Source of the DNA: an uncultured Poribacteria bacterium
GTDB taxonomy: Bacteria > Poribacteria > WGA-4E > WGA-3G
DNA: 64,000 bases
Assembly: GCA_951828515.1 (NCBI GenBank)
Contig: OX639992.1
Location: forward strand, 2,396,217-2,460,216
Direction: 5' to 3'
In this document: positions 1-64,000 of the stretch, one piece after another
Position numbering within the stretch: position 1 is the first letter of the stretch
How the letters are laid out: each line of letters begins with the position of its first letter
The notes under the pieces: model-generated
The model's input: the letters and a program-made list of their open reading frames with translations, nothing else
Database searches by the model: none
Told to the model about the DNA's origin: nothing
Position numbers and translations under genes: made by a program

Positions 1-215
1 TGGAATCCGAGTGCCTCTTCAGGAGTCATCAGTTGCGCATGAACCGGTTCCTGTAGCAACACAACGCACATTATTATTATTAGCAATATACTGAGTATAC
101 TCCACAGGGGTATGGTATCAGTTTTCTGAGAATCTATTGTGGGAGGGGTTTGTAACCCCGATTTTCGATAAAACGGAGGTATGAAATTGGCGTAAAAGAA
201 TCCAGAGATTTTCAT
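1..215 (-). CDS. N-terminus of a membrane-anchored or secreted protein, cut by the window edge
   Basis: An open frame starts at an ATG whose complement lies at 213-215, behind a purine-rich AAAGGGGAC stretch, and stays open to base 1. The 71 visible residues are a polar head of about 44 residues, then a strongly hydrophobic segment (ILSILLIIIMCVVLL), then a possible cleavage site after VHA and the sequence QLMTPEEALGF. This looks like a secreted or inner-membrane-anchored protein. The part that would show its function lies outside the window. The head encodes SGLQTPPT, part of a dispersed repeat also found inside the alpha-2-macroglobulin gene, so the true start may be nearer the hydrophobic segment. 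Confidence 0.5.
   Translation of the reverse strand, partial: MKISGFFYANFIPPFYRKSGLQTPPTIDSQKTDTIPLWSILSILLIIIMCVVLLQEPVHAQLMTPEEALGF
139..167. repeat. Dispersed GTAGG..GGTTTGTAACCCCGATT repeat, copy 1 (in coding frame)
   Basis: GGGAGGGGTTTGTAACCCCG matches copies near 9085, 49954 and 56679. Here it lies in the minus-strand N-terminal frame and encodes the SGLQTPPT stretch. Confidence 0.6.
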
Positions 216-462
216 AAATGGTCCCCTTTCTATAGGCGTGTGCGGCTTAATCTTCACGGTTCCTCAGTGGATTTAGTCGTTTAAGTATAATCAAAGCCTC
301 GTACTATGTCAAGTCATTACGTTGATGCAGTTCTCCTATGATAGGGTTTCCTGCTCAAGATTTCCGCGCTATAGGAGCGAGTATTTTGCTTGGGGGGTCC
401 CCATGTTCGCGATGTTGTCTAACTGACAATCGATAACTGATCACCGACGACTATATATGCAC

Positions 463-491
463 TTGACATTTTTCTAATTTTGTGGTATTGT
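463..491 (+). promoter_or_regulatory. Promoter stranded upstream of the IS element
   Basis: TTGACA (463-468) and TATTGT (486-491) are separated by exactly 17 bases, with TGTG just before the -10. It leads to an AGGAGGG ribosome site near 586-592 and an ATG at 603, which is the original start region of the HEAT lipoprotein gene now displaced by the TnpB element. Confidence 0.6.
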
Positions 492-685
492 TACAGGTGG
501 ATATTTTAAAGGTTGCAACGTGTCGTAGCACACAGTTGCATTCGGTACGCATTCCTAAAAAACGCCATCTTATCTACAGAAGTCAGGAGGGAAGAAAAAA
601 TAATGAAGGGAATCCTCTAACAATCCCAAGCATTTATGCTTGGGTCCAACCCCGTTGATTCGTACGATAAAATATATGTTTTTTC

Positions 686-803
686 TTGGCATTGTCAGTG
701 CTTATATGGTATAGTAGTATTACCTTATCAGCGGTGGGTGTTGTAGCACCTACCGCGCCGCTACAACGGGATAAGGAACCTTCACAGATAAGGTAATATC
801 ACA
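686..803 (+). promoter_or_regulatory. tnpB promoter and structured 5' leader
   Basis: TTGGCA (686-691) and TATAGT (710-715) form a promoter with an 18-base spacer. The expected transcript begins at an outer stem, TACCTTATC (721-729) with GATAAGGTA (787-795), which ends 8 bases before the tnpB ATG and covers the AAGG that could act as ribosome site. The same 5' arm can instead pair with GATAAGG at 770-776, so two exclusive folds are possible. A GGTGGGTG..GCACCTACC hairpin lies inside. Confidence 0.5.
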
Positions 804-1898
804 ATGGCACATAAATCCCATAAAATAGCACTTCGGGTGAATGCTAAACAAGACGCGTGGTTTCATAGCCAATGCGGTTATGCCCGATTTGCTTGCAATA
901 ATGCTTTAGCACATTTCAAATCAGGCTTAGCTTCTGGTAAGTTCTACTCAGGGATTGATTTAAACAATCACTTTAATACAGCGAAACAGGCGTATGAATG
1001 GACGAAAGCACAAGACCAGCGTGCTGCGTTATACGCTATCCGAAACCTAACAGAGGGTATAAAACGCTGGAAGGATAAAGTCAGTGGATTTCCAAAGTTC
1101 AAGAAGCGCGGGCATAGGTTATCCTACACCACAGACGAACACGCCGTAAAGGTAGACGGCAAGCGTATCAAGTTGCCGAAAATCGGTTGGGTCAAAATGT
1201 TCCAAGAGTTGCGTTTTGAGGGTAAGATACTTCGTGTGACCCTATCCAAGACGGAAACCCATAGGTGGTTTGTATCTATCACCGTTGACACAGGAACACC
1301 GAATGTTCCACGTGATACGCGTGGACTCCCTGTAGTTGGCATAGACGTAGGTATCAACTCACTGGCAACACTGGATATTGGTAAGCACTACGATAACCCA
1401 AGACCTTTGAAACGCTATGAAAGGAAACTTGCCCGTGAGCAACGCAAGTTAAGTCGTAAGAAGTTTCTTTCTAACAATTGGTATAAGCAAAAAGAGAAAG
1501 TCGCAAAGATACACGATAAGATTGCTTGTATCCGAAATGACGCACACCACCAAGCGACCACAGAAATAGTCAATATGGCAAGTGCGATTGGAATAGAAAC
1601 CCTGAAAGTTACGAACATGCTCAAGAATAGGAAACTTGCCAAAGCCCTATCAGATTCAGCACTTGGCGGTTTTCTCTCCAAACTCAAATCCAAAGCAGAA
1701 GTGCTTGGAATAGTAGTTGTAGAAGCCCCACACTTCTTTGCGTCAAGCAAAACATGTAGCAGTTGTGGGTATGTCAAAGACGAACTATCACTATCGGAGC
1801 GAACCTATCACTGTGATTGGTGCGACACAAAAATAGACAGAGATCAAAACGCTGCGATAAATCTAAAGAACCTCGCCGTGGGCTACACGGAGAGTTAA
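804..1898 (+). CDS. tnpB: TnpB RNA-guided nuclease (IS605 OrfB family)
   Basis: This 364-residue protein has the full TnpB layout: an N-terminal helix-turn-helix region, then a RuvC-like nuclease. Its three acidic residues are visible as GIDVG (Asp near 181), GIETLKV (Glu near 272) and DRDQNAA (Asp near 346). A four-Cys zinc finger (CSSCGY..CDWCD) lies between the second and third. TnpB is an omega-RNA-guided DNA nuclease that helps retain its element. The catalytic residues are intact, so it is probably active. It is unusual in lying behind a long structured leader. Confidence 0.9.
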   Translation: MAHKSHKIALRVNAKQDAWFHSQCGYARFACNNALAHFKSGLASGKFYSGIDLNNHFNTAKQAYEWTKAQDQRAALYAIRNLTEGIKRWKDKVSGFPKFKKRGHRLSYTTDEHAVKVDGKRIKLPKIGWVKMFQELRFEGKILRVTLSKTETHRWFVSITVDTGTPNVPRDTRGLPVVGIDVGINSLATLDIGKHYDNPRPLKRYERKLAREQRKLSRKKFLSNNWYKQKEKVAKIHDKIACIRNDAHHQATTEIVNMASAIGIETLKVTNMLKNRKLAKALSDSALGGFLSKLKSKAEVLGIVVVEAPHFFASSKTCSSCGYVKDELSLSERTYHCDWCDTKIDRDQNAAINLKNLAVGYTES

Positions 1899-1989
1899 AA
1901 CGCTTGTGGAGTTTGTGTAAGCCCTCCGCAAGCAGGAGGCTACGAATGACGAAGCAAGAATCCCACGACTTTAGGCGTGGGAGTATCAA
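1860..1989 (+). ncRNA. Putative omega-RNA at the 3' end of tnpB
   Basis: In TnpB elements the guide RNA scaffold overlaps the 3' end of tnpB and runs through the right end, with the guide lying just beyond. Here the tail of tnpB, a CCTCC/GGAGG stem (about 1923-1939) and the right-end hairpin (1962-1981) lie in that position. The guide would start at base 1990 in the flanking lipoprotein gene. This is placed by analogy; the 5' boundary is a guess. Confidence 0.45.
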
Positions 1990-1996
1990 AAAGGTA

Positions 1997-3181
1997 ATGA
2001 TCATTCCGCTCGTTGTCCTATTGCTTGCGGGGGTTGGGTGCGATACAAAGCAGAAAGGTCCGAGCAACCTGTCCGTAGGCAGAAGTAAATTGATTGACAG
2101 TGGTAACGCCTTGGAAGCCGTTGAGCACCTCGAAAAGGCAGAGCAGGAAGAAGTTAACAAACTTGAACCACGTGCCCTACTCGTTATTGCTTACTCTCAC
2201 GGACTTTCTACGGGAAGTGCAAGTAGTCACGGCGTTGAAGCCAAGTTCAAAAACCAACGAGAGCAGCGGGTACAAGAACTTACTGAAGCTGAGATAAAAC
2301 AAGTCCTACAAATTCTCAGCACACCGTCGCGGGTACAGAGAGATGGCTTGCAGGCACTCGTAGACAAGGGACCTGAAGTATCGGTAATTATTCTCGACAG
2401 TCTTATCAAAGGGAGATATCCGTCGCTTCATGCAAATTTCACGGAAATGCTTGTTCAGATAGGTTCCGATGGTCTTGATTTGGTTTTAGCAAAACTGACG
2501 GATGAAATGACACCACCTGCTATCAAGATTAAGCTCGTTCAGGTCCTCGCTGGGATCGGCGACGCGAAAGCCATAGATGCGCTAAAAACACTTCAAAGTG
2601 GGGCGGGTGAAGTTGGTTTGGCGATGGAAATTAACACAACACTCTATCAACTCGGTGAGGAGTCGTATAAAAAGGACATCATCGCTGGCTTAAGTCATAG
2701 TGATGTTACTGTCCGACGCGCCGCCGCAAAAGCCATGGTCAATATCAGTGATGTATCACCGAAGACACTCATGGCGGGGTTAAAAGATACCGACGCTGAA
2801 GTCGTCGCATCACTCGTAAGGGCGCTTGAAAAGCATAGAGATGCTGACGCTGTTGATGAACTCGTAAATATTCTTACCAGTGGGTTGAGCAAAGATCCGA
2901 AGCAGGCAGCGATTAATACGCTCGACGTTTATGGACAAAACAAGCTTGCGAGAGGTTTGGCAAAGCGCATTACAATGCTACTCATTGGCGGAACCGTTAG
3001 CGATGCAAACAATCGTCTCCATCTTGTTCAACTTCTGAAAAGGGAACCGTTTGTGAAGCAGATTCAGGTAACAGAGTTGTACGATAATCTTGAGTTCAAG
3101 CTCTATGAATACCAAAAGGAGAAGGAAGAGAGCGAACTCGTCAAAACGTCGCTTAAACAACTCCTTGATGCACTTCAGTAG
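1997..3181 (+). CDS. HEAT-repeat lipoprotein, 5' end displaced by the TnpB element
   Basis: From the ATG at 1997 the product is 394 residues: a short hydrophobic signal ending in LLLAGVGC (a lipoprotein-type cysteine) and then helical HEAT-like repeats, clearest around residues 170-330 (KLVQVLAGIGDAKAIDAL, VRRAAAKAMV). It is a close paralogue of the next gene and shares VGRSKL, EAVEHLE, PRALL and RRAAAKAM. HEAT proteins usually scaffold protein contacts; no enzymatic motif is seen. The insertion removed codon 1 and the AGGAGGG site, and only an AAGG abuts the remaining ATG. Expression may be reduced or may depend on read-through from tnpB. Confidence 0.75.
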   Translation: MIIPLVVLLLAGVGCDTKQKGPSNLSVGRSKLIDSGNALEAVEHLEKAEQEEVNKLEPRALLVIAYSHGLSTGSASSHGVEAKFKNQREQRVQELTEAEIKQVLQILSTPSRVQRDGLQALVDKGPEVSVIILDSLIKGRYPSLHANFTEMLVQIGSDGLDLVLAKLTDEMTPPAIKIKLVQVLAGIGDAKAIDALKTLQSGAGEVGLAMEINTTLYQLGEESYKKDIIAGLSHSDVTVRRAAAKAMVNISDVSPKTLMAGLKDTDAEVVASLVRALEKHRDADAVDELVNILTSGLSKDPKQAAINTLDVYGQNKLARGLAKRITMLLIGGTVSDANNRLHLVQLLKREPFVKQIQVTELYDNLEFKLYEYQKEKEESELVKTSLKQLLDALQ

Positions 3182-3383
3182 TCCTGCAATTCATCAATCT
3201 TTGGGCATGCCTCCGCATCCTTTAGGTTGGGGGTGCCTTGACCTCTTATCTGTTTCCCACAAAGCGGCGTTCGTTTGAAAGAAAAAGTCGCGATGCTACG
3301 ATTGGAAAATGCTTGTTCCTACAAGAGGATTGACACGGTTTTCACGGGAAACTGAACCGCTTTGCTGGTTACACCTTAAATTG

Positions 3384-3412
3384 TTGACATAAAAATGTAT
3401 TTATTTTAGAAT
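3384..3412 (+). promoter_or_regulatory. Promoter of the second HEAT lipoprotein gene
   Basis: TTGACA (3384-3389) and TAGAAT (3407-3412) have a 17-base spacer. It lies in the 480-base gap between the two lipoprotein genes, about 250 bases before the start at 3661. The rest of the gap shows no gene. Confidence 0.55.
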
Positions 3413-3660
3413 GTCCTTTACATCAGTACTTGCCCAGATGTGTAGTTCCTGTTTGGTAGATGTCGAATATGTCGCGATATCCAGAATCTGCGGTTTTCCC
3501 TGCCAAACTATGCTGAAAGGTATTGGATCGCTACTTTTTTATCTGCTTGCAAGTTGTGCTCTATAGAAGAGTGCGCACTGTTTTTATGAAGCATGCGCGC
3601 GACAAGCGGCACGGACGGGTAAGTCTAATCGAGATTCCAGGAGGAAAAGATAAACGGAAC

Positions 3661-4851
3661 ATGAAAAAACTTTTGCTGATATTACTACTGATAGGAGTTG
3701 TGAGTTTCGGCTGTAAGCAGGAACAAATCATTACCCAACTTGAGGTTGGCAGGAGTAAGTTGTTAGATGCCGGACTCACACTGGAAGCCGTTCAGCATCT
3801 TGAGAATGCCGAACAGGAAGAGGATAATAAGATTGAACCTCGCGCACTCCTGATTATTGCGTATGGTCATGCTATTTCAACGGGCGCGGCAAGAATGCAT
3901 AATGTGGAAGATAGATATAAAACTGAACGCGACCGCCGTGTCGGTGAATTGAGCGAGTATGAGATGAAGAGGATTCTATACATTCTTGGGGAACGCCATA
4001 GGGTCCAGAAAGATGCTATGCAGATCCTCGTTGATAAAGGCGCGCCCGCTGTGCCTTTCGTTTTGGAAGACCTCGTTAAGAATCGGTTTCTCAATGTCCG
4101 GGGTGACTTCATTCAAATCTTGAAGGACATCGGCAGTCCAGCTATTAGCGAAATCCTGAAGACAGCTAGTGACAGCAAGACACCCCCTGATGTGAAGATT
4201 TTGCTCGTCCGTGTTGTAGGGGATATAGGAGACGCATCCGCTGTCGCCGGGTTAGAGGCACTCCACAATGCAACCGCTGATGGAGGGTTGAAGATGGAAA
4301 TTAACACCGCACTCTATCACCTCGGAAACGAAGATGCCGAAGCAAAAATCGTCGAAGGTTTGACCGATACGAACCCTCTTGTTCGGCGAGCCGCTGCAAA
4401 GTCTATGATGTTCCTCAAACAACATCCAACTGATATGTTGATTGATGCGCTTGACGATTCCGATGACACCGTGCGTATGGACATCGCCAAGGCACTACAG
4501 AAATATCCTGATTCAGGTGCTGTTGACGGTCTCGTCGCAATCCTCACAAACGGTTCAAGCCTCAACACTAAGCAAGCCTCTATTGATACGTTGAACCATT
4601 ACGCCGAAAACGGACTCGCTGATGGATTAGCTGGTCGTTTAATCGTCTTATTAGCCAATCCTGAAGTCGTTAATCCTGAAGACAGACTCCGTATCGTTCA
4701 ACTACTTAAGAAACCTGCTTTGGTAAAACAGATTCAGGAGGCTGACCAGTACGATAATCTGCCCCATAAGCTGGACGTTTACTTCAGGGAAGCCGAAACC
4801 AACGATATGGTGAAAGACTCACTCAATGAACTGCTCCTTGTGATTGAGTAG
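3661..4851 (+). CDS. HEAT-repeat lipoprotein
   Basis: The start at 3661 is chosen because MKKLLLILLLIGVV followed by SFGC is a clear lipoprotein signal, with AGGAGG about 15 bases upstream. The 396-residue product is the intact paralogue of the gene at 1997. It has the same N-terminal block (VGRSKLLDAG, EAVQHLENAEQEE) and HEAT-like repeats in the C-terminal two thirds (VRRAAAKSMM, VRMDIAKAL). It probably acts as a membrane-tethered scaffold in the periplasm. Partner and function are unknown. Having two copies in tandem with their own promoters suggests local duplication. Confidence 0.8.
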   Translation: MKKLLLILLLIGVVSFGCKQEQIITQLEVGRSKLLDAGLTLEAVQHLENAEQEEDNKIEPRALLIIAYGHAISTGAARMHNVEDRYKTERDRRVGELSEYEMKRILYILGERHRVQKDAMQILVDKGAPAVPFVLEDLVKNRFLNVRGDFIQILKDIGSPAISEILKTASDSKTPPDVKILLVRVVGDIGDASAVAGLEALHNATADGGLKMEINTALYHLGNEDAEAKIVEGLTDTNPLVRRAAAKSMMFLKQHPTDMLIDALDDSDDTVRMDIAKALQKYPDSGAVDGLVAILTNGSSLNTKQASIDTLNHYAENGLADGLAGRLIVLLANPEVVNPEDRLRIVQLLKKPALVKQIQEADQYDNLPHKLDVYFREAETNDMVKDSLNELLLVIE

Positions 4852-5035
4852 ATACTTTTAAATTATTCGCAAGGCGCTAAATGAGGAACCTTTGTTTATT
4901 CAATGTTTTCTCTTTTATCCGCCTGTGCTGTTGTTGCAGGCTGCTGTCTTAAGATAATTAGATAGTTTTCGTAACTGTAGCCCGTAAGCGTCGCGGAGGG
5001 CGGAGGTTACTTTGACATACCAATCTATCTGACCG

Positions 5036-5057
5036 ACCCGCAAGGTAAAATTAAAAA
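5036..5057 (+). promoter_or_regulatory. CCCGCAAGGTAAAATTAAAAA box before the enolase-superfamily gene
   Basis: CTGACCGACCCGCAAGG followed by TAAAATTAAAAA abuts the ATG at 5058. Close versions abut the PhyH gene (34472-34494, minus), precede the aldehyde dehydrogenase gene (37930-37950) and follow the pseudopilin gene (36583-36602, minus). If TAAAAT is a -10, the mRNA would be leaderless or nearly so. Confidence 0.4.
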
Positions 5058-6224
5058 ATGTCAAATTATCCAATGGGTATCAAGATTACCAAAGTTGAAC
5101 AGGTTACGGTCGAAATTGATCAGCCTGCCATTGGTTGTAACTCCCGCGCAACGGAGATTCAGCAGCCTGACCCGAATGGGAAATGGAACGAGCGTATTAT
5201 CCGCATCCATACCAACGATGGTACGCTTGGTTGGGGGGCTGGCAGTTGGGGAACAACAACCGCTGAAAATGCAGAAGGTGTGCTCAGTCAAAACCCGTTT
5301 GACCTCTTAAATCCTGAGGACGGGGTTGTTGAGGAATTTCGTGGACTTGAAACTGCCCTCTGGGACACAATTGGCAAAATCCTCGGACAGCCTGCTTATC
5401 AGCTCATCGGGGGCGATGTTTTTTCAAACGGGTTGCCCGCTTACGACAGTACTATCTATTTCAATGATCTCCTGTATGAGACGAAAGCCGAAGGACTCGA
5501 ACGGATCGAAAATGATGTTAAAAGCAGTCTCGCCAATGGGTTTACCGCATGCAAAATGAAAATCGGACGCGGTAGTTATCTCATGGAACGCAAAGCGGGT
5601 CTGCAACGAGATATAGAACTCGTCCAACTTGCCCGTAGCACTGCGGGCGAAGGTTTCAATATTCTCGTCGATGCAAACAACGGCTACACTTACGATGAAG
5701 TGATTACTTTCTTGAATGAGACGAGCGACTGTGATGTCTTTTGGATAGAGGAGATGTTTGAGGAAGAGGTCGAATTGTACCGCAACCTCAAAGCCTTTAT
5801 CCAAGAAAAGGGATTGAAAACCTTCATTGCCGATGGCGAAACTCGAACGCGCGACCCACTTGAATTCTATGATCCCTTCTTTGAAGCGGGTGTTATTGAT
5901 GTCATCCAGCACGATATGAAGGGACTTGGCGTTACCGGCTGGCGGCGACTCGCTGATATGGCTGCCGCACACGGTGTCCGGTGTGCACCCCATAACTGGG
6001 GCTCCCTACTCGGCTTCTACCTCAGTCTCCAATTCGGCAAAACGATTCCTCATTTCCTCTACGGCGAAGTCGCAACCCTCACAAGCGATGTAATTGATAC
6101 CTCTAACTACACCTTCACCGATGGAACGTTCACCGTCCCGGATACCCCCGGACTTGGGCTGGAGCTCAATGAAGATGTGTACGATGATCACTACGCCGGA
6201 AAAGAGGATTGGCAGATCGGCTGA
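5058..6224 (+). CDS. Enolase-superfamily (mandelate racemase / muconate lactonizing type) enzyme
   Basis: A 388-residue protein with the N-terminal capping domain and a TIM barrel. The barrel has a K-x-K base pair in CKMKIG (near 170), metal ligands in LVDANNGY, WIEEMF and ADGE, and a C-terminal APHNWGS. These enzymes abstract the proton alpha to a carboxylate, usually in sugar-acid dehydration or racemization. All expected ligands are present, so it is likely active; substrate cannot be read from sequence. Sugar-acid catabolism would fit the oxidoreductases and dehydrogenase elsewhere in the window. Confidence 0.85.
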   Translation: MSNYPMGIKITKVEQVTVEIDQPAIGCNSRATEIQQPDPNGKWNERIIRIHTNDGTLGWGAGSWGTTTAENAEGVLSQNPFDLLNPEDGVVEEFRGLETALWDTIGKILGQPAYQLIGGDVFSNGLPAYDSTIYFNDLLYETKAEGLERIENDVKSSLANGFTACKMKIGRGSYLMERKAGLQRDIELVQLARSTAGEGFNILVDANNGYTYDEVITFLNETSDCDVFWIEEMFEEEVELYRNLKAFIQEKGLKTFIADGETRTRDPLEFYDPFFEAGVIDVIQHDMKGLGVTGWRRLADMAAAHGVRCAPHNWGSLLGFYLSLQFGKTIPHFLYGEVATLTSDVIDTSNYTFTDGTFTVPDTPGLGLELNEDVYDDHYAGKEDWQIG

Positions 6225-6239
6225 TTCTTTACTGTCCTA

Positions 6240-6596
6240 ATCATGATAGGTGCGGTTCCCTACCCTTATCAGAAAACTTCGGTTCTGAAGTCCTGAACGT
6301 AGACTTGACCCAGATTGATGAAGATATGGCGGAATCCATCTTATCGGCTGTCCAGAAGCATCTTCCGCCGACAGTTTCTTCACGACGATGACATCTACCG
6401 ACTCAGTAGTGCACTGGGACCCGTTGAAGAACCTCCTGCCGCCAAAGATAACCACAGCCCTGGTTTCAAATCTGTTATCTACCTCGCCAACATCAACGCG
6501 CAGCTTCTCCATAAACGAGATGCCTATGAAGGAATCCGGTTCCTAAAAGCGACTCGTCTGTTCCTTTCTCCTGAACGTTTTGCTGTGCCCGGTTAA
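6240..6596 (+). pseudogene. Decayed TauD-family dioxygenase
   Basis: Two overlapping frames together resemble the N-terminal third of a TauD/TfdA 2-oxoglutarate dioxygenase. One frame gives PLSENFGSEVLNVDL..SAVQKH. After a frame change near 6360 the other gives FRRQFLHDDD..LSSALGPVEEPP..GFKSVIYLANINA. The family normally continues with an HxD iron site, which is missing. One frameshift plus 3' loss makes this a remnant. Confidence 0.6.
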
Positions 6597-6621
6597 TCAA
6601 ACAACTGTCCCGTTCTCCTAA

Positions 6622-7035
6622 TCAAATTACCAAATCGTTTTTCTCCTTCAGACAGGAGGGTACTATCAACGTTAGGGACCGGTTTGAGCATTTTTCATTG
6701 ATGTATTGAAGCACTATAGGGAGACCGTTTTCGTATACTTGAGCGAAGAAAACCACTATCTGAACAAACGCGTGTCCTGTGGGATGTTCAAGCAGCCTTC
6801 CGCTTTTAACATGCTTGAGAAAAATTCCCGCCTCCGCTCCAGAATCAACGGCGTTGAGATCCTCGACAATTTTGTAAACTTCACTGCGCATTTGACTAAA
6901 TTCAGCAGACCACCATTCACGGTGAAGTTTCATTACATACTCGTATTTAGCTCTACGGACGTCGAGGATGTAACGCACCACAGCTCCTCCGAGTCCGCCT
7001 GAAATGATTAGGATGATAAATTCCGATATAGCCAT
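6622..7035 (-). CDS. Small single-span membrane protein of unknown function
   Basis: The start at 7035 is chosen for its AAGGA site 8 bases upstream; a longer frame reaches 7062. The 137-residue product has one N-terminal membrane helix (ISEFIILIISGGLGGAVV), a basic stretch (RRAKYEYVMKLHREWW) and a helical cytoplasmic part. It is not recognised with confidence. It resembles small DUF4760-like membrane proteins, and its last 30 residues look unrelated, so the 3' end may be disrupted. Confidence 0.55.
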   Translation of the reverse strand: MAISEFIILIISGGLGGAVVRYILDVRRAKYEYVMKLHREWWSAEFSQMRSEVYKIVEDLNAVDSGAEAGIFLKHVKSGRLLEHPTGHAFVQIVVFFAQVYENGLPIVLQYINEKCSNRSLTLIVPSCLKEKNDLVI

Positions 7036-7263
7036 TTCTGTTTTCCTTGGTCTCCAGTTCATGATGCGGAGTTCATTTCTGCTTCGGTTCCGACAATATA
7101 TCGGACGCTTGTGCTATCGTAAAGACGGATACATTTCGGAATAATAAGGATCGTATTGGCATAAGTCCCAATATCAAAACATAGTAACGCGGGACTCAGG
7201 CGGAAAGGTTGCACAATAATCTGAAACCCTGCAAGTGATAGGTGTGTCCCGTAACTGATTTTC

Positions 7264-7292
7264 CTGACAAACCCGCTATTATGTGGTATAAT
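7264..7292 (+). promoter_or_regulatory. Promoter of the secreted-protein/mnmA/miaA cluster
   Basis: CTGACA (7264-7269), a 17-base spacer with ATGTGG immediately before the -10, and TATAAT (7287-7292). It is about 100 bases before the start at 7391. The rest of the 7036-7390 gap shows no gene. Confidence 0.65.
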
Positions 7293-7390
7293 TATGTAAG
7301 CCGTACTGGGTGGCCCTATGAAGCTGAGGTGCAGACAACTCTGTCACTGCTCGTAGCAGTATATAAAATAAAAAAAAGGAGCAGCGTATT

Positions 7391-7990
7391 ATGTATATCA
7401 AAAGATTTGCGTGTTTGATTTTGCCTTGTTTTCTCTTGGCATCTTTTTATTTTCCTGAAGCTTTGGCACAGGATATAGAAGTCATTGATCTCGAATCGAG
7501 GAGCGTTGTTGGCGATTACGTTGTGGGCGAGGAAGGCCTTGAGATAGGTAGTGTCTATCTCATTGACAGGGATTATTTCGTCAAGGATATGTCAAAAGAG
7601 CTCGAAGGCGCGACGTTTATCATGACGGCAATGGACGATGAAGGATCTAAGGGTGCTGATTTCATTACATTTACAGTTGACGTTTCTGTGGTTGTTTGGC
7701 TGGCTGCTGATCAAAGATGGGGGAGTCCGCCGAAATGGGCTTCAGACGGTGAAGGATGGGAAGAGCAGCCTGATTATTTAGTTCAAACCAATGAAGAGGA
7801 TACCGATATTTTCGTCCTCCGGAACAAGGAATTTCCCGCAGGCGACATATCTCTCGGTGGTAACAACGATGCCCCTGCGAACTTGGCTCCCACGTACTGG
7901 GTATTCCTAACGCCTGGTACCGAAGCGGCTGCTGTGGACGCAACGGACAAGCTCACAACGACATGGGGTAAATTAAAGAGCAATCGGTAA
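7391..7990 (+). CDS. Secreted protein with C-terminal LTTTWGKLK tag
   Basis: This 199-residue protein has a clear signal peptide (LILPCFLLASFYFPEALA, cleavage before QDIEV) and a start supported by AAAGGAG. The body is acidic and beta-rich, with an aromatic centre (VVVWLAADQRWGSPPKW) like small carbohydrate-associated secreted proteins in which a glycosidase fold is lacking. No catalytic motif is recognised. It ends in DKLTTTWGKLKSNR, a tag shared in this window by nine secreted proteins. It is followed at once by mnmA, but a functional link to tRNA modification is unlikely. Confidence 0.75.
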   Translation: MYIKRFACLILPCFLLASFYFPEALAQDIEVIDLESRSVVGDYVVGEEGLEIGSVYLIDRDYFVKDMSKELEGATFIMTAMDDEGSKGADFITFTVDVSVVVWLAADQRWGSPPKWASDGEGWEEQPDYLVQTNEEDTDIFVLRNKEFPAGDISLGGNNDAPANLAPTYWVFLTPGTEAAAVDATDKLTTTWGKLKSNR

Positions 7991-7995
7991 AGAAA

Positions 7996-9120
7996 ATGAG
8001 AAAGATTCTTGTCGCAATGAGCGGTGGCGTAGACAGTTCCGTCACTGCTGCTATGATGGTAGACGCTGGCTATGATGTCACGGGCATCACCATGCGCCTC
8101 GGCGCGCCCGATACCATTGAGGTGGAACCGGAGCGTCCCAACTGCTGTTCGCTTGAAGGTATTGAGGATGCCCGCCGCGTCGCCACACAACTCGGCATCC
8201 CGTTCTACGGCGTGAATTACGAGGACGCTTTCCGCGAACAGATTATCGACTATTTCGTGGAGGAATACCTCATCGGCAGAACCCCCAGTCCCTGTATGGT
8301 ATGTAACCGAGAACTGAAGTTTGGGAGGCTCCTCGACCTCGCCAAGACCTTGGAGTGCGACGCCATCGCCACGGGACACTATGCCCGCATTGAACAGCAC
8401 CCAGAAACGGGACGCTACCTCTTACGCAAAGCCCATGATGTCAGCAAAGATCAGTCCTATTTCCTCGCCGCACTCACACAGGAGCAATTGCGCTGTGCGA
8501 TGATGCCCCTCGGTGAACACACAAAAGCTGAGGTTCGTGACCTCGCCCGAAAGTATCAGTTGCGAACCGCTGAAAAGATTGAAAGCCAAGAACTCTGTTT
8601 CGTTGCCGACACCAACTATCGACGCTTCCTTCAGGACAGAGTCCCTGAGAAGATTCACGGTGGCGATATTATAGATGAAAAAGGCAACGTCCTTGGTAAG
8701 CATGACGGTGTGCCTTTTTATACCGTCGGGCAACGGCGTGGGTTAGGCATTGCAGTCGGCAAACCGCTCTATGTGACGCAGCTCAACGCAACAGAGAATA
8801 CCGTTGTCGTCGGTGAATCCGATGCCCTCCTTGAGGACACGATGCACGTTGAACGGATCAACCTCATCGCCATTGAGAAATTGGCGGAACCGATCCGTGC
8901 GCACGTCAAAATCCGATCCCGTGATGACGGCGGTCCTGCGATAATAACGCCTACCAGCGACACAGAAGCAGTGGTAAAATTTGATGAACCTCGTCGTGCG
9001 ATTACACCCGGACAAGCCACTGTCTTTTACGATGGGGAATACGTCCTCGGCGGCGGTTGGATTGTGGATGCACGCGACACCATTGTAGGAGAGGTTTGTA
9101 ACCCCGATCTTCCGTCGTAA
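7996..9120 (+). CDS. mnmA: tRNA-specific 2-thiouridylase MnmA
   Basis: The 374-residue protein starts with the PP-loop SGGVDSSVTAA that binds ATP and has the catalytic cysteine pair in CMVCNRELKFG (near 100) and SQELCFV (near 200). MnmA adds the sulfur of 2-thiouridine at the wobble base of Lys, Glu and Gln tRNAs in the cytoplasm. Length and domains (N-type ATPase, central and beta-barrel domains) are normal. The last residues, GEVCNPDLPS, come from a dispersed repeat copy that also supplies the stop region, so the natural C-terminus has been replaced. It sits 5 bases after the secreted-protein gene and 8 before miaA. Confidence 0.95.
   Translation: MRKILVAMSGGVDSSVTAAMMVDAGYDVTGITMRLGAPDTIEVEPERPNCCSLEGIEDARRVATQLGIPFYGVNYEDAFREQIIDYFVEEYLIGRTPSPCMVCNRELKFGRLLDLAKTLECDAIATGHYARIEQHPETGRYLLRKAHDVSKDQSYFLAALTQEQLRCAMMPLGEHTKAEVRDLARKYQLRTAEKIESQELCFVADTNYRRFLQDRVPEKIHGGDIIDEKGNVLGKHDGVPFYTVGQRRGLGIAVGKPLYVTQLNATENTVVVGESDALLEDTMHVERINLIAIEKLAEPIRAHVKIRSRDDGGPAIITPTSDTEAVVKFDEPRRAITPGQATVFYDGEYVLGGGWIVDARDTIVGEVCNPDLPS
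9085..9112. repeat. Dispersed GTAGG..GGTTTGTAACCCCGAT repeat, copy 2 (mnmA C-terminus)
   Basis: GTAGGAGAGGTTTGTAACCC and the following CGAT match the copies at 139, 49954 and 56679. It forms the last codons of mnmA. Confidence 0.65.
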
Positions 9121-9128
9121 AACCCAAA

Positions 9129-10049
9129 ATGACCTCAGAACTTCTCTGCCTCCTCGGTCCCACAGCGGTCGGCAAAACAGAGATAGCCATTCAACTCGCA
9201 CGACGTCTCAATGCCGAAATTGTCTCTGTCGATTCCCGCCAAATCTATCGTCAGATGGACATCGGCACCGCCAAACCCACCGCTGAAGAACAGCGAGCGG
9301 CACGGCATCATCTCATAGACTGCGTTGATATTTCCGAAGCCTTCTCCGTTGCCGATTATCAATCCCTCGTAGACGCGGCAATTACCGATATCCAAAACAG
9401 AGACAAGCGGGTGTTGCTTGTTGGCGGTGCGGGACTCTATTTCCGAGCGATAGTTGACGGATTGTTTGAGGGACCGGGAGCCGATCCTTCACTCCGAAAG
9501 CGACTTGAAGAGGAAGCAGCGCAGTTCGGTGTTGATACGCTTCACAAACGACTCCAAACCTGCGACCCAGAATCTGCCGAGCGAATCCATCCCAACAACC
9601 TCGTTCGCGTCATCCGTGCTTTAGAAGTCTATGAATTGACAGGCACGCCTATGTCCGAGCTCCAGCAGCAGTGGCATCCGGAAAAACAGCGGTATCCGTT
9701 CATCGCCTTCGGACTCACAATGCCGCGTGCGCTGCTATACCGTCGCATCGAACAACGTGTAGACGTGATGCTTGCAAATGGGTTGATAGCGGAGGTCGAA
9801 TCGTTGTTAGCGGCGGGGTATGCACGTGATTCGGTTGCTCTCCAGAGTTTCGGCTATCGGGAATTGATCGCGTATCTGGACGGGAACTTCACGTATCTGG
9901 AAGCTATCTCGCAACTGAAACAGAACACCCGTCGATTCGCCAAGCGGCAGTTAACGTGGTTCCGCAAAGATACACGCATTGAGTGGCTGGATCGGGAGTC
10001 AACATCGGATATCGTTGGAGCTATTTTGGGGAAGGTTAGGAGTATTTAA
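9129..10049 (+). CDS. miaA: tRNA dimethylallyltransferase MiaA
   Basis: A 306-residue protein with the P-loop GPTAVGKTE at its start, the substrate motif VDSRQIYRQMDIGTAKPT, and GGAGLYFRAI. MiaA transfers dimethylallyl from DMAPP to N6 of A37 in tRNAs that read U-starting codons. Length is typical. It follows mnmA by 8 bases, so the two tRNA-modification genes are probably co-transcribed. The stop overlaps that of a converging remnant on the minus strand. Confidence 0.95.
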   Translation: MTSELLCLLGPTAVGKTEIAIQLARRLNAEIVSVDSRQIYRQMDIGTAKPTAEEQRAARHHLIDCVDISEAFSVADYQSLVDAAITDIQNRDKRVLLVGGAGLYFRAIVDGLFEGPGADPSLRKRLEEEAAQFGVDTLHKRLQTCDPESAERIHPNNLVRVIRALEVYELTGTPMSELQQQWHPEKQRYPFIAFGLTMPRALLYRRIEQRVDVMLANGLIAEVESLLAAGYARDSVALQSFGYRELIAYLDGNFTYLEAISQLKQNTRRFAKRQLTWFRKDTRIEWLDRESTSDIVGAILGKVRSI

Positions 10050-10249
10050 TAATTGTTCCTTTCCATAAACTCGTCCGTGTCTTTTGGGAAGAGTACACCA
10101 TGGGTTTTAAAATCCAAAACCGCGTAGTCGTCCACCCCGTCAAGGACTAAATAGTTTCCACCTGCGGGCGAAGCGGGTGGAAATGCTTTAGCACTCAGCG
10201 GAATTAAAGCGAGCAAAATGAGACATGTAAGGATTTGTCGGTAAATCAT
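10046..10249 (-). pseudogene. N-terminal remnant of a secreted LamG-type protein
   Basis: A good ribosome site (AAGGAG) leads to a signal peptide (ILTCLILLALIPLSAKA), then GNYLVLDGVDDYAVLDF, the usual opening of a LamG/concanavalin-like domain. It stops 45 residues after the cleavage site, right after FPKDTDEF, where family members continue into the beta-sandwich. At 67 residues it is a truncated gene. Confidence 0.55.
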
Positions 10250-10414
10250 TTTTTTCTCCTTTTCGTCAAAAAGAAAAACGTGTGAATTTCGTCATAAACT
10301 TCAATTCCCAATTTCTACCAGTAATGATTCCATTTGCATAGGCAAAAGAGTGAAGCCTTAGATGTTTTAGGGACATCTTTTTTTCTCGCTATTTTCAACC
10401 TTCATATTCGGTTT

Positions 10415-10855
10415 TCAGTTGATATTTAGGAGTTTGAGCACTGAAACAACTATGATTGCGGTTACCAAAATTGTTAAAAAAGTAAAAAAGAACCGCTTCC
10501 TAACTGAATGAGATTCCGATTTTATGTGGGAGACTTGTCGTATAATGTTCTCTTTTACACTTTTAGATATCTGCACGCCACCGAGCACTTTTTGAATAAG
10601 GAGTATCTCATCCTCTTGTAAAAGTTTATGCGCTCGCTGAAACTTACTTGTAATTGCCTTCTCTGACACACCTAAGTATCTCCCAATACCCTCGGTTGGC
10701 ACTTTGCCGAGATAATAGAGTGTTATGACCGTTCGCTCACCCTCTGGAAGTTTTTTCAACAGTTCCCTCACGCGTTGATAGCGATACTTGTCTGCATTTG
10801 TCTCACACCGCTCCGATATATCATGAGTGTAGGAAGATCGTCCTTTCTTTCCCAT
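10415..10855 (-). CDS. Truncated membrane-anchored sigma-factor relative (region 4 plus one helix)
   Basis: The 146 residues contain a sigma region 4 (LLKKLPEGERTVITLYYLG, then YLGVSEKAITSKFQRAHKLL), a linker and a C-terminal membrane helix (FFFTFLTILVTAIIVVSVL). It aligns with residues about 115-245 of the sigma-propeller protein at 13776. It lacks the sigma region 2 needed to bind the -10 element and core polymerase, and it lacks the extracellular part. It may be a decayed copy or a membrane-held competitor. The frame is clean and follows the Kelch gene on the same strand. Confidence 0.6.
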   Translation of the reverse strand: MGKKGRSSYTHDISERCETNADKYRYQRVRELLKKLPEGERTVITLYYLGKVPTEGIGRYLGVSEKAITSKFQRAHKLLQEDEILLIQKVLGGVQISKSVKENIIRQVSHIKSESHSVRKRFFFTFLTILVTAIIVVSVLKLLNIN

Positions 10856-10977
10856 GGGTGTATCCCCCAGTGATTACATCGCTGATTCGTTCCATTGGGA
10901 CCAATTAATCCAAAGCCGATTTACGCTGAATGCAGTCATCCAGCAAACTGATAAGGTTCTAAAAGCATCTACCTGCT

Positions 10978-12096
10978 TTAGCGAGGGAGTATGTCAACTT
11001 TTTTAATCATTCCCCACGTCTCAAGGCGTTTGTCGATCGGATCAACACTTTGGTGGAACTCTCCTGTGTCGTAGACCTCAACAGTTGCAAATGGGGTGTC
11101 ATTATGGGCGGGTCCGTCAATGATATAGATATTCCCATTTATGACTTCAGCCTTATGCCCAGCTTTGGCAACAGGCATGTCGGGTTTCTGGGTCCAACGA
11201 CCAGTTCGAGGATGGTAGATTTCGATTGTTTTAAAATCTTTCGTATCCTGTCCCTGATTCCGAAAATAACCGCCCATCACATAAATTTTTCCGTTGATGA
11301 CACTTGCAGTATGAACCGATTTGGGAGTAGGCATATCACCTATTTCGCGCCAACGATTTTTTTCAGGGTTATAGACTTCCATACTGGAAAGAAAGGGACC
11401 CGGATCATTTATAATCAGGGGCAATCCGGTTCCTCCCATGACGTAGATCTTTCCGTCGACAACACTGACTGCGGCACCAGCACGCGCATGGTTCATGTTT
11501 TTGGCTTTTGCCCATGTGTCAGTAGCTGGGTCATACATTTCGACGGTGTCTAAACGAAACGATTTTATCTTGGTTGATGTCCCGCCGATTGCGTAGATTT
11601 TCCCATCGACGACGCATGTGCTGGTGTTTCTGGGTGTAGGCATGTCGGCTTTCTGCGTCCATGTGTCAGTATCCGGATCATACATTTCGACGGTTGGAAT
11701 ATCTTCAGCCTTCCACCTTGGGATCCTTCTAATCTGATCATTTACAAGGACATCAAACTCAAATCGATTCAGAATTGTTCCACCCATCGCGTAGATTTTT
11801 CCATCCACAACCGAGGTAGTTGCGTCAGTGCGAGCCGTTGGCATATCAGCCTTTCGTTCCCACGTATCGGTTTTTGGGTCGTACACTTCGACGGTTGAAA
11901 GGGACAAGTCCCCGAGTCCGTCAACATAGCCCCCGATTGCGAATATCTTTCCGTTGACAACACACGTGGTAAAGCCGGATCGGAGCGTTGGCATGTTTGC
12001 TTTCTGCTCCCAAGCTCCGTCCGCTGCGAGATTGAGAACCTTGATTACTGATAGTATCCATAGCATCAGGACACCTAAAGTCAAACGCATTTTCAT
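10978..12096 (-). CDS. Secreted Kelch-repeat beta-propeller protein
   Basis: A 372-residue protein with an N-terminal signal (LTLGVLMLWILSVIKVLNLAADG) and about six Kelch repeats, each carrying a version of VDGKIYAIGG followed by VEMYDPATDTW. These form one propeller, usually a protein- or sugar-binding surface. Its end, DKRLETWGMIKK, is a weaker form of the C-terminal tag seen in other secreted proteins here. It lies 104 bases behind the Cys-rich peptide at 12201, the same pairing seen twice for TolB-like propellers, so both may be expressed from the ECF-type promoter at 12555-12598. Confidence 0.85.
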   Translation of the reverse strand: MKMRLTLGVLMLWILSVIKVLNLAADGAWEQKANMPTLRSGFTTCVVNGKIFAIGGYVDGLGDLSLSTVEVYDPKTDTWERKADMPTARTDATTSVVDGKIYAMGGTILNRFEFDVLVNDQIRRIPRWKAEDIPTVEMYDPDTDTWTQKADMPTPRNTSTCVVDGKIYAIGGTSTKIKSFRLDTVEMYDPATDTWAKAKNMNHARAGAAVSVVDGKIYVMGGTGLPLIINDPGPFLSSMEVYNPEKNRWREIGDMPTPKSVHTASVINGKIYVMGGYFRNQGQDTKDFKTIEIYHPRTGRWTQKPDMPVAKAGHKAEVINGNIYIIDGPAHNDTPFATVEVYDTGEFHQSVDPIDKRLETWGMIKKVDILPR

Positions 12097-12200
12097 GACT
12101 TACCCCCATTCACTCTTAATGGACATTCACATCTTAAATTTTCTACGAGGTTGCTATTCAGGAGACCATATCCGAAGACCTTAAAAAAGATCCTGGCTCG

Positions 12201-12467
12201 TTAGATACATTCAGCAACACCAAAGCTAGTGAAACACATCTCATCATGATTGCAATGATCCGCTACTCCTGTGAAAGGATCAACACATATATGAGGATTC
12301 GCCCAATGAGCTTCTGTGGCAATGGGTGCGAGTAGTTGCGATGCGAAGATTGCTCCTGTCGCGATAGTTCCAGCGACTAAGGCATTCTTATGCGCCACGT
12401 GACCCTCTTCTTTGACGAAGAAATCACTCAGACGCTGTTTTGTCAGTTGTGCCACATGCGTTTGCAT
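12201..12467 (-). CDS. Cys-rich membrane-leader peptide A
   Basis: This 88-residue product has a strong GGAGGTGA site before its ATG. It has three parts: a basic N-terminus (KQRLSDFFVKEEGHVAHK), a Gly/Ala-rich hydrophobic helix (ALVAGTIATGAIFASQLLAP), and a tail with four cysteines and several histidines (CVDPFTG..HCNHDEMC..ECI). The same plan recurs in the peptides at 18207 and 20312, with shared EEGxVxxK and AQ/SQxxxP positions. It could be a modified-peptide precursor or a disulfide-rich exported peptide. Upstream is an ECF-type box; downstream is a secreted Kelch propeller. Confidence 0.7.
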   Translation of the reverse strand: MQTHVAQLTKQRLSDFFVKEEGHVAHKNALVAGTIATGAIFASQLLAPIATEAHWANPHICVDPFTGVADHCNHDEMCFTSFGVAECI

Positions 12468-12554
12468 TCGATTTCACCTCCTTCCTTTTTAGGAGAAAAA
12501 GGTGATGTTTTAACCCATGAGGTGAAAAAACATTTTAAACATGGGTATACAACA

Positions 12555-12598
12555 CCCTTTTAAAATTAAGGACACAGTTTTAGGAGGGATAGGGTGCA
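12555..12598 (-). promoter_or_regulatory. ECF-type promoter box A
   Basis: On the minus strand: TGCACCC (12592-12598), 15 bases, TGTGTC (12571-12576), then CTTAATTTTAAAAGGG. Nearly identical boxes lie at 16761, 24714 and 25474. The layout matches an ECF-sigma -35/-10 pair. It is about 100 bases upstream of peptide A. Confidence 0.65.
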
Positions 12599-12743
12599 GA
12601 ATGTGAGAAAATTGAGAAGAATCTGTATCTACACTAAAGACAAAAACCCGCCTAAAATTTCGGCGAGTTTATTCTCAGGTACACGGCGTTACAGGTCTAC
12701 CAGTTTAATCGAAACCTGAACTTAACTTGGGTATCCAACGCTT

Positions 12744-12773
12744 AAAATTAAAAAGGCGAACCTTATGTTCGCC
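12744..12773 (-). terminator. Intrinsic terminator of the 13033 gene
   Basis: On the minus strand GGCGAAC-ATAAG-GTTCGCC is followed by TTTTTAATTTT. It lies downstream of the stop at 13033. Confidence 0.7.
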
Positions 12774-12807
12774 CCTTTTCGTATTTAAGATGTCACCACT
12801 AACAATT

Positions 12808-12924
12808 TATAGTAAAACCCATAATTAAGTTTACACTCTGTAATGCGGCGAGGTTAGGAAACCTCGCCAGCAATGTGGGTTTTGGGTTTTCAAGAGCGTG
12901 CAAGTATTTTCGGGCTTTACTATA
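12808..12924. repeat. MITE-A copy 1
   Basis: A 117-base element with inverted ends TATAGTAAA and TTTACTATA and an inner GGCGAGGTTAGGAAACCTCG hairpin. Five more copies occur in the window. It has no coding capacity. Confidence 0.8.
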
Positions 12925-13032
12925 ATGTTACCAGCACATTTTCAACTTCAATATGCTTGTTGATAAAAAATAAAGAAAAAATGAAAAAACGCCCAAAACG
13001 TGGTTTCCGGAGGACACTGGGTCGATTTGTTG

Positions 13033-13632
13033 TTAAGTTCTACCTGATCGGCGTAAATCCACGGCGAGTCCCTCAAGTTGAGATGCGACTTCCTGAATGT
13101 TAACGTCTACACCTTGACGTACTAATTGGTAACACAAGTCCTCCCACCTTTGACGTTGTGTCCATGCAATCTTACAGATTTCGGTCCAAATGTCAGATCC
13201 AAGAGGGAGCGAAAGGGGTTGAATTTCATCAAAATGGATACCCACTAAAATGCTAAGGGAATCCATAATTGATTTACCCCCGTTAAGCACAGCGTTAACA
13301 ACTTTCCCACATTCTTTAGCCGTCAGACCTTTCGTCTCAACAATCGCAATAGCCAATATCCATTTATCTTCTTCCTGCTTGAGTCGAGTGATTTGATAGG
13401 CTTGCTCAATCCCGATATATCCTTCATCAACCTTCCACAGAATGCCTACCGGAAGTTGGGAGATACGATGTCGGACGATCCAAAACTTATCCGATTTACC
13501 CATTTCTCGTGTGATGGATTGATAAGTTCCCAATGCCTGATATAAAACATCTACCGCTTTGGCGACCTCAGAGGGTTTCTTCTGATCATGGGCCCCTACA
13601 ATTTTTCTCGCAGTTTCTATATCTATCTCCAT
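13033..13632 (-). CDS. Helical protein with a ParB-like central segment
   Basis: A 199-residue protein with a well-placed GAGGAGG site and its own terminator, so it is a real gene. Residues about 78-118 (YIGIEQAYQITRL, then IVETKGLTAKECGKVV) resemble the helical part of ParB/KorB proteins that follows their helix-turn-helix. No ParB N-terminal CTPase motif is present, and no parA is nearby. The rest is unrecognised. A DNA-binding or regulatory role is a guess. Confidence 0.55.
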   Translation of the reverse strand: MEIDIETARKIVGAHDQKKPSEVAKAVDVLYQALGTYQSITREMGKSDKFWIVRHRISQLPVGILWKVDEGYIGIEQAYQITRLKQEEDKWILAIAIVETKGLTAKECGKVVNAVLNGGKSIMDSLSILVGIHFDEIQPLSLPLGSDIWTEICKIAWTQRQRWEDLCYQLVRQGVDVNIQEVASQLEGLAVDLRRSGRT

Positions 13633-13775
13633 CTCAATCGCCTCCTCAGATCATTGTCCAACTTCCTTTGACGCTTACGATAAATGGTTACATAATTCAG
13701 CCGAAATTGCATGTTATCAGCACACCCAAAGGCTTTATGCCTTAACATTCTTCCCGTCAAACCCATAACCAATAT

Positions 13776-16679
13776 CTACTTTTCTTCCCCAAGCGATATC
13801 TGAAATATCCCGTGATCTTCAGTGGCACTGTAGAGTCTGTCATTAATTATACCAAGAGAGACAATTTCACCTGGCACTTCTGAAGCAAATTGTTTCCAGT
13901 ACCCATCAGTATCCATACCATAAACCCCCATATCTCCAGCACCGTAAACTCTGGGACCCGGCACAGCGAAATGATTCATAGCAAATTGGTTTATGACAAT
14001 AGGTGTCCCTGATCTATCCATTATTACGCGCCAATGTTCTCCAGTTTCTGAAACTAAGACCCCTGCGTCTGTCGCGACGTAAACCGTTGAACCCACAAAA
14101 ACGATCTCTTTGAACGAAGTAAAGCGGAGCGGTAGATTGGGTGTAACATCCCTCCAATTACTTCCTGCGTCAAGCGATTGAAAGAGTCGACCATCCCGTT
14201 TCCCAACGTAGAGAATCTCTCCCGAAACTGCTAACTTGAATCCGCCGAGGGAATCGCCATCGGATGGCTTACCAAAGTCTACCAAACCTGTGTCCTTCCA
14301 CGCTGAATCACCGAGTCTCCATTTAAAAAGTCTACGATTGTATTCCGCATAGAACACATCACCGCTAATGGCAAACGCTTCGACTCTCGCCCATTCCTCA
14401 ATAGAAGGCAATGCAGCCTCTGTCAATCGATCTTGACCCGTTATCTCACTATCAATAGCAGGAACCCCTTGAACTGGAATGAGTGTATTGCTTTCTCCAG
14501 ATAAACGGAAAATGTACAAGTGATTTTTTTCAGGGGAAATAAAATAGAGCATCCCACCAGCAATCACAAACTTTGCGTAAAGATTGGCATAAATATAAGC
14601 CCTATCATCTTCCACTGATTCACGCGAAATTTCTTCAGTACCAATACGGACTTTTTTCCAAGAAACGCCTTCGTTGGTCGATTGATATACCTCATAGGCA
14701 GTATATGTGTATAAATTGTTGTTGAATACAACCAAATCGTTTAGCCTTGTTCCCAGCACTCCATCCATAAATATATGCCATGATTTGCCACCATCCGTTG
14801 TGCGATGAATACCGAAAACACCAGCTTTGTAAAACGTTTCATCGTTCACCGCCGCAGCGGGTAAATTATTGAGCATATATAAATTCGTGTCAATTCCAAG
14901 ATTTGTCCAAGTGTCCCCACTATCCAGTGAATATAAATTCGTGGCACCGAGTGCTAAGAGGGTCTTATCAGTGGATAAAAGCTTTACACCCGATGGGAGT
15001 GCTGATGGACGATATTTAGGTGTTATTTCAGTCCACGAGACTCCTAAGTCAGCTGATCGGAAAATCCTTCCTGAACTCGGTTCACTCCTTTGCAATATTG
15101 AACTTGCATCCGTTGGCGTTAATTCAACCAGATCAGGTCCCATTCCAACGTAGAGATTACTTTTAAGCACTGCCAAGGAATAGACCGCTTTTGATGTGCC
15201 TATTGACAGTTTTCTCCAAATATCTGAATCCAGACGATAGAAACCCCGGTTGGTGCCGGTAAACACTGTCTTTCGAACAGCGGTGATCGCTGAAATCCTT
15301 TCACCTCCTAAGCCATCGTTAAGTGATTCCCATTCAATTCCACCGTCTATGGTTCGGAAAATCCCCTCATCCCTAAGCGCGAGATACATTGTCATACCCG
15401 CTTCTGAACCCCGCGCATCCCGTTCATCTGTGGTGATAAACCCAATGGCATCTCCCTTTGGCCGAACGCAAAACGCACGCCATGTCTCACCTTTATCCAC
15501 TGACGCAAATATCTCATTCGTAGAGACAATATAGAGCGTCCCACGATTCTCCACCATCGGCATTAGGGATTTATCTATCGGAATACCCGTGTTCAGATAC
15601 CTCCATGTGGTCGCATCTGTCTCTAATTTGTACATACCTCTTGTTGAAATAGCAAAGGTAGTCCCGTCAGAAACAGTGTAAATATCGTGCACCTTACCAC
15701 CAGGAGGACCATCTGTTTGTCCCCACTGCGTAATAGAAAACTTGCGTAGATCCTCCTCGGAGTATGTCCTTAACGTCGCCTCGGAAAACTCCATCCCAGC
15801 ACCTACGTTTTTTTCAGGTACAGCAGACCGACCAAACTGGTTCCGTATAGACGGTTTTGACATAACATCAAGAACGATAGGGGCATCAACAATTTCAATC
15901 GTAGGTTCAGATCTTGCCTCGAAACTATACGGCTTTTGAAAGCGGGCAAAATATTGATGACTTGCACCCAGCAGTAACATAACCAAAATTGTCGCCGCGC
16001 CGAAAGATACCCACGGCACCAACGGTTTGCCAGCCGGTGGAACTGTTGGGTTAATATCGGCGATTTGCCGCATAATTCGCGCCGTTAAATCGGCAGGTAA
16101 TTGCACGCTTCCGAGCACTTCGCTCACCAAGGATTCTGATGCTTGTAGACGCTCTCGTCCGCGGCGAAGCCGACTTTTTATCGTGTTTACCGATACACCT
16201 AAGAAGTTGCCTATCTCCTTCACCGTCATCTCGCCAAGATAGTAGAGTGTCACGACTGTCCGCTCACTCTCTGGCAGCCTTTCTAAAAGTTTTTTGACAA
16301 TCTCAGAGTTCTGCTCAGCCGCGTCTGCCTCGCGTTCGAGCGTTACGTAATGTGTATAAGAGGATTCATTTATCTCTTCCAAGGGTGTCTCTTCCAGCGA
16401 CTGCCTCGCCGGTTTATGCCTCTGAATCCAATTAAGTGTCAGTCGATTCGCAATCACATACAACCATCCTGTAAAACACTTAGGATCTTTCAAGGTCCCA
16501 AGTTTTTTGTATACTTGGAGAAAAACATCTTGGGTCAGTTCTTCCGCATAGTGAAAATCTCCTATCTTTCGCCAGATAAGCGCATGAACCCCTTTATGAT
16601 GCCTTTCGACCAAAGTGTTGAATGCCGAATCATCACCTGATAATATCCTGTGTATCAATTTAACATCGTCTTCTAACAT
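13776..16679 (-). CDS. ECF sigma factor fused to a membrane helix and an extracytoplasmic beta-propeller
   Basis: This 967-residue protein starts with an ECF sigma factor: region 2 at about 10-85 (ELTQDVFLQVYKKL, FTGWLYVIANRLTLNW) and region 4 at about 130-185 (LPESERTVVTLYYLGEMT, FLGVSVNTIKSRLRRGRERL). A single helix follows near 222-245 (VSFGAATILVMLLLGA). About 700 residues of repeats come next with BNR/YCF48-like Asp-boxes (SVDKGETWRAF, TIDGGIEWESL, STNEGVSWKKV, SLDAGSNWRDV). The expected topology is sigma inside and propeller outside. It therefore looks like a one-protein transmembrane transcription switch, activated by ligand or by proteolysis. An ECF-type box directly upstream suggests it controls itself. 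No separate anti-sigma gene is adjacent. Confidence 0.85.
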   Translation of the reverse strand: MLEDDVKLIHRILSGDDSAFNTLVERHHKGVHALIWRKIGDFHYAEELTQDVFLQVYKKLGTLKDPKCFTGWLYVIANRLTLNWIQRHKPARQSLEETPLEEINESSYTHYVTLEREADAAEQNSEIVKKLLERLPESERTVVTLYYLGEMTVKEIGNFLGVSVNTIKSRLRRGRERLQASESLVSEVLGSVQLPADLTARIMRQIADINPTVPPAGKPLVPWVSFGAATILVMLLLGASHQYFARFQKPYSFEARSEPTIEIVDAPIVLDVMSKPSIRNQFGRSAVPEKNVGAGMEFSEATLRTYSEEDLRKFSITQWGQTDGPPGGKVHDIYTVSDGTTFAISTRGMYKLETDATTWRYLNTGIPIDKSLMPMVENRGTLYIVSTNEIFASVDKGETWRAFCVRPKGDAIGFITTDERDARGSEAGMTMYLALRDEGIFRTIDGGIEWESLNDGLGGERISAITAVRKTVFTGTNRGFYRLDSDIWRKLSIGTSKAVYSLAVLKSNLYVGMGPDLVELTPTDASSILQRSEPSSGRIFRSADLGVSWTEITPKYRPSALPSGVKLLSTDKTLLALGATNLYSLDSGDTWTNLGIDTNLYMLNNLPAAAVNDETFYKAGVFGIHRTTDGGKSWHIFMDGVLGTRLNDLVVFNNNLYTYTAYEVYQSTNEGVSWKKVRIGTEEISRESVEDDRAYIYANLYAKFVIAGGMLYFISPEKNHLYIFRLSGESNTLIPVQGVPAIDSEITGQDRLTEAALPSIEEWARVEAFAISGDVFYAEYNRRLFKWRLGDSAWKDTGLVDFGKPSDGDSLGGFKLAVSGEILYVGKRDGRLFQSLDAGSNWRDVTPNLPLRFTSFKEIVFVGSTVYVATDAGVLVSETGEHWRVIMDRSGTPIVINQFAMNHFAVPGPRVYGAGDMGVYGMDTDGYWKQFASEVPGEIVSLGIINDRLYSATEDHGIFQISLGEEK

Positions 16680-16760
16680 CCGTAACCTCCAAAACGAATA
16701 AAAAATCTTATATTATTCCAATTTATAAAGGTGCTAAATATAAAAAAATGCTTTACAACA

Positions 16761-16805
16761 TCCCTTTTAAAATTAAAGACACAACTTTTCGGAGGCAAGG
16801 GTGCA
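16761..16805 (-). promoter_or_regulatory. ECF-type promoter box B (sigma-propeller gene)
   Basis: TGCACCC (16799-16805), 15 bases, TGTGTC (16778-16783), then TTTAATTTTAAAAGGGA, all on the minus strand. It is about 100 bases before the ATG of the sigma-propeller gene, consistent with autoregulation. Confidence 0.7.
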
Positions 16806-16807
16806 TT

Positions 16808-16851
16808 ATAAAAAATGAAAAGCGAATTTGCAATAGAAATTGCAAATTCGC
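16808..16851 (-). terminator. Terminator of the first TolB-like gene
   Basis: A perfect 11-base stem (GCGAATTTGCA at 16822-16832 with its complement at 16841-16851) is followed on the minus strand by TTTTCATTTTTT. It lies 57 bases past the stop at 16908 and just before box B. Confidence 0.65.
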
Positions 16852-16907
16852 CTGAAATTTTATGGCGTTTCCATTGTGGAAAACTCAGAGTGGCTATGCC
16901 TGAAAAC

Positions 16908-17888
16908 CTATTCTCGTTTCAGTTTTCCCCATATTGTCGTGAGCAATTGGGGTTGTAGTGAAACCGGCAACGCAAACGCTGGATCAAACCAATCCGCCGG
17001 ACTATTCCAAATACCAATATGAGTGAGTTGTTCTGACGGACCTCCATTCAAAGTGATTTTGAAGATTTGCTTCGCTTCGTGTTTCCATCTTGCATATAGG
17101 AGTTCATCCCCTCGTGGGGACCAAACCGGATCCGTCGCTCGCGGACCGGCTTCATCAACGATTTGTGTAAGTCCTGTGCCATCACGATTCACAACATAGA
17201 TTGTCTCCCTATCCTCGAAGGCAACAAGCGGCAGTTTATGTTGCCAAGAAAACGCAAGTTTGTCGCCTTCGGGAGACCACGCCGGAATAGATCCCATCCA
17301 CGTGGGTATCGCCTTGGGTGGGAAAAACACTTTCTGTTTTCGTGTGCGCACATTGAGGATATGCATTTCCCAACGGTCCTGTCCTGCTTTGACGGTATAA
17401 GCTATTTCCATTCCATCAGGAGACCATGCAGGACCGCTGCCAATCGCCAAGCGTTCTTCTTTTTTGCTGTCTATTGAAGCGATATAAATAACCCTTTTGC
17501 CTTGCTCGCGTCGCGTATAAGCGATCTGTTTGCTATCCGGCGACCATGCTGGAGCCTCCCTATGGGCAGATTTTCCAAACACCCGTCGCACGTTTTTCCC
17601 ATCCGGATCCATTAGATACAGGTCGTACCCTTTGTCCCGATCTGAGGCGAAAAGAATCTGCTCTCCCGTGGGGGACCAGGCACCATAGATGTCATCTGCT
17701 GGATGGTTCGTTATGTTAATCTGATCACTTCCATCTATATTCATCAGATAGAGGTCTCGATTTCCCTCACTGCTTGCTCCAAACAGGATTTTCGCTGTCT
17801 TGGGTACTTTTGCTAACACAGGACAGATTCTTGCTCCTAACAGGGCGCAGGTAAAAACGAAAATAAGGACTGGCATTGACGATTTCAT
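16908..17888 (-). CDS. Secreted TolB-like beta-propeller 1
   Basis: The start at 17888 is chosen for its GGAGGG site and signal peptide (MPVLIFVFTCALLG, cleavage near LAK). The 326 residues carry PD40/TolB-type repeats, with recurrent W-S-P-x-G/D motifs and Asp-rich turns (YLMNIDGSDQINITNHP, ILFASDRD, PAWSPDSKQIAYTR). It is not TolB of the Tol-Pal system, as no Tol neighbours or TolB N-domain exist. It ends in LLTTIWGKLKRE, the shared C-terminal tag. It lies downstream of peptide B (18207). It is one of five paralogues in 7.5 kb. Confidence 0.85.
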   Translation of the reverse strand: MKSSMPVLIFVFTCALLGARICPVLAKVPKTAKILFGASSEGNRDLYLMNIDGSDQINITNHPADDIYGAWSPTGEQILFASDRDKGYDLYLMDPDGKNVRRVFGKSAHREAPAWSPDSKQIAYTRREQGKRVIYIASIDSKKEERLAIGSGPAWSPDGMEIAYTVKAGQDRWEMHILNVRTRKQKVFFPPKAIPTWMGSIPAWSPEGDKLAFSWQHKLPLVAFEDRETIYVVNRDGTGLTQIVDEAGPRATDPVWSPRGDELLYARWKHEAKQIFKITLNGGPSEQLTHIGIWNSPADWFDPAFALPVSLQPQLLTTIWGKLKRE

Positions 17889-18206
17889 AAAAATCCCTCC
17901 GAAACTTAGGATAGAGGCGTTGATCCGATAATATACCATTAAATGTCGGATGCGTTGATATACTCAGAGCCACATTCCTACTTTTTTTCAATTTCTATTC
18001 CACCCGATGTCTGACTGAATCACCTTCTATGCCTATACTTCAAATCTACTTTTCTCAATGTTCAAAAGCACATTAGAGGCAGAAATGTCAGGGCGCATTG
18101 TGGTAAAAGCCATCACGCCCCGACTTTTCCTGAGACTGCCTCAGTTTGAAATACAAGCCCTATTCTATAATCCTAAGGAACTTGCTTGAGATTCATGCAT
18201 TGATGT

Positions 18207-18425
18207 TTAACCACCAACACAGGTTCCTACACTGCATTTGTGAGGATGATGGTGGCATTGCCAGTCATGTTCACATTCCCACCCATTGTGGGTGGGAGCG
18301 ACGACTGCCTGGGCAAATAAAACACTGCCCGTGGCTACACCAACCGTGAGCGGAGCCTTGACACTTACCTTTCCGTCCTCAGATGCGATGAAGTCTCGGA
18401 TTTTACCGCGAAGGTTACTTTTCAT
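18207..18425 (-). CDS. Cys-rich membrane-leader peptide B
   Basis: A 72-residue product with an AAGGAGA site. N-terminus: LRGKIRDFIASEDGKVSVK. Hydrophobic helix: TVGVATGSVLFAQAVVAP. Tail: four cysteines spaced C-x5-C-x6-C-x4-C with a run of histidines (CHHHPHKCSVGTC). It is closely related to peptide C (20312) and less closely to peptide A (12201). The tail would be outside if the helix is a signal or anchor. The gene is followed by TolB-like propeller 1 and preceded by two strong hairpins. Confidence 0.75.
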   Translation of the reverse strand: MKSNLRGKIRDFIASEDGKVSVKAPLTVGVATGSVLFAQAVVAPTHNGWECEHDWQCHHHPHKCSVGTCVGG

Positions 18426-18444
18426 CTTAGTTTATCTCCTTTCT

Positions 18445-18500
18445 GCCGGGACTTCTGTTCCGGCAAGATGGTATTCCCAAACAGTGTTGGGAATACCATC
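18445..18500. repeat. Double hairpin upstream of peptide B
   Basis: GCCGG/CCGGC (18445-18464) is followed by a perfect 14-base stem with a 6-base loop (18467-18500, GATGGTATTCCCAA arms). Related CCCAACC/GGTTGGG hairpins lie at 20573-20640 and 22966-23060. It may be a leader structure or a terminator-like barrier. Confidence 0.5.
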
Positions 18501-18618
18501 TCCAGGACGAATACTATCGCTGTAGGAGTGAAGCCCTCCTCCTGGACATGCTTTCTAATGTCTTTTCAAAAGGTTCGTCATCCTTGTTGGTTATATGTTT
18601 ATAGAAGCTGCATCAGTT

Positions 18619-19106
18619 TCAGATAAAAAGGACCTTGGCAATGAATGCAGTCAAAACTCCCGGACCGAAACCGAGATCACAGAAATGAGACTTCTCTTTG
18701 AAAGCGTCGAGGTGTTTAGCGATGAACGCTTTTCGCTCCAAAGCAGGCTGAAAAGCGAGATAGTTCAGGTGTTCGCTGATTGGGTAATATTTCGTTTCGT
18801 AAAGTTTCTCTTTTACTGCCTCGAAATCTCTATCTGCTGTTAGCTGATTCGGAATCTCCAGTGCAAAAAGTTGTTCAACAGTTATATCACCAGAATAAAG
18901 AATGTCACTGATGATTTCCTCAGTGTGTGACCAACTCGTTTCGGGACGTTGAATCAAGTCTTCTGCCTGCTCTAAAATGGAAGACAACAGGTACTGAATC
19001 GTCTGATCAAAACGCGCGCGATGATATTCCACAGCGTGCGGATATACGCGTGTGTGTGTGTCTGAAGCCGTGCCTCAAACGCAGTTTCAAATTCGTGATA
19101 GTACAT
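18619..19106 (-). pseudogene. Frameshifted fragment of a class I methyltransferase
   Basis: Starting at an ATG (complement 19104-19106), the frame MYYHEFETAFEARLQTHT enters a (CA)n run at 19051-19062. It then continues two bases out of step as EYHRARFDQTIQYLL, through FCDLGFGPGVLTAF, the SAM-binding motif I. It ends about 5 residues later, so the catalytic half is missing. The frameshift in a dinucleotide run could be slippage; the lost 3' end makes it a remnant in any case. It is stranded inside the TolB array. Confidence 0.55.
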
Positions 19107-19221
19107 TAATGGTTTCCTCGGTTTATCGGGATACAGTTGATTAGTGTTGTTTGAGCTTACTCCATAAGGTTGTTATTTTTTCTGCCCTCGGTGAGACAGG
19201 AAAGAAAGGTTCTGGCACCAC

Positions 19222-20190
19222 CTATTTCCTTTTCATTTCCCCCCATACTGTGCTCAACAACTGTGGTTGTGGTGAAACGGGCAACGCATACGTCGGGTCA
19301 AACCAATCTCCGAGATAATTCACTCCAATACGTGTCAGTTGTTCCCGCTGCTTCCCGTCCACCCCAATTTTAAAGATCTGGCGTTGCTCGTGAATATAAA
19401 GGAGTGCATCCCCTTGTGGCGACCAAATAGGGGAGGTTGCCTTTGGACCTGCTTTGTTAACAAGCTGCACAAGGTCGGTTCCATCGCGATTCACGATGTA
19501 GATAGTTTGTGTGTTGAGAAAATCCTTCAGGGGCACCTGATGGAGCCAGGAAAAAGCGAGTTTGTCCCCCTTTGGAGACCAAACTACACGCCCTTCTATC
19601 CACGAGGGTGGTGCCTTAGGCGGAAAGATAACCTTTTGTTTTCGTGTACCGAGGCTAAGTATACTGATGTGTTTCTGTTCGCGCCCGCCACTGACAAATG
19701 CAATCTCCGTTCCATCTGGGGACCAAGTAGGACAGCTTCCAATCGCTACTCGTTCCTCTTGTTTACCATCAATCGTACCGATATAAATAAACGTCCCGCT
19801 AGGCTCTCGCCGTCTATACGCAATCTGTTTCCCATCAGGCGACCACGTTGGTTGGGATCTATCCGTCGACTTTGCAAATACTGCTTGCACATTGGTACCA
19901 TCGGCATCCATTAGATAGATATCCCAATGTAGCTGTCCCTGGTCCCGGTCTGATGCAAAAAGAATCTGTTCACCCGTTGGGGACCAGACAGGTGAGGTAT
20001 CCCTGGCGGGGTGGTTGGTTATTTTTACCTGCTGAGTAGCATCGGGATTCATCAAGTAGATGTCCCGCTTGTCATCACGGCCTGATGCAAACACGATTTT
20101 TGGCGTTTCGGGTGCTTTTGCCCAAATGTGACAAATGCTTGAACACACAAGGATCAGGCTGAGAAAAGCACGCATTAATGCAAATTTCAT
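19222..20190 (-). CDS. Secreted TolB-like beta-propeller 2
   Basis: The start at 20190 has a GGAGG site and signal peptide (MRAFLSLILVCSSICHIWAKA). It has 322 residues with the same repeat series as its paralogues (YLMNPDATQQVKITNHP, SPVWSPTGEQILFASDRD, PTWSPDGKQIAYRRRE) and the tag LLSTVWGEMKRK. It follows peptide C by about 120 bases on the same strand. Its end is nearly identical to that of propeller 4 (PVSPQPQLLSTVWGEMKRK), so these two are sister copies or have been converted. Confidence 0.85.
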   Translation of the reverse strand: MKFALMRAFLSLILVCSSICHIWAKAPETPKIVFASGRDDKRDIYLMNPDATQQVKITNHPARDTSPVWSPTGEQILFASDRDQGQLHWDIYLMDADGTNVQAVFAKSTDRSQPTWSPDGKQIAYRRREPSGTFIYIGTIDGKQEERVAIGSCPTWSPDGTEIAFVSGGREQKHISILSLGTRKQKVIFPPKAPPSWIEGRVVWSPKGDKLAFSWLHQVPLKDFLNTQTIYIVNRDGTDLVQLVNKAGPKATSPIWSPQGDALLYIHEQRQIFKIGVDGKQREQLTRIGVNYLGDWFDPTYALPVSPQPQLLSTVWGEMKRK

Positions 20191-20311
20191 AACACATTCC
20201 TCCGACAATGAGGTAGTAGATACCGTCTCTCCCTTCAAAAGGAAACGTGTCCTTAGGCTACAGAGGGTGGCGACAAAAGCCGCCATACCCTCTGCAAGCA
20301 GGAAGATCGCC

Positions 20312-20533
20312 TTAAGGTACGCAAGTACCTATACTGCAAACCTGATGATCTAGACAATCGTCATCATCTTCACATTCCCAATGGTTAGCTGGGGCGGATG
20401 TCGTTCCAACGATAGCCTGTGCGAGTAGAACGCTGCCCACCGCCGCACCGAGGGCCAACGGGGATTTTATCCCCACTTTACCTTCTTCGGAGTGGACGAA
20501 TTCGCGGATTTTACCGCGGAGATTTGTTTTCAT
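20312..20533 (-). CDS. Cys-rich membrane-leader peptide C
   Basis: A 73-residue product with a GAGGTG site before the ATG. It aligns with peptide B throughout: LRGKIREFVHSEEGKVGIK, then LALGAAVGSVLLAQAIVG, then an acidic tail with four cysteines, C-x5-C-x5-C-x4-C (CEDDDDC..VCSIGTC). Conservation of the leader and the last six residues (CSxGTC) with a variable middle resembles a precursor family with a diversified core. It lies upstream of propeller 2. No dedicated protease or transporter is adjacent. Confidence 0.75.
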   Translation of the reverse strand: MKTNLRGKIREFVHSEEGKVGIKSPLALGAAVGSVLLAQAIVGTTSAPANHWECEDDDDCLDHQVCSIGTCVP

Positions 20534-20572
20534 TCAAGTTCACCTCCTCTCTTTCTACCGGAAATCTCACTT

Positions 20573-20640
20573 CGGCGGGATTCGCTTCCCAACCGTGGTT
20601 GGGAAACCTATCTTCAACGAGAAGTAGCTATTTACAAAGG
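20573..20640. repeat. Leader hairpin upstream of peptide C
   Basis: CGGCGGGAT, then a TTCCCAACC/GGTTGGGAA hairpin (20586-20605), then GAGAAGTAGCTATTTACAA. The block is shared with 22966-23060 and in part with 18445-18500. Confidence 0.5.
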
Positions 20641-20733
20641 ACCACTCCTCTCTGGAAAACCTTGTAAACTGATTCAATTGAGTAAACATCTACTTTTGTA
20701 TCAAAGCGTTCCAAGTTGGCTATACCTGAAAAC

Positions 20734-21741
20734 CTATTCCCGTTTGAGTTCTCCCCATGTTGTTGTGAGTAGTTCAGGTTGTGGTGAAACCGACAACGCA
20801 TAAGCTGGGTCAAACCAATCTCCGCCAAAATTCCAATCAATATGTGTCAGCTGAGTTTGAACGCCGCTGCTTATATCAAGTTTGAAAATCTGTAGAGAAC
20901 CCTTAATTTTCTGTGTATAAAGGATTTCTTTGCCATTCGGTGATAACTCAGGATTCTCTGCCATTGGACCTGCCTCATCAACAAGTTGTTCGAGACCGGT
21001 ACCATCGCGGTTGGCGATATAGATTGTTCGTTTATCAGTCCATCCTTCTGGTAACCCGTCTTCTTGCTTAAAATCTGGCGGCAATGGGTTGTTATTCCAA
21101 GAGAAGGCGAGTTTGTCTGCCAGAGCAGACCAAGATGGCATCATTTGACCCCCTAATTCTTTTCTCGGCAGGATCCGTTTTTGCGCACCTGTACGAACGT
21201 TGATGAGTGTCATTCGACCATCTTCAAGGGGAGTATAAGCTATTTCTGCACCGTCGGGCGACCATGCTGGATGCAAGCCATTCGCCAATAAATTCTCTTC
21301 TTGTTCGCCTGAGTTCGTAATGTGGATAGCGTATATATCCTTATCCCAGTTGATGTGCATGTAAGCGAGTCGCTTACCATCTGGCGACCATGTCGGATAA
21401 TCCCGATAAGTGAAGTTTCTCTTGAGTTCATTCTTGAAGGCGCGTCGGATATTGGAACCATCAGGGTTCATCAGATATAGGTCTCGCTTACCGTCTCGAT
21501 CGGAGACGAAAAGAATCTGCTCACCGGTAGGTGACCAAACGGCGTTTAGATCGTTTGCGGGATGTTGTGTGAGTCTCATCTGTTTGCTACCATCCGGGTT
21601 CATGATGTATACTTCGCGATTACCATCTCGTGCGGAGGTAAACAGAATTTTCGGGGTCGTCGGTGCTTTTGCGAAAAGCGAAGCAACGTTCGCACATAGT
21701 AGTGTCACACTCAGCATGTAAAAGACAAATATACGTTTCAT
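20734..21741 (-). CDS. Secreted TolB-like beta-propeller 3
   Basis: A 335-residue protein with signal peptide (VFYMLSVTLLCANVASLFAKA) and TolB-type repeats (YIMNPDGSKQMRLTQHP, AVWSPTGEQILFVSDRDG, PTWSPDGKRLAYM). It ends in LLTTTWGELKRE. It is the most diverged of the five, with an insertion near residue 200 (PPDFKQEDGLPEGW). No peptide gene precedes it. It presumably binds a ligand at the cell surface; no enzyme motif is seen. Confidence 0.85.
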   Translation of the reverse strand: MKRIFVFYMLSVTLLCANVASLFAKAPTTPKILFTSARDGNREVYIMNPDGSKQMRLTQHPANDLNAVWSPTGEQILFVSDRDGKRDLYLMNPDGSNIRRAFKNELKRNFTYRDYPTWSPDGKRLAYMHINWDKDIYAIHITNSGEQEENLLANGLHPAWSPDGAEIAYTPLEDGRMTLINVRTGAQKRILPRKELGGQMMPSWSALADKLAFSWNNNPLPPDFKQEDGLPEGWTDKRTIYIANRDGTGLEQLVDEAGPMAENPELSPNGKEILYTQKIKGSLQIFKLDISSGVQTQLTHIDWNFGGDWFDPAYALSVSPQPELLTTTWGELKRE

Positions 21742-21899
21742 CTGTATTTCTCCGATAATTGCTCAAAGACGTAATATACACAGCACGTGTGAGCGTGTGG
21801 CATAAGAACACACCCTTCTCAGGAAATGCTTGGAAATCAATTCAACTCATCTAAAGTGTAGAATTCTATCAAAGCGTTTCAAAGTTGTTATGTCTAAAC

Positions 21900-22877
21900 C
21901 TATTTCCTTTTCATTTCCCCCCAGACTGTGCTCAATAACTGCGGTTGAGGTGAAACTGGTAATGCGAATGCTGGATCAAACCAATCCCCCAGATAATTCT
22001 GTCCGATATGAGTGAGTTGCTCGGGTTCCTCGCCTCCCAACGCTATCTTGAATATTTGTAGATTATTATTTTTATCAGCCTGTTTATAGAGAATTGAATC
22101 ACCATGCGGGGACCACACGACCGAAGTTGCTCTCGGTCCAGTTTCATCAACAATCTGTGTGAGTCCTATTCCATCGCGATTTATCGTATAAATCGTCTCA
22201 GTCTCAATGAAATCTTTTAGGGGCACTCGATGCAGCCAAGCAAAAGCAAGTTTGTCTCCTGTTGGAGACCATGCCAGACTCCCACTCATATATGACGGTA
22301 TTGCCCTGAGTGGGAAAAGAATTCTCTGTTTGAGTGTCTCAAGGTTGAATATACTTATTTGCATGCTTTTCGGCCAACCGACGAGAAAAGCTATCTCGGT
22401 GCCATCGGGAGACCACGCAGGAGAACTCCCAACAGATATTCGCTCTTCATTTTCACCATCAATTGTGGCAGTATAGTTGACCCATTGATCATGCACCGTG
22501 CGGGTATACGCAATCTGTTTACCATCGGGAGACCACGTCGGACTTGCTCTTTTTGCCTCCTTTCCAAAGACCCGCTGCACATTAGATCCGTCTGGATCCA
22601 TGAGATATAAGTCCCAAAAACCATCTCGGTCCGAAACAAAAAGTATGTGTTCACCTGTTGGCGACCAGACGGGTGTAATGTCATCTGCGCGATGATATGT
22701 TATTCTGACCTGCTCACTTCCATCCGGATTCATAAGGTAAATATCACGATTTCCTTCACGCGCCGCCCAAAATGTGATTTTTGGAGTTGTCAGGATTTCT
22801 GCCAAAACCGGGCGAATTCTCACGTGCAAGGACGCCAGGCTTAGGAGAAAAAAAAGAAGTAGAGGATACCGTCCCAT
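21900..22877 (-). CDS. Secreted TolB-like beta-propeller 4
   Basis: A 325-residue protein starting behind GGGAGGG, with signal peptide (LLLFFLLSLASLHVRIRPVLAE). The repeats match the series (YLMNPDGSEQVRITYH, PVWSPTGEHILFVSDRDG, PTWSPDGKQIAYTRT) and the end is LLSTVWGEMKRK. Upstream lies a remnant leader hairpin (22966-23060) but no peptide gene, as though the peptide was lost from this unit. Confidence 0.85.
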   Translation of the reverse strand: MGRYPLLLFFLLSLASLHVRIRPVLAEILTTPKITFWAAREGNRDIYLMNPDGSEQVRITYHRADDITPVWSPTGEHILFVSDRDGFWDLYLMDPDGSNVQRVFGKEAKRASPTWSPDGKQIAYTRTVHDQWVNYTATIDGENEERISVGSSPAWSPDGTEIAFLVGWPKSMQISIFNLETLKQRILFPLRAIPSYMSGSLAWSPTGDKLAFAWLHRVPLKDFIETETIYTINRDGIGLTQIVDETGPRATSVVWSPHGDSILYKQADKNNNLQIFKIALGGEEPEQLTHIGQNYLGDWFDPAFALPVSPQPQLLSTVWGEMKRK

Positions 22878-22965
22878 AATAACCCTCCCAAGAATTGGTG
22901 ACAGATATTCTTTTTCTCAACAAAACGAGTCATAAAAATTAGAAATAAAACTACACAAATACGTG

Positions 22966-23060
22966 GCGGCGGGATGCGTTTCCCACCTACGGTTGGGAAG
23001 CCATCTCCAATGAGCAGTGGCTATTTACAACAGCCCACTTCTTGCTGGAAAACCTTGAAA
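22966..23060. repeat. Third copy of the peptide-leader block, without a peptide
   Basis: GGCGGGAT..TTTCCCACC..GGTTGGGAAGCC..GCAGTGGCTATTTACAA and CTGGAAAACCTTG match 20573-20680. This marks a duplicated unit that includes the 3' flank of the next propeller. Confidence 0.5.
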
Positions 23061-23222
23061 ACGGATTCAATTGGGTAAACATAGCGTGAGTTTGATAAAA
23101 GTTGGGTTTCGCTACCGCTATTGAGGCAGGTCGAGGCTTGAAAAACGGCATATTTGTCCCAAAGACGGGTTTTTTTGATGTGTTTCCCGCTCTACCCAAC
23201 CTACGGAGTCCCTTTCAATTTT

Positions 23223-23359
23223 TATAGTAAAACCCATAATTAAGTTTACACTCTGTAATGCGGCGAGGTTAGGGGGAAACGCCCTATCAAAAACACCTCG
23301 CCAGCAATGTGGGGTTTTGTGTTTTCGAGAGTGTGCAAGTATTTTCGGGCTTTACTATA
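23223..23359. repeat. MITE-A copy 2, enlarged
   Basis: TATAGTAAA/TTTACTATA ends as in copy 1. The central hairpin carries an extra insert (23262-23303, GGGGGAAACGCCC with CAAAAACACCTC) related to sequences inside pbpC and at 56776. Confidence 0.8.
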
Positions 23360-23425
23360 TTATCAAACTCGCGTTAAACATATACTTTTGTATCAAAGCG
23401 TTCCAAGTCGGCTATGTCTGAAAAC

Positions 23426-24421
23426 TTATTCCCGTTTGAGTTCTCCCCAGGTTGTGGTGAGTAACTCTGGTTGCGGTGAAACAGGCAACGCATACGCAGG
23501 ATCAAACCAGTCTTTGGGTGTATTCCATATCCCAATATCCGTGAGTTGCTCTGGTTGTTCTGCCCCCAAGACGATTTTGAAGATTTGTAAAGACCTTCTA
23601 GCTGCTTCACTATCTTGGGCATAGAGGAGGGTATCTCCCTGCGGCGACCAAACAGGCGAGGTAACCTCTGGACCCGCCTCATCAACAATCTGTGTAAGCC
23701 CAGTCCCATCCCGATTCACCGTATAGATCGTCTCTGTTTTAAGGAAGTCAACAAATGGGACGCGATGAAGCCAGGAAAAAGCGAGTTTATCACCTCTCGG
23801 AGACCACCTCGGAGCCCGGAGCCATGAAGGTGTCGCCTTAGGGGGAAAGAAGGCCTTTTGCTTTCGCGTCCGCACATTGAGAATATTTATTTCCCAGCGT
23901 TTCGCCCCCGTTTTAACAACAAAGGCGATTTCGGTGCCATCGGGAGACCACGCCGGAGTACCTCCGATAGCGACTCGCTCCTCATTTTTTCCATCGCTTG
24001 TAGCGATGTAGATGTACCCTACACCAGCATCAAAGCGTGTGTAAGCGATCTGTGTGCCATCAGGCGACCACGCCGGATGCCGTCTTTCCTCCGATTTTCC
24101 GAAAACAGGTCGCACATTTTGACCATTAGGATCCATCAGATAGAGATCCCAGCTACCCGGAAACCGATCTCTGTCAGAGGCAAAAAGAATCTGCTCTCCT
24201 GTGGGGGACCAGGCACCAGAAATGTCATCTGCTCGATGGTTCGTTATGTTAATCTGCGCACTTCCATCTATATTCATTAGATAAAGCTCTCGATTTCCTT
24301 CTCGATTTGCCCCAAACACAATTTTGGCAGTATTCGGTGGCTTGGCAAAAACAACACAAACGCTCACACCCAAGAGCACAAGGCTAAAAAAGCAAAAAAG
24401 AATTGGCATTGTTCGTCTCAT
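23426..24421 (-). CDS. Secreted TolB-like beta-propeller 5
   Basis: The start at 24421 has a GGAGGG site and a signal peptide (MPILFCFFSLVLLGVSVCVVFAKP). It has 331 residues, with repeats close to those of propeller 1 (YLMNIDGSAQINITNH, GAWSPTGEQILFASDRD, PAWSPDGTQIAYTR) and the tag LLTTTWGELKRE. Propellers 1 and 5 frame the array and share ILNVRTRKQK, suggesting the array grew from such a copy. Confidence 0.85.
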   Translation of the reverse strand: MRRTMPILFCFFSLVLLGVSVCVVFAKPPNTAKIVFGANREGNRELYLMNIDGSAQINITNHRADDISGAWSPTGEQILFASDRDRFPGSWDLYLMDPNGQNVRPVFGKSEERRHPAWSPDGTQIAYTRFDAGVGYIYIATSDGKNEERVAIGGTPAWSPDGTEIAFVVKTGAKRWEINILNVRTRKQKAFFPPKATPSWLRAPRWSPRGDKLAFSWLHRVPFVDFLKTETIYTVNRDGTGLTQIVDEAGPEVTSPVWSPQGDTLLYAQDSEAARRSLQIFKIVLGAEQPEQLTDIGIWNTPKDWFDPAYALPVSPQPELLTTTWGELKRE

Positions 24422-24491
24422 CGAAAATCCCTCCTTGATCGGCAAGTGCCGCAGCACCGTTGTTAAAATTTATATCTCTTGCTCTCTACAA

Positions 24492-24689
24492 TCAATATAA
24501 CTTTTCTTGGCTACAGCAGAGATTTTCTGCACTTCTCTGCTCTTCTGCCAGTTTCAAGATGTCAACCATCACGGCAGAAATCTCTATGACCCGTGCTTTC
24601 TCGATATCTGCCGCATAAAGGACACCATCTTCCTCAAAGAGGTAAAGTCGGTGTAAAACTCTTGGGAAATCAAACACGTTTTCCTCCAA
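24492..24689 (-). pseudogene. N-terminal remnant resembling a radical-SAM peptide maturase
   Basis: The 65 residues (HRLYLFEEDGVLYAADIEKA, then VIEISAVMVDILKLAEEQRS) resemble the PqqD-like segment that opens SPASM-type peptide maturases, where a hydrophobic 'own-peptide binding' strand precedes the radical-SAM barrel. The frame stops before any CxxxCxxC cluster. An ECF-type box sits directly upstream, so it was once controlled like the peptide gene. The assignment rests on short similarity. Confidence 0.4.
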
Positions 24690-24713
24690 TCTTTTTGTTG
24701 TTTATGATTGCGC

Positions 24714-24754
24714 TTTTAAAATTAAGGACACAATATATTCAGGCAAGGGGTGCA
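24714..24754 (-). promoter_or_regulatory. ECF-type promoter box C
   Basis: TGCACCC (24748-24754), 15 bases, TGTGTC (24727-24732), then CTTAATTTTAAAAGCG on the minus strand, before the maturase remnant. Confidence 0.65.
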
Positions 24755-24838
24755 AGATTTAGAGAAAATATATAAACTCAACTACATCAAACTAACAGAA
24801 AACGCGGATATACCAGCATTAAATGCACAATTTACAAA

Positions 24839-25356
24839 CTATTCCTTTTCCCAGCGAAACTTCGTTTCTCTGATACCCCCGAGACTCTGAAGTTTTTCGC
24901 TAACCCTCATCGTTTGTTCAATCAGGAGATCCTCGCTCCCGATAGATTCAACATTGAGCCGCAACAAGGGTTCCGTGTTCGATTCTCGGAGATTAAAGCG
25001 CCAATTACCATGTCCACGGCCATTAGCAGCAAGTGGACGGAAACCTGTGTGAAATCTGACCGACAAACCGTCAACAGGCATTTCAATACAAGGATGGTTC
25101 CCCAAAGCGTATATTTCTTGTTGGACGACCCCCATAGCATTTCGCTTATGACGCTCGGTTTCAAAGGAAAAGTTGATTTCACCTGGTGTAGATGACCCGA
25201 CGCAAGGATAACCTCTTCAACGTTCACATCCCTTAGGAGTTGGATCTGCCACTCCAAAACCGTTTTACCACTAATCTCAAGCAGAATCTTAGGAACAGTT
25301 TTCGTAGTATTGCCCAACCGCGTCGCGAGTCCGCCGCATAAAATGATCGCTTGCAT
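24839..25356 (-). pseudogene. Chimeric remnant: sugar nucleotidyltransferase head, phosphomannomutase-like tail
   Basis: From the ATG at 25356 the frame reads MQAIILCGGLATRLGN, then VPKILLEISGK and LASGHLHQ, the start of a sugar-phosphate nucleotidyltransferase. A different frame downstream carries PVDGLSVRF and NWRFNLRESNTEPLLRLNVE, the C-terminal phosphate-binding domain of a phosphomannomutase or phosphoglucomutase. The middle of both enzymes is missing, so a deletion fused two neighbouring sugar-nucleotide genes. An ECF-type box lies upstream. Confidence 0.6.
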
Positions 25357-25473
25357 CCTTATTTTCCTTTCAAAGTCTGTTCTATGCATTCGAGCGCAAG
25401 GGACGCATATTTGCAACATCCCTTTCGCTCATAGTGCCATCCCTTTTAAACGTGATACGTAAGATCCTCTCAT

Positions 25474-25508
25474 AATTTAAAGACACAGTTTCCGGATGAA
25501 TGGGTGCA
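25474..25508 (-). promoter_or_regulatory. ECF-type promoter box D
   Basis: TGCACCC (25502-25508), 14 bases, TGTGTC (25482-25487), then TTTAAATTATGAG. One base shorter in the spacer than boxes A-C. CTTTTAAA recurs about 40 bases downstream. Confidence 0.55.
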
Positions 25509-25534
25509 TAACTTCGCAACATAGAATAATCTGC

Positions 25535-25804
25535 CTATTCATTTTCAGTGATTCTGTTCAACTCGAACAACGCCTCAATGAGGATAAGGTCATTTATGGT
25601 GAAATTTACAATTATGTTTACATCTACCCTTAACGAGGGAACGTTTGTAGTAGGGAAACCCTTCATCGCCCGTCGTATTAATAAGGTGTAAAAGTATTTT
25701 TCTAATTCACCATAGTTTTCGCTATTTTCGTGGATTTTTGAAGAAAGTCGCGAGCACAGCTCGTTCCTACAGAAGGAGGGTGTTTTTGCTTGGGAGTTTC
25801 CCAA
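25535..25804 (-). other. Doubtful 89-residue open frame in a repeat-bearing gap
   Basis: An open frame with no ribosome site and no recognised domain; its N-terminal part is made by the palindromic repeat at 25747-25771. The C-terminal half (YGELEKYFYTLLIRRAMKGF) is plausible protein, so a decayed gene cannot be excluded. Confidence 0.2.
25747..25771. repeat. Palindromic GTCGCGAGCACAGCTCGTTCCTACA repeat
   Basis: Matches the reverse complement of 55970-55999 (AATCGCGAGTACAACTCGCT), where it lies in the porin gene's frame. Confidence 0.5.
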
Positions 25805-25855
25805 GGATCGGAGTTCCGTAAAATTGAATAGCCCTGGAATTGTGGGTATTTAGCG

Positions 25856-25884
25856 TTGACTGCATCGACCCGATGTGATACAAT
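25856..25884 (+). promoter_or_regulatory. Promoter of the AAA/PD-(D/E)XK gene
   Basis: TTGACT (25856-25861), 17-base spacer ending in TGTGA, and TACAAT (25879-25884). About 35 bases before the ATG at 25919. Confidence 0.65.
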
Positions 25885-25918
25885 CAAGAACCAGGAGTTT
25901 AGCGGAAAGGATCAGAAA

Positions 25919-27586
25919 ATGAGACGTTTTGGAACACAAGGTCCCGTCAATCCTCAAGAACACTACGTTGTTTCACGTTCCGACGAGATCGCCGATTTTA
26001 TCAAACGTGTTGAAGAGGGGCGTTGTGTCGTTATCTTCGCGCCGCGTCAAACAGGTAAAACCACCTTCTTTCGACGTGCCCTTGACGTACTCGTAGCGGA
26101 TTCTGACATCGAAACAGAAGCCGCTTCACCAGCAGCCTACTTCCCAATTCCACTGAATTTCGATGTGTATAAGAATACATCTGTTGCCGATTTTTATGCC
26201 AACCTTTACCAAGATATTTGCGAAGAAATTGAGAACTTATTCCAGCGACGCGGTGGAACACCGACTGAGGCTTTAATTCAATTGCTGGCGGACACGGAAC
26301 TAACGAACCCTCACACACTGAGAAGGTTTTTTAGACGCCTTGAACGGTTGCTAACGCCCCAGAAATTCGTCTTCATTATTGACGAATTCGACGGCATCCC
26401 GCAGGCTGCCCTGAGCGATTTTCTTCATACCCTCCGCCATATCTATATTGCCGGTAAACCCCGATGCCCACACAGCGTCGGCATCATTGGCGTAAAAAGT
26501 ATTGCGCAACTTAATTATGACCGGTCTATTTCGCCCTTCAATATCCAAGATGAATTTCATCTCCCCAACTTTACGCTTGAACAGGTGCAGGAACTGTTGG
26601 AACAGTATACAAACGAAGTCGGGCAAGCCTTTGTCCCAGAAGTTATAGAATCCATTCATAAGCAGACGGCCGGGCAACCCGTCCTTGTTAACCGATTCGC
26701 ACAGATTCTCACAGAAGAATTGCAGGTTCCGAAAACCGAGCCGATTACCCTGGCGCACTTTTCAGAGGCACACGCACAACTCCTTGAGGAAGATAACGTT
26801 AACTTTACACATCTGCTGACGAATATCAGAAGAGACCCGCGCTTTGAAAGTCTTTTGATGCGAATTATGGCCCGTGAGGAAGGTGTTGATTTCAATCTAC
26901 GGAGTGATATTGTAAGTGAACTTGCCACGTATGGTGTTATTGCAAGAGGTGATGATGGAATGTGTGAAATCATTAATCCAATCTATCTATATTGTATTTT
27001 ACAAGCGTTCAAAGCAGTCGTGAACGGATTGGAAGATGAGTACTTGCACGACGGGACCCGTGAAGGTTTTCTTGATTACCTCACCCCCACGGGTCAAATT
27101 GATATGAAGGCATTACTTGACAATTTTCGAGATTTCATTATACGCGCAGGGTTCAGGATTCTACAAGTGCCAGATACACCCCAAGAGTCGGTTGGCAGAC
27201 ATCTGCTGCTCGCCTATCTTGACCAGTTTATTAAACTTATCGGTGGTTTTATGCACATTGAAGTGCCAACCGGCCGCGGTAGGATGGACATCATCATCAT
27301 CCATAACCAGCAGAAATATATCGTGGAAACGAAAATTTGGAGAGGTGACAATCGGTATCAGGCAGGCAAAAAGCAACTCGCGGTATATCTCAGTTCTGAA
27401 GGTGTAGCGGAGGGATACTACGTTGTCTTTGACCATCGTCAGAATCCAGCACTGGGGTCCCCATCCGTTACTGGGAAAGGGCGGATAGAAACGGAAACTA
27501 TAGACGGTTTGACGGTTCGGAGCTACGTCATTCCTGTGATACAAGAACCACCTTCAAAGGTTCCAAATACTTCTGGAATACAGTAA
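25919..27586 (+). CDS. AAA-like ATPase with C-terminal PD-(D/E)XK nuclease-like domain
   Basis: The 555-residue product has a P-loop (FAPRQTGKTTFF, near 40), a Walker B-like strand (FVFIIDEFDGIP, near 155) and a C-terminal segment near 470-520, where GRGRMDIIII..KYIVETKIW matches the D..E-x-K core of PDDEXK_9-type domains. Proteins of this design (AAA_35/AAA_14-like with a nuclease-like tail) are common in uncultured bacteria and are often of unknown role. Defence or mobile-element control is only a possibility. The start at 25919 has an AAAGG site. It converges on the RecQ gene with a 10-base gap. Confidence 0.75.
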   Translation: MRRFGTQGPVNPQEHYVVSRSDEIADFIKRVEEGRCVVIFAPRQTGKTTFFRRALDVLVADSDIETEAASPAAYFPIPLNFDVYKNTSVADFYANLYQDICEEIENLFQRRGGTPTEALIQLLADTELTNPHTLRRFFRRLERLLTPQKFVFIIDEFDGIPQAALSDFLHTLRHIYIAGKPRCPHSVGIIGVKSIAQLNYDRSISPFNIQDEFHLPNFTLEQVQELLEQYTNEVGQAFVPEVIESIHKQTAGQPVLVNRFAQILTEELQVPKTEPITLAHFSEAHAQLLEEDNVNFTHLLTNIRRDPRFESLLMRIMAREEGVDFNLRSDIVSELATYGVIARGDDGMCEIINPIYLYCILQAFKAVVNGLEDEYLHDGTREGFLDYLTPTGQIDMKALLDNFRDFIIRAGFRILQVPDTPQESVGRHLLLAYLDQFIKLIGGFMHIEVPTGRGRMDIIIIHNQQKYIVETKIWRGDNRYQAGKKQLAVYLSSEGVAEGYYVVFDHRQNPALGSPSVTGKGRIETETIDGLTVRSYVIPVIQEPPSKVPNTSGIQ

Positions 27587-27596
27587 AAGGGGAGCT

Positions 27597-30362
27597 TCAA
27601 CCAATACCGTGTTCTTTGCAATAATCACGGATAATCGGCAAAAAAGCATCGGCGTATTTTTCTATTTTCTTGGGCCCAACACCGTGAAGCTGCATAAATT
27701 CTTCTTCGGTTTTCGGAAAATGGGTTGCTATCTCTCGCAACGTTTTATCGCTAAAGACGACAAACGCCGGAACGCCTTCCGCATCGGCAATCATTTTGCG
27801 CTTGACGCGAAGTCGCTCAAAAAGTTCCAGAGCATGTTCGTTTGGTTCTTCAGATGTATTCGGTGCTTCATTTGTGTTCTTTACTGATTCTGTCCCGTGT
27901 TTCTGGAAGTATTCACAGATAATTGGCAGAAAGACATCAGCGTATTTTTCGGATTTCGTGGGGCCCACGCCGGGCATCTGTCTAAAATATTCTTCGGAGG
28001 TCGGAAAATAGGTCGCCATCGCTTGCAGTGCCTTATCGTGGAAAACCTCATAAGGCAGCACACCCTCCGTTTCAGCAATTCTGTCCCGTTCTGTCCGAAG
28101 TAATTCAAAGAGTACCGAAGAATATTCAGGCGGCACCTCAACTGGTGCGTTTCCTACCGATTCTACTGGTAATCCCCAAAACTGATCGTCTCTGTTGAGT
28201 ACACGCCACCCTTTCTGTGTCACGCGGAGACTACCGTGTCGAGCATCTCGCTCAAGCAGTTGGTATTGGAGGAATTGATGTGACAAATATCGCCATTGTG
28301 TCTTGCTGTATTCCATGCCAATTCCGTGCGTGGAGAGTTCATCATGTCTATTTTCAATGATCCTTCTTTGCCGTGAACCCCGCAATACGTCAATGATATA
28401 GGCTTCCCCGAACAGTTCCTCTGTTCTCAGCGCACAAGAGAGAAATTTTTGTGCCGGTATCGTCAAATCTATCCTTTCTGTTTCTGAGTTGCGGCAGTTG
28501 TCACACATCCCACAGTTTTCACTTTCGTATTGCTCCCCGAAATAGGCTAACAATTCTTTCCGGCGGCACACCGGTGAGGTCGCCCATGAGATCAGTGTAT
28601 TTAATCGTTCCTGCCGTCCTTGTTTTTCGGATGGGGCACCTTGTTCAATGAAATGGTTGGAAGTATCTACATCTCCGTAACTGAACAGCAAAAGGCAGTC
28701 TGCTGGAAGTCCATCGCGTCCACTACGCCCGATCTCCTGATAGTAAGATTCCGGCTCCTTCGGCAAACCCGCATGTAGCACAAAGCGGACATCTGCTTTA
28801 TCGATACCCATGCCGAAGGCAATTGTAGCGACTATCACTCGGATATCACCCTTAATGAAAGCGTCCTGATTCTGTTTACGGATTTCGTCATCTAAATTTG
28901 CGTGATAGGGAAGTGCAGAAATCCGTCTGGCAGTTAGATCACGGTGCAATGATTCAACCTGTTTTATCGTTTGACAATAGATAATACCGGATTCTTGCTG
29001 GTGTTTTTGGAGAAACGCAAGGGTCTGATCAAACAATTCAACCTTCGGCTCAACAGCGATAAAGAGGTTTTCTCGATTAAAACTCCCGATGAACTCATGT
29101 TCTTCGTCGAACTTAAGTAATTTTTTAATGTCCTTTTGAACTCGCGGCGTTGCAGTGGCAGTGAAGGCAACGCAAACCGCACTTTGGAATCGTTCACGAA
29201 TAGAAACCAACTCTCGATAATCCGGACGAAAATCGTGTCCCCACTGTGAAATGCAGTGGGCTTCATCAATCGCAAGACAGGCGACATCTGCTTCATCAAG
29301 CATTATGCGTATTTCAGATTTCATGAGCGTTTCAGGTGCAAGATAAAGCAATTTGATTTCACCCTGTCTGACCGCCTGCATTGTGGCAACGTATTCAGCA
29401 TTTCCGACAGTATGGTTAAGAAAAGCCGCACGAATACCAAGGTTTGTCAACTGCATCACCTGGTCCTGCATGAGCGAGATCAGTGGAGAGACGACTACGG
29501 TCACACCCTCAAAAATGAGCGCGGGCAATTGATAACAAAGCGACTTCCCACCACCCGTTGGTAGAACAACCAGAGCATCTTGTCCTTTGAGAATGTGATT
29601 AGTAATCTCTTCCTGAAATGGACGGAATTCCGTATGCCTGAAAATATTTTCGAGAATCTCTAAAGGGGATCGTGTCAATATTTGAGGGAGTGGGAGTTTC
29701 TCTTCATGGGTAGGTTTCTGTTCTTTCTGTTTTACCTCTTCGAGAAACCACCCAGAAATTTGCGCGTAGCAACGCTCGTCTACTTCTGGTGTATCTTCTG
29801 GTTTCCACCAATGTGCCAAAGACACACGCAAGAGTGTCCCGGTAGGAAGGGTCTCAGGCGGTTCTTGAAAACCAGCAAAAGTAAGTGTGCAATCGCCGTT
29901 TTCGGTGGGATAGCGATACTGGACTTTTCTCCCTTGGGTATCGCGAGTGAGGGGCTGGTCGGTTCGCCAAAATGTAGTACTATAAGAGGGAATGCCGCTC
30001 CGCTTGGCAATGTGAGGCCTACCGCTTTCAGTGTTTTGCAATAGACCTTCATAAAGCTCTCGTGGATGTCCTGTTTTCGGCGGCATTAAGAGTTCAATGG
30101 CACTTACCAGATCTTTCATATCTTTCGTGGTGCGAATACGGGACTTTTTATGCACAACAAGGTTTTCATTATGGGGTGGAATCAACGAAGTTTCAGGCTC
30201 ACCCATAATCTCCCAAATATCGCCAACCTCATATTCCCGATTCGCGCCGTCATGTGGATCCGCATTGAACGGAATGAGCCGAACACTTTCCCCTTTTTCT
30301 GTAATCGCGCCAATGCACGCGCCGCTTCCCATTCGGGTTTTCGCAACAATGAGTACTCTCAC
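27597..30362 (-). CDS. recQ: RecQ-family helicase with an N-terminal OB-like extension
   Basis: The 921-residue protein opens with about 230 extra residues (MRVLIVAKTRMGSGACIGA, then YEVGDIWEI) that resemble a dual-OB-fold domain reported from nucleic-acid conflict systems. The RecQ core follows: FRPFQEEI, LPTGGGKSLCYQLPA (near 270), DEAHCISQWGHDFRPDY, FTATATP and RSGRDG. A four-Cys zinc site (CRRKELL..CGMCDNC), a winged helix, and two HRDC domains (VGPTKSEKYADVFLP and VGPKKIEKYADAFLP) complete it. It unwinds DNA 3' to 5' by family. It starts at a GTG overlapping the DUF488 stop by 4 bases, so translation is coupled. Confidence 0.9.
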   Translation of the reverse strand: MRVLIVAKTRMGSGACIGAITEKGESVRLIPFNADPHDGANREYEVGDIWEIMGEPETSLIPPHNENLVVHKKSRIRTTKDMKDLVSAIELLMPPKTGHPRELYEGLLQNTESGRPHIAKRSGIPSYSTTFWRTDQPLTRDTQGRKVQYRYPTENGDCTLTFAGFQEPPETLPTGTLLRVSLAHWWKPEDTPEVDERCYAQISGWFLEEVKQKEQKPTHEEKLPLPQILTRSPLEILENIFRHTEFRPFQEEITNHILKGQDALVVLPTGGGKSLCYQLPALIFEGVTVVVSPLISLMQDQVMQLTNLGIRAAFLNHTVGNAEYVATMQAVRQGEIKLLYLAPETLMKSEIRIMLDEADVACLAIDEAHCISQWGHDFRPDYRELVSIRERFQSAVCVAFTATATPRVQKDIKKLLKFDEEHEFIGSFNRENLFIAVEPKVELFDQTLAFLQKHQQESGIIYCQTIKQVESLHRDLTARRISALPYHANLDDEIRKQNQDAFIKGDIRVIVATIAFGMGIDKADVRFVLHAGLPKEPESYYQEIGRSGRDGLPADCLLLFSYGDVDTSNHFIEQGAPSEKQGRQERLNTLISWATSPVCRRKELLAYFGEQYESENCGMCDNCRNSETERIDLTIPAQKFLSCALRTEELFGEAYIIDVLRGSRQRRIIENRHDELSTHGIGMEYSKTQWRYLSHQFLQYQLLERDARHGSLRVTQKGWRVLNRDDQFWGLPVESVGNAPVEVPPEYSSVLFELLRTERDRIAETEGVLPYEVFHDKALQAMATYFPTSEEYFRQMPGVGPTKSEKYADVFLPIICEYFQKHGTESVKNTNEAPNTSEEPNEHALELFERLRVKRKMIADAEGVPAFVVFSDKTLREIATHFPKTEEEFMQLHGVGPKKIEKYADAFLPIIRDYCKEHGIG

Positions 30363-30847
30363 GGTAAAATGTCTTCAACCTCCAAATCGAGTGTTTTCGC
30401 CAGTTTAGCCGCTACCAATGAGCGGTGACATGCCGCCGGTGCGGTTTCCACACAAAAGAGGGCAACGACTTTGGCATCCGATTCCAGTTCATCCAGCAGA
30501 CCTTGGGGCTCAAATTCGGCAAGGCATTCGGTGTGATACGCTGCAATAAATGCTTCCCCCAATGTGGTGCGTTTCCGTTTAGCGGTTTTGCTTGCTTTAT
30601 CTGCTGCGGCCTGTTTGTCTCGGACGGTTTTCGTTGGACCGAGGTCTTTTCGATGGATATATCGGATGCCGAGTTCTGACAGACGCGCTTGCAATCTCGC
30701 ACTGTTGGCGAATGCATAAGTCGCACCGCGGAGACCGCGCCGATTGCGAATATCACAAAACGTATCGACCCCTGCCTTACAGAGTGCTTCAAAAAAACTG
30801 GATTCGTCAAAGCCGTATACGCCGATGGTGACAATTTTGATTTTCAT
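30359..30847 (-). CDS. DUF488 protein (second of two)
   Basis: A 162-residue DUF488 protein: VTIGVYGFDESSFFEAL at the start, IRNRRG, GIRYIHRKDLG, and the conserved cysteine pair C-x-E..ACHR near 135-145 (LFCVETAPAACHRSLVA). The family is small and cysteine-bearing, of unknown reaction. Its stop overlaps the RecQ start by 4 bases and it lies 11 bases behind another DUF488 gene. The basic insert KTAKRKR near 90 is unusual. Confidence 0.85.
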   Translation of the reverse strand: MKIKIVTIGVYGFDESSFFEALCKAGVDTFCDIRNRRGLRGATYAFANSARLQARLSELGIRYIHRKDLGPTKTVRDKQAAADKASKTAKRKRTTLGEAFIAAYHTECLAEFEPQGLLDELESDAKVVALFCVETAPAACHRSLVAAKLAKTLDLEVEDILP

Positions 30848-30858
30848 AGTGAGTGGAA

Positions 30859-31413
30859 TTAAGTGTATTTTTTCCGAGAATGAAACGTCTCTTCCCCGAA
30901 CATCGACAATTGCCCGCCTGTCAGACGTTCAATGACTTGCTCCTGCGACACTTGCTCGTCATTTTCGTCGATATGGCTGACCGGTATCTCCTGCGTTGTA
31001 AGGGTTGCCCCGATGAGTTTGCATCTGTGACACTCCTCCGGCTTCCCTTCACTGCACATCAAAACAACAGAGTGTTGCTGCAAGAACGCAGTGTGAAGGC
31101 GTTCAATACCGTGTTGGTAGTACTCCCTCTCCTTGACCTTTTCATAGTCAAGTTTCCCGTTGACGTAACACGTTTCATCGTCAGGTCTACCGCCGAGTGT
31201 ATCTCCCATAAACACGTAGCGGATGTCGTGCTGTTCGAGCTCATTCGCGAGTTGTGCTTTCGAGAATTCCGGCTTATAGCGCGAGTAGGGGGCGGAACGG
31301 ACATCGATGAGGTAAGCAATCTCGTGCTGATGTAGTACTTCGATGAATTCCGCAATCGAACGACTTCCGTAGCCTATGGTGTAGATTGGAATAGGGATAG
31401 GTGATTTTTCCAT
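30859..31413 (-). CDS. DUF488 protein (first of two)
   Basis: A 184-residue DUF488 protein: IYTIGYGSRSIAEFIEVL, IDVRSAPYSRYKPEF, YVFMGDTLGG, and the cysteine motif LMCSEGKPEECHRCKLI near 125-140. It opens the operon DUF488-DUF488-RecQ. The two DUF488 proteins differ strongly outside the core, so they are not a recent duplicate and may form a heteromer. Confidence 0.88.
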   Translation of the reverse strand: MEKSPIPIPIYTIGYGSRSIAEFIEVLHQHEIAYLIDVRSAPYSRYKPEFSKAQLANELEQHDIRYVFMGDTLGGRPDDETCYVNGKLDYEKVKEREYYQHGIERLHTAFLQQHSVVLMCSEGKPEECHRCKLIGATLTTQEIPVSHIDENDEQVSQEQVIERLTGGQLSMFGEETFHSRKKYT

Positions 31414-31465
31414 AATAGATATATCATATCATGCAACCCACCAGAAAAGCAATTACGTTTTATCC

Positions 31466-31495
31466 TTGCCGTTTTTCTATGGCGTATGTTATATT
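31466..31495 (+). promoter_or_regulatory. Possible promoter of the GNAT gene
   Basis: TTGCCG (31466-31471) and TATATT (31490-31495) with an 18-base spacer and TGT upstream of the -10. About 55 bases before the start at 31550. Confidence 0.4.
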
Positions 31496-31549
31496 AGGCA
31501 CAATGGAACAGTTTTTCAGAACTTCATCTTCCGCACGTCCACACCCAAT

Positions 31550-32101
31550 ATGAAGAATTATAGCGTCAGAATGATTCGTGAGAACATGGAAAATATCCCG
31601 CAATTTCCGATTCCAGACGGATTTGCAATCCGAAATTATCGTCGGGATGAGGGACATATCTGGACGCGGATTCTGAAAGCTGCGGAACCCTACATTGACA
31701 TTGACGACGGACTTTTTGATCGTGAGTTCGGACACCATCTCTCAGTGATGGAGGAGAGAAGTTTTTACCTAACGACGGACGCAGGCGAGGAAATAGGAAC
31801 AACCACAGCGTGGTGGCAAGATATGAATGGAGAGGTGTGGGGACAGATCCACTGGGTCGCGGTCCATCCCGACTACCAAGGACATGGACTTTCCAAACCG
31901 CTGATGTCTGTAGCGATGGAGCGTCTGAAACAGTCTCACGAACGCTGTTTTCTCGGCACATCCACCGGGCGTATGGCAGCAATCAAAGTTTATCTCGACT
32001 TTGGCTTCATACCAGACCTTTCATACGAGAATAGCCAAGAGGCTTGGACAGAAGTCGCATCCGTTTTAGATCATCCAATTTTGAGGGAGTTTGCGAGTTA
32101 A
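31550..32101 (+). CDS. GNAT-family N-acetyltransferase
   Basis: A GNAT protein of 183 residues from the ATG at 31550 (an ATG at 31571 is also possible; neither has a strong ribosome site). The acetyl-CoA loop is visible as VHPDYQGHGLSKPLM, followed by AAIKVYLDFGF typical of the last strand and helix. It transfers an acetyl group from acetyl-CoA to an amine; the substrate is unknown. It is transcribed away from the DUF488/RecQ operon. Confidence 0.8.
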   Translation: MKNYSVRMIRENMENIPQFPIPDGFAIRNYRRDEGHIWTRILKAAEPYIDIDDGLFDREFGHHLSVMEERSFYLTTDAGEEIGTTTAWWQDMNGEVWGQIHWVAVHPDYQGHGLSKPLMSVAMERLKQSHERCFLGTSTGRMAAIKVYLDFGFIPDLSYENSQEAWTEVASVLDHPILREFAS

Positions 32102-32217
32102 AACTTGGTATTCTAAAGTGGCGAAATTTGAAAGCCAAACCCCGCTATAAAATTCCGTAGGGGTAGGTCTTGTGCCTACCCTACTCTTTAGGTTATTATT
32201 AAAGTAAAGGAGGTTGC

Positions 32218-33429
32218 ATGATGGACAGAGCAATATTCCCAACTCTCAACGAGCAGCAGATCGCCGACTACCATGAGGACGGCTACGTAATCGTGCGCAA
32301 TGTCTTGTCCGCGAAGGAAGTGGATGAGCTTCGGCGTATCGTCCAAGAACAGGTAAAACGCGATGCCTACCCATCTTCGCTTAAATATCCTGAACCAGCG
32401 AAATATACCGTCAGTGGTAACCGTCTCGCTGATCCCGGACTCACCGCAATTGCCGAACATCCGACAGTTATCGGTGCCGTGGAATCCGCACTCGGTCAAC
32501 CGGCGCATCTTACTGCTTATGTTGCGTACCTGCGAACACCTGGTGATAAGGGGGGTGGCGCGCATTGCGACTACAAACGCTGGCGACCTGTCGGTTCATC
32601 GATGAACTGGGTGTTCGCCATCATCCCATTGACCGATTTCGATACGGAGTACGGTCCCTTTCTCGTTTCTCCGAAATCACATAAACTGACGCAGGTCATC
32701 GATCCAGACGCACACATCTTGGACGTCACCCGTCCCGATCGTGAGCAGTTGCCCCCTTTCATTGATCCGGAGGTCAAAGCAGGGGACTTGCTTGTCGTCA
32801 ACGAGCATGTCTGGCACGAAGCACCCGCCGGCACAGCACCTGAAGACCGGTGCGGTATTTTCAATAAGTATTGTGCAATAGACGCGCCACCCGCCGCAGG
32901 ATATTATCCTTACAACCCCGCTGCGTTGGACGCATTGAGCGACGATGGGAAGCGTCTCATTCCTGTCTGTTTTGACAAGCCGATTGCAACGACACGCCTG
33001 CTTATTGAGGATGCATCAAGTCAGGAATCGAAATTCTTGCTCCGCCGCGATGCCGAAACAAGTGCTTGGGGGTTGCCCGGAGGCGAAGGTTGGGAAGAGG
33101 AGAAAGGTGTTGGTTGGGATGTCGGTGCTCGGATCGGCGCACTCCAAGATCTCACCGAAACGCGACTCGGTTTAGAGGTCTCTTGGATGTCCTATATTGA
33201 CGATGTTGAAGAGGAAGGTGGCATCTGCCGCGTCTACGGATTCTCGGATGAAAACTTAGACATCGATGCACTTGCTAATAACGGTTATGAATGGTTCACA
33301 AAATCTGAGCTAAAGCAACGTCTCGGTGAGAGCGATGCTATTTGCGGTGCTGTTGATACGTGGCAGCAGGCGGATGTAATTCGGGGTAAAGGCAAAGCGT
33401 GCCGTCAAAGCCGACATCAATTTGAATAG
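32218..33429 (+). CDS. PhyH-type dioxygenase fused to a degenerate Nudix-like domain
   Basis: Residues 1-260 are a phytanoyl-CoA dioxygenase-like Fe(II)/2-oxoglutarate enzyme: HCDYKR gives the H-x-D pair near 118 and WHEAPAG the distal His near 200. Residues about 270-390 resemble a Nudix fold (KFLLRRDAETSAWGLPGGEG), but the box lacks the usual R-E-x2-E-E (it reads ALQDLTETRLGL), so hydrolysis is doubtful. The start has AAAGGAGG five bases upstream. The last 15 residues (ACRQSRHQFE) look frameshifted, since an adjacent frame reads AVKADINLN. Confidence 0.8.
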   Translation: MMDRAIFPTLNEQQIADYHEDGYVIVRNVLSAKEVDELRRIVQEQVKRDAYPSSLKYPEPAKYTVSGNRLADPGLTAIAEHPTVIGAVESALGQPAHLTAYVAYLRTPGDKGGGAHCDYKRWRPVGSSMNWVFAIIPLTDFDTEYGPFLVSPKSHKLTQVIDPDAHILDVTRPDREQLPPFIDPEVKAGDLLVVNEHVWHEAPAGTAPEDRCGIFNKYCAIDAPPAAGYYPYNPAALDALSDDGKRLIPVCFDKPIATTRLLIEDASSQESKFLLRRDAETSAWGLPGGEGWEEEKGVGWDVGARIGALQDLTETRLGLEVSWMSYIDDVEEEGGICRVYGFSDENLDIDALANNGYEWFTKSELKQRLGESDAICGAVDTWQQADVIRGKGKACRQSRHQFE

Positions 33430-33560
33430 CAGTCAGCAGTCAGGTCGGCACTTCGTGCCTTTCAGTGGTCGGTAAAGAGGTTTTCGGTTAACAATCCCCT
33501 CTTGTGACCGACAACTGATCGCTGAGAGTGAGCGTAGCGAACGCCCTGACAACCATTTTC
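33427..33560. repeat. Intergenic AGCAGTC heptamers and low-complexity block
   Basis: AGCAGTC-AGCAGTC-AGGTCGG, then the CGGCACTTCGTGCC hairpin and GACCGACAACTGATCGCTGA. The same heptamer style appears in pbpC and the A2M gene. It separates two converging PhyH genes. Confidence 0.5.
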
Positions 33561-33568
33561 TCTGACAA

Positions 33569-34471
33569 CTATTCTCCCATCTCGAGTCGCTTTTTCTGCT
33601 CTTCGAGTATCTTCTGCTGACGCTTGACGCGTTCTGGGACTAAACGTTCCCGCTGTGCCGTCGGTTTGAAATCCAAGCGGTCTGTCCCTAATCCGTGCAG
33701 TACTGCTAACTCTACCGGTGAGAAATCGTCTGGATTTTCACGATTGAAATTCATCGGTTCTTTGAGGGAAACTGGCGGATTCGTGATGAAACGGGCGCGT
33801 CCTGAAGGATTCTGTGAAGCGGCGTGCAGGATAAACGGATGCAGTAGCACAACATCGCCTGCGTTTCCCGTGATTTCTGCGAAATCTTGGCATTTGTCAA
33901 TGAGTCCGCCAAATCCGCCCGGCAACAGTCCTTCTGGATGTTCATACAACCGCTGTGCGACATGCTGGACCGAATCGCACGCCACAAACGTGCCGCCACT
34001 CTGCGGATAAATATCCGACCAGACGATGATTGTGAGTAGCCCCTGCTCCGGACTATCTAAAAAATGACGGAAGAAATCGCCATCTTTGTGCCACCCACCG
34101 ACTTCTGGCGAAGGCGGTTGCCATGGGGTGTCCGCGCCTAACCCAAAGTTAATAATGAAACCGTCGCCCCACCCCGGCTTTGAATCGCCCCAAAAATTGG
34201 TAATCCTGTCTTCACCGCCGAGTAGATCACAGATAGCATCCCACGCCCTCGGTCCAACATCCTCAATCAGTACTCTGTTCATAGAAGGCAGATGAACTCG
34301 GGGTTCTTCCCAAGTCGTCGGATCGTCTGGATCATAACCGAGCCGCTTAAAAGCGAATTCTCGCCATTCTTCTGCCAACTCGCGCGAAAAGCAGTCTTTC
34401 AGGATAACATGTCCGTTCTCAATGAAGTGGTTAATATCTGCTTGCGTAAGTGTCCTATAGGTTTTTGCCAT
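33569..34471 (-). CDS. PhyH-type (phytanoyl-CoA dioxygenase family) oxygenase
   Basis: This 300-residue protein has the family N-terminus (INHFIENGHVILKDCF), the H-x-D pair in GGWHKDGDFF (near 130), a distal His in LHPFILHAAS (near 210) and the arginine in GRARFITNPP that binds 2-oxoglutarate. It hydroxylates an unknown small molecule. It is not closely similar to the PhyH domain of the converging neighbour. A CCGCAAGGGATAATTTAAAA box abuts its ATG, as in two other metabolic genes here. Confidence 0.88.
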   Translation of the reverse strand: MAKTYRTLTQADINHFIENGHVILKDCFSRELAEEWREFAFKRLGYDPDDPTTWEEPRVHLPSMNRVLIEDVGPRAWDAICDLLGGEDRITNFWGDSKPGWGDGFIINFGLGADTPWQPPSPEVGGWHKDGDFFRHFLDSPEQGLLTIIVWSDIYPQSGGTFVACDSVQHVAQRLYEHPEGLLPGGFGGLIDKCQDFAEITGNAGDVVLLHPFILHAASQNPSGRARFITNPPVSLKEPMNFNRENPDDFSPVELAVLHGLGTDRLDFKPTAQRERLVPERVKRQQKILEEQKKRLEMGE

Positions 34472-34494
34472 TTTTAAATTATCCCTTGCGGTTC
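34472..34494 (-). promoter_or_regulatory. CCGCAAGG box before the PhyH gene
   Basis: On the minus strand CTGACCGAACCGCAAGG followed by GATAATTTAAAA abuts the start. It nearly repeats the sequence before the enolase-superfamily gene at 5058. Confidence 0.45.
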
Positions 34495-34587
34495 GGTCAG
34501 GTTAATTGGGTAAATAACGACGCTCGGCGTATATCCGCCTGCGCCGGTGTTGCAGGCTGCGAAACGACATCTGTGTAGACGCTACAA

Positions 34588-35796
34588 TTACCCAATACTC
34601 GCTAACAACGTTTCTACGAGTTTTGTTGCGAACTCGTCGTCGTTGATATGAGCATCCATCTCAATAACCGTTACATTTTCACCGATGTGTGCCTTCAGAT
34701 TTTCACTCCATGCGGTGCGTGCTTCCGGTGAATCGAACGGTTGCCCTGTTTTGTCGATCGCTGATACACCCTGAGTTGGAATAATAACCGTTGTTGGTCC
34801 CTGTGCTTCGCTCAACTTACGTGCCATGATACGTCCAAGCTCAGCGGTTTCTTCAGCAGTTGTCCGCATCAGGGTCACGGTTGGATTGTGCTGGTAAAAC
34901 AACCGATCGCTGAAATTCTCTGGCACTGTGTCAGGAGGACCGAAATTCACCATATCCAATGCCCCTGGAGCAACAACTTGCGGGATCCCAGACTCCCCTG
35001 CGGCTTCCAACCGATTGGGACCTGCACTGAGTACCCCACCCACCAATTCGTCAGCAAGTTCTGTTGTTGTAGCGTCTAACACCCCAGCGAGAAAACCGCC
35101 TTTGACCAGATCTTCCATCGCTTGCCCACCGGTACCCGTTGCGTGAAAAACGAGGACTTCATAACCAGCGGCTTCAAGGATTTCCATCGCTTTTGTAACG
35201 CATGGTGTTGTCACACCGAACATCGTCGCGGCGATTAAAGGCTTGTCTACTGTTGCCGCAGGTACTTCCGCGTTCACCATCCCGACGATTGCACCAGCGG
35301 CGTTGGCAAGAATCTGCCGTGACAATCGGTTAATACCAGCGATGTCCACAACAGAGTACATCATACTTATGTCTTTCGACTGGACATACGGACTCGTGTC
35401 ACCCGATGCCAAGGTTGACACCATAATTTTCGGGACACCTACCGGGACTGCCTGCATCGCTGTCGTGCCGATGGTCGTTCCTGCAGAACCGCCGAGTGAG
35501 ATGATCCCGTCGATTTCGCCTGCTGCCTGTTTTTCAGCAACGAGCGTAGCGGCACCCTGCGCCATCACAGCAACACTATTACCCCGGTCGCCTTCATCTC
35601 TCAAAGCCTGAAGGGACGAACCACCCGCTTGTGCGACTTCGTCTGCAGAAACGTCCGGCGTTAATTGCGGTTCTCCCAATATACCCGTATTGATAACATA
35701 CGTTGAGGTGCCGGTTGATTCTATTTGTGTCTTGATAAACGAGAATTCCAAACCTTTCGTGTCCATTGTGCCGACAATGCAAACCGTTTTTGTCAT
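34588..35796 (-). CDS. UPF0261 / Tm-1-like ATP-binding protein
   Basis: A 402-residue protein from the ATG at 35796 (GGAGGAAG site). It shows the family opening KTVCIVGTMDTKGLEF, the glycine-rich ISLGGSAGTTIGT (near 100) and VLVFHATGTGGQAME (near 215). Plant Tm-1 and bacterial UPF0261 proteins bind ATP; the bacterial reaction is not established here. It often sits near TIM-barrel or sugar-catabolic genes, in line with the PhyH and enolase neighbours. Full length. Confidence 0.88.
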   Translation of the reverse strand: MTKTVCIVGTMDTKGLEFSFIKTQIESTGTSTYVINTGILGEPQLTPDVSADEVAQAGGSSLQALRDEGDRGNSVAVMAQGAATLVAEKQAAGEIDGIISLGGSAGTTIGTTAMQAVPVGVPKIMVSTLASGDTSPYVQSKDISMMYSVVDIAGINRLSRQILANAAGAIVGMVNAEVPAATVDKPLIAATMFGVTTPCVTKAMEILEAAGYEVLVFHATGTGGQAMEDLVKGGFLAGVLDATTTELADELVGGVLSAGPNRLEAAGESGIPQVVAPGALDMVNFGPPDTVPENFSDRLFYQHNPTVTLMRTTAEETAELGRIMARKLSEAQGPTTVIIPTQGVSAIDKTGQPFDSPEARTAWSENLKAHIGENVTVIEMDAHINDDEFATKLVETLLASIG

Positions 35797-35935
35797 CCCC
35801 ACTTCCTCCGATGTCTCATAGATTTGGGACTTATACTATTGAGTGTGTTTCTAATCTTGCCTCGATTCGGTCCTTACGTGAATCTAATGAGTTATTATAT
35901 GGCGCGTGGTCAGGACTGTCAAGAATTTTTTAAAA

Positions 35936-35964
35936 TTGACAGAATTCGGGAGATGTGATACACT
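35936..35964 (+). promoter_or_regulatory. Promoter of the pseudopilin gene
   Basis: TTGACA (35936-35941), 17-base spacer ending in TGTGA, and TACACT (35959-35964). The following 130 bases hold GGCTGTCAGCAGTCGG-type repeats before the gene. Confidence 0.55.
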
Positions 35965-36128
35965 AAGAAATGGCTGTCAGCAGTCGGCTTTCGGCTGTGG
36001 GTTCAGAACTTTTTGAATGACCGTCAGTCTGCTGTTTGGTTTGAGCGTTTCAGAAAACTGAAAGTACCCCGACTGATAGTTGAAAGTCGATAGCCAATTT
36101 GCTATGTCAGATTAGCGGAGGAAGATAC

Positions 36129-36581
36129 GTGAAATCGATCGATTTTAAACAAGCAGGATTAACATCAATACAAATCTTAGTTGTCGTCATCGTTCTCGGA
36201 ATTATTGCGGCAGTTCTTTTGGCACCTCGGTTACTCGGACAAGCGGGACGGGCTTTGCAGGCACAAGCCGCTGAGGATATTGAAATACTGGGTATCGCAC
36301 TTGATAGGTACGCCAAAGATAACGGCGATTATCCATCGACTGAGCAGAGCTTAAAAGCACTCTGGGAGCTACCTGAAGCACCACCAAGACCTATAAACTG
36401 GATAGAACCCTATATTCAAATTCCGATCACGGAAGATCCGTGGGGAAATCCCTATGTCTATGTTCGACCGGGTAATCATGACCGTTACGGATACGATCTT
36501 ATCTCTTTCGGGAGTGATGGGGTTGAAGGTGGCACAGGGGAGGCAGAGGATGTCGTCAGTTGGATCCGGCGTGATGAATAA
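36129..36581 (+). CDS. GspG-like major pseudopilin with an atypical prepilin site
   Basis: The GTG at 36129 is chosen for its GGAGG site. The 150-residue protein has the pilin helix (ILVVVIVLGIIAAVLLAPRL) and a GspG body: DIEILGIALDRYAKDNGDYP, WGNPYVYVRPG, and ISFGSDG, a calcium-site segment of type II secretion pseudopilins. The prepilin junction reads KQAG/LTSIQI, so the normal G/F and the Glu at position 5 are absent (Gln instead). No other type II secretion genes are near. It may form a minor or non-standard pseudopilus. Confidence 0.8.
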   Translation: MKSIDFKQAGLTSIQILVVVIVLGIIAAVLLAPRLLGQAGRALQAQAAEDIEILGIALDRYAKDNGDYPSTEQSLKALWELPEAPPRPINWIEPYIQIPITEDPWGNPYVYVRPGNHDRYGYDLISFGSDGVEGGTGEAEDVVSWIRRDE

Positions 36582-36757
36582 TTTAATTTTACCTTGCGGG
36601 AGAACAGCGTAGGTTTGAGCCATTGACGTACCTTCCTGAATATCCGCTCTCCATTTCATTATGCGCTACGGATCCGGTTTTAAGAAGTCCCCACAGAATA
36701 ACCATAAACCTGCGCGTAATAGAATGGAGTGCAGTCCAGGAGCCCATAAGTAAAAAT

Positions 36758-37762
36758 ATGAAGATTACTCAAATTGACGTTATCAAAGTGAGAGTGCCGT
36801 ACCATGAAGGCATTTATGAACTCATGACGCGTCGAAATCTTTACCAGATTGATTACGTCTACAAGGTGCACACCGATGTAGGACTCATCGGGATTGGTGA
36901 TGGCGCGTTTCAGGCGGACGATGTCATTCAGCACTATATCGGTAGAAATCCGTTTGAATTTATGAATGGTTGGGCACCTACACCTCTCCAGCAGGCTTTT
37001 TACGACATCATGGGGAAAGCTCTTGGTGTGCCGGTGCATCAACTTTTAGGTGAAAAGGTTCACGATAAAACGCAGTTCGGCTACTGGTCGATTGACATGA
37101 CACCAGAGGAGTGGGCGGCAGAAGCAAAACACGCTTACGCCCTCGGCTATCGACTCCATAAAATCAAAGCACGTCCATGGTTTGAGGTGCTTGAGCAGGT
37201 CGAGGCAATCGCAGCGGTTGTGCCGGATGATTATCGACTCCGCGTTGATGCAAACGACTCCTTTGAGACCCCAGCACATACCCTCGAAGTCGCACGCCAA
37301 CTTCAAGGGTACAATATAGAGTCATTGGAAACGCCGATTCCACAAGCTGATATTGCCGGATACCAAGAGATCAAACGAAACACCGATATACCGATAACAA
37401 TTCACTTCGGGAACCCGGATCCAATTGAAGCGATACGGGCAAATATGAACGATTCATTTATCATTGCCTACCCGGACTCGCGCGCTGCCAATGCCAAACG
37501 GGAGGCGATTATTTCAAACGCTGCCCATCTTCCGGTATGGATACAAATTGTTGGACTCGGTATGACGACCTGCTACGTTATGCATCTCGCCGCAGTGATG
37601 CCGAATGCAACTATGCCAGCGATTACACTAAATGCGTTGCGCGCTTTTGACCTTGTTACGCCTTCAACGATCCCGCTTGTTGACGGATACGCAACGATTC
37701 CAGATAAACCGGGATTAGGGGTGGAATTGGACGAGGACGCTCTTGATAATTGTCGCATCTGA
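36758..37762 (+). CDS. Enolase-superfamily protein lacking the third metal ligand
   Basis: The start at 36758 begins MKITQIDVIKVRVPYHEGI behind CCAGGAG. The 334 residues have the K-x-K motif (HKIKARPW, near 155), first ligand RVDANDSF and second ESLETPIP. The third position, normally an acidic residue in a strand like ADE, reads ITIHFGN. The C-terminus has YATIPDKPGLGVELD. It may be a catalytically changed member. Its length is shorter than the enzyme at 5058. It precedes an aldehyde dehydrogenase gene. Confidence 0.8.
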   Translation: MKITQIDVIKVRVPYHEGIYELMTRRNLYQIDYVYKVHTDVGLIGIGDGAFQADDVIQHYIGRNPFEFMNGWAPTPLQQAFYDIMGKALGVPVHQLLGEKVHDKTQFGYWSIDMTPEEWAAEAKHAYALGYRLHKIKARPWFEVLEQVEAIAAVVPDDYRLRVDANDSFETPAHTLEVARQLQGYNIESLETPIPQADIAGYQEIKRNTDIPITIHFGNPDPIEAIRANMNDSFIIAYPDSRAANAKREAIISNAAHLPVWIQIVGLGMTTCYVMHLAAVMPNATMPAITLNALRAFDLVTPSTIPLVDGYATIPDKPGLGVELDEDALDNCRI

Positions 37763-37929
37763 TGTGAAACAGAATGAACGCATTTGAACTGTGGCCTCTT
37801 GGGCTGTCTTCCAAATGTAAAGCATTCTCGCTGCGAAGTTAATGACTCGAGATTCAAAAACGTTAGCACGGAATGAAATGGAGTGCGGATTTAAGAAACG
37901 CACGTCAAAGTCCAGACGCACGTCTTTTA

Positions 37930-37950
37930 ACCGCAAGGTATAATTAAAAA
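37930..37950 (+). promoter_or_regulatory. AACCGCAAGGTATAATTAAAAA box before the aldehyde dehydrogenase gene
   Basis: Same CCGCAAGG core as at 5036 and 34472, here with a consensus TATAAT (37939-37944) and a GGAG site directly after. Confidence 0.5.
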
Positions 37951-37964
37951 GGAGAAAATGCATT

Positions 37965-39383
37965 ATGCAAATGCACGTAGGTGGAGAATGGATTGATAAA
38001 TCCGATAAAATTGATGTACTCAGTCCCTTTGATGGTTCGGTCGTTGATACTGTTCCGAGAGGGGATGCGAACGACGTCGAAACCGCTATTCAGACGGCAG
38101 AACGCGGCGCAAAGATAATGGCAGGAATGACCGGCTATGAACGCTACGAGATCCTGCGTAAAGTTGCGGATTTGATGGTGGAACGGGCGGGCGAACTCGC
38201 CGAGGTTATCACCCGTGAGGAAGGTAAAATCCTCGCCGAGGCGACGATTGAAGCAACACGCGCCTCCGAGATTATTGCCCTCTCTGCAGAGGAAGCAAAA
38301 CGATTAACCGGTGAAACGATTCCCCTTGAAGGCGCACCCGGTGTTCAAGGGAAGCTCGGCTTTACAGTACGCATGCCGTGCGGTATTGTGGCTGGCATCA
38401 GTCCCTTCAATTTCCCATTACATCTTGTCTGCCACAAAGCGGGTCCCGCGATCGCCGGTGGAAACGCAATTATCATCAAACCTGCGACGGACACACCGCT
38501 TTCGGCTCTAAAACTGGTGGAACTCTTTTTGGAAGCCGGGACACCGCCTGAGGCGATTCAGTGTGTGACGGGACCCGGTGGCGAAATCGGTGACACCCTT
38601 TGTGCAGACGGGCGCGTCCGAAAAATTACCTTTACGGGCAGCCGTGATGTCGGCGAACATATCTGCAAGGTCGCAGGATTGAAGCGGGTCACGATGGAAC
38701 TCGGCTCGAATTCGCCGCTCATCGTCATGCCCGATGCGGATCCCGAAAAGGTCGCTCGTGCAGCAGCGGCATCCGGTTATTCTAATGCAGGACAGGTCTG
38801 TATCTCAACGCAGCGTGTCATTGCACATGAGAAAATCTACGGTGATTTCTTAGATGCGTTTGAAGCTGAAGTCACTCAAATCAACACCGGCGATCCTCTC
38901 GCAGAAGGGACACGGATGGGGCCGATGATTCGAGAAGGCGATGCCACACGTGTTGCCGAATGGATTCAAGAGGCGGTCTCTGATGGGGCAGAGCTCCTCA
39001 CCGGTGGAGATAAGCAGGACCAATTCGTTACGCCTGCTATTCTTGCTAACGTCAAGCCGGAGATGAAAATCTCCTGTGATGAAGTGTTCGGACCGGCTGT
39101 CGGTGTGACACGGGTCAACGACATCGACGAGGCGATCGCCCTTGCCAACGATACCAACTACGGACTAAGTGCCGCGATCTTTACACAGAACGTCGATTGG
39201 GCAATGAAGTTCGTCCGCGAGGTTGAATCTGGTAACCTGATGGTGAACTGGGGTACGCAGTGGCGTGCGGATCTGATGCCGTATGGCGGCGTCAAAGAGA
39301 GTGGTATGGGCAAAGAGGGTCCGAAATACGCCATAGAAGAGATGACCGAATTGAAGATGGCAGTCTTCCATTTGGATAGTTAA
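37965..39383 (+). CDS. NAD(P)-dependent aldehyde dehydrogenase
   Basis: A full-length (472-residue) ALDH: cofactor region GISPFNFPLHL and KPATDTPLSAL, FTGSRDVGE, the catalytic Glu in MELGSNSP (near 245) and the catalytic Cys in NAGQVCISTQR (near 280). It oxidizes an aldehyde to an acid; the family branch looks closest to lactaldehyde, succinate-semialdehyde or GAPN-type enzymes, but substrate cannot be set. It ends before a strong terminator. Confidence 0.92.
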   Translation: MQMHVGGEWIDKSDKIDVLSPFDGSVVDTVPRGDANDVETAIQTAERGAKIMAGMTGYERYEILRKVADLMVERAGELAEVITREEGKILAEATIEATRASEIIALSAEEAKRLTGETIPLEGAPGVQGKLGFTVRMPCGIVAGISPFNFPLHLVCHKAGPAIAGGNAIIIKPATDTPLSALKLVELFLEAGTPPEAIQCVTGPGGEIGDTLCADGRVRKITFTGSRDVGEHICKVAGLKRVTMELGSNSPLIVMPDADPEKVARAAAASGYSNAGQVCISTQRVIAHEKIYGDFLDAFEAEVTQINTGDPLAEGTRMGPMIREGDATRVAEWIQEAVSDGAELLTGGDKQDQFVTPAILANVKPEMKISCDEVFGPAVGVTRVNDIDEAIALANDTNYGLSAAIFTQNVDWAMKFVREVESGNLMVNWGTQWRADLMPYGGVKESGMGKEGPKYAIEEMTELKMAVFHLDS

Positions 39384-39414
39384 GCGTAGACCTTGGATGT
39401 CCTAATTTTTATAC

Positions 39415-39457
39415 ATAACCCCGCTGTTGATTTATTGCGACAGCGGGGTTATCTTTT
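39415..39457 (+). terminator. Intrinsic terminator of the aldehyde dehydrogenase gene
   Basis: ATAACCCCGCTG pairs with CAGCGGGGTTAT around a 14-base loop, followed by CTTTT. It is 32 bases past the stop. Confidence 0.85.
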
Positions 39458-39475
39458 CGGAATAGATGCGCTCTT

Positions 39476-39592
39476 TATAGTAAAGTCCACAATTAAGTTT
39501 ACGCTCTCTAATGTAGCGAGGTTAGGAAACCTCGCCAGCGAGTGGGGTTTTGTGTTTTCTAAAGTGTCCAAGTATTTCCGGGCTTTACTATA
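39476..39592. repeat. MITE-A copy 3
   Basis: TATAGTAAA and TTTACTATA ends, with GCGAGGTTAGGAAACCTCGC inside. Just behind the terminator. Confidence 0.8.
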
Positions 39593-39599
39593 AACAGAA

Positions 39600-39622
39600 A
39601 AGGCGCGATTTTTAATCGCGCC
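39600..39622. repeat. Short GGCGCGATT hairpin between MITEs
   Basis: AGGCGCGAT pairs with ATCGCGCCT. It lies between MITE-A copies 3 and 4. Confidence 0.5.
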
Positions 39623-39645
39623 TACAAGAGAAAAGATGTGAGGTT

Positions 39646-39763
39646 TATAGTAAAACCCATAATTAAGTTTACACTCTGTAATACGGCGAGGTTAGGAAAC
39701 CTCGCCAGCAATGTGGGGTTTTGTGTTTTCGAGAGTGTGCAAGTATTTTCGGGCTTTACTTTA
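39646..39763. repeat. MITE-A copy 4
   Basis: Left end TATAGTAAA intact; right end decayed to TTTACTTTA. Two MITEs side by side fill the 400-base gap between converging genes. Confidence 0.78.
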
Positions 39764-39786
39764 AAACCCCGTCGGCAGTAAGATTG

Positions 39787-41859
39787 CTACTCTTCTTCTT
39801 CGGTTTTCGACGCAGCGATTACTTTCTGCGCAACATCGTCGGGTGTGATCTCGTAATGCGAGAACTCCATTGTGAAGGTGCCGCGGGCACTCGTCATCGA
39901 CTTGAGATCGATCGAATACCGGAGCATCTCCGAAAGCGGGACGTTTGCTTGGATAACCTGCTTTTTCCCCATCTGTTCCACACCCATTACCTGTCCACGT
40001 CGTCCGTTTAGGTCGCCGATAATGCTTCCCATGAACTGTTCGGGCACCGTGATATCGACGCTCATCACCGGTTCGAGCAAACACGGATCTGATTGTTCGG
40101 CAGCGGCAGCAAAGGCGATAGAGCCAGCGATCTGGAACGCCATATCCGAAGAATCGACAGGGTGGAATTTACCATCATAGAGATCAATTTGGATATCGAC
40201 GATGGGGAAGCCTGCAAGTAAACCTCTGTCCATTCTCTCGCGGATGCCTTTTTCGACAGCCGGGATATAGTTGCGCGGAATCGCGCCACCGACGATGTTG
40301 TTAACAAACTCAAAGCCGTCACCGCGTTGTACGGGCGAGAGATTAATCGTGACATCACCGAACTGTCCTCTTCCACCGGATTGGCGTTTGTGTCTACCTT
40401 GGACGGCCTGGACTCTCCGGCGGATTGTTTCCCGATATGGCACTTTTGGCGGTGAGAGTTCCGTCTCGACCCCGAATTTGTCTGCCATTCGTTCCCGATT
40501 AATGTTGATGTGCAGGTCTCCGAGCCCGGAGATGAGAAGTTGTTTCGTAACTTCGTTCCGCTCAATCCTAAACGTCGGATCTTCTTCGGACATCCGTGTG
40601 AGGGAGGTCATCAGTTTTTCATCGTCGCCTTCGCGCGTCGGGCGGATGGCATAGGAAATGACCGAGTTTGGGAAATCGATACTTGGAAGTTGAATAGGTG
40701 CGTCTCTGTCGCAGAGCGTATCCCCAGTCTGGGTCGCCGCAAGTTTCGTGAGGGCGCCAATGTCTCCTGCTTCTACCTGTGGCGTGCTGATTGCCTCTTG
40801 ACCGTTCATGAACGCCGTTTTTCCGAGGCGTTCAACTTGTCCTCGCGTCGAGTTGCTGACTTGGGTATCCCCTTCCAGCGTACCGGAATAAACACGGAAG
40901 AAGCTCAATTGTCCTGAAAACGGGTCGGCAATCGATTTGAATACGACAGCGGACATCGGGGCATCCGGTGTGGGTTCTCGGCTGTCCTCTTCATTTTCTG
41001 CAGCCGCGACTGCACCGACATCGGTGGGAGAGGGGCAACCCGTCAGCAGTGTATCCATCAATTGTTGTACGCCTATATTGTTTAAGGCGGCACCGCAAAG
41101 CACGGGGGTAAACTGATTCTCGGAAATCCCAAGTTGCAAGCCGTTCTGAATCTCTTCGTCGGATAGTTCACCTTCAAAAAACTTCTCAATGAGTTCATCG
41201 TCGCTTTCTGCAGCGACTTCGACGACTGCTTCGCGAGTTTCTTCAGCCTCTGTCTCCAAGTCTGCCGGTATTTCAGATTTTGCTGCGCGCTTGCTTCCAT
41301 CGGGTTGCAGATAAGCCGCCATCTGTATGACATCGACGACACCGGCGAACTGCTCCTCTTGACCGATCGGGAGTTGAACAGGAACCGCCCGGGTTTCTAA
41401 GATGTCTTCAACAGTTGAGAGTGCGTTTTCAAAGTTGGCGTTCTCTTTATCCATCTTATTGATAAAGATGAGGCGTGGCAGTTCATATTTGTCTGCGATT
41501 TCCCACACCTTTTCGGTTCCACCTTCGACACCAGTTGTTGCATCGACGACGACGACAACAGCGTCGACGACGCGGAGTACACTGTGGAGGTCACCATGAA
41601 AATCGTCTGCGCCCGGGGTATCAATCAGATTTAGTTTATGTCCTTCCCATTCTGCAATACAGACTGAACAGTTGAGGGTCGTTTTGCGTTCAATCTCGTC
41701 AGCGGCATAGTCAGCTACAGAAGTTCCGCTATCAACAGCCCCCATTCGCTCAATGGCACCACCGTTGTAAAGCATCGCTTCAACGAGTGATGTTTTGCCT
41801 GCTCCTGAATGCGCGATAATTGCAATGTTTCGGATCTGGTCGGTTCTGTATTGTTTCAT
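39787..41859 (-). CDS. EF-G-like translational GTPase
   Basis: The start at 41859 gives 690 residues: a GTPase domain (AHSGAGKTSLVEAML, DTPGADDFHGDL, INKMDKENANF), domain II (PMSAVVFKSIADPFSGQLSF), and EF-G domains III-V ending in MTSARGTFTMEFSHYEI. The altered P-loop (AHSGAGKT rather than AHIDAGKT) is typical of EF-G-like paralogues (EF-G2 type) rather than the main translocase. It may act in recycling or stress; a second, canonical fusA is expected elsewhere. Confidence 0.88.
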   Translation of the reverse strand: MKQYRTDQIRNIAIIAHSGAGKTSLVEAMLYNGGAIERMGAVDSGTSVADYAADEIERKTTLNCSVCIAEWEGHKLNLIDTPGADDFHGDLHSVLRVVDAVVVVVDATTGVEGGTEKVWEIADKYELPRLIFINKMDKENANFENALSTVEDILETRAVPVQLPIGQEEQFAGVVDVIQMAAYLQPDGSKRAAKSEIPADLETEAEETREAVVEVAAESDDELIEKFFEGELSDEEIQNGLQLGISENQFTPVLCGAALNNIGVQQLMDTLLTGCPSPTDVGAVAAAENEEDSREPTPDAPMSAVVFKSIADPFSGQLSFFRVYSGTLEGDTQVSNSTRGQVERLGKTAFMNGQEAISTPQVEAGDIGALTKLAATQTGDTLCDRDAPIQLPSIDFPNSVISYAIRPTREGDDEKLMTSLTRMSEEDPTFRIERNEVTKQLLISGLGDLHININRERMADKFGVETELSPPKVPYRETIRRRVQAVQGRHKRQSGGRGQFGDVTINLSPVQRGDGFEFVNNIVGGAIPRNYIPAVEKGIRERMDRGLLAGFPIVDIQIDLYDGKFHPVDSSDMAFQIAGSIAFAAAAEQSDPCLLEPVMSVDITVPEQFMGSIIGDLNGRRGQVMGVEQMGKKQVIQANVPLSEMLRYSIDLKSMTSARGTFTMEFSHYEITPDDVAQKVIAASKTEEEE

Positions 41860-42019
41860 ACGTCCAAAAATTTCTCCTTTTACTGTTAACCACACGGAAT
41901 AGAGCGAGCTACGCCGTTTAAAACTAAATCTTAGCATACTCTGGCAAAAATGTCAAGAAAATATTTCTATCAATACTGCCTGAAGTAAAAACGTCTGACA
42001 TTACGTCTGTGGTTTAAGG

Positions 42020-42180
42020 TATAATTGATAGGAATTAGCATTTCCTCTTAAAGTCCCCTGATAACCGGCGGGGAATGCCTTATGGAGAACCTGCATACCC
42101 CGGTTCATACCACACGGTATGAGTGCCGTTGATTTGATGTTCCCACACAGGGAGACCTCATACCGTGAGTAGCAACTTGC
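42020..42180 (+). ncRNA. Structured intergenic element upstream of DUF423, possible small RNA or leader
   Basis: A -10 (TATAAT, 42020-42025, with CTGACA 19 bases before it) precedes a region rich in pairing: AACCGGCGGGGAATGC with GCATACCCCGGTT, then CACGGTATGAG (42113-42123) with CTCATACCGTG (42162-42172). No open frame covers it. It may be a free small RNA or the leader of the 42212 gene. No known family was recognised. Confidence 0.45.
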
Positions 42181-42211
42181 GTTAAATTAGAAAAACTGAA
42201 AGGATACATTT

Positions 42212-42580
42212 ATGCAAAACCTTTTCTTCGCGTTCGGTTCAGGTTTGAGTCTACTCGGTGTTGTTTTGGGTGCGTTTGGGGCACATGCCCTACGATCGAA
42301 ACTCTCACCGGAGATGCTTGAGACCTTTGAAGTAGCAGTTCGATATCAGATGTATCACAGTCTGGGGATGATTGCTGCGGCGTGGGCGGTTTCGCAGTGG
42401 CAGAACCAACTCACGGCTATATCGGGATGGTGCTTTTTCGCAGGTATCCTGATTTTTTCGGGCAGTCTCTATATCCTTAGTCTCACGGGGGTTCGATGGC
42501 TCGGTGCCATTACTCCGATCGGTGGGTTGGCATTTATCGTGGGGTGGGGCTGTCTGACCCTCGCTGCGATTCGCGGATAA
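42212..42580 (+). CDS. DUF423 family membrane protein
   Basis: A 122-residue protein with four membrane helices and the family opening SGLSLLGVVLGAFGAHAL, then VAVRYQMYHSLGM, GWCFFAGILIFSGSLY and ITPIGGLAFIVGW. Small integral membrane family, function unknown. Start is behind AAAGGA. Confidence 0.9.
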   Translation: MQNLFFAFGSGLSLLGVVLGAFGAHALRSKLSPEMLETFEVAVRYQMYHSLGMIAAAWAVSQWQNQLTAISGWCFFAGILIFSGSLYILSLTGVRWLGAITPIGGLAFIVGWGCLTLAAIRG

Positions 42581-42607
42581 AATCTCTGCGTTTCAGTCTG
42601 TTTAAAG

Positions 42608-42636
42608 TTGACAGTTGTGACATGTTTGTGTAAAAT
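42608..42636 (+). promoter_or_regulatory. Promoter of the secreted-protein cluster
   Basis: TTGACA (42608-42613), 17-base spacer ending in TGTG, and TAAAAT (42631-42636), 86 bases before the start at 42723. Confidence 0.6.
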
Positions 42637-42722
42637 AATTGGAACGAAGAGAACGGGATCTATCCACTTTATGCTGACCGCGAGCGTCCTATGTTTGCTG
42701 GACGAAAAAGGGAGAAGCTTTC

Positions 42723-43397
42723 ATGAGAAAATTGAACACCCAATGGGTTTACGCGTGCATTTGCTTAGGCTTTATGCTAATTGGGCACACTGCCCAGGCG
42801 ATTCGTTATGAGTTTGATAGTGACAAGGAGATTGCAGATTGGGAGTTGGGACCGCAGGCAACCGCAAAGGTGAAAGACGGTATGCTTGAACTTACCGTTG
42901 CAGGCGGACAGAATTCGGGCATCTACTTTGGAGAAGAAAACTGGACGGATTACCGAATGGAAGTCAAAGCCCGGAAAATTGCTGGACCCTATTTCCATCT
43001 GTTCGTTCGGACGCAGGAACCAGCAGTGGATTTCTATTTCATGGAAATCAGCTATAACTCGCATACAACTTCGATTTTCATGTTTCAAGGTGGTGGTGCG
43101 AATGAAATTACCGGCGGTCCGCGTCCGAAACGTCCTGACTCAAAGGACACCAAAGGTGGCGATGCGTATACTATCGTCTTTGAAGTAGAAGGGGAAACCC
43201 TCAGAACCTACATTGATGGAGAACTGATGGTTGAAAATCAGGATAAAACCTACGATAAAGGGCGTCCCGGCTTAGGGGGTAGGGATTCAACCGTTGCGTA
43301 TGAATATGTTGAAATTAATGGTGAGGGCATCCCACCGACGGCAGTGGAACCTACTGACAAATTAGCGATGTTATGGGGTGAATTGAAAAGTAGATAA
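42723..43397 (+). CDS. Secreted concanavalin-like jelly-roll protein with C-terminal tag
   Basis: 224 residues: signal peptide (YACICLGFMLIGHTAQA), then a beta-sandwich like DUF1080/LamG-type domains (IADWELGPQATAKVKDGMLE, YRMEVKARK, LRTYIDGELMVENQD). It likely binds carbohydrate. It ends in DKLAMLWGELKSR, a variant of the shared tag. First of three tagged secreted genes in a row. Confidence 0.8.
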   Translation: MRKLNTQWVYACICLGFMLIGHTAQAIRYEFDSDKEIADWELGPQATAKVKDGMLELTVAGGQNSGIYFGEENWTDYRMEVKARKIAGPYFHLFVRTQEPAVDFYFMEISYNSHTTSIFMFQGGGANEITGGPRPKRPDSKDTKGGDAYTIVFEVEGETLRTYIDGELMVENQDKTYDKGRPGLGGRDSTVAYEYVEINGEGIPPTAVEPTDKLAMLWGELKSR

Positions 43398-43445
43398 AGG
43401 TGAGGCGGGTCCACGTGCCCGCCTACAATATATAGGAGGAAAACA

Positions 43446-44294
43446 TTGAAGAAACTAACTATTCTTTTTCTCACGGTTTTGATTTCTACGCAGGTTGAAG
43501 CCAATTTCAATTTTGGACTTCATACGGACTCACATCCTTGGGCGCGTGAAGACCCAAAAGGTGCTCAAGCGGAAATTGATGCCTTGATTAAGATTATTGA
43601 TAATAAAGTAAACCTAACGGCTTTTGACCCCAAGGATATTAAGGGGTTAGCAGATTGGGTCAAGGCACACACGGACGGTGGCGGGAATACTCTGATTCTG
43701 ACAGGTATTACTCCATCAACAATTTATCCAATTGGTAACGCAAAACCTGATGGCTCGCTTCTTGAAGAGTTCCTTGATGCGGGTAATACGATTTTCAATA
43801 CGGGTGAATATACCTTTTATACGTCGGAAGGCCCCGATGAAACGAACGGACAAGCTGCGTTACCCAATGTCGTCGACGTTCCAGAAGCATTCGTATGGCA
43901 GGGCAAAGGCCCAGACGCTTGGCAGGGTGCTCCGGTTGAAATGACCCCGACACAGGAGGGCAAAGACCATGTGCCGAGTCTGAAAAAGTATAACACCTCT
44001 TATCCGTTCCATCTTGAGGATTACGAAAAAAGCCCTTGGGAGTTAGAGGTCGCGCTTGCTGAGAATGATGATCAAGATCCGCGGGTTGAACCGGCTGTGC
44101 TATACAACAAAGACACCGGCGGCCGCCTCGGCATCTTCGTCCAGACCTATGTTGGTGATGTGCCGCATCCGGGTGTTTCGTGGGGCGCGATTATGGGTGA
44201 ATTCATCGTTAACTACTATCTACCAGAGGTTTTATCGGTTGAACTGACCGGTAAATTAACAACGACATGGGGAAAACTGAAATCCCCGAAATAG
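43446..44294 (+). CDS. Secreted protein of unknown fold with LTTTWGKLK tag
   Basis: Starts at a TTG behind AGGAGGAAAA; 282 residues with a signal peptide (LTILFLTVLISTQVEA). The middle (DPKDIKGLADWVKAHTDGGG, GNTLILTGITPSTIYPIG) resembles a glutamine-amidotransferase-like or ThuA-type Rossmann protein, without a clear catalytic Cys. It ends in GKLTTTWGKLKSPK. Located 48 bases after the previous gene. Confidence 0.78.
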   Translation: MKKLTILFLTVLISTQVEANFNFGLHTDSHPWAREDPKGAQAEIDALIKIIDNKVNLTAFDPKDIKGLADWVKAHTDGGGNTLILTGITPSTIYPIGNAKPDGSLLEEFLDAGNTIFNTGEYTFYTSEGPDETNGQAALPNVVDVPEAFVWQGKGPDAWQGAPVEMTPTQEGKDHVPSLKKYNTSYPFHLEDYEKSPWELEVALAENDDQDPRVEPAVLYNKDTGGRLGIFVQTYVGDVPHPGVSWGAIMGEFIVNYYLPEVLSVELTGKLTTTWGKLKSPK

Positions 44295-44415
44295 CAATCG
44301 ATTTCCATCAGCAGTCAGTTGTCAGAGAAGAAACAGTCAGCGGTTACCAGAAACCTCTTAGGTGCCGATTGCTGACAGCCGATTGCTGATAGCCATTAAA
44401 AAATTGGAGGAAAGT

Positions 44416-45216
44416 GTGAAGGTGATGCTTTCACATCGAATAAAAATGAAAAAATTAGCATATCTTTTGGCGGTTCTCGCATTCTTGATGAGTTGTGTAC
44501 TCGCGCATGCAGTCGATCCAGATAAGGATTTACTTATCTATTTACCTTTTGATGAGGGTAAAGGGAACACAGCGGAAGATGTTGGGCCGAATGGATTTGT
44601 TGGTGACGTAAAGAACGCGAAATGGGTGGAAGGTGTCTCAGGTCAGGCACTCCAGTTTAAGGGTGGGAGTGTCAACTTTGATCCACTCAAAATTGATCAA
44701 CCGGAGGAGATGACGATTGAGTTTTGGTTCAAACCCGACGATAAAATTGACAGTGGTGCCCGGATTGATCTGCTCTATCGTTTGCAAGGGGGTGGACGAC
44801 CTCATGTTACGTTCAACCGTGGCGGCGTGTTATTCGGGTACTACTTTGCGACGCAAGGTGTGGAATTACCGATACACACGAATCATGATGCGTTTGAACC
44901 CGAATGGTACTACTTCGTTGGGACGCAGACCAAAAAGACTGGGTGGATGTATATTAACGGCGAACTTGATAACGAAACGGAAGCCGGTGGGGATGCACGC
45001 ATGGATTTCGGTACCCAAGGTATGTGCATCGCAGCGAGTCAGGGTAACGCCAACTTCTTCAACGGTATGGTTGATGAATTTAAGATGTGGAGTGTCGCCT
45101 TCACTGCTGAAGATGTCAAAGCCAGTATGGAAAAAACCCTTGCAGTGCAAGCGGAAGGTAAGTTGACAACAACGTGGGGTAAGCTTAAATCCGGTTCTGA
45201 TGGAATCAGGTTTTAA
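44416..45216 (+). CDS. Secreted LamG-domain protein with LTTTWGKLK tag
   Basis: The GTG at 44416 follows GGAGG by five bases; an ATG at 44425 is an alternative. The roughly 266-residue product has a signal peptide (LAYLLAVLAFLMSCVLAHA) and one LamG/concanavalin domain (LLIYLPFDEGKGNTAEDVG, MTIEFWFKPDD, GWMYINGELDN, FNGMVDEFKMWSVAFTAED). LamG domains bind sugars or proteins. It ends in GKLTTTWGKLKSG plus seven extra residues, the only long overhang beyond the tag. Confidence 0.82.
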   Translation: MKVMLSHRIKMKKLAYLLAVLAFLMSCVLAHAVDPDKDLLIYLPFDEGKGNTAEDVGPNGFVGDVKNAKWVEGVSGQALQFKGGSVNFDPLKIDQPEEMTIEFWFKPDDKIDSGARIDLLYRLQGGGRPHVTFNRGGVLFGYYFATQGVELPIHTNHDAFEPEWYYFVGTQTKKTGWMYINGELDNETEAGGDARMDFGTQGMCIAASQGNANFFNGMVDEFKMWSVAFTAEDVKASMEKTLAVQAEGKLTTTWGKLKSGSDGIRF

Positions 45217-45234
45217 GCGTCTTACCTAACATGT

Positions 45235-48213
45235 CTACCGAATTAATGAGATATGGAGCGGACGGGTTGCTGAGCGACCCTCCGCGTCCACACAAGTTAA
45301 CACATGTTTCCCTCTGGCAGGCGTAAGCCAGTATTGCTCTCCTGCACTCCCTTGAAAAATTAACTCGCCATCCAAAAACCAGAACAGATCCTGTGTCCGA
45401 CTCGAAGCCGAGGCGGTCAATCGAATCTTTTGGTTTTCCAGCGGTATCCCTTCCCGAATGTAATAGATAGTATCTGCTGCTGGGGATAAAATGATCGGAG
45501 CGTTCCCCGCAATGGTTCCGGTACACAAAGGATTGTGCTTCGGCAGGACAGACACGGCAAATCCATTCTCCGCCAACCAAGTCGCCGCATCGGCGGGCCA
45601 CTCTTCAAATATTTGTGCTTGTGTTTCGTTAAGTACGGTGTGAGTTGTAGAATGGCTTTCGGAAACCTTCGGCTTTCGGAAACCTTCAGTTAATAGGCTC
45701 TCTGTTGAAGTTACACTCTCTTGCTGGCTGCGACGCAAGCCGCGTATGGGCTTGCGGGACAATGCTGATCGCTGATCGCTATTTTGCTGACGGCTGACGG
45801 CTGACGGCTGACGGCTATTCTTACGACAATGGGAACAGAGACTATACCCTGTCGCTTCGTCAACATAGATACGTTTATGAATCGTGCAAACCGCTACAGA
45901 TGAGATACCCGGGATATACACATCCTCTTTGTGGACTGGACAGTGTGATGAGACTGGCGCGCCACTAAGGGCACATACTTGCCGTGTTTTCAATTGTTCC
46001 GGCTCGGTAAACCAGCCATGCATGTCTTGTCCTGTCAAGGCGGTAAAGAGCGCGAATAGGATAGGGGTGGCAGCATCTGTACCGCTCAGCATCGGAACCC
46101 CTTTTCCATTGAAATTACCGAGCCATACGCCAATTGTTAATTTCGGTGAGTATCCGATGCACCATGCATCCCGATGCCCATAAGAAGTCCCAGTTTTCCA
46201 CGCAATTTTGGGTAAGTTCATTGTCCTTTCAAAGGCTTCTGCGTTTCTAACGGTGTTGGTAGGCAGTTGTGCGTTTGTTAACATCTCGGTTATGATGAAG
46301 CATGTCTCTTTTCGGAGTAAACGTTGCAAGGATTGGTTTTCGGGGCGTTTGCTGCGCTCTCTTTCGGCTTTCGGCTTTCGGTTTCCAGTGTATTGGCTAT
46401 CTTTCTGACTGCTGACTGCTGACGGCTGACTGCTATTCTTACGACGGCTATTTCGTGAGAGCATTAGTTGATAAGGTCCAAATTCTCCCATATTTGCCAA
46501 GCCGGCATAAAGTGTTGTCAATTCAAGTAGATTCACCTCGCATCCACCGAGGACCATAGAAAGTCCGTACTTTTGGGCAGGCGCGAGTGTAGAGATGCCA
46601 GCCTGTTTCAGAAAGGCGTGTAGTGTCGAACCTCCAACTCGTGCTTTGCTGTCTTGTATCGGAGGCGAGTTGGAGGTTCGGTTTTTCAAGCGGGCGTTAA
46701 GATTAACGGCGGGGACATTGAGAGAACGTGCCAGGGCTTGACGGGCAGTGACATAACCGTTATATTTCCCGTCGTAGTTCACTGGCTCATATCCGGCGTA
46801 GGTGACAGGGACATCGAATAATAGGGTTTCTGGTGTAATCAAGCCCTCTTCCATTGCCAGTGCATAGACGAAAGGTTTGAGCGCAGAACCTGGAGAACGC
46901 GGCGCGAGCGTCCCGTTTATCTGTCCTAATGCGCTCCGGTCGAAGAAATCGTGGGAACCTACCATTGCTAAGACCTGGCGGCTTTGGGTATCCATGACGA
47001 TGATTGCACCTGTGCTGGTGCTATGTGACCCGCGCAAGTTTGGTTTACGCTCTGCATCCAAGTATTCACGAAGGATGCGGACTGCAGTCTCCTGAACCTG
47101 CGCGTCTATTGTTGTGTATATCCTGTCATCTGTTGTCGATTTTGCATGTTTAACCAACAGGCGTGAGAGGTGTGGTGCTTTGAATGGAAGTGGGTGGCGT
47201 TTGTGGGGAATCGGTTCTTGGACTGCCTCCTGCCACTGCCTTTCAGAAATTTGGCGACGTGCCAGGAGACGATTCAGGACTTTTTTGCGTGCCTTTCGAG
47301 CGTTTTCTGGGAACCTGTCGGGTCGCAAACGTTCTGGAGCGTTCGGAATGGCAGCGAGAAGTGCGGCTTCTCCAAGACTCAGCGCGTGTTGCGGTTTGTT
47401 GAAATAGAATCGCGAGGCTGCCGCTGTCCCGACTATATTTCCACCATACGGGAGCATGTTGAAATAAGACGTTAAAATCTCTGATTTGGAATAAGCATGT
47501 TCAAGTTGAAGCGCGCGGAACATCTCAATGAGTTTGTTCGGAATGCTACGCGCTTTGGGTTCCATCAGTCGAGCGAGTTGCATGGTGATGGTTGAACCAC
47601 CGCGCACCACTTCCCCTGCTTTCAAATTGTCATAGAAGGCTGTTGCAATTGACACAGGATTGATGCCATAGTGATAGTAAAACCATCTGTCTTCTGATGT
47701 GAGTATTGCTTGGTGTAGTAAGTGGCTATCAGCCATCAGCCGTCGGCTATCAGTAAAGGGGTTTTTTGGTAAGTGGCTATCAGCCATCAGCACGGGTTGC
47801 TGCCCAATCCTTTCAGCCGTCAGTTTGCTGATTGCTGGCTGCTGACTGCTGGTTGCTATTCGCCACATGCCGTCGTCGGCTAAAAATGCTCGAAGCCACT
47901 CGCCGTTTCTGTCCAATACAATCTGAGATACAGGTGGATGGAGACGTGCTTTGGGGAGCGGGAAGCACCAGTTTGCGAGCATAAAGAGAACAACAATGAA
48001 CAAAAGAGGTAGTATTAGAGTTATGAGTCTTCGGAAGGGTGGTTGTCGGTTGTCGGTTGTCGGTTTTAACCATCGACTCGTGCTTTGCTGTGTTGTATCG
48101 GAGTCGAGTCGATGGTTAAGGTTACAAGTGGGTTTTGTTAAACGAGGGGGAAACGCCCAAGCCAAAACACCTCTTAACTGAAAACTGAAAACTGAAAACT
48201 GAAAACTATTCAT
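45235..48213 (-). CDS. pbpC: Penicillin-binding protein 1C, interrupted by in-frame repeats
   Basis: A 992-residue class A-type PBP1C: a membrane helix (ILPLLFIVVLFML, near 75), a glycosyltransferase domain (EDRWFYYHYGINPVS, RGGSTITMQLARL), a transpeptidase with SPGSALKPF (S-x-x-K), SLN and KTGTSYG, and a C-terminal BiPBP domain (near 900). It makes and crosslinks peptidoglycan in the periplasm. About five stretches (such as SRQPSAVSRQQNSDQRS and NSFQFSVFSFQL) are translated repeats, making it longer than usual. The ATG overlaps the A2M stop (TAATG), so the two are co-translated, as in the known pbpC/yfhM pair. Confidence 0.92.
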   Translation of the reverse strand: MNSFQFSVFSFQLRGVLAWAFPPRLTKPTCNLNHRLDSDTTQQSTSRWLKPTTDNRQPPFRRLITLILPLLFIVVLFMLANWCFPLPKARLHPPVSQIVLDRNGEWLRAFLADDGMWRIATSSQQPAISKLTAERIGQQPVLMADSHLPKNPFTDSRRLMADSHLLHQAILTSEDRWFYYHYGINPVSIATAFYDNLKAGEVVRGGSTITMQLARLMEPKARSIPNKLIEMFRALQLEHAYSKSEILTSYFNMLPYGGNIVGTAAASRFYFNKPQHALSLGEAALLAAIPNAPERLRPDRFPENARKARKKVLNRLLARRQISERQWQEAVQEPIPHKRHPLPFKAPHLSRLLVKHAKSTTDDRIYTTIDAQVQETAVRILREYLDAERKPNLRGSHSTSTGAIIVMDTQSRQVLAMVGSHDFFDRSALGQINGTLAPRSPGSALKPFVYALAMEEGLITPETLLFDVPVTYAGYEPVNYDGKYNGYVTARQALARSLNVPAVNLNARLKNRTSNSPPIQDSKARVGGSTLHAFLKQAGISTLAPAQKYGLSMVLGGCEVNLLELTTLYAGLANMGEFGPYQLMLSRNSRRKNSSQPSAVSSQKDSQYTGNRKPKAERERSKRPENQSLQRLLRKETCFIITEMLTNAQLPTNTVRNAEAFERTMNLPKIAWKTGTSYGHRDAWCIGYSPKLTIGVWLGNFNGKGVPMLSGTDAATPILFALFTALTGQDMHGWFTEPEQLKTRQVCALSGAPVSSHCPVHKEDVYIPGISSVAVCTIHKRIYVDEATGYSLCSHCRKNSRQPSAVSRQQNSDQRSALSRKPIRGLRRSQQESVTSTESLLTEGFRKPKVSESHSTTHTVLNETQAQIFEEWPADAATWLAENGFAVSVLPKHNPLCTGTIAGNAPIILSPAADTIYYIREGIPLENQKIRLTASASSRTQDLFWFLDGELIFQGSAGEQYWLTPARGKHVLTCVDAEGRSATRPLHISLIR
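45786..45816. repeat. GCTGACG heptamer array in pbpC
   Basis: Four and a half tandem copies of GCTGACG. In frame it encodes part of the QPSAVSRQ linker before the BiPBP domain. Confidence 0.85.
46405..46434. repeat. CTGACTG heptamer array in pbpC
   Basis: Four heptamers (CTGACTG, CTGACTG, CTGACGG, CTGACTG) encoding SSQPSAVSSQKDS inside the transpeptidase region. Confidence 0.85.
46627..46680. repeat. Hairpin with conserved 24-base loop, copy 1 (in pbpC)
   Basis: Perfect 15-base arms (CGAACCTCCAACTCG at 46627-46641, complement at 46666-46680) around a 24-base loop TGCTTTGCTGT-C-TTGTATCG-GAGG. The loop recurs at 48081 with different arms. Confidence 0.85.
47827..47857. repeat. GCTGATT-type heptamer array in pbpC
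   Basis: GCTGATT, GCTGGCT, GCTGACT, GCTGGTT in tandem, encoding SSQQPAISKL near residue 120. Confidence 0.8.
48041..48065. repeat. GGTTGTC heptamer array in pbpC
   Basis: Three and a half copies of GGTTGTC, encoding KPTTDNRQPP just before the membrane helix. Confidence 0.85.
48066..48119. repeat. Hairpin with conserved 24-base loop, copy 2 (in pbpC)
   Basis: Perfect 15-base arms (TTAACCATCGACTCG at 48066-48080, complement at 48105-48119) around TGCTTTGCTGT-G-TTGTATCG-GAGT. Loop matches copy 1 at 22 of 24 bases; arms differ but remain fully paired. Confidence 0.85.
48176..48207. repeat. AAAACTG heptamer array at the pbpC start
   Basis: Four to five copies of AAAACTG placed directly behind the pbpC ATG, encoding SFQFSVFSFQL. 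Confidence 0.85.
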
Positions 48214-51200
48214 TATTCTGCAACCACTGCAATACGCGTGCTACCCGTTACAGCAGATTTTGTTGTATCGTACATCGCCTCGGCAACAATGGGAGGTAAG
48301 GTAAATTCACCCCGTGTGACGGCGCGTAGCGCGTAATAGAATTTACGTTCGCGTTGGCGTGGGAACGTGCCGAAGAAGATAAGCCTATCATCGCGAATAT
48401 CAATATAATCCGGCTTGAAATCCTGTGTTTTCAACCATGGAATACCTGCTCGGGATTCTAACCGCGGATTCTCAATTTCAAAACCTGTCGGCAACATATC
48501 AACGACGACAACGTTTTCGAGATTGGCAGTGAGGGATTTGACGTTTACCTCAGCGATGAGCAGTTCCCCGTGTACGAAGGTGCCTGACCGTTCTTCGCCG
48601 TCTTTGTTAAAATAGCGTCTGCGTACTTGTAGTTCACGTTCATATTCTTCGATGAAGGAGTCGCGTTGGATACCAAACGCGCTCCAATAGTAGTAGCAAC
48701 TTCCTTCACCTTTAACAGAGAGTTGGACCCGCGTCCCATCCCATGCTTTATCGGTGTAACAGATCCCCGTTGCGTCGAAGTCAGCGAAATGCTCACCGTT
48801 GCGCGTGAGGGTACCAGTGTAATTTCTATCCATCTGTTTCTTCAGGATCTTGCCGAGTGCCAGAAACGCAAAGGCGTTTTCTTGTGTTGTTGCCCATCGG
48901 TTCCCCTCAGATGCTGCTTCATTTAGATTTTGAACAAGCATCGGGATAGATGGATGGTTTGCGTTAACTTCGGCAAGAACGTCTAACATGATGGCTTGGG
49001 CTCGAATAGGGGAGTTGAGTGTTCCACCGGTCTCTCGTTGTCCGTTCCCCTTATTAAAAGTAGGTGCTACGGATACAGGAAGCATTGACAGGGCAGTTTC
49101 CAGTTCGCCACTGAGTGCGAACGCGCCAGCGAGTTGAAAGTGGCTGTAGTCGCTGAGTCCGCTCAAACCTCTATTTTTCAGGTAGTGCATTGTGCCTCGG
49201 TCAGGGTGTCCAGCAGCAGCTAAGACGTAGGCGGCATAGGTTACTAATGAAATCTTATTTCTTATCTCTTGTGCTTCATTGCTGTCTTCCATGTTTGGTG
49301 AGAATTTCGCCTGTGTTTTTAAACCGTTCAGCATTGCGTCGTAGACCCTGTCCGCTACCTCATAGCCCGCCTTTCGTGCCTCAACGAGGAAGTGAGACGC
49401 ATAAATACTGCTCCATGGGTTTACGTAAGAGCCGCCGGGCCAGTAAGCAAAACGGTCATCTGACTTCAACATACTTTCGATTCTCGTGATACCCGATGTG
49501 ATGTGATGGTCCACTGCATCTTCTGTTGCCAACATCGGTTCGATGCTGCGCGCCAAGTCGCTGAAGTAAAGCAGTGGAAAAACCTTGCTCGTTGTTTGTT
49601 CCAAACATCCGTGTGGATAACGTATAAGATAGCGGAGACTGTCCGCGAATCTGATATTTGGGAACGGCGATAACGTGAGACTAAACTCTGACGAATCGGA
49701 TATTAAATTCGATGGGAAAATGAAATCAACAGGTTCATCTGCGCGGACCACTCCTTGTCCAGTTTGTGTTACAGGTGGCGCGACGGAACGCAGTGGGATT
49801 TTTACATCCAACTGTGTTGTTTGTGTATTACCGTGCGCTGCGAGGTTGAAGTTGGCTTCCCCTATTGCATCCTGAACGAGAATATCGAAAAAGACTTGTG
49901 CTTCTGCGCCTGCGTCAACCCGCTTGTCTATACTGAGTTTGCCTACTATGTTCGTAGGAGCGGTTTGTAGCCCCGATTCCTTCTCCGAATCCCCTTGAGG
50001 CGACGTTTCGGACGGATTGAGATCGCTTGCTGAAAGGAGTCGCACATCGCCTGATGCTTGCAATTCAACTGTAAATTCTCCTGCTGTACCTGTGTCGTTA
50101 AAAAGAGTAACAGGTACCCGAACCTTATCACCACCTGCAAGGAATCGTGGGAATGTCGGCGTTAAAACGATGGGTTCGCGGACAGTCAGATACGCTTCAG
50201 TGCCCCCGTAATCTCCACTCGCGAATGCGACTGCCATCAACCTCAATGTCCCATTGAACTGTGGAATCTTGAATTGAACAGTACCCCGACCGTTTCCATC
50301 AGTTTTCACGAATCCGGACCAGAGTGAAATCGGCGTGACGCGTCGGATGCTGCCTGTGCTCAATCGTTTCCGCAGTTCCGCCTGCCGTGTCGTGGCAGCA
50401 TCTCCACCCGTACTTGAATCGTCGGTGACGTTTGCGATTTCCGGTAGGATCCCACTATACAGGTCAAAGGAACGCGTCTTAAGCCCGCGCTGTCGATAGA
50501 AGTGGTCGTGTGGGTTGGGTGTTTTGAAATCAGTTAACGCGAGGATCCCTTCATCAACGGCTGCGATACAAACATCATATTTTTGCCAAGAACGTCTACC
50601 ATGCACTTGGAACGCAAGAGTCACTTCACTATTCGGTAGGACTGTCACTGAATGGTTGTCAGCCGTCAGCCGTCGGCTTTCAGTGTGTGGCGATTGGGTC
50701 CTACTTTCTGCCATAGATGCTGATTGCTGATCGCTGATTGCTGACCGCTGATCGCTCATCCACATTTCTATCGAAAGCCGCCGCCGCGTTTCATCTATTT
50801 TTAATGGAATTACCCCAAACGCACGGGCAGGAAGAGGCGATTTCTTATCAGTCACAGCCCCTTCCATTGGGATGGCGCGGACCAGTGTCGCAGAGAGATA
50901 CACATTCGGTCTATAAGCGTACCGGACTGGGATTGATAACGTTGTCGTGTTGTTTTTCATCACTATTGTCCGGTAGCTCAACACCTTTTCCCGTTCGACA
51001 GTCAGCAGGAGTGTGCCTGGAAACGGAGCCTTAATATATAGTTTTGCTGTTTGCCCGGGACGGTAAGCAGGCTTATTAAGTGTCAGTTCCAGTCGGGTGG
51101 GATGTTCCATAGAAACTGGGATGTTTCCCCATCCACTGACGTAAAATCCGAGTTCTGCAGTCGCGTGTGAGGCGATGTCCTGAAGGCGAACGCGGTATTC

Positions 51201-53918
51201 ACCATAGTCTGACGGCGTTAAAGTCACCGTCTGCACTGTCTCTGCCGAAGTTAATGACACGGTTTCCACTTCCGTTGTCTGAGGTTCGGAGACGTACTCG
51301 TAACGCCCCGCACCGTTCTGACGAAGTATTGTGTTCCAGTGAACTTTGTAGAGGCTGAGTTTTAGGTCTCTTCCCGATGCAACTGCCATTGTCTCGTTGA
51401 CAGCAATGTAGTCGAATCGAAGCGGTTGGTTGATTTTTACGTCCCCTGTCGTTGTGCGTCGGAGCCCAACATAGTGCGAATATGGATGGATCACAACTCG
51501 GTGAGAAGCGGTGACAGATCTGCCACCGGTTTCGCTGATGGTCGCTATCAGAGTACCGTTTAGCAGAGCGGATGCTTTCAGCGTTTCAGGGACCGTGAAT
51601 TGATAGTAAGCCTTGCCTGCTGCATCGGTTTTGGCTTCTCCCAATCCGATTCTCTGTTTTTCAAAATTGGAGCGGGTGTTTCCAAACACAAACGAGTCCC
51701 ATTGTGTTGTACCTGTGTTGGGTATTGTGTCCTTCTTTACAAACGGAACTGCTTCCAATTCACAGAAGGCTTCCACTTTGCGACCTACTGCTGGAGGACC
51801 GAATAGATTAATAGCGGACACCTCAATGCCCAGTTCCTCTCCAAGTTTATAAGTAGATTTATCCGCTGTTACAGCGACTTTTATCCGATCAGGCATAAAT
51901 TCTTCAACCTGAAATTGGACTCTGCCAACGACCCGATCAGCGATCCGCATCTTAGCAATATAATTACCAGTCAGCGCGTAGTCAGGAATGGGAATTTGCA
52001 CATCACAGGCACCACTTTTGTTGGTTTGTAGTCTTAACTCTCGCATGATTCTGCCATTTGGAGAGAGCACTTCAATCCGCGCGGGAAGTGGTTTTGGTGT
52101 TACCTGCTTCGGTCCTCGAACAATTCCAGCAAGTTGGACGGTTTCACCGGGTCGATAGACGCCTCTGCTCGTGTAGAGAAACGCCTCATAACCTTTTTGC
52201 AAGTAGGCAGAGCCGGCAATGTTGAAGTCTGCTGTCGCGATTTCGTGCCGGTTGAGTTGAATGAAGGCGAGATCATCCTGTTTCGCGGCGGTAATCATAA
52301 ACGGTGTAAAGTCTTCTGTCTTCTCCGTAACATCTGTAAACTCGGCATATCCTGCCCAGTTCGTTGTCCCGTCGAGTAGCGTCTGGTTATTATCACTGAT
52401 AAGTTTGACCCGCGCTCTTGGAACTGGCGAGCCAGTAGCAAGTGATTTCACCCAAACGTATAGCCTATCTCCTGTACGTTTGGCAGTAATACCCAAATCT
52501 GTGATAAGCACCCATTGATGCGCGCTGTCCCACTCCCTGTGTGCGTTTCGTGCGACAACTTTGAAGATACCGACATGTTCGTCTGAGAGGTATTCCTCCA
52601 AGGAGATAGGGGTTGTTACCTCTTCGTTCAATTGGGACGGGATATCGAGTTCTTCTGCATGAATCGGTTTGCCTAAGTTTCTGCTCCAGCGACTCCATCG
52701 TTCTAATTTCGATACATAGATAAGATTGTTCGCGAAAACTTTTTCGATATTGAGTTTTACGCGTTTAATATTAATCGTTGCGAGACCTAAGTTCAGTTGG
52801 CCCTTTCTCGCGAGAAAGAAACCATCGCCGAGAAACCGGAGTTGGGGTCGGATATCCGGGATTGTCAGGCGGGTCATGTAATCTTGTTTTAAAACGGCAT
52901 CGTTTCGGGCTGTTAGACCGCGCCGAATCTTTAGTGTGTAGGTAGTGCGCCGCTTAAAGTTACCGTGAATCTGAACATTTCGATAGTCGGATGTCACCTG
53001 ATATGCGACTGCTGGTGTCAGTTCTATGTACGGCTTAATAGCGTCACTGAGTACCGGTGCACTGAAACTCACCGAAATATAAGGAGTTCCATCACTTTCC
53101 CATACGTCCGAATATGTTACGCCAAGTGTTCCTCTCCCTCGGAGTATGACCGGTGTAACACTTGCTTTTTCTAAACCGATCTTTCCACCTGTACATTTGA
53201 ACCCTTTTTCAATCTTAATCTTTATCTCTCGGTCTGCAGTGCCACGTTTTATGCGTTTTGTCTCGAATCTTACTGTCCGCGCTGTCGCTGTGTTGGTTTC
53301 AATCTGATATGGGATTTCTGTTTCGTCATCGAGTTCAATAGAGAGGTGTGCCTTTAAATCGACAATAGTTACAGGGTAATTAAATGCTATCGTCCCGAAA
53401 CCTGTTGCGTGTTCGCGGGCATCATCGGAGGTAAATTCCATGCGTGCTTGCTGGACCGCAAAAGGATCGGTGGCAAATTTGAATTCTTTCTGTCCGGTGA
53501 GTAGGAATGTCTCGGATGGGTTGAGTTCTGGTGTGAGTTGAACAGTATATTGTGCGGAGGGTGCTAAAGGTGCGTCTAAAAAGAAACCGACTCTATCGCG
53601 TGCGATCCAACGGACAGTGCCTTGGACAGCTGGCGTAAACCGAAGTGCCTCTGCTGGAACTTCGGTCCCGATACGCGACTTATCAATAATCGCCTCTGAG
53701 AGCGTAATCGAAAAATCGACCCATTGTGGGACCGCACCTTGTGGAGTGAAGGTCTTGACGCTGTATCGCGTCCGAGCACGCACGTTACCCTGTACAATGT
53801 AGAGGATACAGGCAGCAAGGAGTAAGGACATCAGCCCGATCACGCCTATTAAACTTTTTAAGAGCAAATTTCGGCTTCCAGATTTCGCCGAAAAATTTTT
53901 GGAGAGTTTGGCTGCCAT
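48213..53918 (-). CDS. Bacterial alpha-2-macroglobulin (large YfhM-type)
   Basis: A 1901-residue protein with a strong AGGAGG site. N-terminal helix (LIGVIGLMSLLLAACILYIV) may be an anchor or lipoprotein signal. Then come MG domains (YVWVKSLATGSPVPRARVKL, YTSRGVYRPGETVQLAGI), a bait region, and the thioester PHGCLEQTTSK near 1460, followed by the alpha-helical TED and receptor-like end. It traps proteases in the periplasm and pairs with PBP1C in cell-wall protection. Intact thioester implies function. In-frame repeats add ISDQQSASMAESRTQS near 1075 and SEKESGLQTAPTN near 1310. Confidence 0.93.
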   Translation of the reverse strand: MAAKLSKNFSAKSGSRNLLLKSLIGVIGLMSLLLAACILYIVQGNVRARTRYSVKTFTPQGAVPQWVDFSITLSEAIIDKSRIGTEVPAEALRFTPAVQGTVRWIARDRVGFFLDAPLAPSAQYTVQLTPELNPSETFLLTGQKEFKFATDPFAVQQARMEFTSDDAREHATGFGTIAFNYPVTIVDLKAHLSIELDDETEIPYQIETNTATARTVRFETKRIKRGTADREIKIKIEKGFKCTGGKIGLEKASVTPVILRGRGTLGVTYSDVWESDGTPYISVSFSAPVLSDAIKPYIELTPAVAYQVTSDYRNVQIHGNFKRRTTYTLKIRRGLTARNDAVLKQDYMTRLTIPDIRPQLRFLGDGFFLARKGQLNLGLATINIKRVKLNIEKVFANNLIYVSKLERWSRWSRNLGKPIHAEELDIPSQLNEEVTTPISLEEYLSDEHVGIFKVVARNAHREWDSAHQWVLITDLGITAKRTGDRLYVWVKSLATGSPVPRARVKLISDNNQTLLDGTTNWAGYAEFTDVTEKTEDFTPFMITAAKQDDLAFIQLNRHEIATADFNIAGSAYLQKGYEAFLYTSRGVYRPGETVQLAGIVRGPKQVTPKPLPARIEVLSPNGRIMRELRLQTNKSGACDVQIPIPDYALTGNYIAKMRIADRVVGRVQFQVEEFMPDRIKVAVTADKSTYKLGEELGIEVSAINLFGPPAVGRKVEAFCELEAVPFVKKDTIPNTGTTQWDSFVFGNTRSNFEKQRIGLGEAKTDAAGKAYYQFTVPETLKASALLNGTLIATISETGGRSVTASHRVVIHPYSHYVGLRRTTTGDVKINQPLRFDYIAVNETMAVASGRDLKLSLYKVHWNTILRQNGAGRYEYVSEPQTTEVETVSLTSAETVQTVTLTPSDYGEYRVRLQDIASHATAELGFYVSGWGNIPVSMEHPTRLELTLNKPAYRPGQTAKLYIKAPFPGTLLLTVEREKVLSYRTIVMKNNTTTLSIPVRYAYRPNVYLSATLVRAIPMEGAVTDKKSPLPARAFGVIPLKIDETRRRLSIEMWMSDQRSAISDQQSASMAESRTQSPHTESRRLTADNHSVTVLPNSEVTLAFQVHGRRSWQKYDVCIAAVDEGILALTDFKTPNPHDHFYRQRGLKTRSFDLYSGILPEIANVTDDSSTGGDAATTRQAELRKRLSTGSIRRVTPISLWSGFVKTDGNGRGTVQFKIPQFNGTLRLMAVAFASGDYGGTEAYLTVREPIVLTPTFPRFLAGGDKVRVPVTLFNDTGTAGEFTVELQASGDVRLLSASDLNPSETSPQGDSEKESGLQTAPTNIVGKLSIDKRVDAGAEAQVFFDILVQDAIGEANFNLAAHGNTQTTQLDVKIPLRSVAPPVTQTGQGVVRADEPVDFIFPSNLISDSSEFSLTLSPFPNIRFADSLRYLIRYPHGCLEQTTSKVFPLLYFSDLARSIEPMLATEDAVDHHITSGITRIESMLKSDDRFAYWPGGSYVNPWSSIYASHFLVEARKAGYEVADRVYDAMLNGLKTQAKFSPNMEDSNEAQEIRNKISLVTYAAYVLAAAGHPDRGTMHYLKNRGLSGLSDYSHFQLAGAFALSGELETALSMLPVSVAPTFNKGNGQRETGGTLNSPIRAQAIMLDVLAEVNANHPSIPMLVQNLNEAASEGNRWATTQENAFAFLALGKILKKQMDRNYTGTLTRNGEHFADFDATGICYTDKAWDGTRVQLSVKGEGSCYYYWSAFGIQRDSFIEEYERELQVRRRYFNKDGEERSGTFVHGELLIAEVNVKSLTANLENVVVVDMLPTGFEIENPRLESRAGIPWLKTQDFKPDYIDIRDDRLIFFGTFPRQRERKFYYALRAVTRGEFTLPPIVAEAMYDTTKSAVTGSTRIAVVAE
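49954..49982. repeat. Dispersed GTAGGAGCGGTTTGTAGCCCCGATT repeat, copy 3 (in the A2M gene)
   Basis: Matches copies at 139, 9085 and 56679. Read in frame it encodes ESGLQTAPTN, the same peptide type as copy 1. Confidence 0.65.
50719..50756. repeat. GCTGATY heptamer array in the A2M gene
   Basis: Five heptamers (GCTGATT, GCTGATC, GCTGATT, GCTGACC, GCTGATC) encoding SDQRSAISDQQSA. Confidence 0.85.
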
Positions 53919-54102
53919 CAGAAGGACCTCCTATGCTCTGGAGATTCTGTCTTTATAGATTTCCTACTCGGGGCAATTTTAAGAATTATTTGTGACTGAA
54001 ATCGTCCAGTCGCAACTCTTACTTTAGGTATTGCTTCGGCTTCCAGTATTGTGGATTAAAGGAACTCGAAAGTCACCCAGAATCTGCAAGTTACTCAGAA
54101 TT

Positions 54103-54216
54103 TATAGTAAACCTACAATTAACGACACACTTATGAAAGGCAGGGTTACAAACCCCGCCAGCGAAGGAGAAGTTTTCTGTTCTCTAAAGTGTTGCCTTGT
54201 TTTTCGGTTTTACTAT
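54103..54216. repeat. MITE-A copy 5
   Basis: TATAGTAAA..TTTACTATA with a diverged core (AAGGCAGGGTTACAAACCCC). It is followed four bases later by a MITE-B. Confidence 0.75.
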
Positions 54217-54219
54217 AAC

Positions 54220-54339
54220 AGGACTTACGCAAAATTGGTTTTCATGCCAAAATTGAGGGGATATTCCCGAAGAAAGCGCAATGAATTGCGCTACTACGAA
54301 CCAAAGACCGCACGAAAACGGGTCAACTGCGTAAGTCCT
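54220..54339. repeat. MITE-B copy 1
   Basis: Inverted ends AGGACTTACGCA and TGCGTAAGTCCT enclose 96 bases with a GCGCAATGAATTGCGC hairpin. A second copy is at 56659. Confidence 0.75.
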
Positions 54340-54441
54340 ATATAATTAACGGATATAAAAGTGCAGAAGATACTTAAATTCCAAGCACTCTTTATCAGCA
54401 ATTTTTATGCCAATCGAACTTTGGTTATTATGTTAAGCATT

Positions 54442-54588
54442 TATAGTAAAGTCAACAATTAACTATACACCCACCGGAAGGCGAGGTTAGAAACCTCGCC
54501 AGCGGCGGAACAAAACCCCACATTGCTGGCGAGGTTTCCTAACCTCGCCGCATTACAGAGTGTAAACTTAATTATGGGTTTTACTATA
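54442..54588. repeat. MITE-A copy 6, composite of two left halves
   Basis: Begins TATAGTAAA and ends TTTACTATA, but the right half is the reverse complement of the left half of other copies (GTGTAAACTTAATTATGGGT). The product is a near-palindrome of GGCGAGGTT blocks. Confidence 0.75.
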
Positions 54589-54780
54589 AAGTGTAGTCAT
54601 CAGGTTTAATCACTCCGAAAAAGGCGAAGAAGGTGTCTTTAGGTGACATTATGTGTTAATATAAACACATAGGGACGGATGTGGAAGTCCGTCCCTACAC
54701 ATAAAGCATTTTTGGATGTAGTATTTGAGCCAAGACCTGTTCTAAATAGAATGAACACTTTGATGCTGGCGCGAAAACTT

Positions 54781-56040
54781 TTAGAACCAGAATCGTGACA
54801 TCAAAATAATCTGGTCTGTGCCTTGGAGTTGGCGTAGTGTGCCTTTGTCTGTGATGGTATCATCGGAAACCCTGTGATCAGCGTTGGCGAGGTTTGCCCA
54901 ATAAAAGAGGGAAATTGCCCCGTTTTCGATAAAATTGTACTGAGCACTAAGTGTGACCCGTTGGCTTGTATCTCCCTTAACCGTTCGATCTGGATCGAAC
55001 AGACCGTATCGACCCGCAACGGTGAGTTGGGGGAAAATACGGTATTTTGCTCCGACGTAGTACCCCTTTGAATCAACAGCGTCTGGTGTGAAAGAGGCGA
55101 CCTCTCCACTATTTCCAAAATTGAATTCACCCTCGATACTCACACCTGCGTAGGAAGCAGTGAGAAATGCACCGATGAGTCGTTCCCAGTCTTCGCTTGG
55201 TTTTTCAAGTATTGCGGATACACCTGCTCGGATCGGTCCGAGTTGGGCACCAAGAGTTCCAAGCCCACCTTTCGCTGCGGTGTTGTTGGCGTTAAAAAAA
55301 GCCGCATTGTAGAAAATTCTTCCGGCACTTCCACCGGCTTCAACACCGACATCCCGTTTATTAGAACCAAGTCCGTATCCTTCTCGAACAAGGATGTTAT
55401 GGTCCTTCTGTTTGATAGCGAAGGGTAGTCGGAATTGCCCGACTTTGACATAGAGATGTTTTGGAATAGCATCTACCGTTGCAAAGGCATTCATCGTTGT
55501 CCCAACATTATTGGAAAGGGTAAGCCGAACATGTTCAGAGGCTTGTGCGTTGAACGTTACTTCTGCTTGCATGAGCAGAAATCTGTCGACTGAAGAATGG
55601 CATGAATTACATCCAGCGATGGCGTTTTCCTCTTCGCTGACATGTGTTGTCTTGATAAAAGCCGTCTGAAAATCAAGGGAAGTTGTGAGTCGCTTGACGA
55701 CCTCCTTGACTTCTTCGGTCACGGCTTCCATGTCGAAATCTTCGGGAAATTCGAAATAGTTCTCTTCAAAAATCTCGCCGACCCGATTTCGGGGTCCACC
55801 GCCAGCCGGGTCAAGATGACAAAAGCTGCACTCTTTCTTAAGCTCGGTCGCGAACTCAGGACGTGCCTCCACAACGATCGGAAAAAAAAGGCTGAGTGAG
55901 ATACTCGAAACCATGAGTGTGACCCATAGAAACCGTGGTATACCTCCTGATATACCCAACGATCTTGGTTGTGGGAGCGAGTTGTACTCGCGATTCCCAT
56001 ATTTCAAATATCTCACCCAGTCCTTGTCGTGTGAATTCAA
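54781..56040 (-). CDS. Outer-membrane porin with two N-terminal haem-binding motifs
   Basis: 419 residues from a TTG behind AAGGAG. A signal-like helix (FLWVTLMVSSISLSLFFPIV) precedes two c-type haem sites, CSFCH (near 70) and CNSCH (near 123). About 280 residues of porin-type beta-strands follow (YVKVGQFRLPFAIKQ, VSIEGEFNFGN), ending in SRFWF with a terminal Phe as outer-membrane barrels do. This suggests an electron-carrying head plugged into a barrel. Residues 11-30 come from a palindromic repeat, so the start may be nearer the signal helix. Adjacent is a P460-type lipoprotein. Confidence 0.8.
   Translation of the reverse strand: MNSHDKDWVRYLKYGNREYNSLPQPRSLGISGGIPRFLWVTLMVSSISLSLFFPIVVEARPEFATELKKECSFCHLDPAGGGPRNRVGEIFEENYFEFPEDFDMEAVTEEVKEVVKRLTTSLDFQTAFIKTTHVSEEENAIAGCNSCHSSVDRFLLMQAEVTFNAQASEHVRLTLSNNVGTTMNAFATVDAIPKHLYVKVGQFRLPFAIKQKDHNILVREGYGLGSNKRDVGVEAGGSAGRIFYNAAFFNANNTAAKGGLGTLGAQLGPIRAGVSAILEKPSEDWERLIGAFLTASYAGVSIEGEFNFGNSGEVASFTPDAVDSKGYYVGAKYRIFPQLTVAGRYGLFDPDRTVKGDTSQRVTLSAQYNFIENGAISLFYWANLANADHRVSDDTITDKGTLRQLQGTDQIILMSRFWF
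55970..55999. repeat. Palindromic repeat in the porin N-terminal frame
   Basis: The reverse complement of 25747-25771 type sequence; in frame it encodes GNREYNSLPQP ahead of the signal helix. Confidence 0.5.
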
Positions 56041-56061
56041 AAGATTGATTCTCCTTATTTT

Positions 56062-56631
56062 TTAGTCAAGTTCCGTAAAAACGTAATCGCTGTCTTCGAC
56101 TCGGGCATGGCATCCCCAACAGATCCCGTCTTGCGCTATGACGCTGAACTCAGCATCTGCCGCGTTTCGGACGTATTCAATGAACTTCCAATCGTTGTGA
56201 TCGGGGTCCGTGCCCGCTGTTTTTCGCATAATCGCGATAAGCCCAATATAATCCTTACCGGGACGGGTTGCTTCTTTTATGACGATGCTCCCATCCGGAT
56301 ATGGAAACTGCTGGGTCCCGTTCGGTGCGATGGTGTCCCGTGTTTGGTTAACGTAGACGTTTTTTGTCCCGTTGTGTGGGTCGCCACCAGGTGCAGGAGG
56401 GATAGGTTCTGCGTTTAATTTAAGCCATTGTGTGTAACCTGCCACATCATCGGGCAAACCGGGGAGTGCTACTACCGGTTCTTCGGGATGGGTAGATTCT
56501 TCCCAATTCGTGGTTTCTTCTTCTTCTTCGGATTGTTGGATAATTTCTTCCAGTTGCTTTTCGCTGGCACAAGCGGTGAAGAGTAGCGTTATCGCTAGGA
56601 CAGCCAGCAGGTTTCGTGTCTGCATTTTCAT
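56062..56631 (-). CDS. Cytochrome P460-like haem lipoprotein
   Basis: The start at 56631 gives 189 residues with a lipoprotein signal (LLAVLAITLLFTAC), an acidic Glu-rich linker, and a domain with YPDGSIVIKEATRPG, GLIAIMRKTAG and the haem site CWGCHARVED near the end, as in P460-type cytochromes. P460 proteins oxidize hydroxylamine or related nitrogen compounds, but many relatives have other roles. It lies 21 bases upstream of the cytochrome-porin gene, so the two are probably one operon. Confidence 0.8.
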   Translation of the reverse strand: MKMQTRNLLAVLAITLLFTACASEKQLEEIIQQSEEEEETTNWEESTHPEEPVVALPGLPDDVAGYTQWLKLNAEPIPPAPGGDPHNGTKNVYVNQTRDTIAPNGTQQFPYPDGSIVIKEATRPGKDYIGLIAIMRKTAGTDPDHNDWKFIEYVRNAADAEFSVIAQDGICWGCHARVEDSDYVFTELD

Positions 56632-56658
56632 GATGAATACCTCATTTTTTATCAACAT

Positions 56659-56748
56659 AGGACTTACGCACTGCCCCGGTAGGTGCGGTTTCTAACCGCA
56701 CCGAATCCTGTGAAAATAGGTGAAATTTGGTCATTTTGCGTAAGTCCT
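56659..56748. repeat. MITE-B copy 2, carrying a dispersed-repeat core
   Basis: AGGACTTACGCA and TGCGTAAGTCCT ends. Its core (56679-56708, GTAGGTGCGGTTTCTAACCG) is related to the dispersed GTAGG..GGTTT repeat found inside three genes. Confidence 0.7.
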
Positions 56749-56775
56749 ACAACAGATGAATTCTTATATTTTGTT

Positions 56776-56817
56776 GGTGAGATTTTTGGGAAACACATCC
56801 AAACAAAATACCTCACC
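56776..56817. repeat. GGTGAG..CTCACC hairpin with TTTGGGAAACACATCC core
   Basis: Related to the insert in MITE-A copy 2 (23262-23303) and a segment of pbpC (48144-48173). Confidence 0.5.
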
Positions 56818-57076
56818 TATTTCCAACTTAAGTTTTCAAGGTGATATTTTAACAGTGTAGTAAGTAACGAAGGAAAATTGTATTTTGATTACACAATTTA
56901 GTATACAAGAAAATAATGTAGATTTCAAGGACATCTACACGCCTCTATTTTCTTTTGCCTTTTTGCTTACTGTTACTGTATCATCAAAGTTTACGGATTG
57001 GAAACCCCCGCGCTTTAGCTGGGGGAGGAAAATCCGCCCTCGTGTGTGAGGCCACAGCGTTTTTTTGAAAAAACAC

Positions 57077-57202
57077 TTGACACTCTCAGCAATATGTGGT
57101 TTAATAGATGTATCACGTTGGCAGACATTCATAGCGTTACCACTTGGTAACGTGTCTGCCTACCCACTATGAAGGGGTTAAAGGCGTGATACGTGAAAAA
57201 TC
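57077..57202 (+). promoter_or_regulatory. Promoter and structured leader of the second tnpB
   Basis: TTGACA (57077-57082), 17 bases ending in TGTGG, and TTTAAT (57100-57105). The leader starts with GTATCACG (57110-57117) that pairs with CGTGATAC (57185-57192), 10 bases before the ATG. Inside are GGCAGACA/TGTCTGCC and CGTTACCA/TGGTAACG stems. The plan matches the leader of the first tnpB although the sequences differ. Confidence 0.55.
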
Positions 57203-58444
57203 ATGAAAATGACATTTAAGTTCCGTGCGAAGCCTACAAAAACAGAGGAGCAATGGCTCTTTGCCGAGTTGCGTCACCAGAAGCAGTTGCAGAACTATAT
57301 GCTCCAGATGCGTTCGCAGATGTGGGACTATGGTCGCAAATCTGTGTCGATGTATGACCAGATCAACCATCTGAAAGCCCTCCGTGCTGCGACTTCGCAC
57401 TATTCCGATCACTCCCAGGACATGCAGGTGTCTACGATCAAACGCGTTAGTGCCGCACACGATCATTTCCAACGCCGATGTCGCGAAGGTGCAGAGAAAA
57501 AGGGGTATCCGCGATATAAGCGTTCTGTCCGTTCGTTGACATGGGACCTCCGAAAATATACGAAAGTCCTTCGTAAAAAGACCAAGGATACAGAAAAACA
57601 GACGATACGGGTTCGTCAAAATCCTATCCGTGAAACAGGCACACGATATAACGGCTTGAAAGTGCCGAAACTCGGTGAAGTCAAAATCCGCCAACACCGT
57701 CGAATCGTCGGAGACCCGAAAGAGGTCACGCTGAAAAAGACGACACGCGGCTGGTATTGCTTTATCGTTTGCGAAGTGCCAGATACGATCCGTTGTGTTC
57801 CGAAGTCTGCTTGTGGCGTGGACGTTGGAACACACGATTTTCTGACGACCTCCGAAGGAAAAAAAGAGGGCAACCCACGCTTTTATCGAACAGCGGAACG
57901 CAAACTTAGCAAACTTCACCGCGCCCTGTCTCGCAAGACGTATCGGAGCAAACGTTGGTATAAGGCGAAGGACGCATTGGCAAAGCAAGCCGATATTGTT
58001 GCCTGCCAGCGTCTTGACTTTATTGCGAAAACTGTCTATGGTCTTTTCCACCATAAGGGTTTTGATGCTGTCATTGCTGAGAAACTTAAGCCCAGCAATA
58101 TGGTCAAGAACCGACACCTTGCCAAGTCGATTTCTGATGCGTCCTGGGGCATGTTCTTTGACTGGTGTCATTGGGTGGCAAAACGCGATGGTAAACATTT
58201 CCATCAAGTACCGCCACACCATACGAGTCAAACGTGTTCGCACTGCTGCCAGAAATCGCCTATTAAACTGAAGTTGTCTGAGCGTCTGTTCCATTGTCAG
58301 TTCTGTGGGTTGAAACTCGACCGCGACCACAACGCGGCTTTGAACATTTTACATAGGGCGGCTTGCGCCCTTCGTGGAGAGGTCTGGGATACCATCCTCT
58401 ATGAAACGAGAAACCCGTTGTTGCAACAGGCTTGCTGGAGCTAA
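57203..58444 (+). CDS. tnpB: TnpB RNA-guided nuclease (second copy)
   Basis: A 413-residue TnpB unlike the first in sequence. RuvC acids are seen in GVDVGTHD (near 211), VIAEKLKPSNM and LDRDHNAALN; the zinc finger is CSHCCQK..CQFCG. Catalytic residues are complete. The last 30 residues (ALRGEVWDTILYETRNPLLQ) run over the region expected for the omega-RNA. It probably acts in retention of its element. Confidence 0.9.
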   Translation: MKMTFKFRAKPTKTEEQWLFAELRHQKQLQNYMLQMRSQMWDYGRKSVSMYDQINHLKALRAATSHYSDHSQDMQVSTIKRVSAAHDHFQRRCREGAEKKGYPRYKRSVRSLTWDLRKYTKVLRKKTKDTEKQTIRVRQNPIRETGTRYNGLKVPKLGEVKIRQHRRIVGDPKEVTLKKTTRGWYCFIVCEVPDTIRCVPKSACGVDVGTHDFLTTSEGKKEGNPRFYRTAERKLSKLHRALSRKTYRSKRWYKAKDALAKQADIVACQRLDFIAKTVYGLFHHKGFDAVIAEKLKPSNMVKNRHLAKSISDASWGMFFDWCHWVAKRDGKHFHQVPPHHTSQTCSHCCQKSPIKLKLSERLFHCQFCGLKLDRDHNAALNILHRAACALRGEVWDTILYETRNPLLQQACWS

Positions 58445-58607
58445 CGCTTTTACAAGCCCCTGCTTTAGCGGGGGGTACTTGACATCAAAGAGGCAGATAC
58501 GGTTTCTGCTCATAAAAGCGGCGCGATTGAATGTCTTTACTGATTGCGACGCAAGCCGCGTGTGGACTTGCGGGACAATGCTGACCGCTATTAAAAAAGG
58601 AAAGATA

Positions 58608-59600
58608 ATGCTCAGAAATTTGTTTAAAGGTGATGATAAAAACCACGATGAATCCCCCGGTGAAGATAAGCAGGGAAACTGGTTTAATCGACTCAAGTCC
58701 GGCTTGACGAGAACACGAGACCAGTTCATATCTCAATTGTCAGGGCTCCTCCGGGTTGGCAGAAGAATTGACGAGGATTTGATGGAAGAAATTGAGGAGA
58801 TTTTAATCCAGTCAGATGTAGGCGTTGATACAACCTTGACCTTAATGGATAATGTTAGAGAGCGGGTAAAGTCAGAAGGATTGAGCGATTCTTCAGAGTT
58901 GGCATCCGTCCTAAAATCGGAGATTCTCAATGTGCTTGGAGAGGATGTGCCATTAGAAATTAAGGATGAGAAACCGTATACGATTTTAGTTTTGGGTGTA
59001 AATGGTGCGGGAAAAACGACGACTATCGGCAAACTTGCAAGTCGCTTTAGTACGAACGGGTACCGCGTGCTTGTTGCCGCCGGTGATACCTTCCGCGCGG
59101 CAGCCGAGGATCAACTCGGTATTTGGTGTGAGCGTGCTGGCGCAGAACTCATCCGGGGTGGCGAAAATGCTGAACCCGCCTCTGTCGTCTTTGATGCAAT
59201 TCACGCGGCGAAGCATCGCGATGCGGATGTACTCATCGTAGATACTGCTGGCAGGCTGCATACGAAAAAACCACTGATGGATGAATTGACGAAGATTGGA
59301 CGTGTCATGGGACGAGCGCACACCGGTGCACCCCATGAGGTACTGCTTGTTGTTGATGGAACTGTTGGTCAAAATGCCCTGATGCAGGCGAAGATTTTCA
59401 ATGAGGCAGTGCCGATTACAGGGGTAGCAGTTACAAAACTTGATGGCACTGCTAAGGGCGGTATTGTTATCGCGGTGAATGCGGAAATCGGTGCACCCGT
59501 CAAACTTATTGGCATTGGTGAGAAGCTTGACGATTTACGAGATTTCGCAGGGGCTGATTTCGTTGAAGCGCTCTTTGCAGATGAGACAGCAAACGCGTAA
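58608..59600 (+). CDS. ftsY: Signal recognition particle receptor FtsY
   Basis: The start at 58608 is behind AAAAAAGG; 330 residues. A short basic/acidic N-terminus is followed by the N-domain helices (EEIEEILIQSDVGVDTTL) and the G domain: GVNGAGKTTTIGKLA, AAGDTFRAAAEDQL, VDTAGRLHTKKPLMDEL, TKLDGTAKGG and GIGEKLDDLRDFAG. FtsY docks ribosome/SRP complexes at the membrane. Upstream in-frame sequence comes from the TnpB element and is not part of the gene. Confidence 0.95.
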   Translation: MLRNLFKGDDKNHDESPGEDKQGNWFNRLKSGLTRTRDQFISQLSGLLRVGRRIDEDLMEEIEEILIQSDVGVDTTLTLMDNVRERVKSEGLSDSSELASVLKSEILNVLGEDVPLEIKDEKPYTILVLGVNGAGKTTTIGKLASRFSTNGYRVLVAAGDTFRAAAEDQLGIWCERAGAELIRGGENAEPASVVFDAIHAAKHRDADVLIVDTAGRLHTKKPLMDELTKIGRVMGRAHTGAPHEVLLVVDGTVGQNALMQAKIFNEAVPITGVAVTKLDGTAKGGIVIAVNAEIGAPVKLIGIGEKLDDLRDFAGADFVEALFADETANA

Positions 59601-59669
59601 GAAACGCCGCATTCTGTTCTCTACAGGGGACGCGTTTCAAAGCCTGATAACTTACCTACATCATAGAAG

Positions 59670-59694
59670 TATGCGCGCTTATCCAGCGCGCATA
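59670..59694. terminator. GC-rich hairpin between converging ftsY and sigma genes
   Basis: TATGCGCGC pairs with GCGCGCATA around a 7-base loop. There is no clear T-run, so termination is uncertain. Confidence 0.35.
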
Positions 59695-59703
59695 CAACAG
59701 TTC

Positions 59704-60318
59704 TTAGGAATCGGTTTCTCGCAGGTAAGGACGCAGGTGTTTGCGAAGATTACGATGCGCGTGGAGCAGATGGGCTTTGACTGTTCCATCAGAGCGTCCA
59801 ACTGTCGCCGCAATATCTTTAAGCGATAGTCCGTCCCAGTGTCGTAAAATGAAGATTTGCCGCTGCTTTGGTGGAAGTCGGCGGACTGCTTTCCGGATAT
59901 GGGCTCTCAATTCCTTATTTTCGATGGCTTTTGCTGGGGATTCTGAGCGGGGATCCGGGATGTTGGACATCGGCAGTTCCTCGGATTCGTCGGTGTCGTA
60001 CAGCAGTACTTCCGATCTCGCTTTTTTCCGTAGGAAGTCGATACAGAGGTTCACCGTGATTCGGTAAAGCCAACTGTAAAACTGACACTGACTCTTGAAG
60101 TCGCCTAATCCTTGATATGCGCGTATAAAAGCGTCTTGTGTCAGGTCCGATGCATCTTCTGGGTTTGGGACGAAGCGTTGCACCAAACGATAGGTGCGTT
60201 TTTGGTAGCGGGTAAAGAGCATATCGAACGCGGCGGTGTCGCCTTGTTGAAATCGCTCAATGAGTTCAACATCCCTGTTACATTCTGGAGGGATGCTTTC
60301 TGGGCTTTGGGACTGCAT
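59704..60318 (-). CDS. ECF-type (RpoE-like) sigma factor
   Basis: The start at 60318 (MQSQSPESIPPE) has AGAGGAG directly upstream; a longer frame starts from a TTG at 60384 without such a site. The 204 residues have region 2 (DLTQDAFIRAYQGLGDF, FYSWLYRITVNLCIDFLRKK) and region 4 (LPPKQRQIFILRHWDGLSL, TVGRSDGTVKAHLLHAHRNL). No anti-sigma gene is adjacent. Unlike the sigma-propeller gene it has no membrane part. Confidence 0.9.
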   Translation of the reverse strand: MQSQSPESIPPECNRDVELIERFQQGDTAAFDMLFTRYQKRTYRLVQRFVPNPEDASDLTQDAFIRAYQGLGDFKSQCQFYSWLYRITVNLCIDFLRKKARSEVLLYDTDESEELPMSNIPDPRSESPAKAIENKELRAHIRKAVRRLPPKQRQIFILRHWDGLSLKDIAATVGRSDGTVKAHLLHAHRNLRKHLRPYLRETDS

Positions 60319-60442
60319 GTTCTCCTCTTTAGCGTCATTGACCGGGAGAGTGGTTTCTAACTTTCGGCGAAGTTTGCTATACAAATGTCACTAAACCGTC
60401 ATCGGAAGCCAGAAACTCAAGTGGTCATTGACAAAATGAAAG

Positions 60443-61321
60443 TCACTGATTCGTTTGTTTGTGGATACTGCGAAACCAACGTTTATATCTTTGACTATCT
60501 TGAACCATCTGTTGTAGGACGATTAATTCCTCGTTTTCTTCGGCATGGGGATTCGTCTCGAGTACGGATAACAATTCCTCATAGACCAGTGAGTCTTCAT
60601 GAACGAGTGATGAGAGGAGTTTCTCAAAATTATCACCATGTCCAAGCATTCCTAACAGTTGGTTCGTATGGCGTATCTCCTCAGAAGCAGCTTGGTTCAA
60701 GTACGCTGCAAGTTCATGTTCATTGCGTTTTTCGGCGATTTGTGCGAGAATCAGTCGCATCCCGACAAGTTTGAGTTTTGCTTGTGCAAGTTCGTCCAGA
60801 TCCACTTCCAGCCGTTTTTGTAGGTGGTCTGCGTCACGTGGATGTAACTGTGCATAACTTGGCCACACCGGCTTTGCCATCACCTGTTTCAGCCGTTTGA
60901 GGCTTTCAATCAGGTTTTCCTGCTCTTGTGGGGATAATTGTCCAAAGGTACTTTCCCAAAAGTTCGTCTCGTGTACGACACGCTCTCGGAAAAGTTGTTC
61001 AGACTGTGGTGTGAGTTGAATCCGTGCACGTCTCCGATCCTGATCACATTTACGACGGATTACCCAACTGTGCCGTTCAAGGCGACTGACTAAGGCGGAT
61101 GTTGTATTATGGGCGAGTCCCAAGTGTTCGCCGAGTTCACTCACTGACATACCAGCCTCGCGCCCGTACCAATGAAGATGTTGGAGAGCGTTGAACTGGA
61201 CAATCGTCAGACGATTCGGGACGACTTCCTGAATAAACCTGGATTTAACAGCCGCTTGCGCATGGCGCATCACACGCATCACGACATCAATTTCATTATG
61301 AAATTCCTGATCTTTAGACAT
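60443..61321 (-). CDS. MarR-family regulator with C-terminal ferritin-like extension
   Basis: The start at 61321 (MSKDQEFHNEIDVVMRVM) gives 292 residues; a TTG at 61390 is an alternative. Residues about 10-140 are a MarR winged helix (MSVSELGEHLGLAHNTTSAL, QDRRRARIQLT). The rest is helical with E-x-x-H (ASEEIRHTNQLLGMLG near 235) and further Glu pairs, like one half of a ferritin or rubrerythrin bundle. This may bind metal and sense iron or oxidants. A palindrome lies upstream. Confidence 0.75.
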   Translation of the reverse strand: MSKDQEFHNEIDVVMRVMRHAQAAVKSRFIQEVVPNRLTIVQFNALQHLHWYGREAGMSVSELGEHLGLAHNTTSALVSRLERHSWVIRRKCDQDRRRARIQLTPQSEQLFRERVVHETNFWESTFGQLSPQEQENLIESLKRLKQVMAKPVWPSYAQLHPRDADHLQKRLEVDLDELAQAKLKLVGMRLILAQIAEKRNEHELAAYLNQAASEEIRHTNQLLGMLGHGDNFEKLLSSLVHEDSLVYEELLSVLETNPHAEENEELIVLQQMVQDSQRYKRWFRSIHKQTNQ

Positions 61322-61441
61322 TTTTTGGCGATACTTGCAAGCCAAACTTACTGTTGAATGAAAGTTGGCGGTGAAGGATGTTGCTTTCAAGCCCCTGTTA
61401 AATCATTAAAGTTAATATGTCCTATATTGGATATATTTTAC

Positions 61442-61453
61442 ATCGTATACGAT
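61442..61453. promoter_or_regulatory. Perfect palindrome, possible MarR operator
   Basis: ATCGTATACGAT is a perfect 12-base palindrome about 120 bases before the MarR start, in the otherwise gene-free gap 61391-61583 (which also has a TCCTATATTGGA near-palindrome). Confidence 0.4.
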
Positions 61454-61583
61454 ACAATAATTATACACCCACTTTATCCAGATGTCAAATTAAACTGCAA
61501 GAAATAGTAATTTTCGGTGTTTTTTCGTCCAAACTCGGTGTTTGACTAAAAACCGTTTGCATTTTTTACAAAATTAGCAGTTT

Positions 61584-63317
61584 TTAGTTGCTGCCGACGA
61601 GGCGTTGTGCCTTCATTTTTCGCTTTCGCTTCGATTTCGACTTCGGTTTCGGTGCGTTCGTTTGGGTGTGTTGCGTTTCTTGGTTGTTTTCCTTCGGTTG
61701 ATTCCCTTGAAGTGCTTGTTGCTGCTGTGCAACATACTCGGTATAGTTGCCTTCGAAAAGTTCAGCAGTCCCCCCGGGTTTACCGTCAAAGATTAGCAAT
61801 TTCGTTGCGAGACTGTTTAGTAAATACCGGTCATGAGAGATAATAAAAAGTGTTGCTGGATATTCCGCCAATGCTGCTTCCAACGCTTCACGTGCTGGGA
61901 TATCGAGATGGTTCGTCGGTTCATCAAGGAGTAAGACATTCGCGTTCGCTAATAGCAATTTTGCGAGTAGCACACGGCTCTGCTCTCCTCCGCTCAGGTC
62001 CCCAACCCTTTTGAACACATCGTCACCGGAAAATAGAAACTTGCTCAAGAAGCTACGTATTTCGCCGTGTGTGTGCTTTGGTCGAAGTGCCCAGATTTCG
62101 TCGATAATTTCGTTGTCTGGGTTGAGTCCTTCCAATTCTTGTGCGTAGTACCCGAACTTGAGCGTGGGGCCTACCCACATTTCGCCGTCGGTTGATGCTT
62201 CGTCGCCTAAGATCATCCGGAAGAACGTTGTTTTTCCAGTACCGTTCGCCCCGACAATTCCGATAACATCGCGGCGGTATACCTCAAAATTCAGATCCCT
62301 GAAAATGACCTTGCCGCCGAACGTTTTACCGACATTTTGACATCGGAGAATATCATTTCCACCGCGAGTTTCAGGTGTAAAATTAAGGTTGAGAGTAGGG
62401 TCATCGGATTTCGGTTTCTCGACTCTTTCCAAGCGGTTCAGTTTTTTCTGTCTGCCTTGTGCCTCTCGTGTACGTTGCCCTGCCATATTGCGGCGAATAA
62501 AGTCCTCTTCGTGTTCAATGAATGCGCGTTGTTTTTTGAATGCTCGTTCTGCGACTAACGCCTCAACCCTTTTCGTTTCGATGTACTTTGAATAATTCCC
62601 GCGATAAACTTTTATTTTATGGTCTTCGAGTTCCCAAACTTTTCGGACAACCTTGTCTAAGAAATACCGGTCGTGAGAAACGACGAGGACTGCGCCGTTA
62701 TATTCGATGTTGAGGTAGTTTTCGAGCCACTCAATCCCGTTGATGTCAAGATGATTCGTCGGTTCATCAAAAAGCAGTAGGTCTGGTTTTTCAAGGAGTA
62801 GTTTCGCGAGTGTTGCTCGGCTTTTTTGTCCACCGCTCAGGACGCGAATCGGGAGATTGAAGTCCAGTTCGCTGAAGCCTAAACCACCGAGAATACGATT
62901 AATCTCGTGTTCATAATTGTAGCCTCCGAGTTGTTCGTGCTGTTCTTGAATCCGAGCGTACGCTGCTAAGAGGTGTGGTGCCTCTTCTGTCTCCATTTCC
63001 TCGGCGAGTCGGAGCATTTTATCTTCAAGCGCGCGCCGTTTTTCAAAAACCTTAAGCATTTCCTGCCTTAGGGTGCAGTCGCGTGCCAGTTCCGGCTCTT
63101 GACTGAGGTATCCGATGCGTAACCCCTTGGCAGCTACTACTTTCCCCTTAAAATTGGAGAGTAGACCATTTATAATCTTAAGTAACGTTGTTTTTCCGGT
63201 TCCGTTACGGCCAATTAATCCAAGTCGGTCGCCATGCGCAATTGAGACCGAAATATCGTCGAGAATCAGGTCTGGATCGTATAATTTGGTGACGTGTTCT
63301 AATCGTATTAAAGACAT
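61584..63317 (-). CDS. ABC-F family ATPase
   Basis: 577 residues with two ABC cassettes and no membrane part: GRNGTGKTTLLKI and LSGGQKSRATLAKLLL with LLFDEPTNHLDIN, then GANGTGKTTFFRMI and LSGGEQSRVLLAKLLL with LLLDEPTNHLDIP. The linker between them (EDFIRRNMAGQRTREAQGRQ) is the ABC-F signature region. ABC-F proteins act on the ribosome. The basic tail (KPKSKSKRKRKMK) suggests RNA contact. Its start overlaps the stop of the kinase gene by 10 bases. Confidence 0.93.
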   Translation of the reverse strand: MSLIRLEHVTKLYDPDLILDDISVSIAHGDRLGLIGRNGTGKTTLLKIINGLLSNFKGKVVAAKGLRIGYLSQEPELARDCTLRQEMLKVFEKRRALEDKMLRLAEEMETEEAPHLLAAYARIQEQHEQLGGYNYEHEINRILGGLGFSELDFNLPIRVLSGGQKSRATLAKLLLEKPDLLLFDEPTNHLDINGIEWLENYLNIEYNGAVLVVSHDRYFLDKVVRKVWELEDHKIKVYRGNYSKYIETKRVEALVAERAFKKQRAFIEHEEDFIRRNMAGQRTREAQGRQKKLNRLERVEKPKSDDPTLNLNFTPETRGGNDILRCQNVGKTFGGKVIFRDLNFEVYRRDVIGIVGANGTGKTTFFRMILGDEASTDGEMWVGPTLKFGYYAQELEGLNPDNEIIDEIWALRPKHTHGEIRSFLSKFLFSGDDVFKRVGDLSGGEQSRVLLAKLLLANANVLLLDEPTNHLDIPAREALEAALAEYPATLFIISHDRYLLNSLATKLLIFDGKPGGTAELFEGNYTEYVAQQQQALQGNQPKENNQETQHTQTNAPKPKSKSKRKRKMKAQRLVGSN

Positions 63318-64000
63318 GTTTTAATTTTACCATAAATGTCCGACTTACGACGTTTAAATTGAGTGCTGCGGGTAATCATCTCTTGATACGTGTTAGCGCG
63401 GTGTGCGTCTGGACGCCGTATGTTAAATTGCCTGAATCGCCAGAACGCTATGGAGAGAGCGGCGTAATGAACGAAGCCGTCTAAGGACTGCCACTCGCTT
63501 TCTGTCAAAGGACGCGAGGCGTTATAAGCCTCTAAAAATCGTTGTGCCGCCTCGATATTTAGCTGATGCTGCGGTGTATAACAACAACCAATAAGCGTCA
63601 TTCCAACATCGATTAACAATGTATCATAACATCCCTCCTCGAAATCGAGGATCGCAACCATCTGATCGCCATCGAAAAGGGTATTATCCAAAAAAAGGTC
63701 TCCGTGTAGAAGCCCCATCGGAAGTGAGGCATTGAGTTGTGGTTCCATTGATTCCAATTGCGATTTCAACGATTCAACAAAGGGATGCGTGGCGAATTGT
63801 GTGCCTTGGACCTCCTCGAAAAAAGGGGTCATTTGTGAAATCCCCATCGCAAAACGAGGCAGCCCGGCGATTGGTGGAATGCAGTGCAGTTTTGCCAACG
63901 CCGCACCGAGTTTTGCCAACGTATCTGGTGAGGATTGTGGTTGTTCCCCTGGCAGGAACGGATAGAGCATCACACTGCCAAATGTTTCGTGTATGAGGTG
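63308..64000 (-). CDS. APH/homoserine kinase-type phosphotransferase, 5' end outside the window
   Basis: The frame is open to base 64000 (reading HLIHETFGSV before the GTG at 63973), so the N-terminal lobe is missing here. Visible are MLYPFLPGEQP, the catalytic loop MGLLHGDLFLDNTLF, and the metal motif VAILDFEEGCYDTLLIDVGM. This APH fold is shared by aminoglycoside kinases, homoserine kinase II and choline kinases. LHGDLFLDNTLF and FEE fit homoserine kinase II best. Confidence 0.8.
   Translation of the reverse strand, partial: HLIHETFGSVMLYPFLPGEQPQSSPDTLAKLGAALAKLHCIPPIAGLPRFAMGISQMTPFFEEVQGTQFATHPFVESLKSQLESMEPQLNASLPMGLLHGDLFLDNTLFDGDQMVAILDFEEGCYDTLLIDVGMTLIGCCYTPQHQLNIEAAQRFLEAYNASRPLTESEWQSLDGFVHYAALSIAFWRFRQFNIRRPDAHRANTYQEMITRSTQFKRRKSDIYGKIKTCL

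Follow-up and report, generated by a model that had tools for sequence, protein, structure and literature searches.

Three small Cys-rich peptides encoded in the genome of an uncultured Poribacteria bacterium are each followed by a secreted beta-propeller, which raises the question of what system such pairs belong to. Candidatus Poribacteria are sponge-associated and form a major part of sponge microbiomes; to our knowledge, the phylum has no cultured member. We analyzed the whole 64-kb stretch of DNA around these genes (the window) together with related genomes, and no description of a comparable system was found in the literature. With about even confidence, we propose that the peptides are precursors of a multicopy, RiPP-like, Sec-exported system, in which glycosylation by glycosyltransferases carrying a RiPP recognition element (RRE), disulfide formation, and leader removal would precede action with a cognate propeller.

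A family of Cys-rich precursor peptides

The peptide frames were confirmed where they had been predicted, with the Cys spacings originally given and, like all window features described here, on the minus strand. The peptide at 12201..12467 (88 aa; open reading frame and family alignment; profile score, 79 bits) carries the Kelch-linked MQTHVAQLTKQ leader subtype and a four-Cys tail with looser spacing than the other two. Those have the LRGK leader subtype and tails of the form C-x5-C-x6-C-x4-C (18207..18425; 72 aa; 117 bits) and C-x5-C-x5-C-x4-C (20312..20533; 73 aa; 109 bits). All three belong to one family, of which a search of the 5.85-Mb genome with one peptide recovered about 17 intact copies in several islands. 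Profile searches matched the family in 40 of 85 Candidatus Poribacteria genomes, with up to about 20 different paralogous peptide-propeller pairs per genome, and a scan of named genomes with a closer sequence subset returned 19 loci, all from Candidatus Poribacteria. No relative of the peptides was found in the PDB by sequence, and the Pfam and NCBIfam candidates (DUF4342, EB module, DUF7107, Magi 5, HdeA) gave only subthreshold, chance-like matches.

As in RiPPs generally, the precursors are small and combine a conserved leader with a core that varies. The pN/pS ratio was 0.18 in the leader, indicating purifying selection at the protein level, and 0.58 in the more loosely constrained tail, which, together with the spread over 40 genomes, bears out the original prediction of an undescribed multicopy system in which the leader is conserved and the Cys-rich tail varies. 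An E-x-G motif is present in all 144 distinct full-length precursors. Among LRGK members (leader consensus MKxNLRGKIREFxxSEEGKVGVKxPL), the four Cys residues are retained in 97-100%. Beyond Cys, only Gly/Thr near the last Cys shows conservation in the tails, and no position stands out clearly enough to be named as the site of glycosylation. The tail was modeled with a pLDDT of about 83-88; the best PDB matches of the model were cystine-knot miniproteins, with probabilities of up to 0.99 but without statistical significance (E >0.1). A cystine knot has three interlocked disulfides, and many of the tails carry no more than four Cys residues.

The peptides had been described as having a membrane leader with a hydrophobic helix. 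A hydrophobic stretch is indeed present, but in LRGK members its end is marked by an A-x-A at a conserved position (Ala at -1 in 92% and at -3 in 78%), and for this reason it resembles a Sec signal that is cleaved off more than a helix that stays in the membrane. The conserved signal-peptidase-like site favors secretion of the peptide.

RRE-glycosyltransferases and the A24 peptidase in intact clusters

Intact clusters elsewhere encode pairs of GT4 glycosyltransferases with an RRE as the N-terminus. A profile of these N-termini matched the RRE domain of the SCIFF maturase CteB (5WGG/5WHY; E 9e-14), and 21 of 23 members matched the N-terminus of ScfB-related maturases. The AlphaFold model (pLDDT 85) superposes on the CteB RRE with a TM score of 0.81 and 35% identity, followed by lasso-peptide B1/RRE proteins that had been solved with their leader peptides. 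The remainder of the protein is a PF00534 (GT4) domain. The E-x7-E catalytic motif is preserved in the consensus of GTA and GTC (EETFGLxxLExMACG), whereas GTB lacks the first Glu. Judged by these domains, the RRE-fused GT4 glycosyltransferases appear to be the maturases of the system and are predicted to read the leader.

This assignment is in line with their distribution. Of 51 peptide regions spanning 10 kb or more, 44 contained an RRE-glycosyltransferase, and across 85 genomes 33 had both peptide and enzyme, 7 only the peptide, 3 only the glycosyltransferase, and 42 neither (Fisher p 3e-13). The enzyme was absent from genomes G034, G043, G045, and G046. As G034, G043, and G046 nevertheless keep a cluster of peptide, propeller, A24 peptidase, redox, and ECF genes, glycosylation cannot be a universal step.

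Other neighbors in intact clusters are an A24 aspartyl peptidase, a UshA/multihaem/DsbA-like redox protein, a methyltransferase, nucleotide-sugar genes, and an ECF sigma-propeller fusion. Sugar supply is represented by a nucleotidyltransferase in the clusters and by phosphomannomutase genes in 27 of 75 regions. In the window, the ECF sigma factor (13776..16679; TIGR02937, E 1.7e-27) is joined by a membrane helix to a beta-propeller that is large and BNR-like. Among the 51 peptide regions of 10 kb or more, 36 contain an ECF gene of this kind, and this recurrent neighbor is a candidate regulator. The A24 protein scored 26.0 bits against PF01478, just under the 26.5-bit cutoff, and both catalytic-type Asp residues (in D-x4-K-I-x-N and GD-x-K) were conserved in 45 aligned sequences. 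Over the 85 genomes, peptide and A24 gene occurred together in 35, the peptide alone in 5, the A24 gene alone in 3, and neither in 42 (p 9e-15).

No partner is linked to the peptide as tightly as the A24 peptidase, which remains in the glycosyltransferase-free clusters. Together with the invariant E-x-G and a leader context (F-x-x-S-E-E-G) that we take, by eye, to resemble that of Flp prepilins, this is what would be expected of a pilin-like surface peptide. Such a peptide would be cut after the Gly of E-x-G, as prepilin peptidases do on Flp-type pilins, and would retain its helix for anchoring or polymerization while displaying a Cys-rich tail, possibly capped by the propeller. The details of the precursors fit this less well, as the residue after the Gly is charged, position +5 is Lys rather than the Glu of pilins, and the conserved A-x-A comes after the helix. 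The sole secretion ATPase of the genome lies far from the islands. Membership in the Flp/Fap family itself (PF04964) is ruled out, with no match among the window peptides or in 30 related genomes (a Caulobacter control was positive). We consider a pilin-like peptide unlikely. Searches of the open-access literature turned up no paper that places a prepilin peptidase in a RiPP pathway.

Pairing of peptides with secreted propellers

For each window peptide, a secreted propeller was confirmed to come next on the same strand, Kelch once and PD40/TolB-like twice, as originally described. The partner of peptide 12201 is a Kelch propeller with seven Kelch_1 repeats (10978..12096; PF01344, E 2.4e-75). 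The PD40/TolB-like partners of peptides 18207 and 20312 lie at 16908..17939 (PF07676, E 2.6e-26; C-terminus LLTTIWGKLKRE) and 19222..20286 (PF07676, E 1.3e-29), respectively. Three further PD40/TolB-like propellers of the island (20734..21741, 21900..22877, and 23426..24457; open reading frames and protein matches) have no peptide of their own, and no decayed peptide was found upstream of them down to E = 10.

The pairing recurs in many genomes, which was the outcome that the original prediction called for. Among 149 peptides with a readable, non-edge neighbor, 99 have a secreted propeller as the next gene on their strand (median gap, 124 bp). Leader subtype and propeller type do not cross: 80 LRGK peptides are paired with TolB and 19 MQTH peptides with Kelch propellers. 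About one-third of the peptides have no propeller directly after them, and many propellers have no peptide. Tail similarity correlated with propeller similarity (Mantel r = 0.67, p = 0.0005), also when shuffling was done only within genomes, and the deepest branches keep the peptide-then-propeller order with TolB or BNR propellers. By these comparisons, peptide and propeller are apparently a cassette that is inherited together, which fits a cargo-plus-partner relationship.

The same pairing could be a by-product of tandem duplication, with functionally unrelated peptide and propeller copied as one block behind a GTB tail. Directly upstream of 30 peptides lies a GTB-tail fragment (the full-length gene precedes 34), and a correlation between tail and propeller similarity is expected from coinheritance. 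Two observations make this decidedly unlikely. Each leader subtype has retained a propeller family of its own, independently of the other and without crossing, and in distant genomes the partner of the peptide is a TolB or a BNR propeller; passive hitchhiking does not predict such a replacement of the propeller class.

It is very improbable that peptide and propeller are instead two subunits of a periplasmic redox enzyme resembling the methylamine or quinohaemoprotein amine dehydrogenases, in which a small cross-linked subunit joins a beta-propeller subunit, with the multihaem protein as electron acceptor. A small Cys-rich subunit adjoining a propeller and the DsbA-like and multihaem protein of the cluster would suit such an enzyme, and the RRE domains weakly match the N-terminus of the quinohaemoprotein maturase (5 of 23; best E 0.02). 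The tails, however, are highly variable and lack the conserved catalytic Trp/Asp pair for a quinone cofactor, three unrelated propeller classes are used, a genome may hold some 20 different pairs, and the islands lack a radical SAM gene.

This last point also bears on the suggestion that a maturase remnant near the peptides was radical SAM. The remnants in the window are those of a methyltransferase, two glycosyltransferases, and a nucleotidyltransferase, and no radical SAM gene was found in intact clusters. Although the RRE is of the SCIFF/ScfB maturase type, it is carried by glycosyltransferases, and since all 17 radical SAM genes of the genome lie away from the peptide islands, a radical SAM-matured system would require a distant enzyme acting in trans and has next to no probability.

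A decayed island and a 5' leader RNA

By its gene content, the window evidently holds a decayed satellite island, in which peptides and propellers are intact, the glycosyltransferases, methyltransferase, and nucleotidyltransferase persist as fragments, and intact maturation genes are located elsewhere in the genome. Protein matches identified relics of the first RRE-glycosyltransferase (GTA; 24495..24701) and of the C-terminal tail of the second (GTB; 18425..18565). The latter appears to mark the duplicated unit of GTB tail, peptide, and propeller. A truncated class I methyltransferase (18622..19074; matching L023:18304-19200; intact copies, 298 aa) and a truncated sugar-1-phosphate nucleotidyltransferase (24922..25428; domain and protein match; intact size, about 225 aa) complete the remnants.

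Sequence and covariation point to a 5' leader RNA with two hairpins upstream of both LRGK peptide genes of the window. At gene 20312 it spans 20534..20612, with the second hairpin just upstream of the Shine-Dalgarno sequence, and at gene 18207 the same two hairpins span 18426..18500 and overlap the GTB-tail relic. Covariation was found in 37 homologous leaders, and none of 500 shuffles reached the observed values. No known Rfam element is present within the 64-kb window.

Comparison with known RiPP systems

RRE-glycosyltransferase fusions were noted by RRE-Finder (PMC7470986) and in a 2025 structure-based RRE survey (PMC12710340), where they were taken to point to a RiPP class not yet described. 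The fusion in the passages of the survey on this architecture is to PF00535 (GT2), whereas the Poribacteria enzymes carry PF00534 (GT4). As far as the accounts of the fusions in both sources go, they name the fusion only; the precursor family, propeller, A24 peptidase, and redox protein are described here. An automatically assigned "RRE-containing" cluster in a Poribacteria MAG, given by type and length only (PMC12795557), is possibly the present system.

Glycocins (sublancin, glycocin F, and thermoglycocin; PMC12457901) share with the Poribacteria system a ribosomal Cys-rich core, a glycosyltransferase, a thiol-disulfide oxidoreductase, and, as predicted for the latter, a disulfide-rich product. 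They differ in that the Poribacteria glycosyltransferase is an RRE-bearing GT4 rather than a SunS-like GT2 enzyme, that export appears to follow the Sec route, and that the peptide gene is accompanied by one for a propeller. In glycocins, a C39 peptidase-transporter cleaves off the leader (PMC12457901); C39 (PF03412) had no match in this genome, with positive control genomes, and no double-Gly was found at the leader end of the precursors. On these grounds, membership in the glycocins is ruled out.

The SCIFF/ranthipeptide system (ScfA, CteB) has the same type of RRE. CteB is a radical SAM thioether synthase, whereas the Poribacteria RRE sits on glycosyltransferases in clusters without a radical SAM gene. 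The leader regions of several members weakly match HxsA3 of the His-Xaa-Ser system (NF038309; E 0.0002 to 0.1). This similarity recurs but is a lead at most: all matches are far under the 65-bit curated cutoff, the His-Xaa-Ser repeat is missing, and no radical SAM gene is nearby.

Proposed pathway and its meaning

The RiPP-like, Sec-exported system that we favor would operate as follows. The conserved leader would be bound by the RRE at the N-terminus of the GT4 pair, in which GTA or GTC would be the catalytic member, while GTB, which has lost the first motif Glu, may only present the substrate. The variable tail would receive a sugar from the nucleotide-sugar genes of the clusters, and the methyltransferase may modify the sugar or the peptide. 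The precursor would then enter the Sec route, an unusual export path for a RiPP modified in the cytoplasm. Signal peptidase I could remove the leader at A-x-A, the A24 aspartyl peptidase of the cluster could cut it at the invariant E-x-G, or both could act. The tail of 20-45 residues would be oxidized to two or three disulfides in a knottin-like mini-fold, probably via the UshA/multihaem/DsbA-like protein, and the mature peptide would work with the adjacently encoded propeller. This scheme builds on the peptide family, the RRE and GT4 assignments, the peptidase Asp pair, co-occurrence, pairing, and coinheritance, as read from the sequences; glycosylation of the tail, sugar identity, the site of cleavage, the connectivity of the disulfides, and contact between peptide and propeller are its predicted elements.

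RRE-glycosyltransferase fusions, until now orphan architectures, thereby gain precursors, in a family of over 140 sequences, together with a conserved neighborhood and a testable product. A diversifying Cys-rich mini-peptide in a fixed pair with a secreted propeller is unusual among RiPPs. The arrangement hints at a role as partner, as carrier, or in recognition. More tentatively, and with somewhat more doubt than belief, we suggest a new RiPP class, in which RRE-fused GT4 enzymes would make Sec-exported, glycosylated, disulfide-stapled miniproteins, each cognately paired with a dedicated secreted beta-propeller. If true, this would give sponge-associated bacteria a diversified ligand/receptor-like repertoire of up to about 20 peptides per genome.

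Peptide family and its pairing with propellers

The three peptide frames of the original prediction (12201-12467, 18207-18425, and 20312-20533, − strand) are all present, and in each case the next gene on that strand encodes a secreted propeller (Kelch at 10978-12096; PD40/TolB-like at 16908-17939 and 19222-20286). The window covers positions 2396217 to 2460216 of a 5.85-Mb single-contig genome, in which one peptide used as query detected ~17 intact and a few broken copies, located in islands at 566-587 kb, 699 kb, 1850 kb, 2408-2417 kb (the window), 3889 kb, and 3907-3916 kb. With a profile built from 18 members, the family was detected in 40/85 phylum genomes and 7/22 genera, with a maximum of 21 matches per genome. 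Named genomes were also scanned with an alignment of six peptides, and all 19 loci returned belonged to Candidatus Poribacteria.

For neighborhood analysis, 80 stretches around the best matches and those of the window's genome were merged into 75 regions (1.16 Mb). The next gene was scored for 155 peptides, 6 of which lay at a contig edge and were set aside. A same-strand propeller followed within 700 bp in 99 of the other 149 (median gap, 124 bp), extending the predicted pairing beyond the window. As the 76 PD40 repeat matches in the genome are confined to a few dozen open reading frames (ORFs), this adjacency is far from chance. The "LRGK" leader subtype was paired with TolB-like propellers (80 cases) and the "MQTH" subtype with Kelch propellers (19 cases), with no crossed pairs, and tail similarity correlated with propeller similarity (r = 0.67; P = 0.0005, within-genome label shuffling included). 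Among class-level relatives, G004 has the peptide-propeller order three times running with TolB propellers, and G003 repeats it with TolB or BNR/VPS10-type propellers. Tail fragments of GTB, a cluster glycosyltransferase, were found upstream of 30 peptides, which shows the duplicating unit to be GTB tail, peptide, and propeller.

Precursor anatomy and 5' leader RNA

The typical leader of the 144 distinct full-length members reads MKxNLRGKIREFxxSEEGKVGVKxPLTLGVATGSVLLAQAIVGTPxAxA and is followed by a tail of 20 to 45 residues with mostly four or six cysteines. Members of the LRGK subtype all have S15, E16, and G18; conservation is 95 to 98% at K23, P25, and L26, and the presumed cleavage site has Ala at −1 (92%) and −3 (78%). 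The four cysteine columns of LRGK tails are 97 to 100% conserved, and pN/pS is 0.58 in the tail versus 0.18 in the leader. A structure model of a window peptide was poor for the leader and good for the tail (pLDDT, 83 to 88), with a small beta hairpin. Its closest structures were squash trypsin inhibitors and other cystine-knot miniproteins, with no significant E value.

The 75 bases upstream of LRGK peptide genes (in the window, 20534-20612 and 18426-18500, − strand; alignment A6) fold into two hairpins. Across 37 diverse leader RNAs, 88.7% of cells pair and both sides change in 10/13 pairs; none of 500 shuffles attained the observed values, and slid controls were far lower. No Rfam family matched in the window. 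The element is a candidate for a new structured RNA that may control translation, and it overlaps the GTB coding end where GTB is directly upstream.

Cluster genes and RRE-glycosyltransferases

The usual gene order is GTA-GTB-(peptide-propeller)n-methyltransferase-A24-redox protein-(peptide-propeller)n-nucleotidyltransferase-ECF. Domain searches assigned GTA, GTB, and GTC to GT4 glycosyltransferases (PF00534), and identified a class I methyltransferase and a sugar-1-phosphate nucleotidyltransferase. For A24, the match was to type IV leader peptidases, with a score at the Pfam threshold, and the redox protein combines a UshA-like metallophosphatase, cytochrome c554-type hemes, and a DsbA-like domain (NF041198). 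Among the 51 peptide regions of at least 10 kb, an RRE-glycosyltransferase was present in 44, a propeller in 40, A24 in 39, the redox protein in 37, and the ECF sigma factor protein in 36. Phosphomannomutase genes occur in 27/75 regions, adjoining the nucleotidyltransferase wherever the latter is also labeled.

Several further genes were observed. A conserved gene of ~102 amino acids with an antibiotic biosynthesis monooxygenase fold (PF03992, at threshold) lies 21 to 117 bp 3' of A24 in 8 regions (e.g., L023:1485-1793, L166:5769-6080, L167:10056-10367, and L169:9685-9993). Kelch-type clusters (L082, L113, L114, and others) differ in their glycosyltransferase pair, which consists of GTC and a divergent enzyme, and in having a second subtype of the redox protein; they seem to represent a parallel lineage of this system. 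Genes resembling those of the heptose pathway (HddA-like kinase and GmhA-like isomerase) lie near some clusters (L174:6507-7604 and L026:2814-3377); the donor sugar may be a heptose rather than mannose.

The first ~83 residues of the cluster glycosyltransferases form a RiPP recognition element (RRE), whose profile matched, among PDB entries, the RRE portion of CteB (E = 9e-14). N termini of ScfB and SCIFF maturases were matched by 21/23 and 17/23 members, respectively, and PqqD by 14/23. The modeled domain (three strands and three helices; pLDDT, 85) superposes on CteB (TM, 0.81) as well as on B1 RRE proteins of lasso-peptide systems whose structures include the leader peptide. The RRE-glycosyltransferases are the putative maturases of the peptide system. 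The motif EETFG-x5-E is kept in GTA and GTC but not in GTB, which may therefore be a noncatalytic partner.

Across the 85 genomes, peptide and RRE-glycosyltransferases co-occurred in 33, with 7 having only the peptide, 3 only the enzyme, and 42 neither (P = 3e-13); the corresponding counts for cluster-type A24 were 35, 5, 3, and 42 (P = 9e-15), both uncorrected for shared ancestry. RRE-glycosyltransferases were absent from the peptide-bearing genomes G034, G043, G045, and G046. A clear peptide-propeller-A24-redox-ECF cluster is present in G034, G043, and G046, and propeller, A24, redox, and ECF genes stand together in G045. As these glycosyltransferase-free genomes keep the other components, cleavage and oxidation may be the core of the system and glycosylation an addition.

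The window island

The cluster copy in the window lies on the − strand and is decayed. Peptides, propellers, and the ECF-propeller gene are intact, the methyltransferase and nucleotidyltransferase are truncated, glycosyltransferases persist as fragments only, and A24 and redox genes were absent from the island in the neighborhood survey. Maturation of the window peptides would have to occur in trans from other islands of the same genome. The product of the intact gene at 13776-16679 is a fusion in which an ECF sigma factor is joined to a transmembrane helix plus a large BNR-like propeller, and it could act as a one-protein sensor-regulator; this architecture recurs beside most peptide clusters. 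The Kelch part likewise looks like a decayed cluster, with a truncated LamG-like secreted protein (10046-10249) and a truncated ECF sigma factor (10415-10873). Intact LamG-like relatives adjoin A24 and glycosyltransferase genes at L023:1855-2784 and L169:6112-7077.

Elsewhere in the window, two TnpB-like genes (IS200/IS605 type; 804-1898 and 57203-58444) were assigned by eye from translations. Many secreted window proteins with unrelated domains share a short C-terminal motif (LTTTWGKLKS / LLTTTWGELKRE), including those at 7391-7990, 16908-17939, 19222-20286, 20734-24457, 42723-43397, 43446-44294, and 44362-45216. It looks like a phylum-specific sorting tag, and no NCBIfam match accounted for it in four tagged window proteins.

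Proposed mechanism and relation to known systems

No earlier description of the peptide-propeller system was found in the open-access literature. Two papers name RRE-glycosyltransferase fusions (2020; PMC7470986) and an RRE fused to a GT2 glycosyltransferase (2025; PMC12710340) as orphan architectures; in contrast to the latter, the Poribacteria cluster enzymes belong to GT4. An automatically called "RRE-containing" cluster in a Poribacteria MAG has been given without description (PMC12795557). Glycocins have the general idea in common with the Poribacteria system; export by a C39 transporter is a glycocin feature (PMC12457901), and no such transporter was found in the window's genome.

The main rival explanation is a pilin-like surface peptide processed by A24, the peptidase that co-occurs with the family. 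Most of the evidence fits a Sec-exported RiPP-like system. Its machinery and pairing are evident in the genes; the chemistry, cleavage, and peptide-propeller contact would proceed as follows. The RRE would bind the peptide leader, the GT4 enzymes would add sugar to the peptide, and the redox protein would help to form its disulfides. The leader would then be removed, and the peptide would act together with its propeller.
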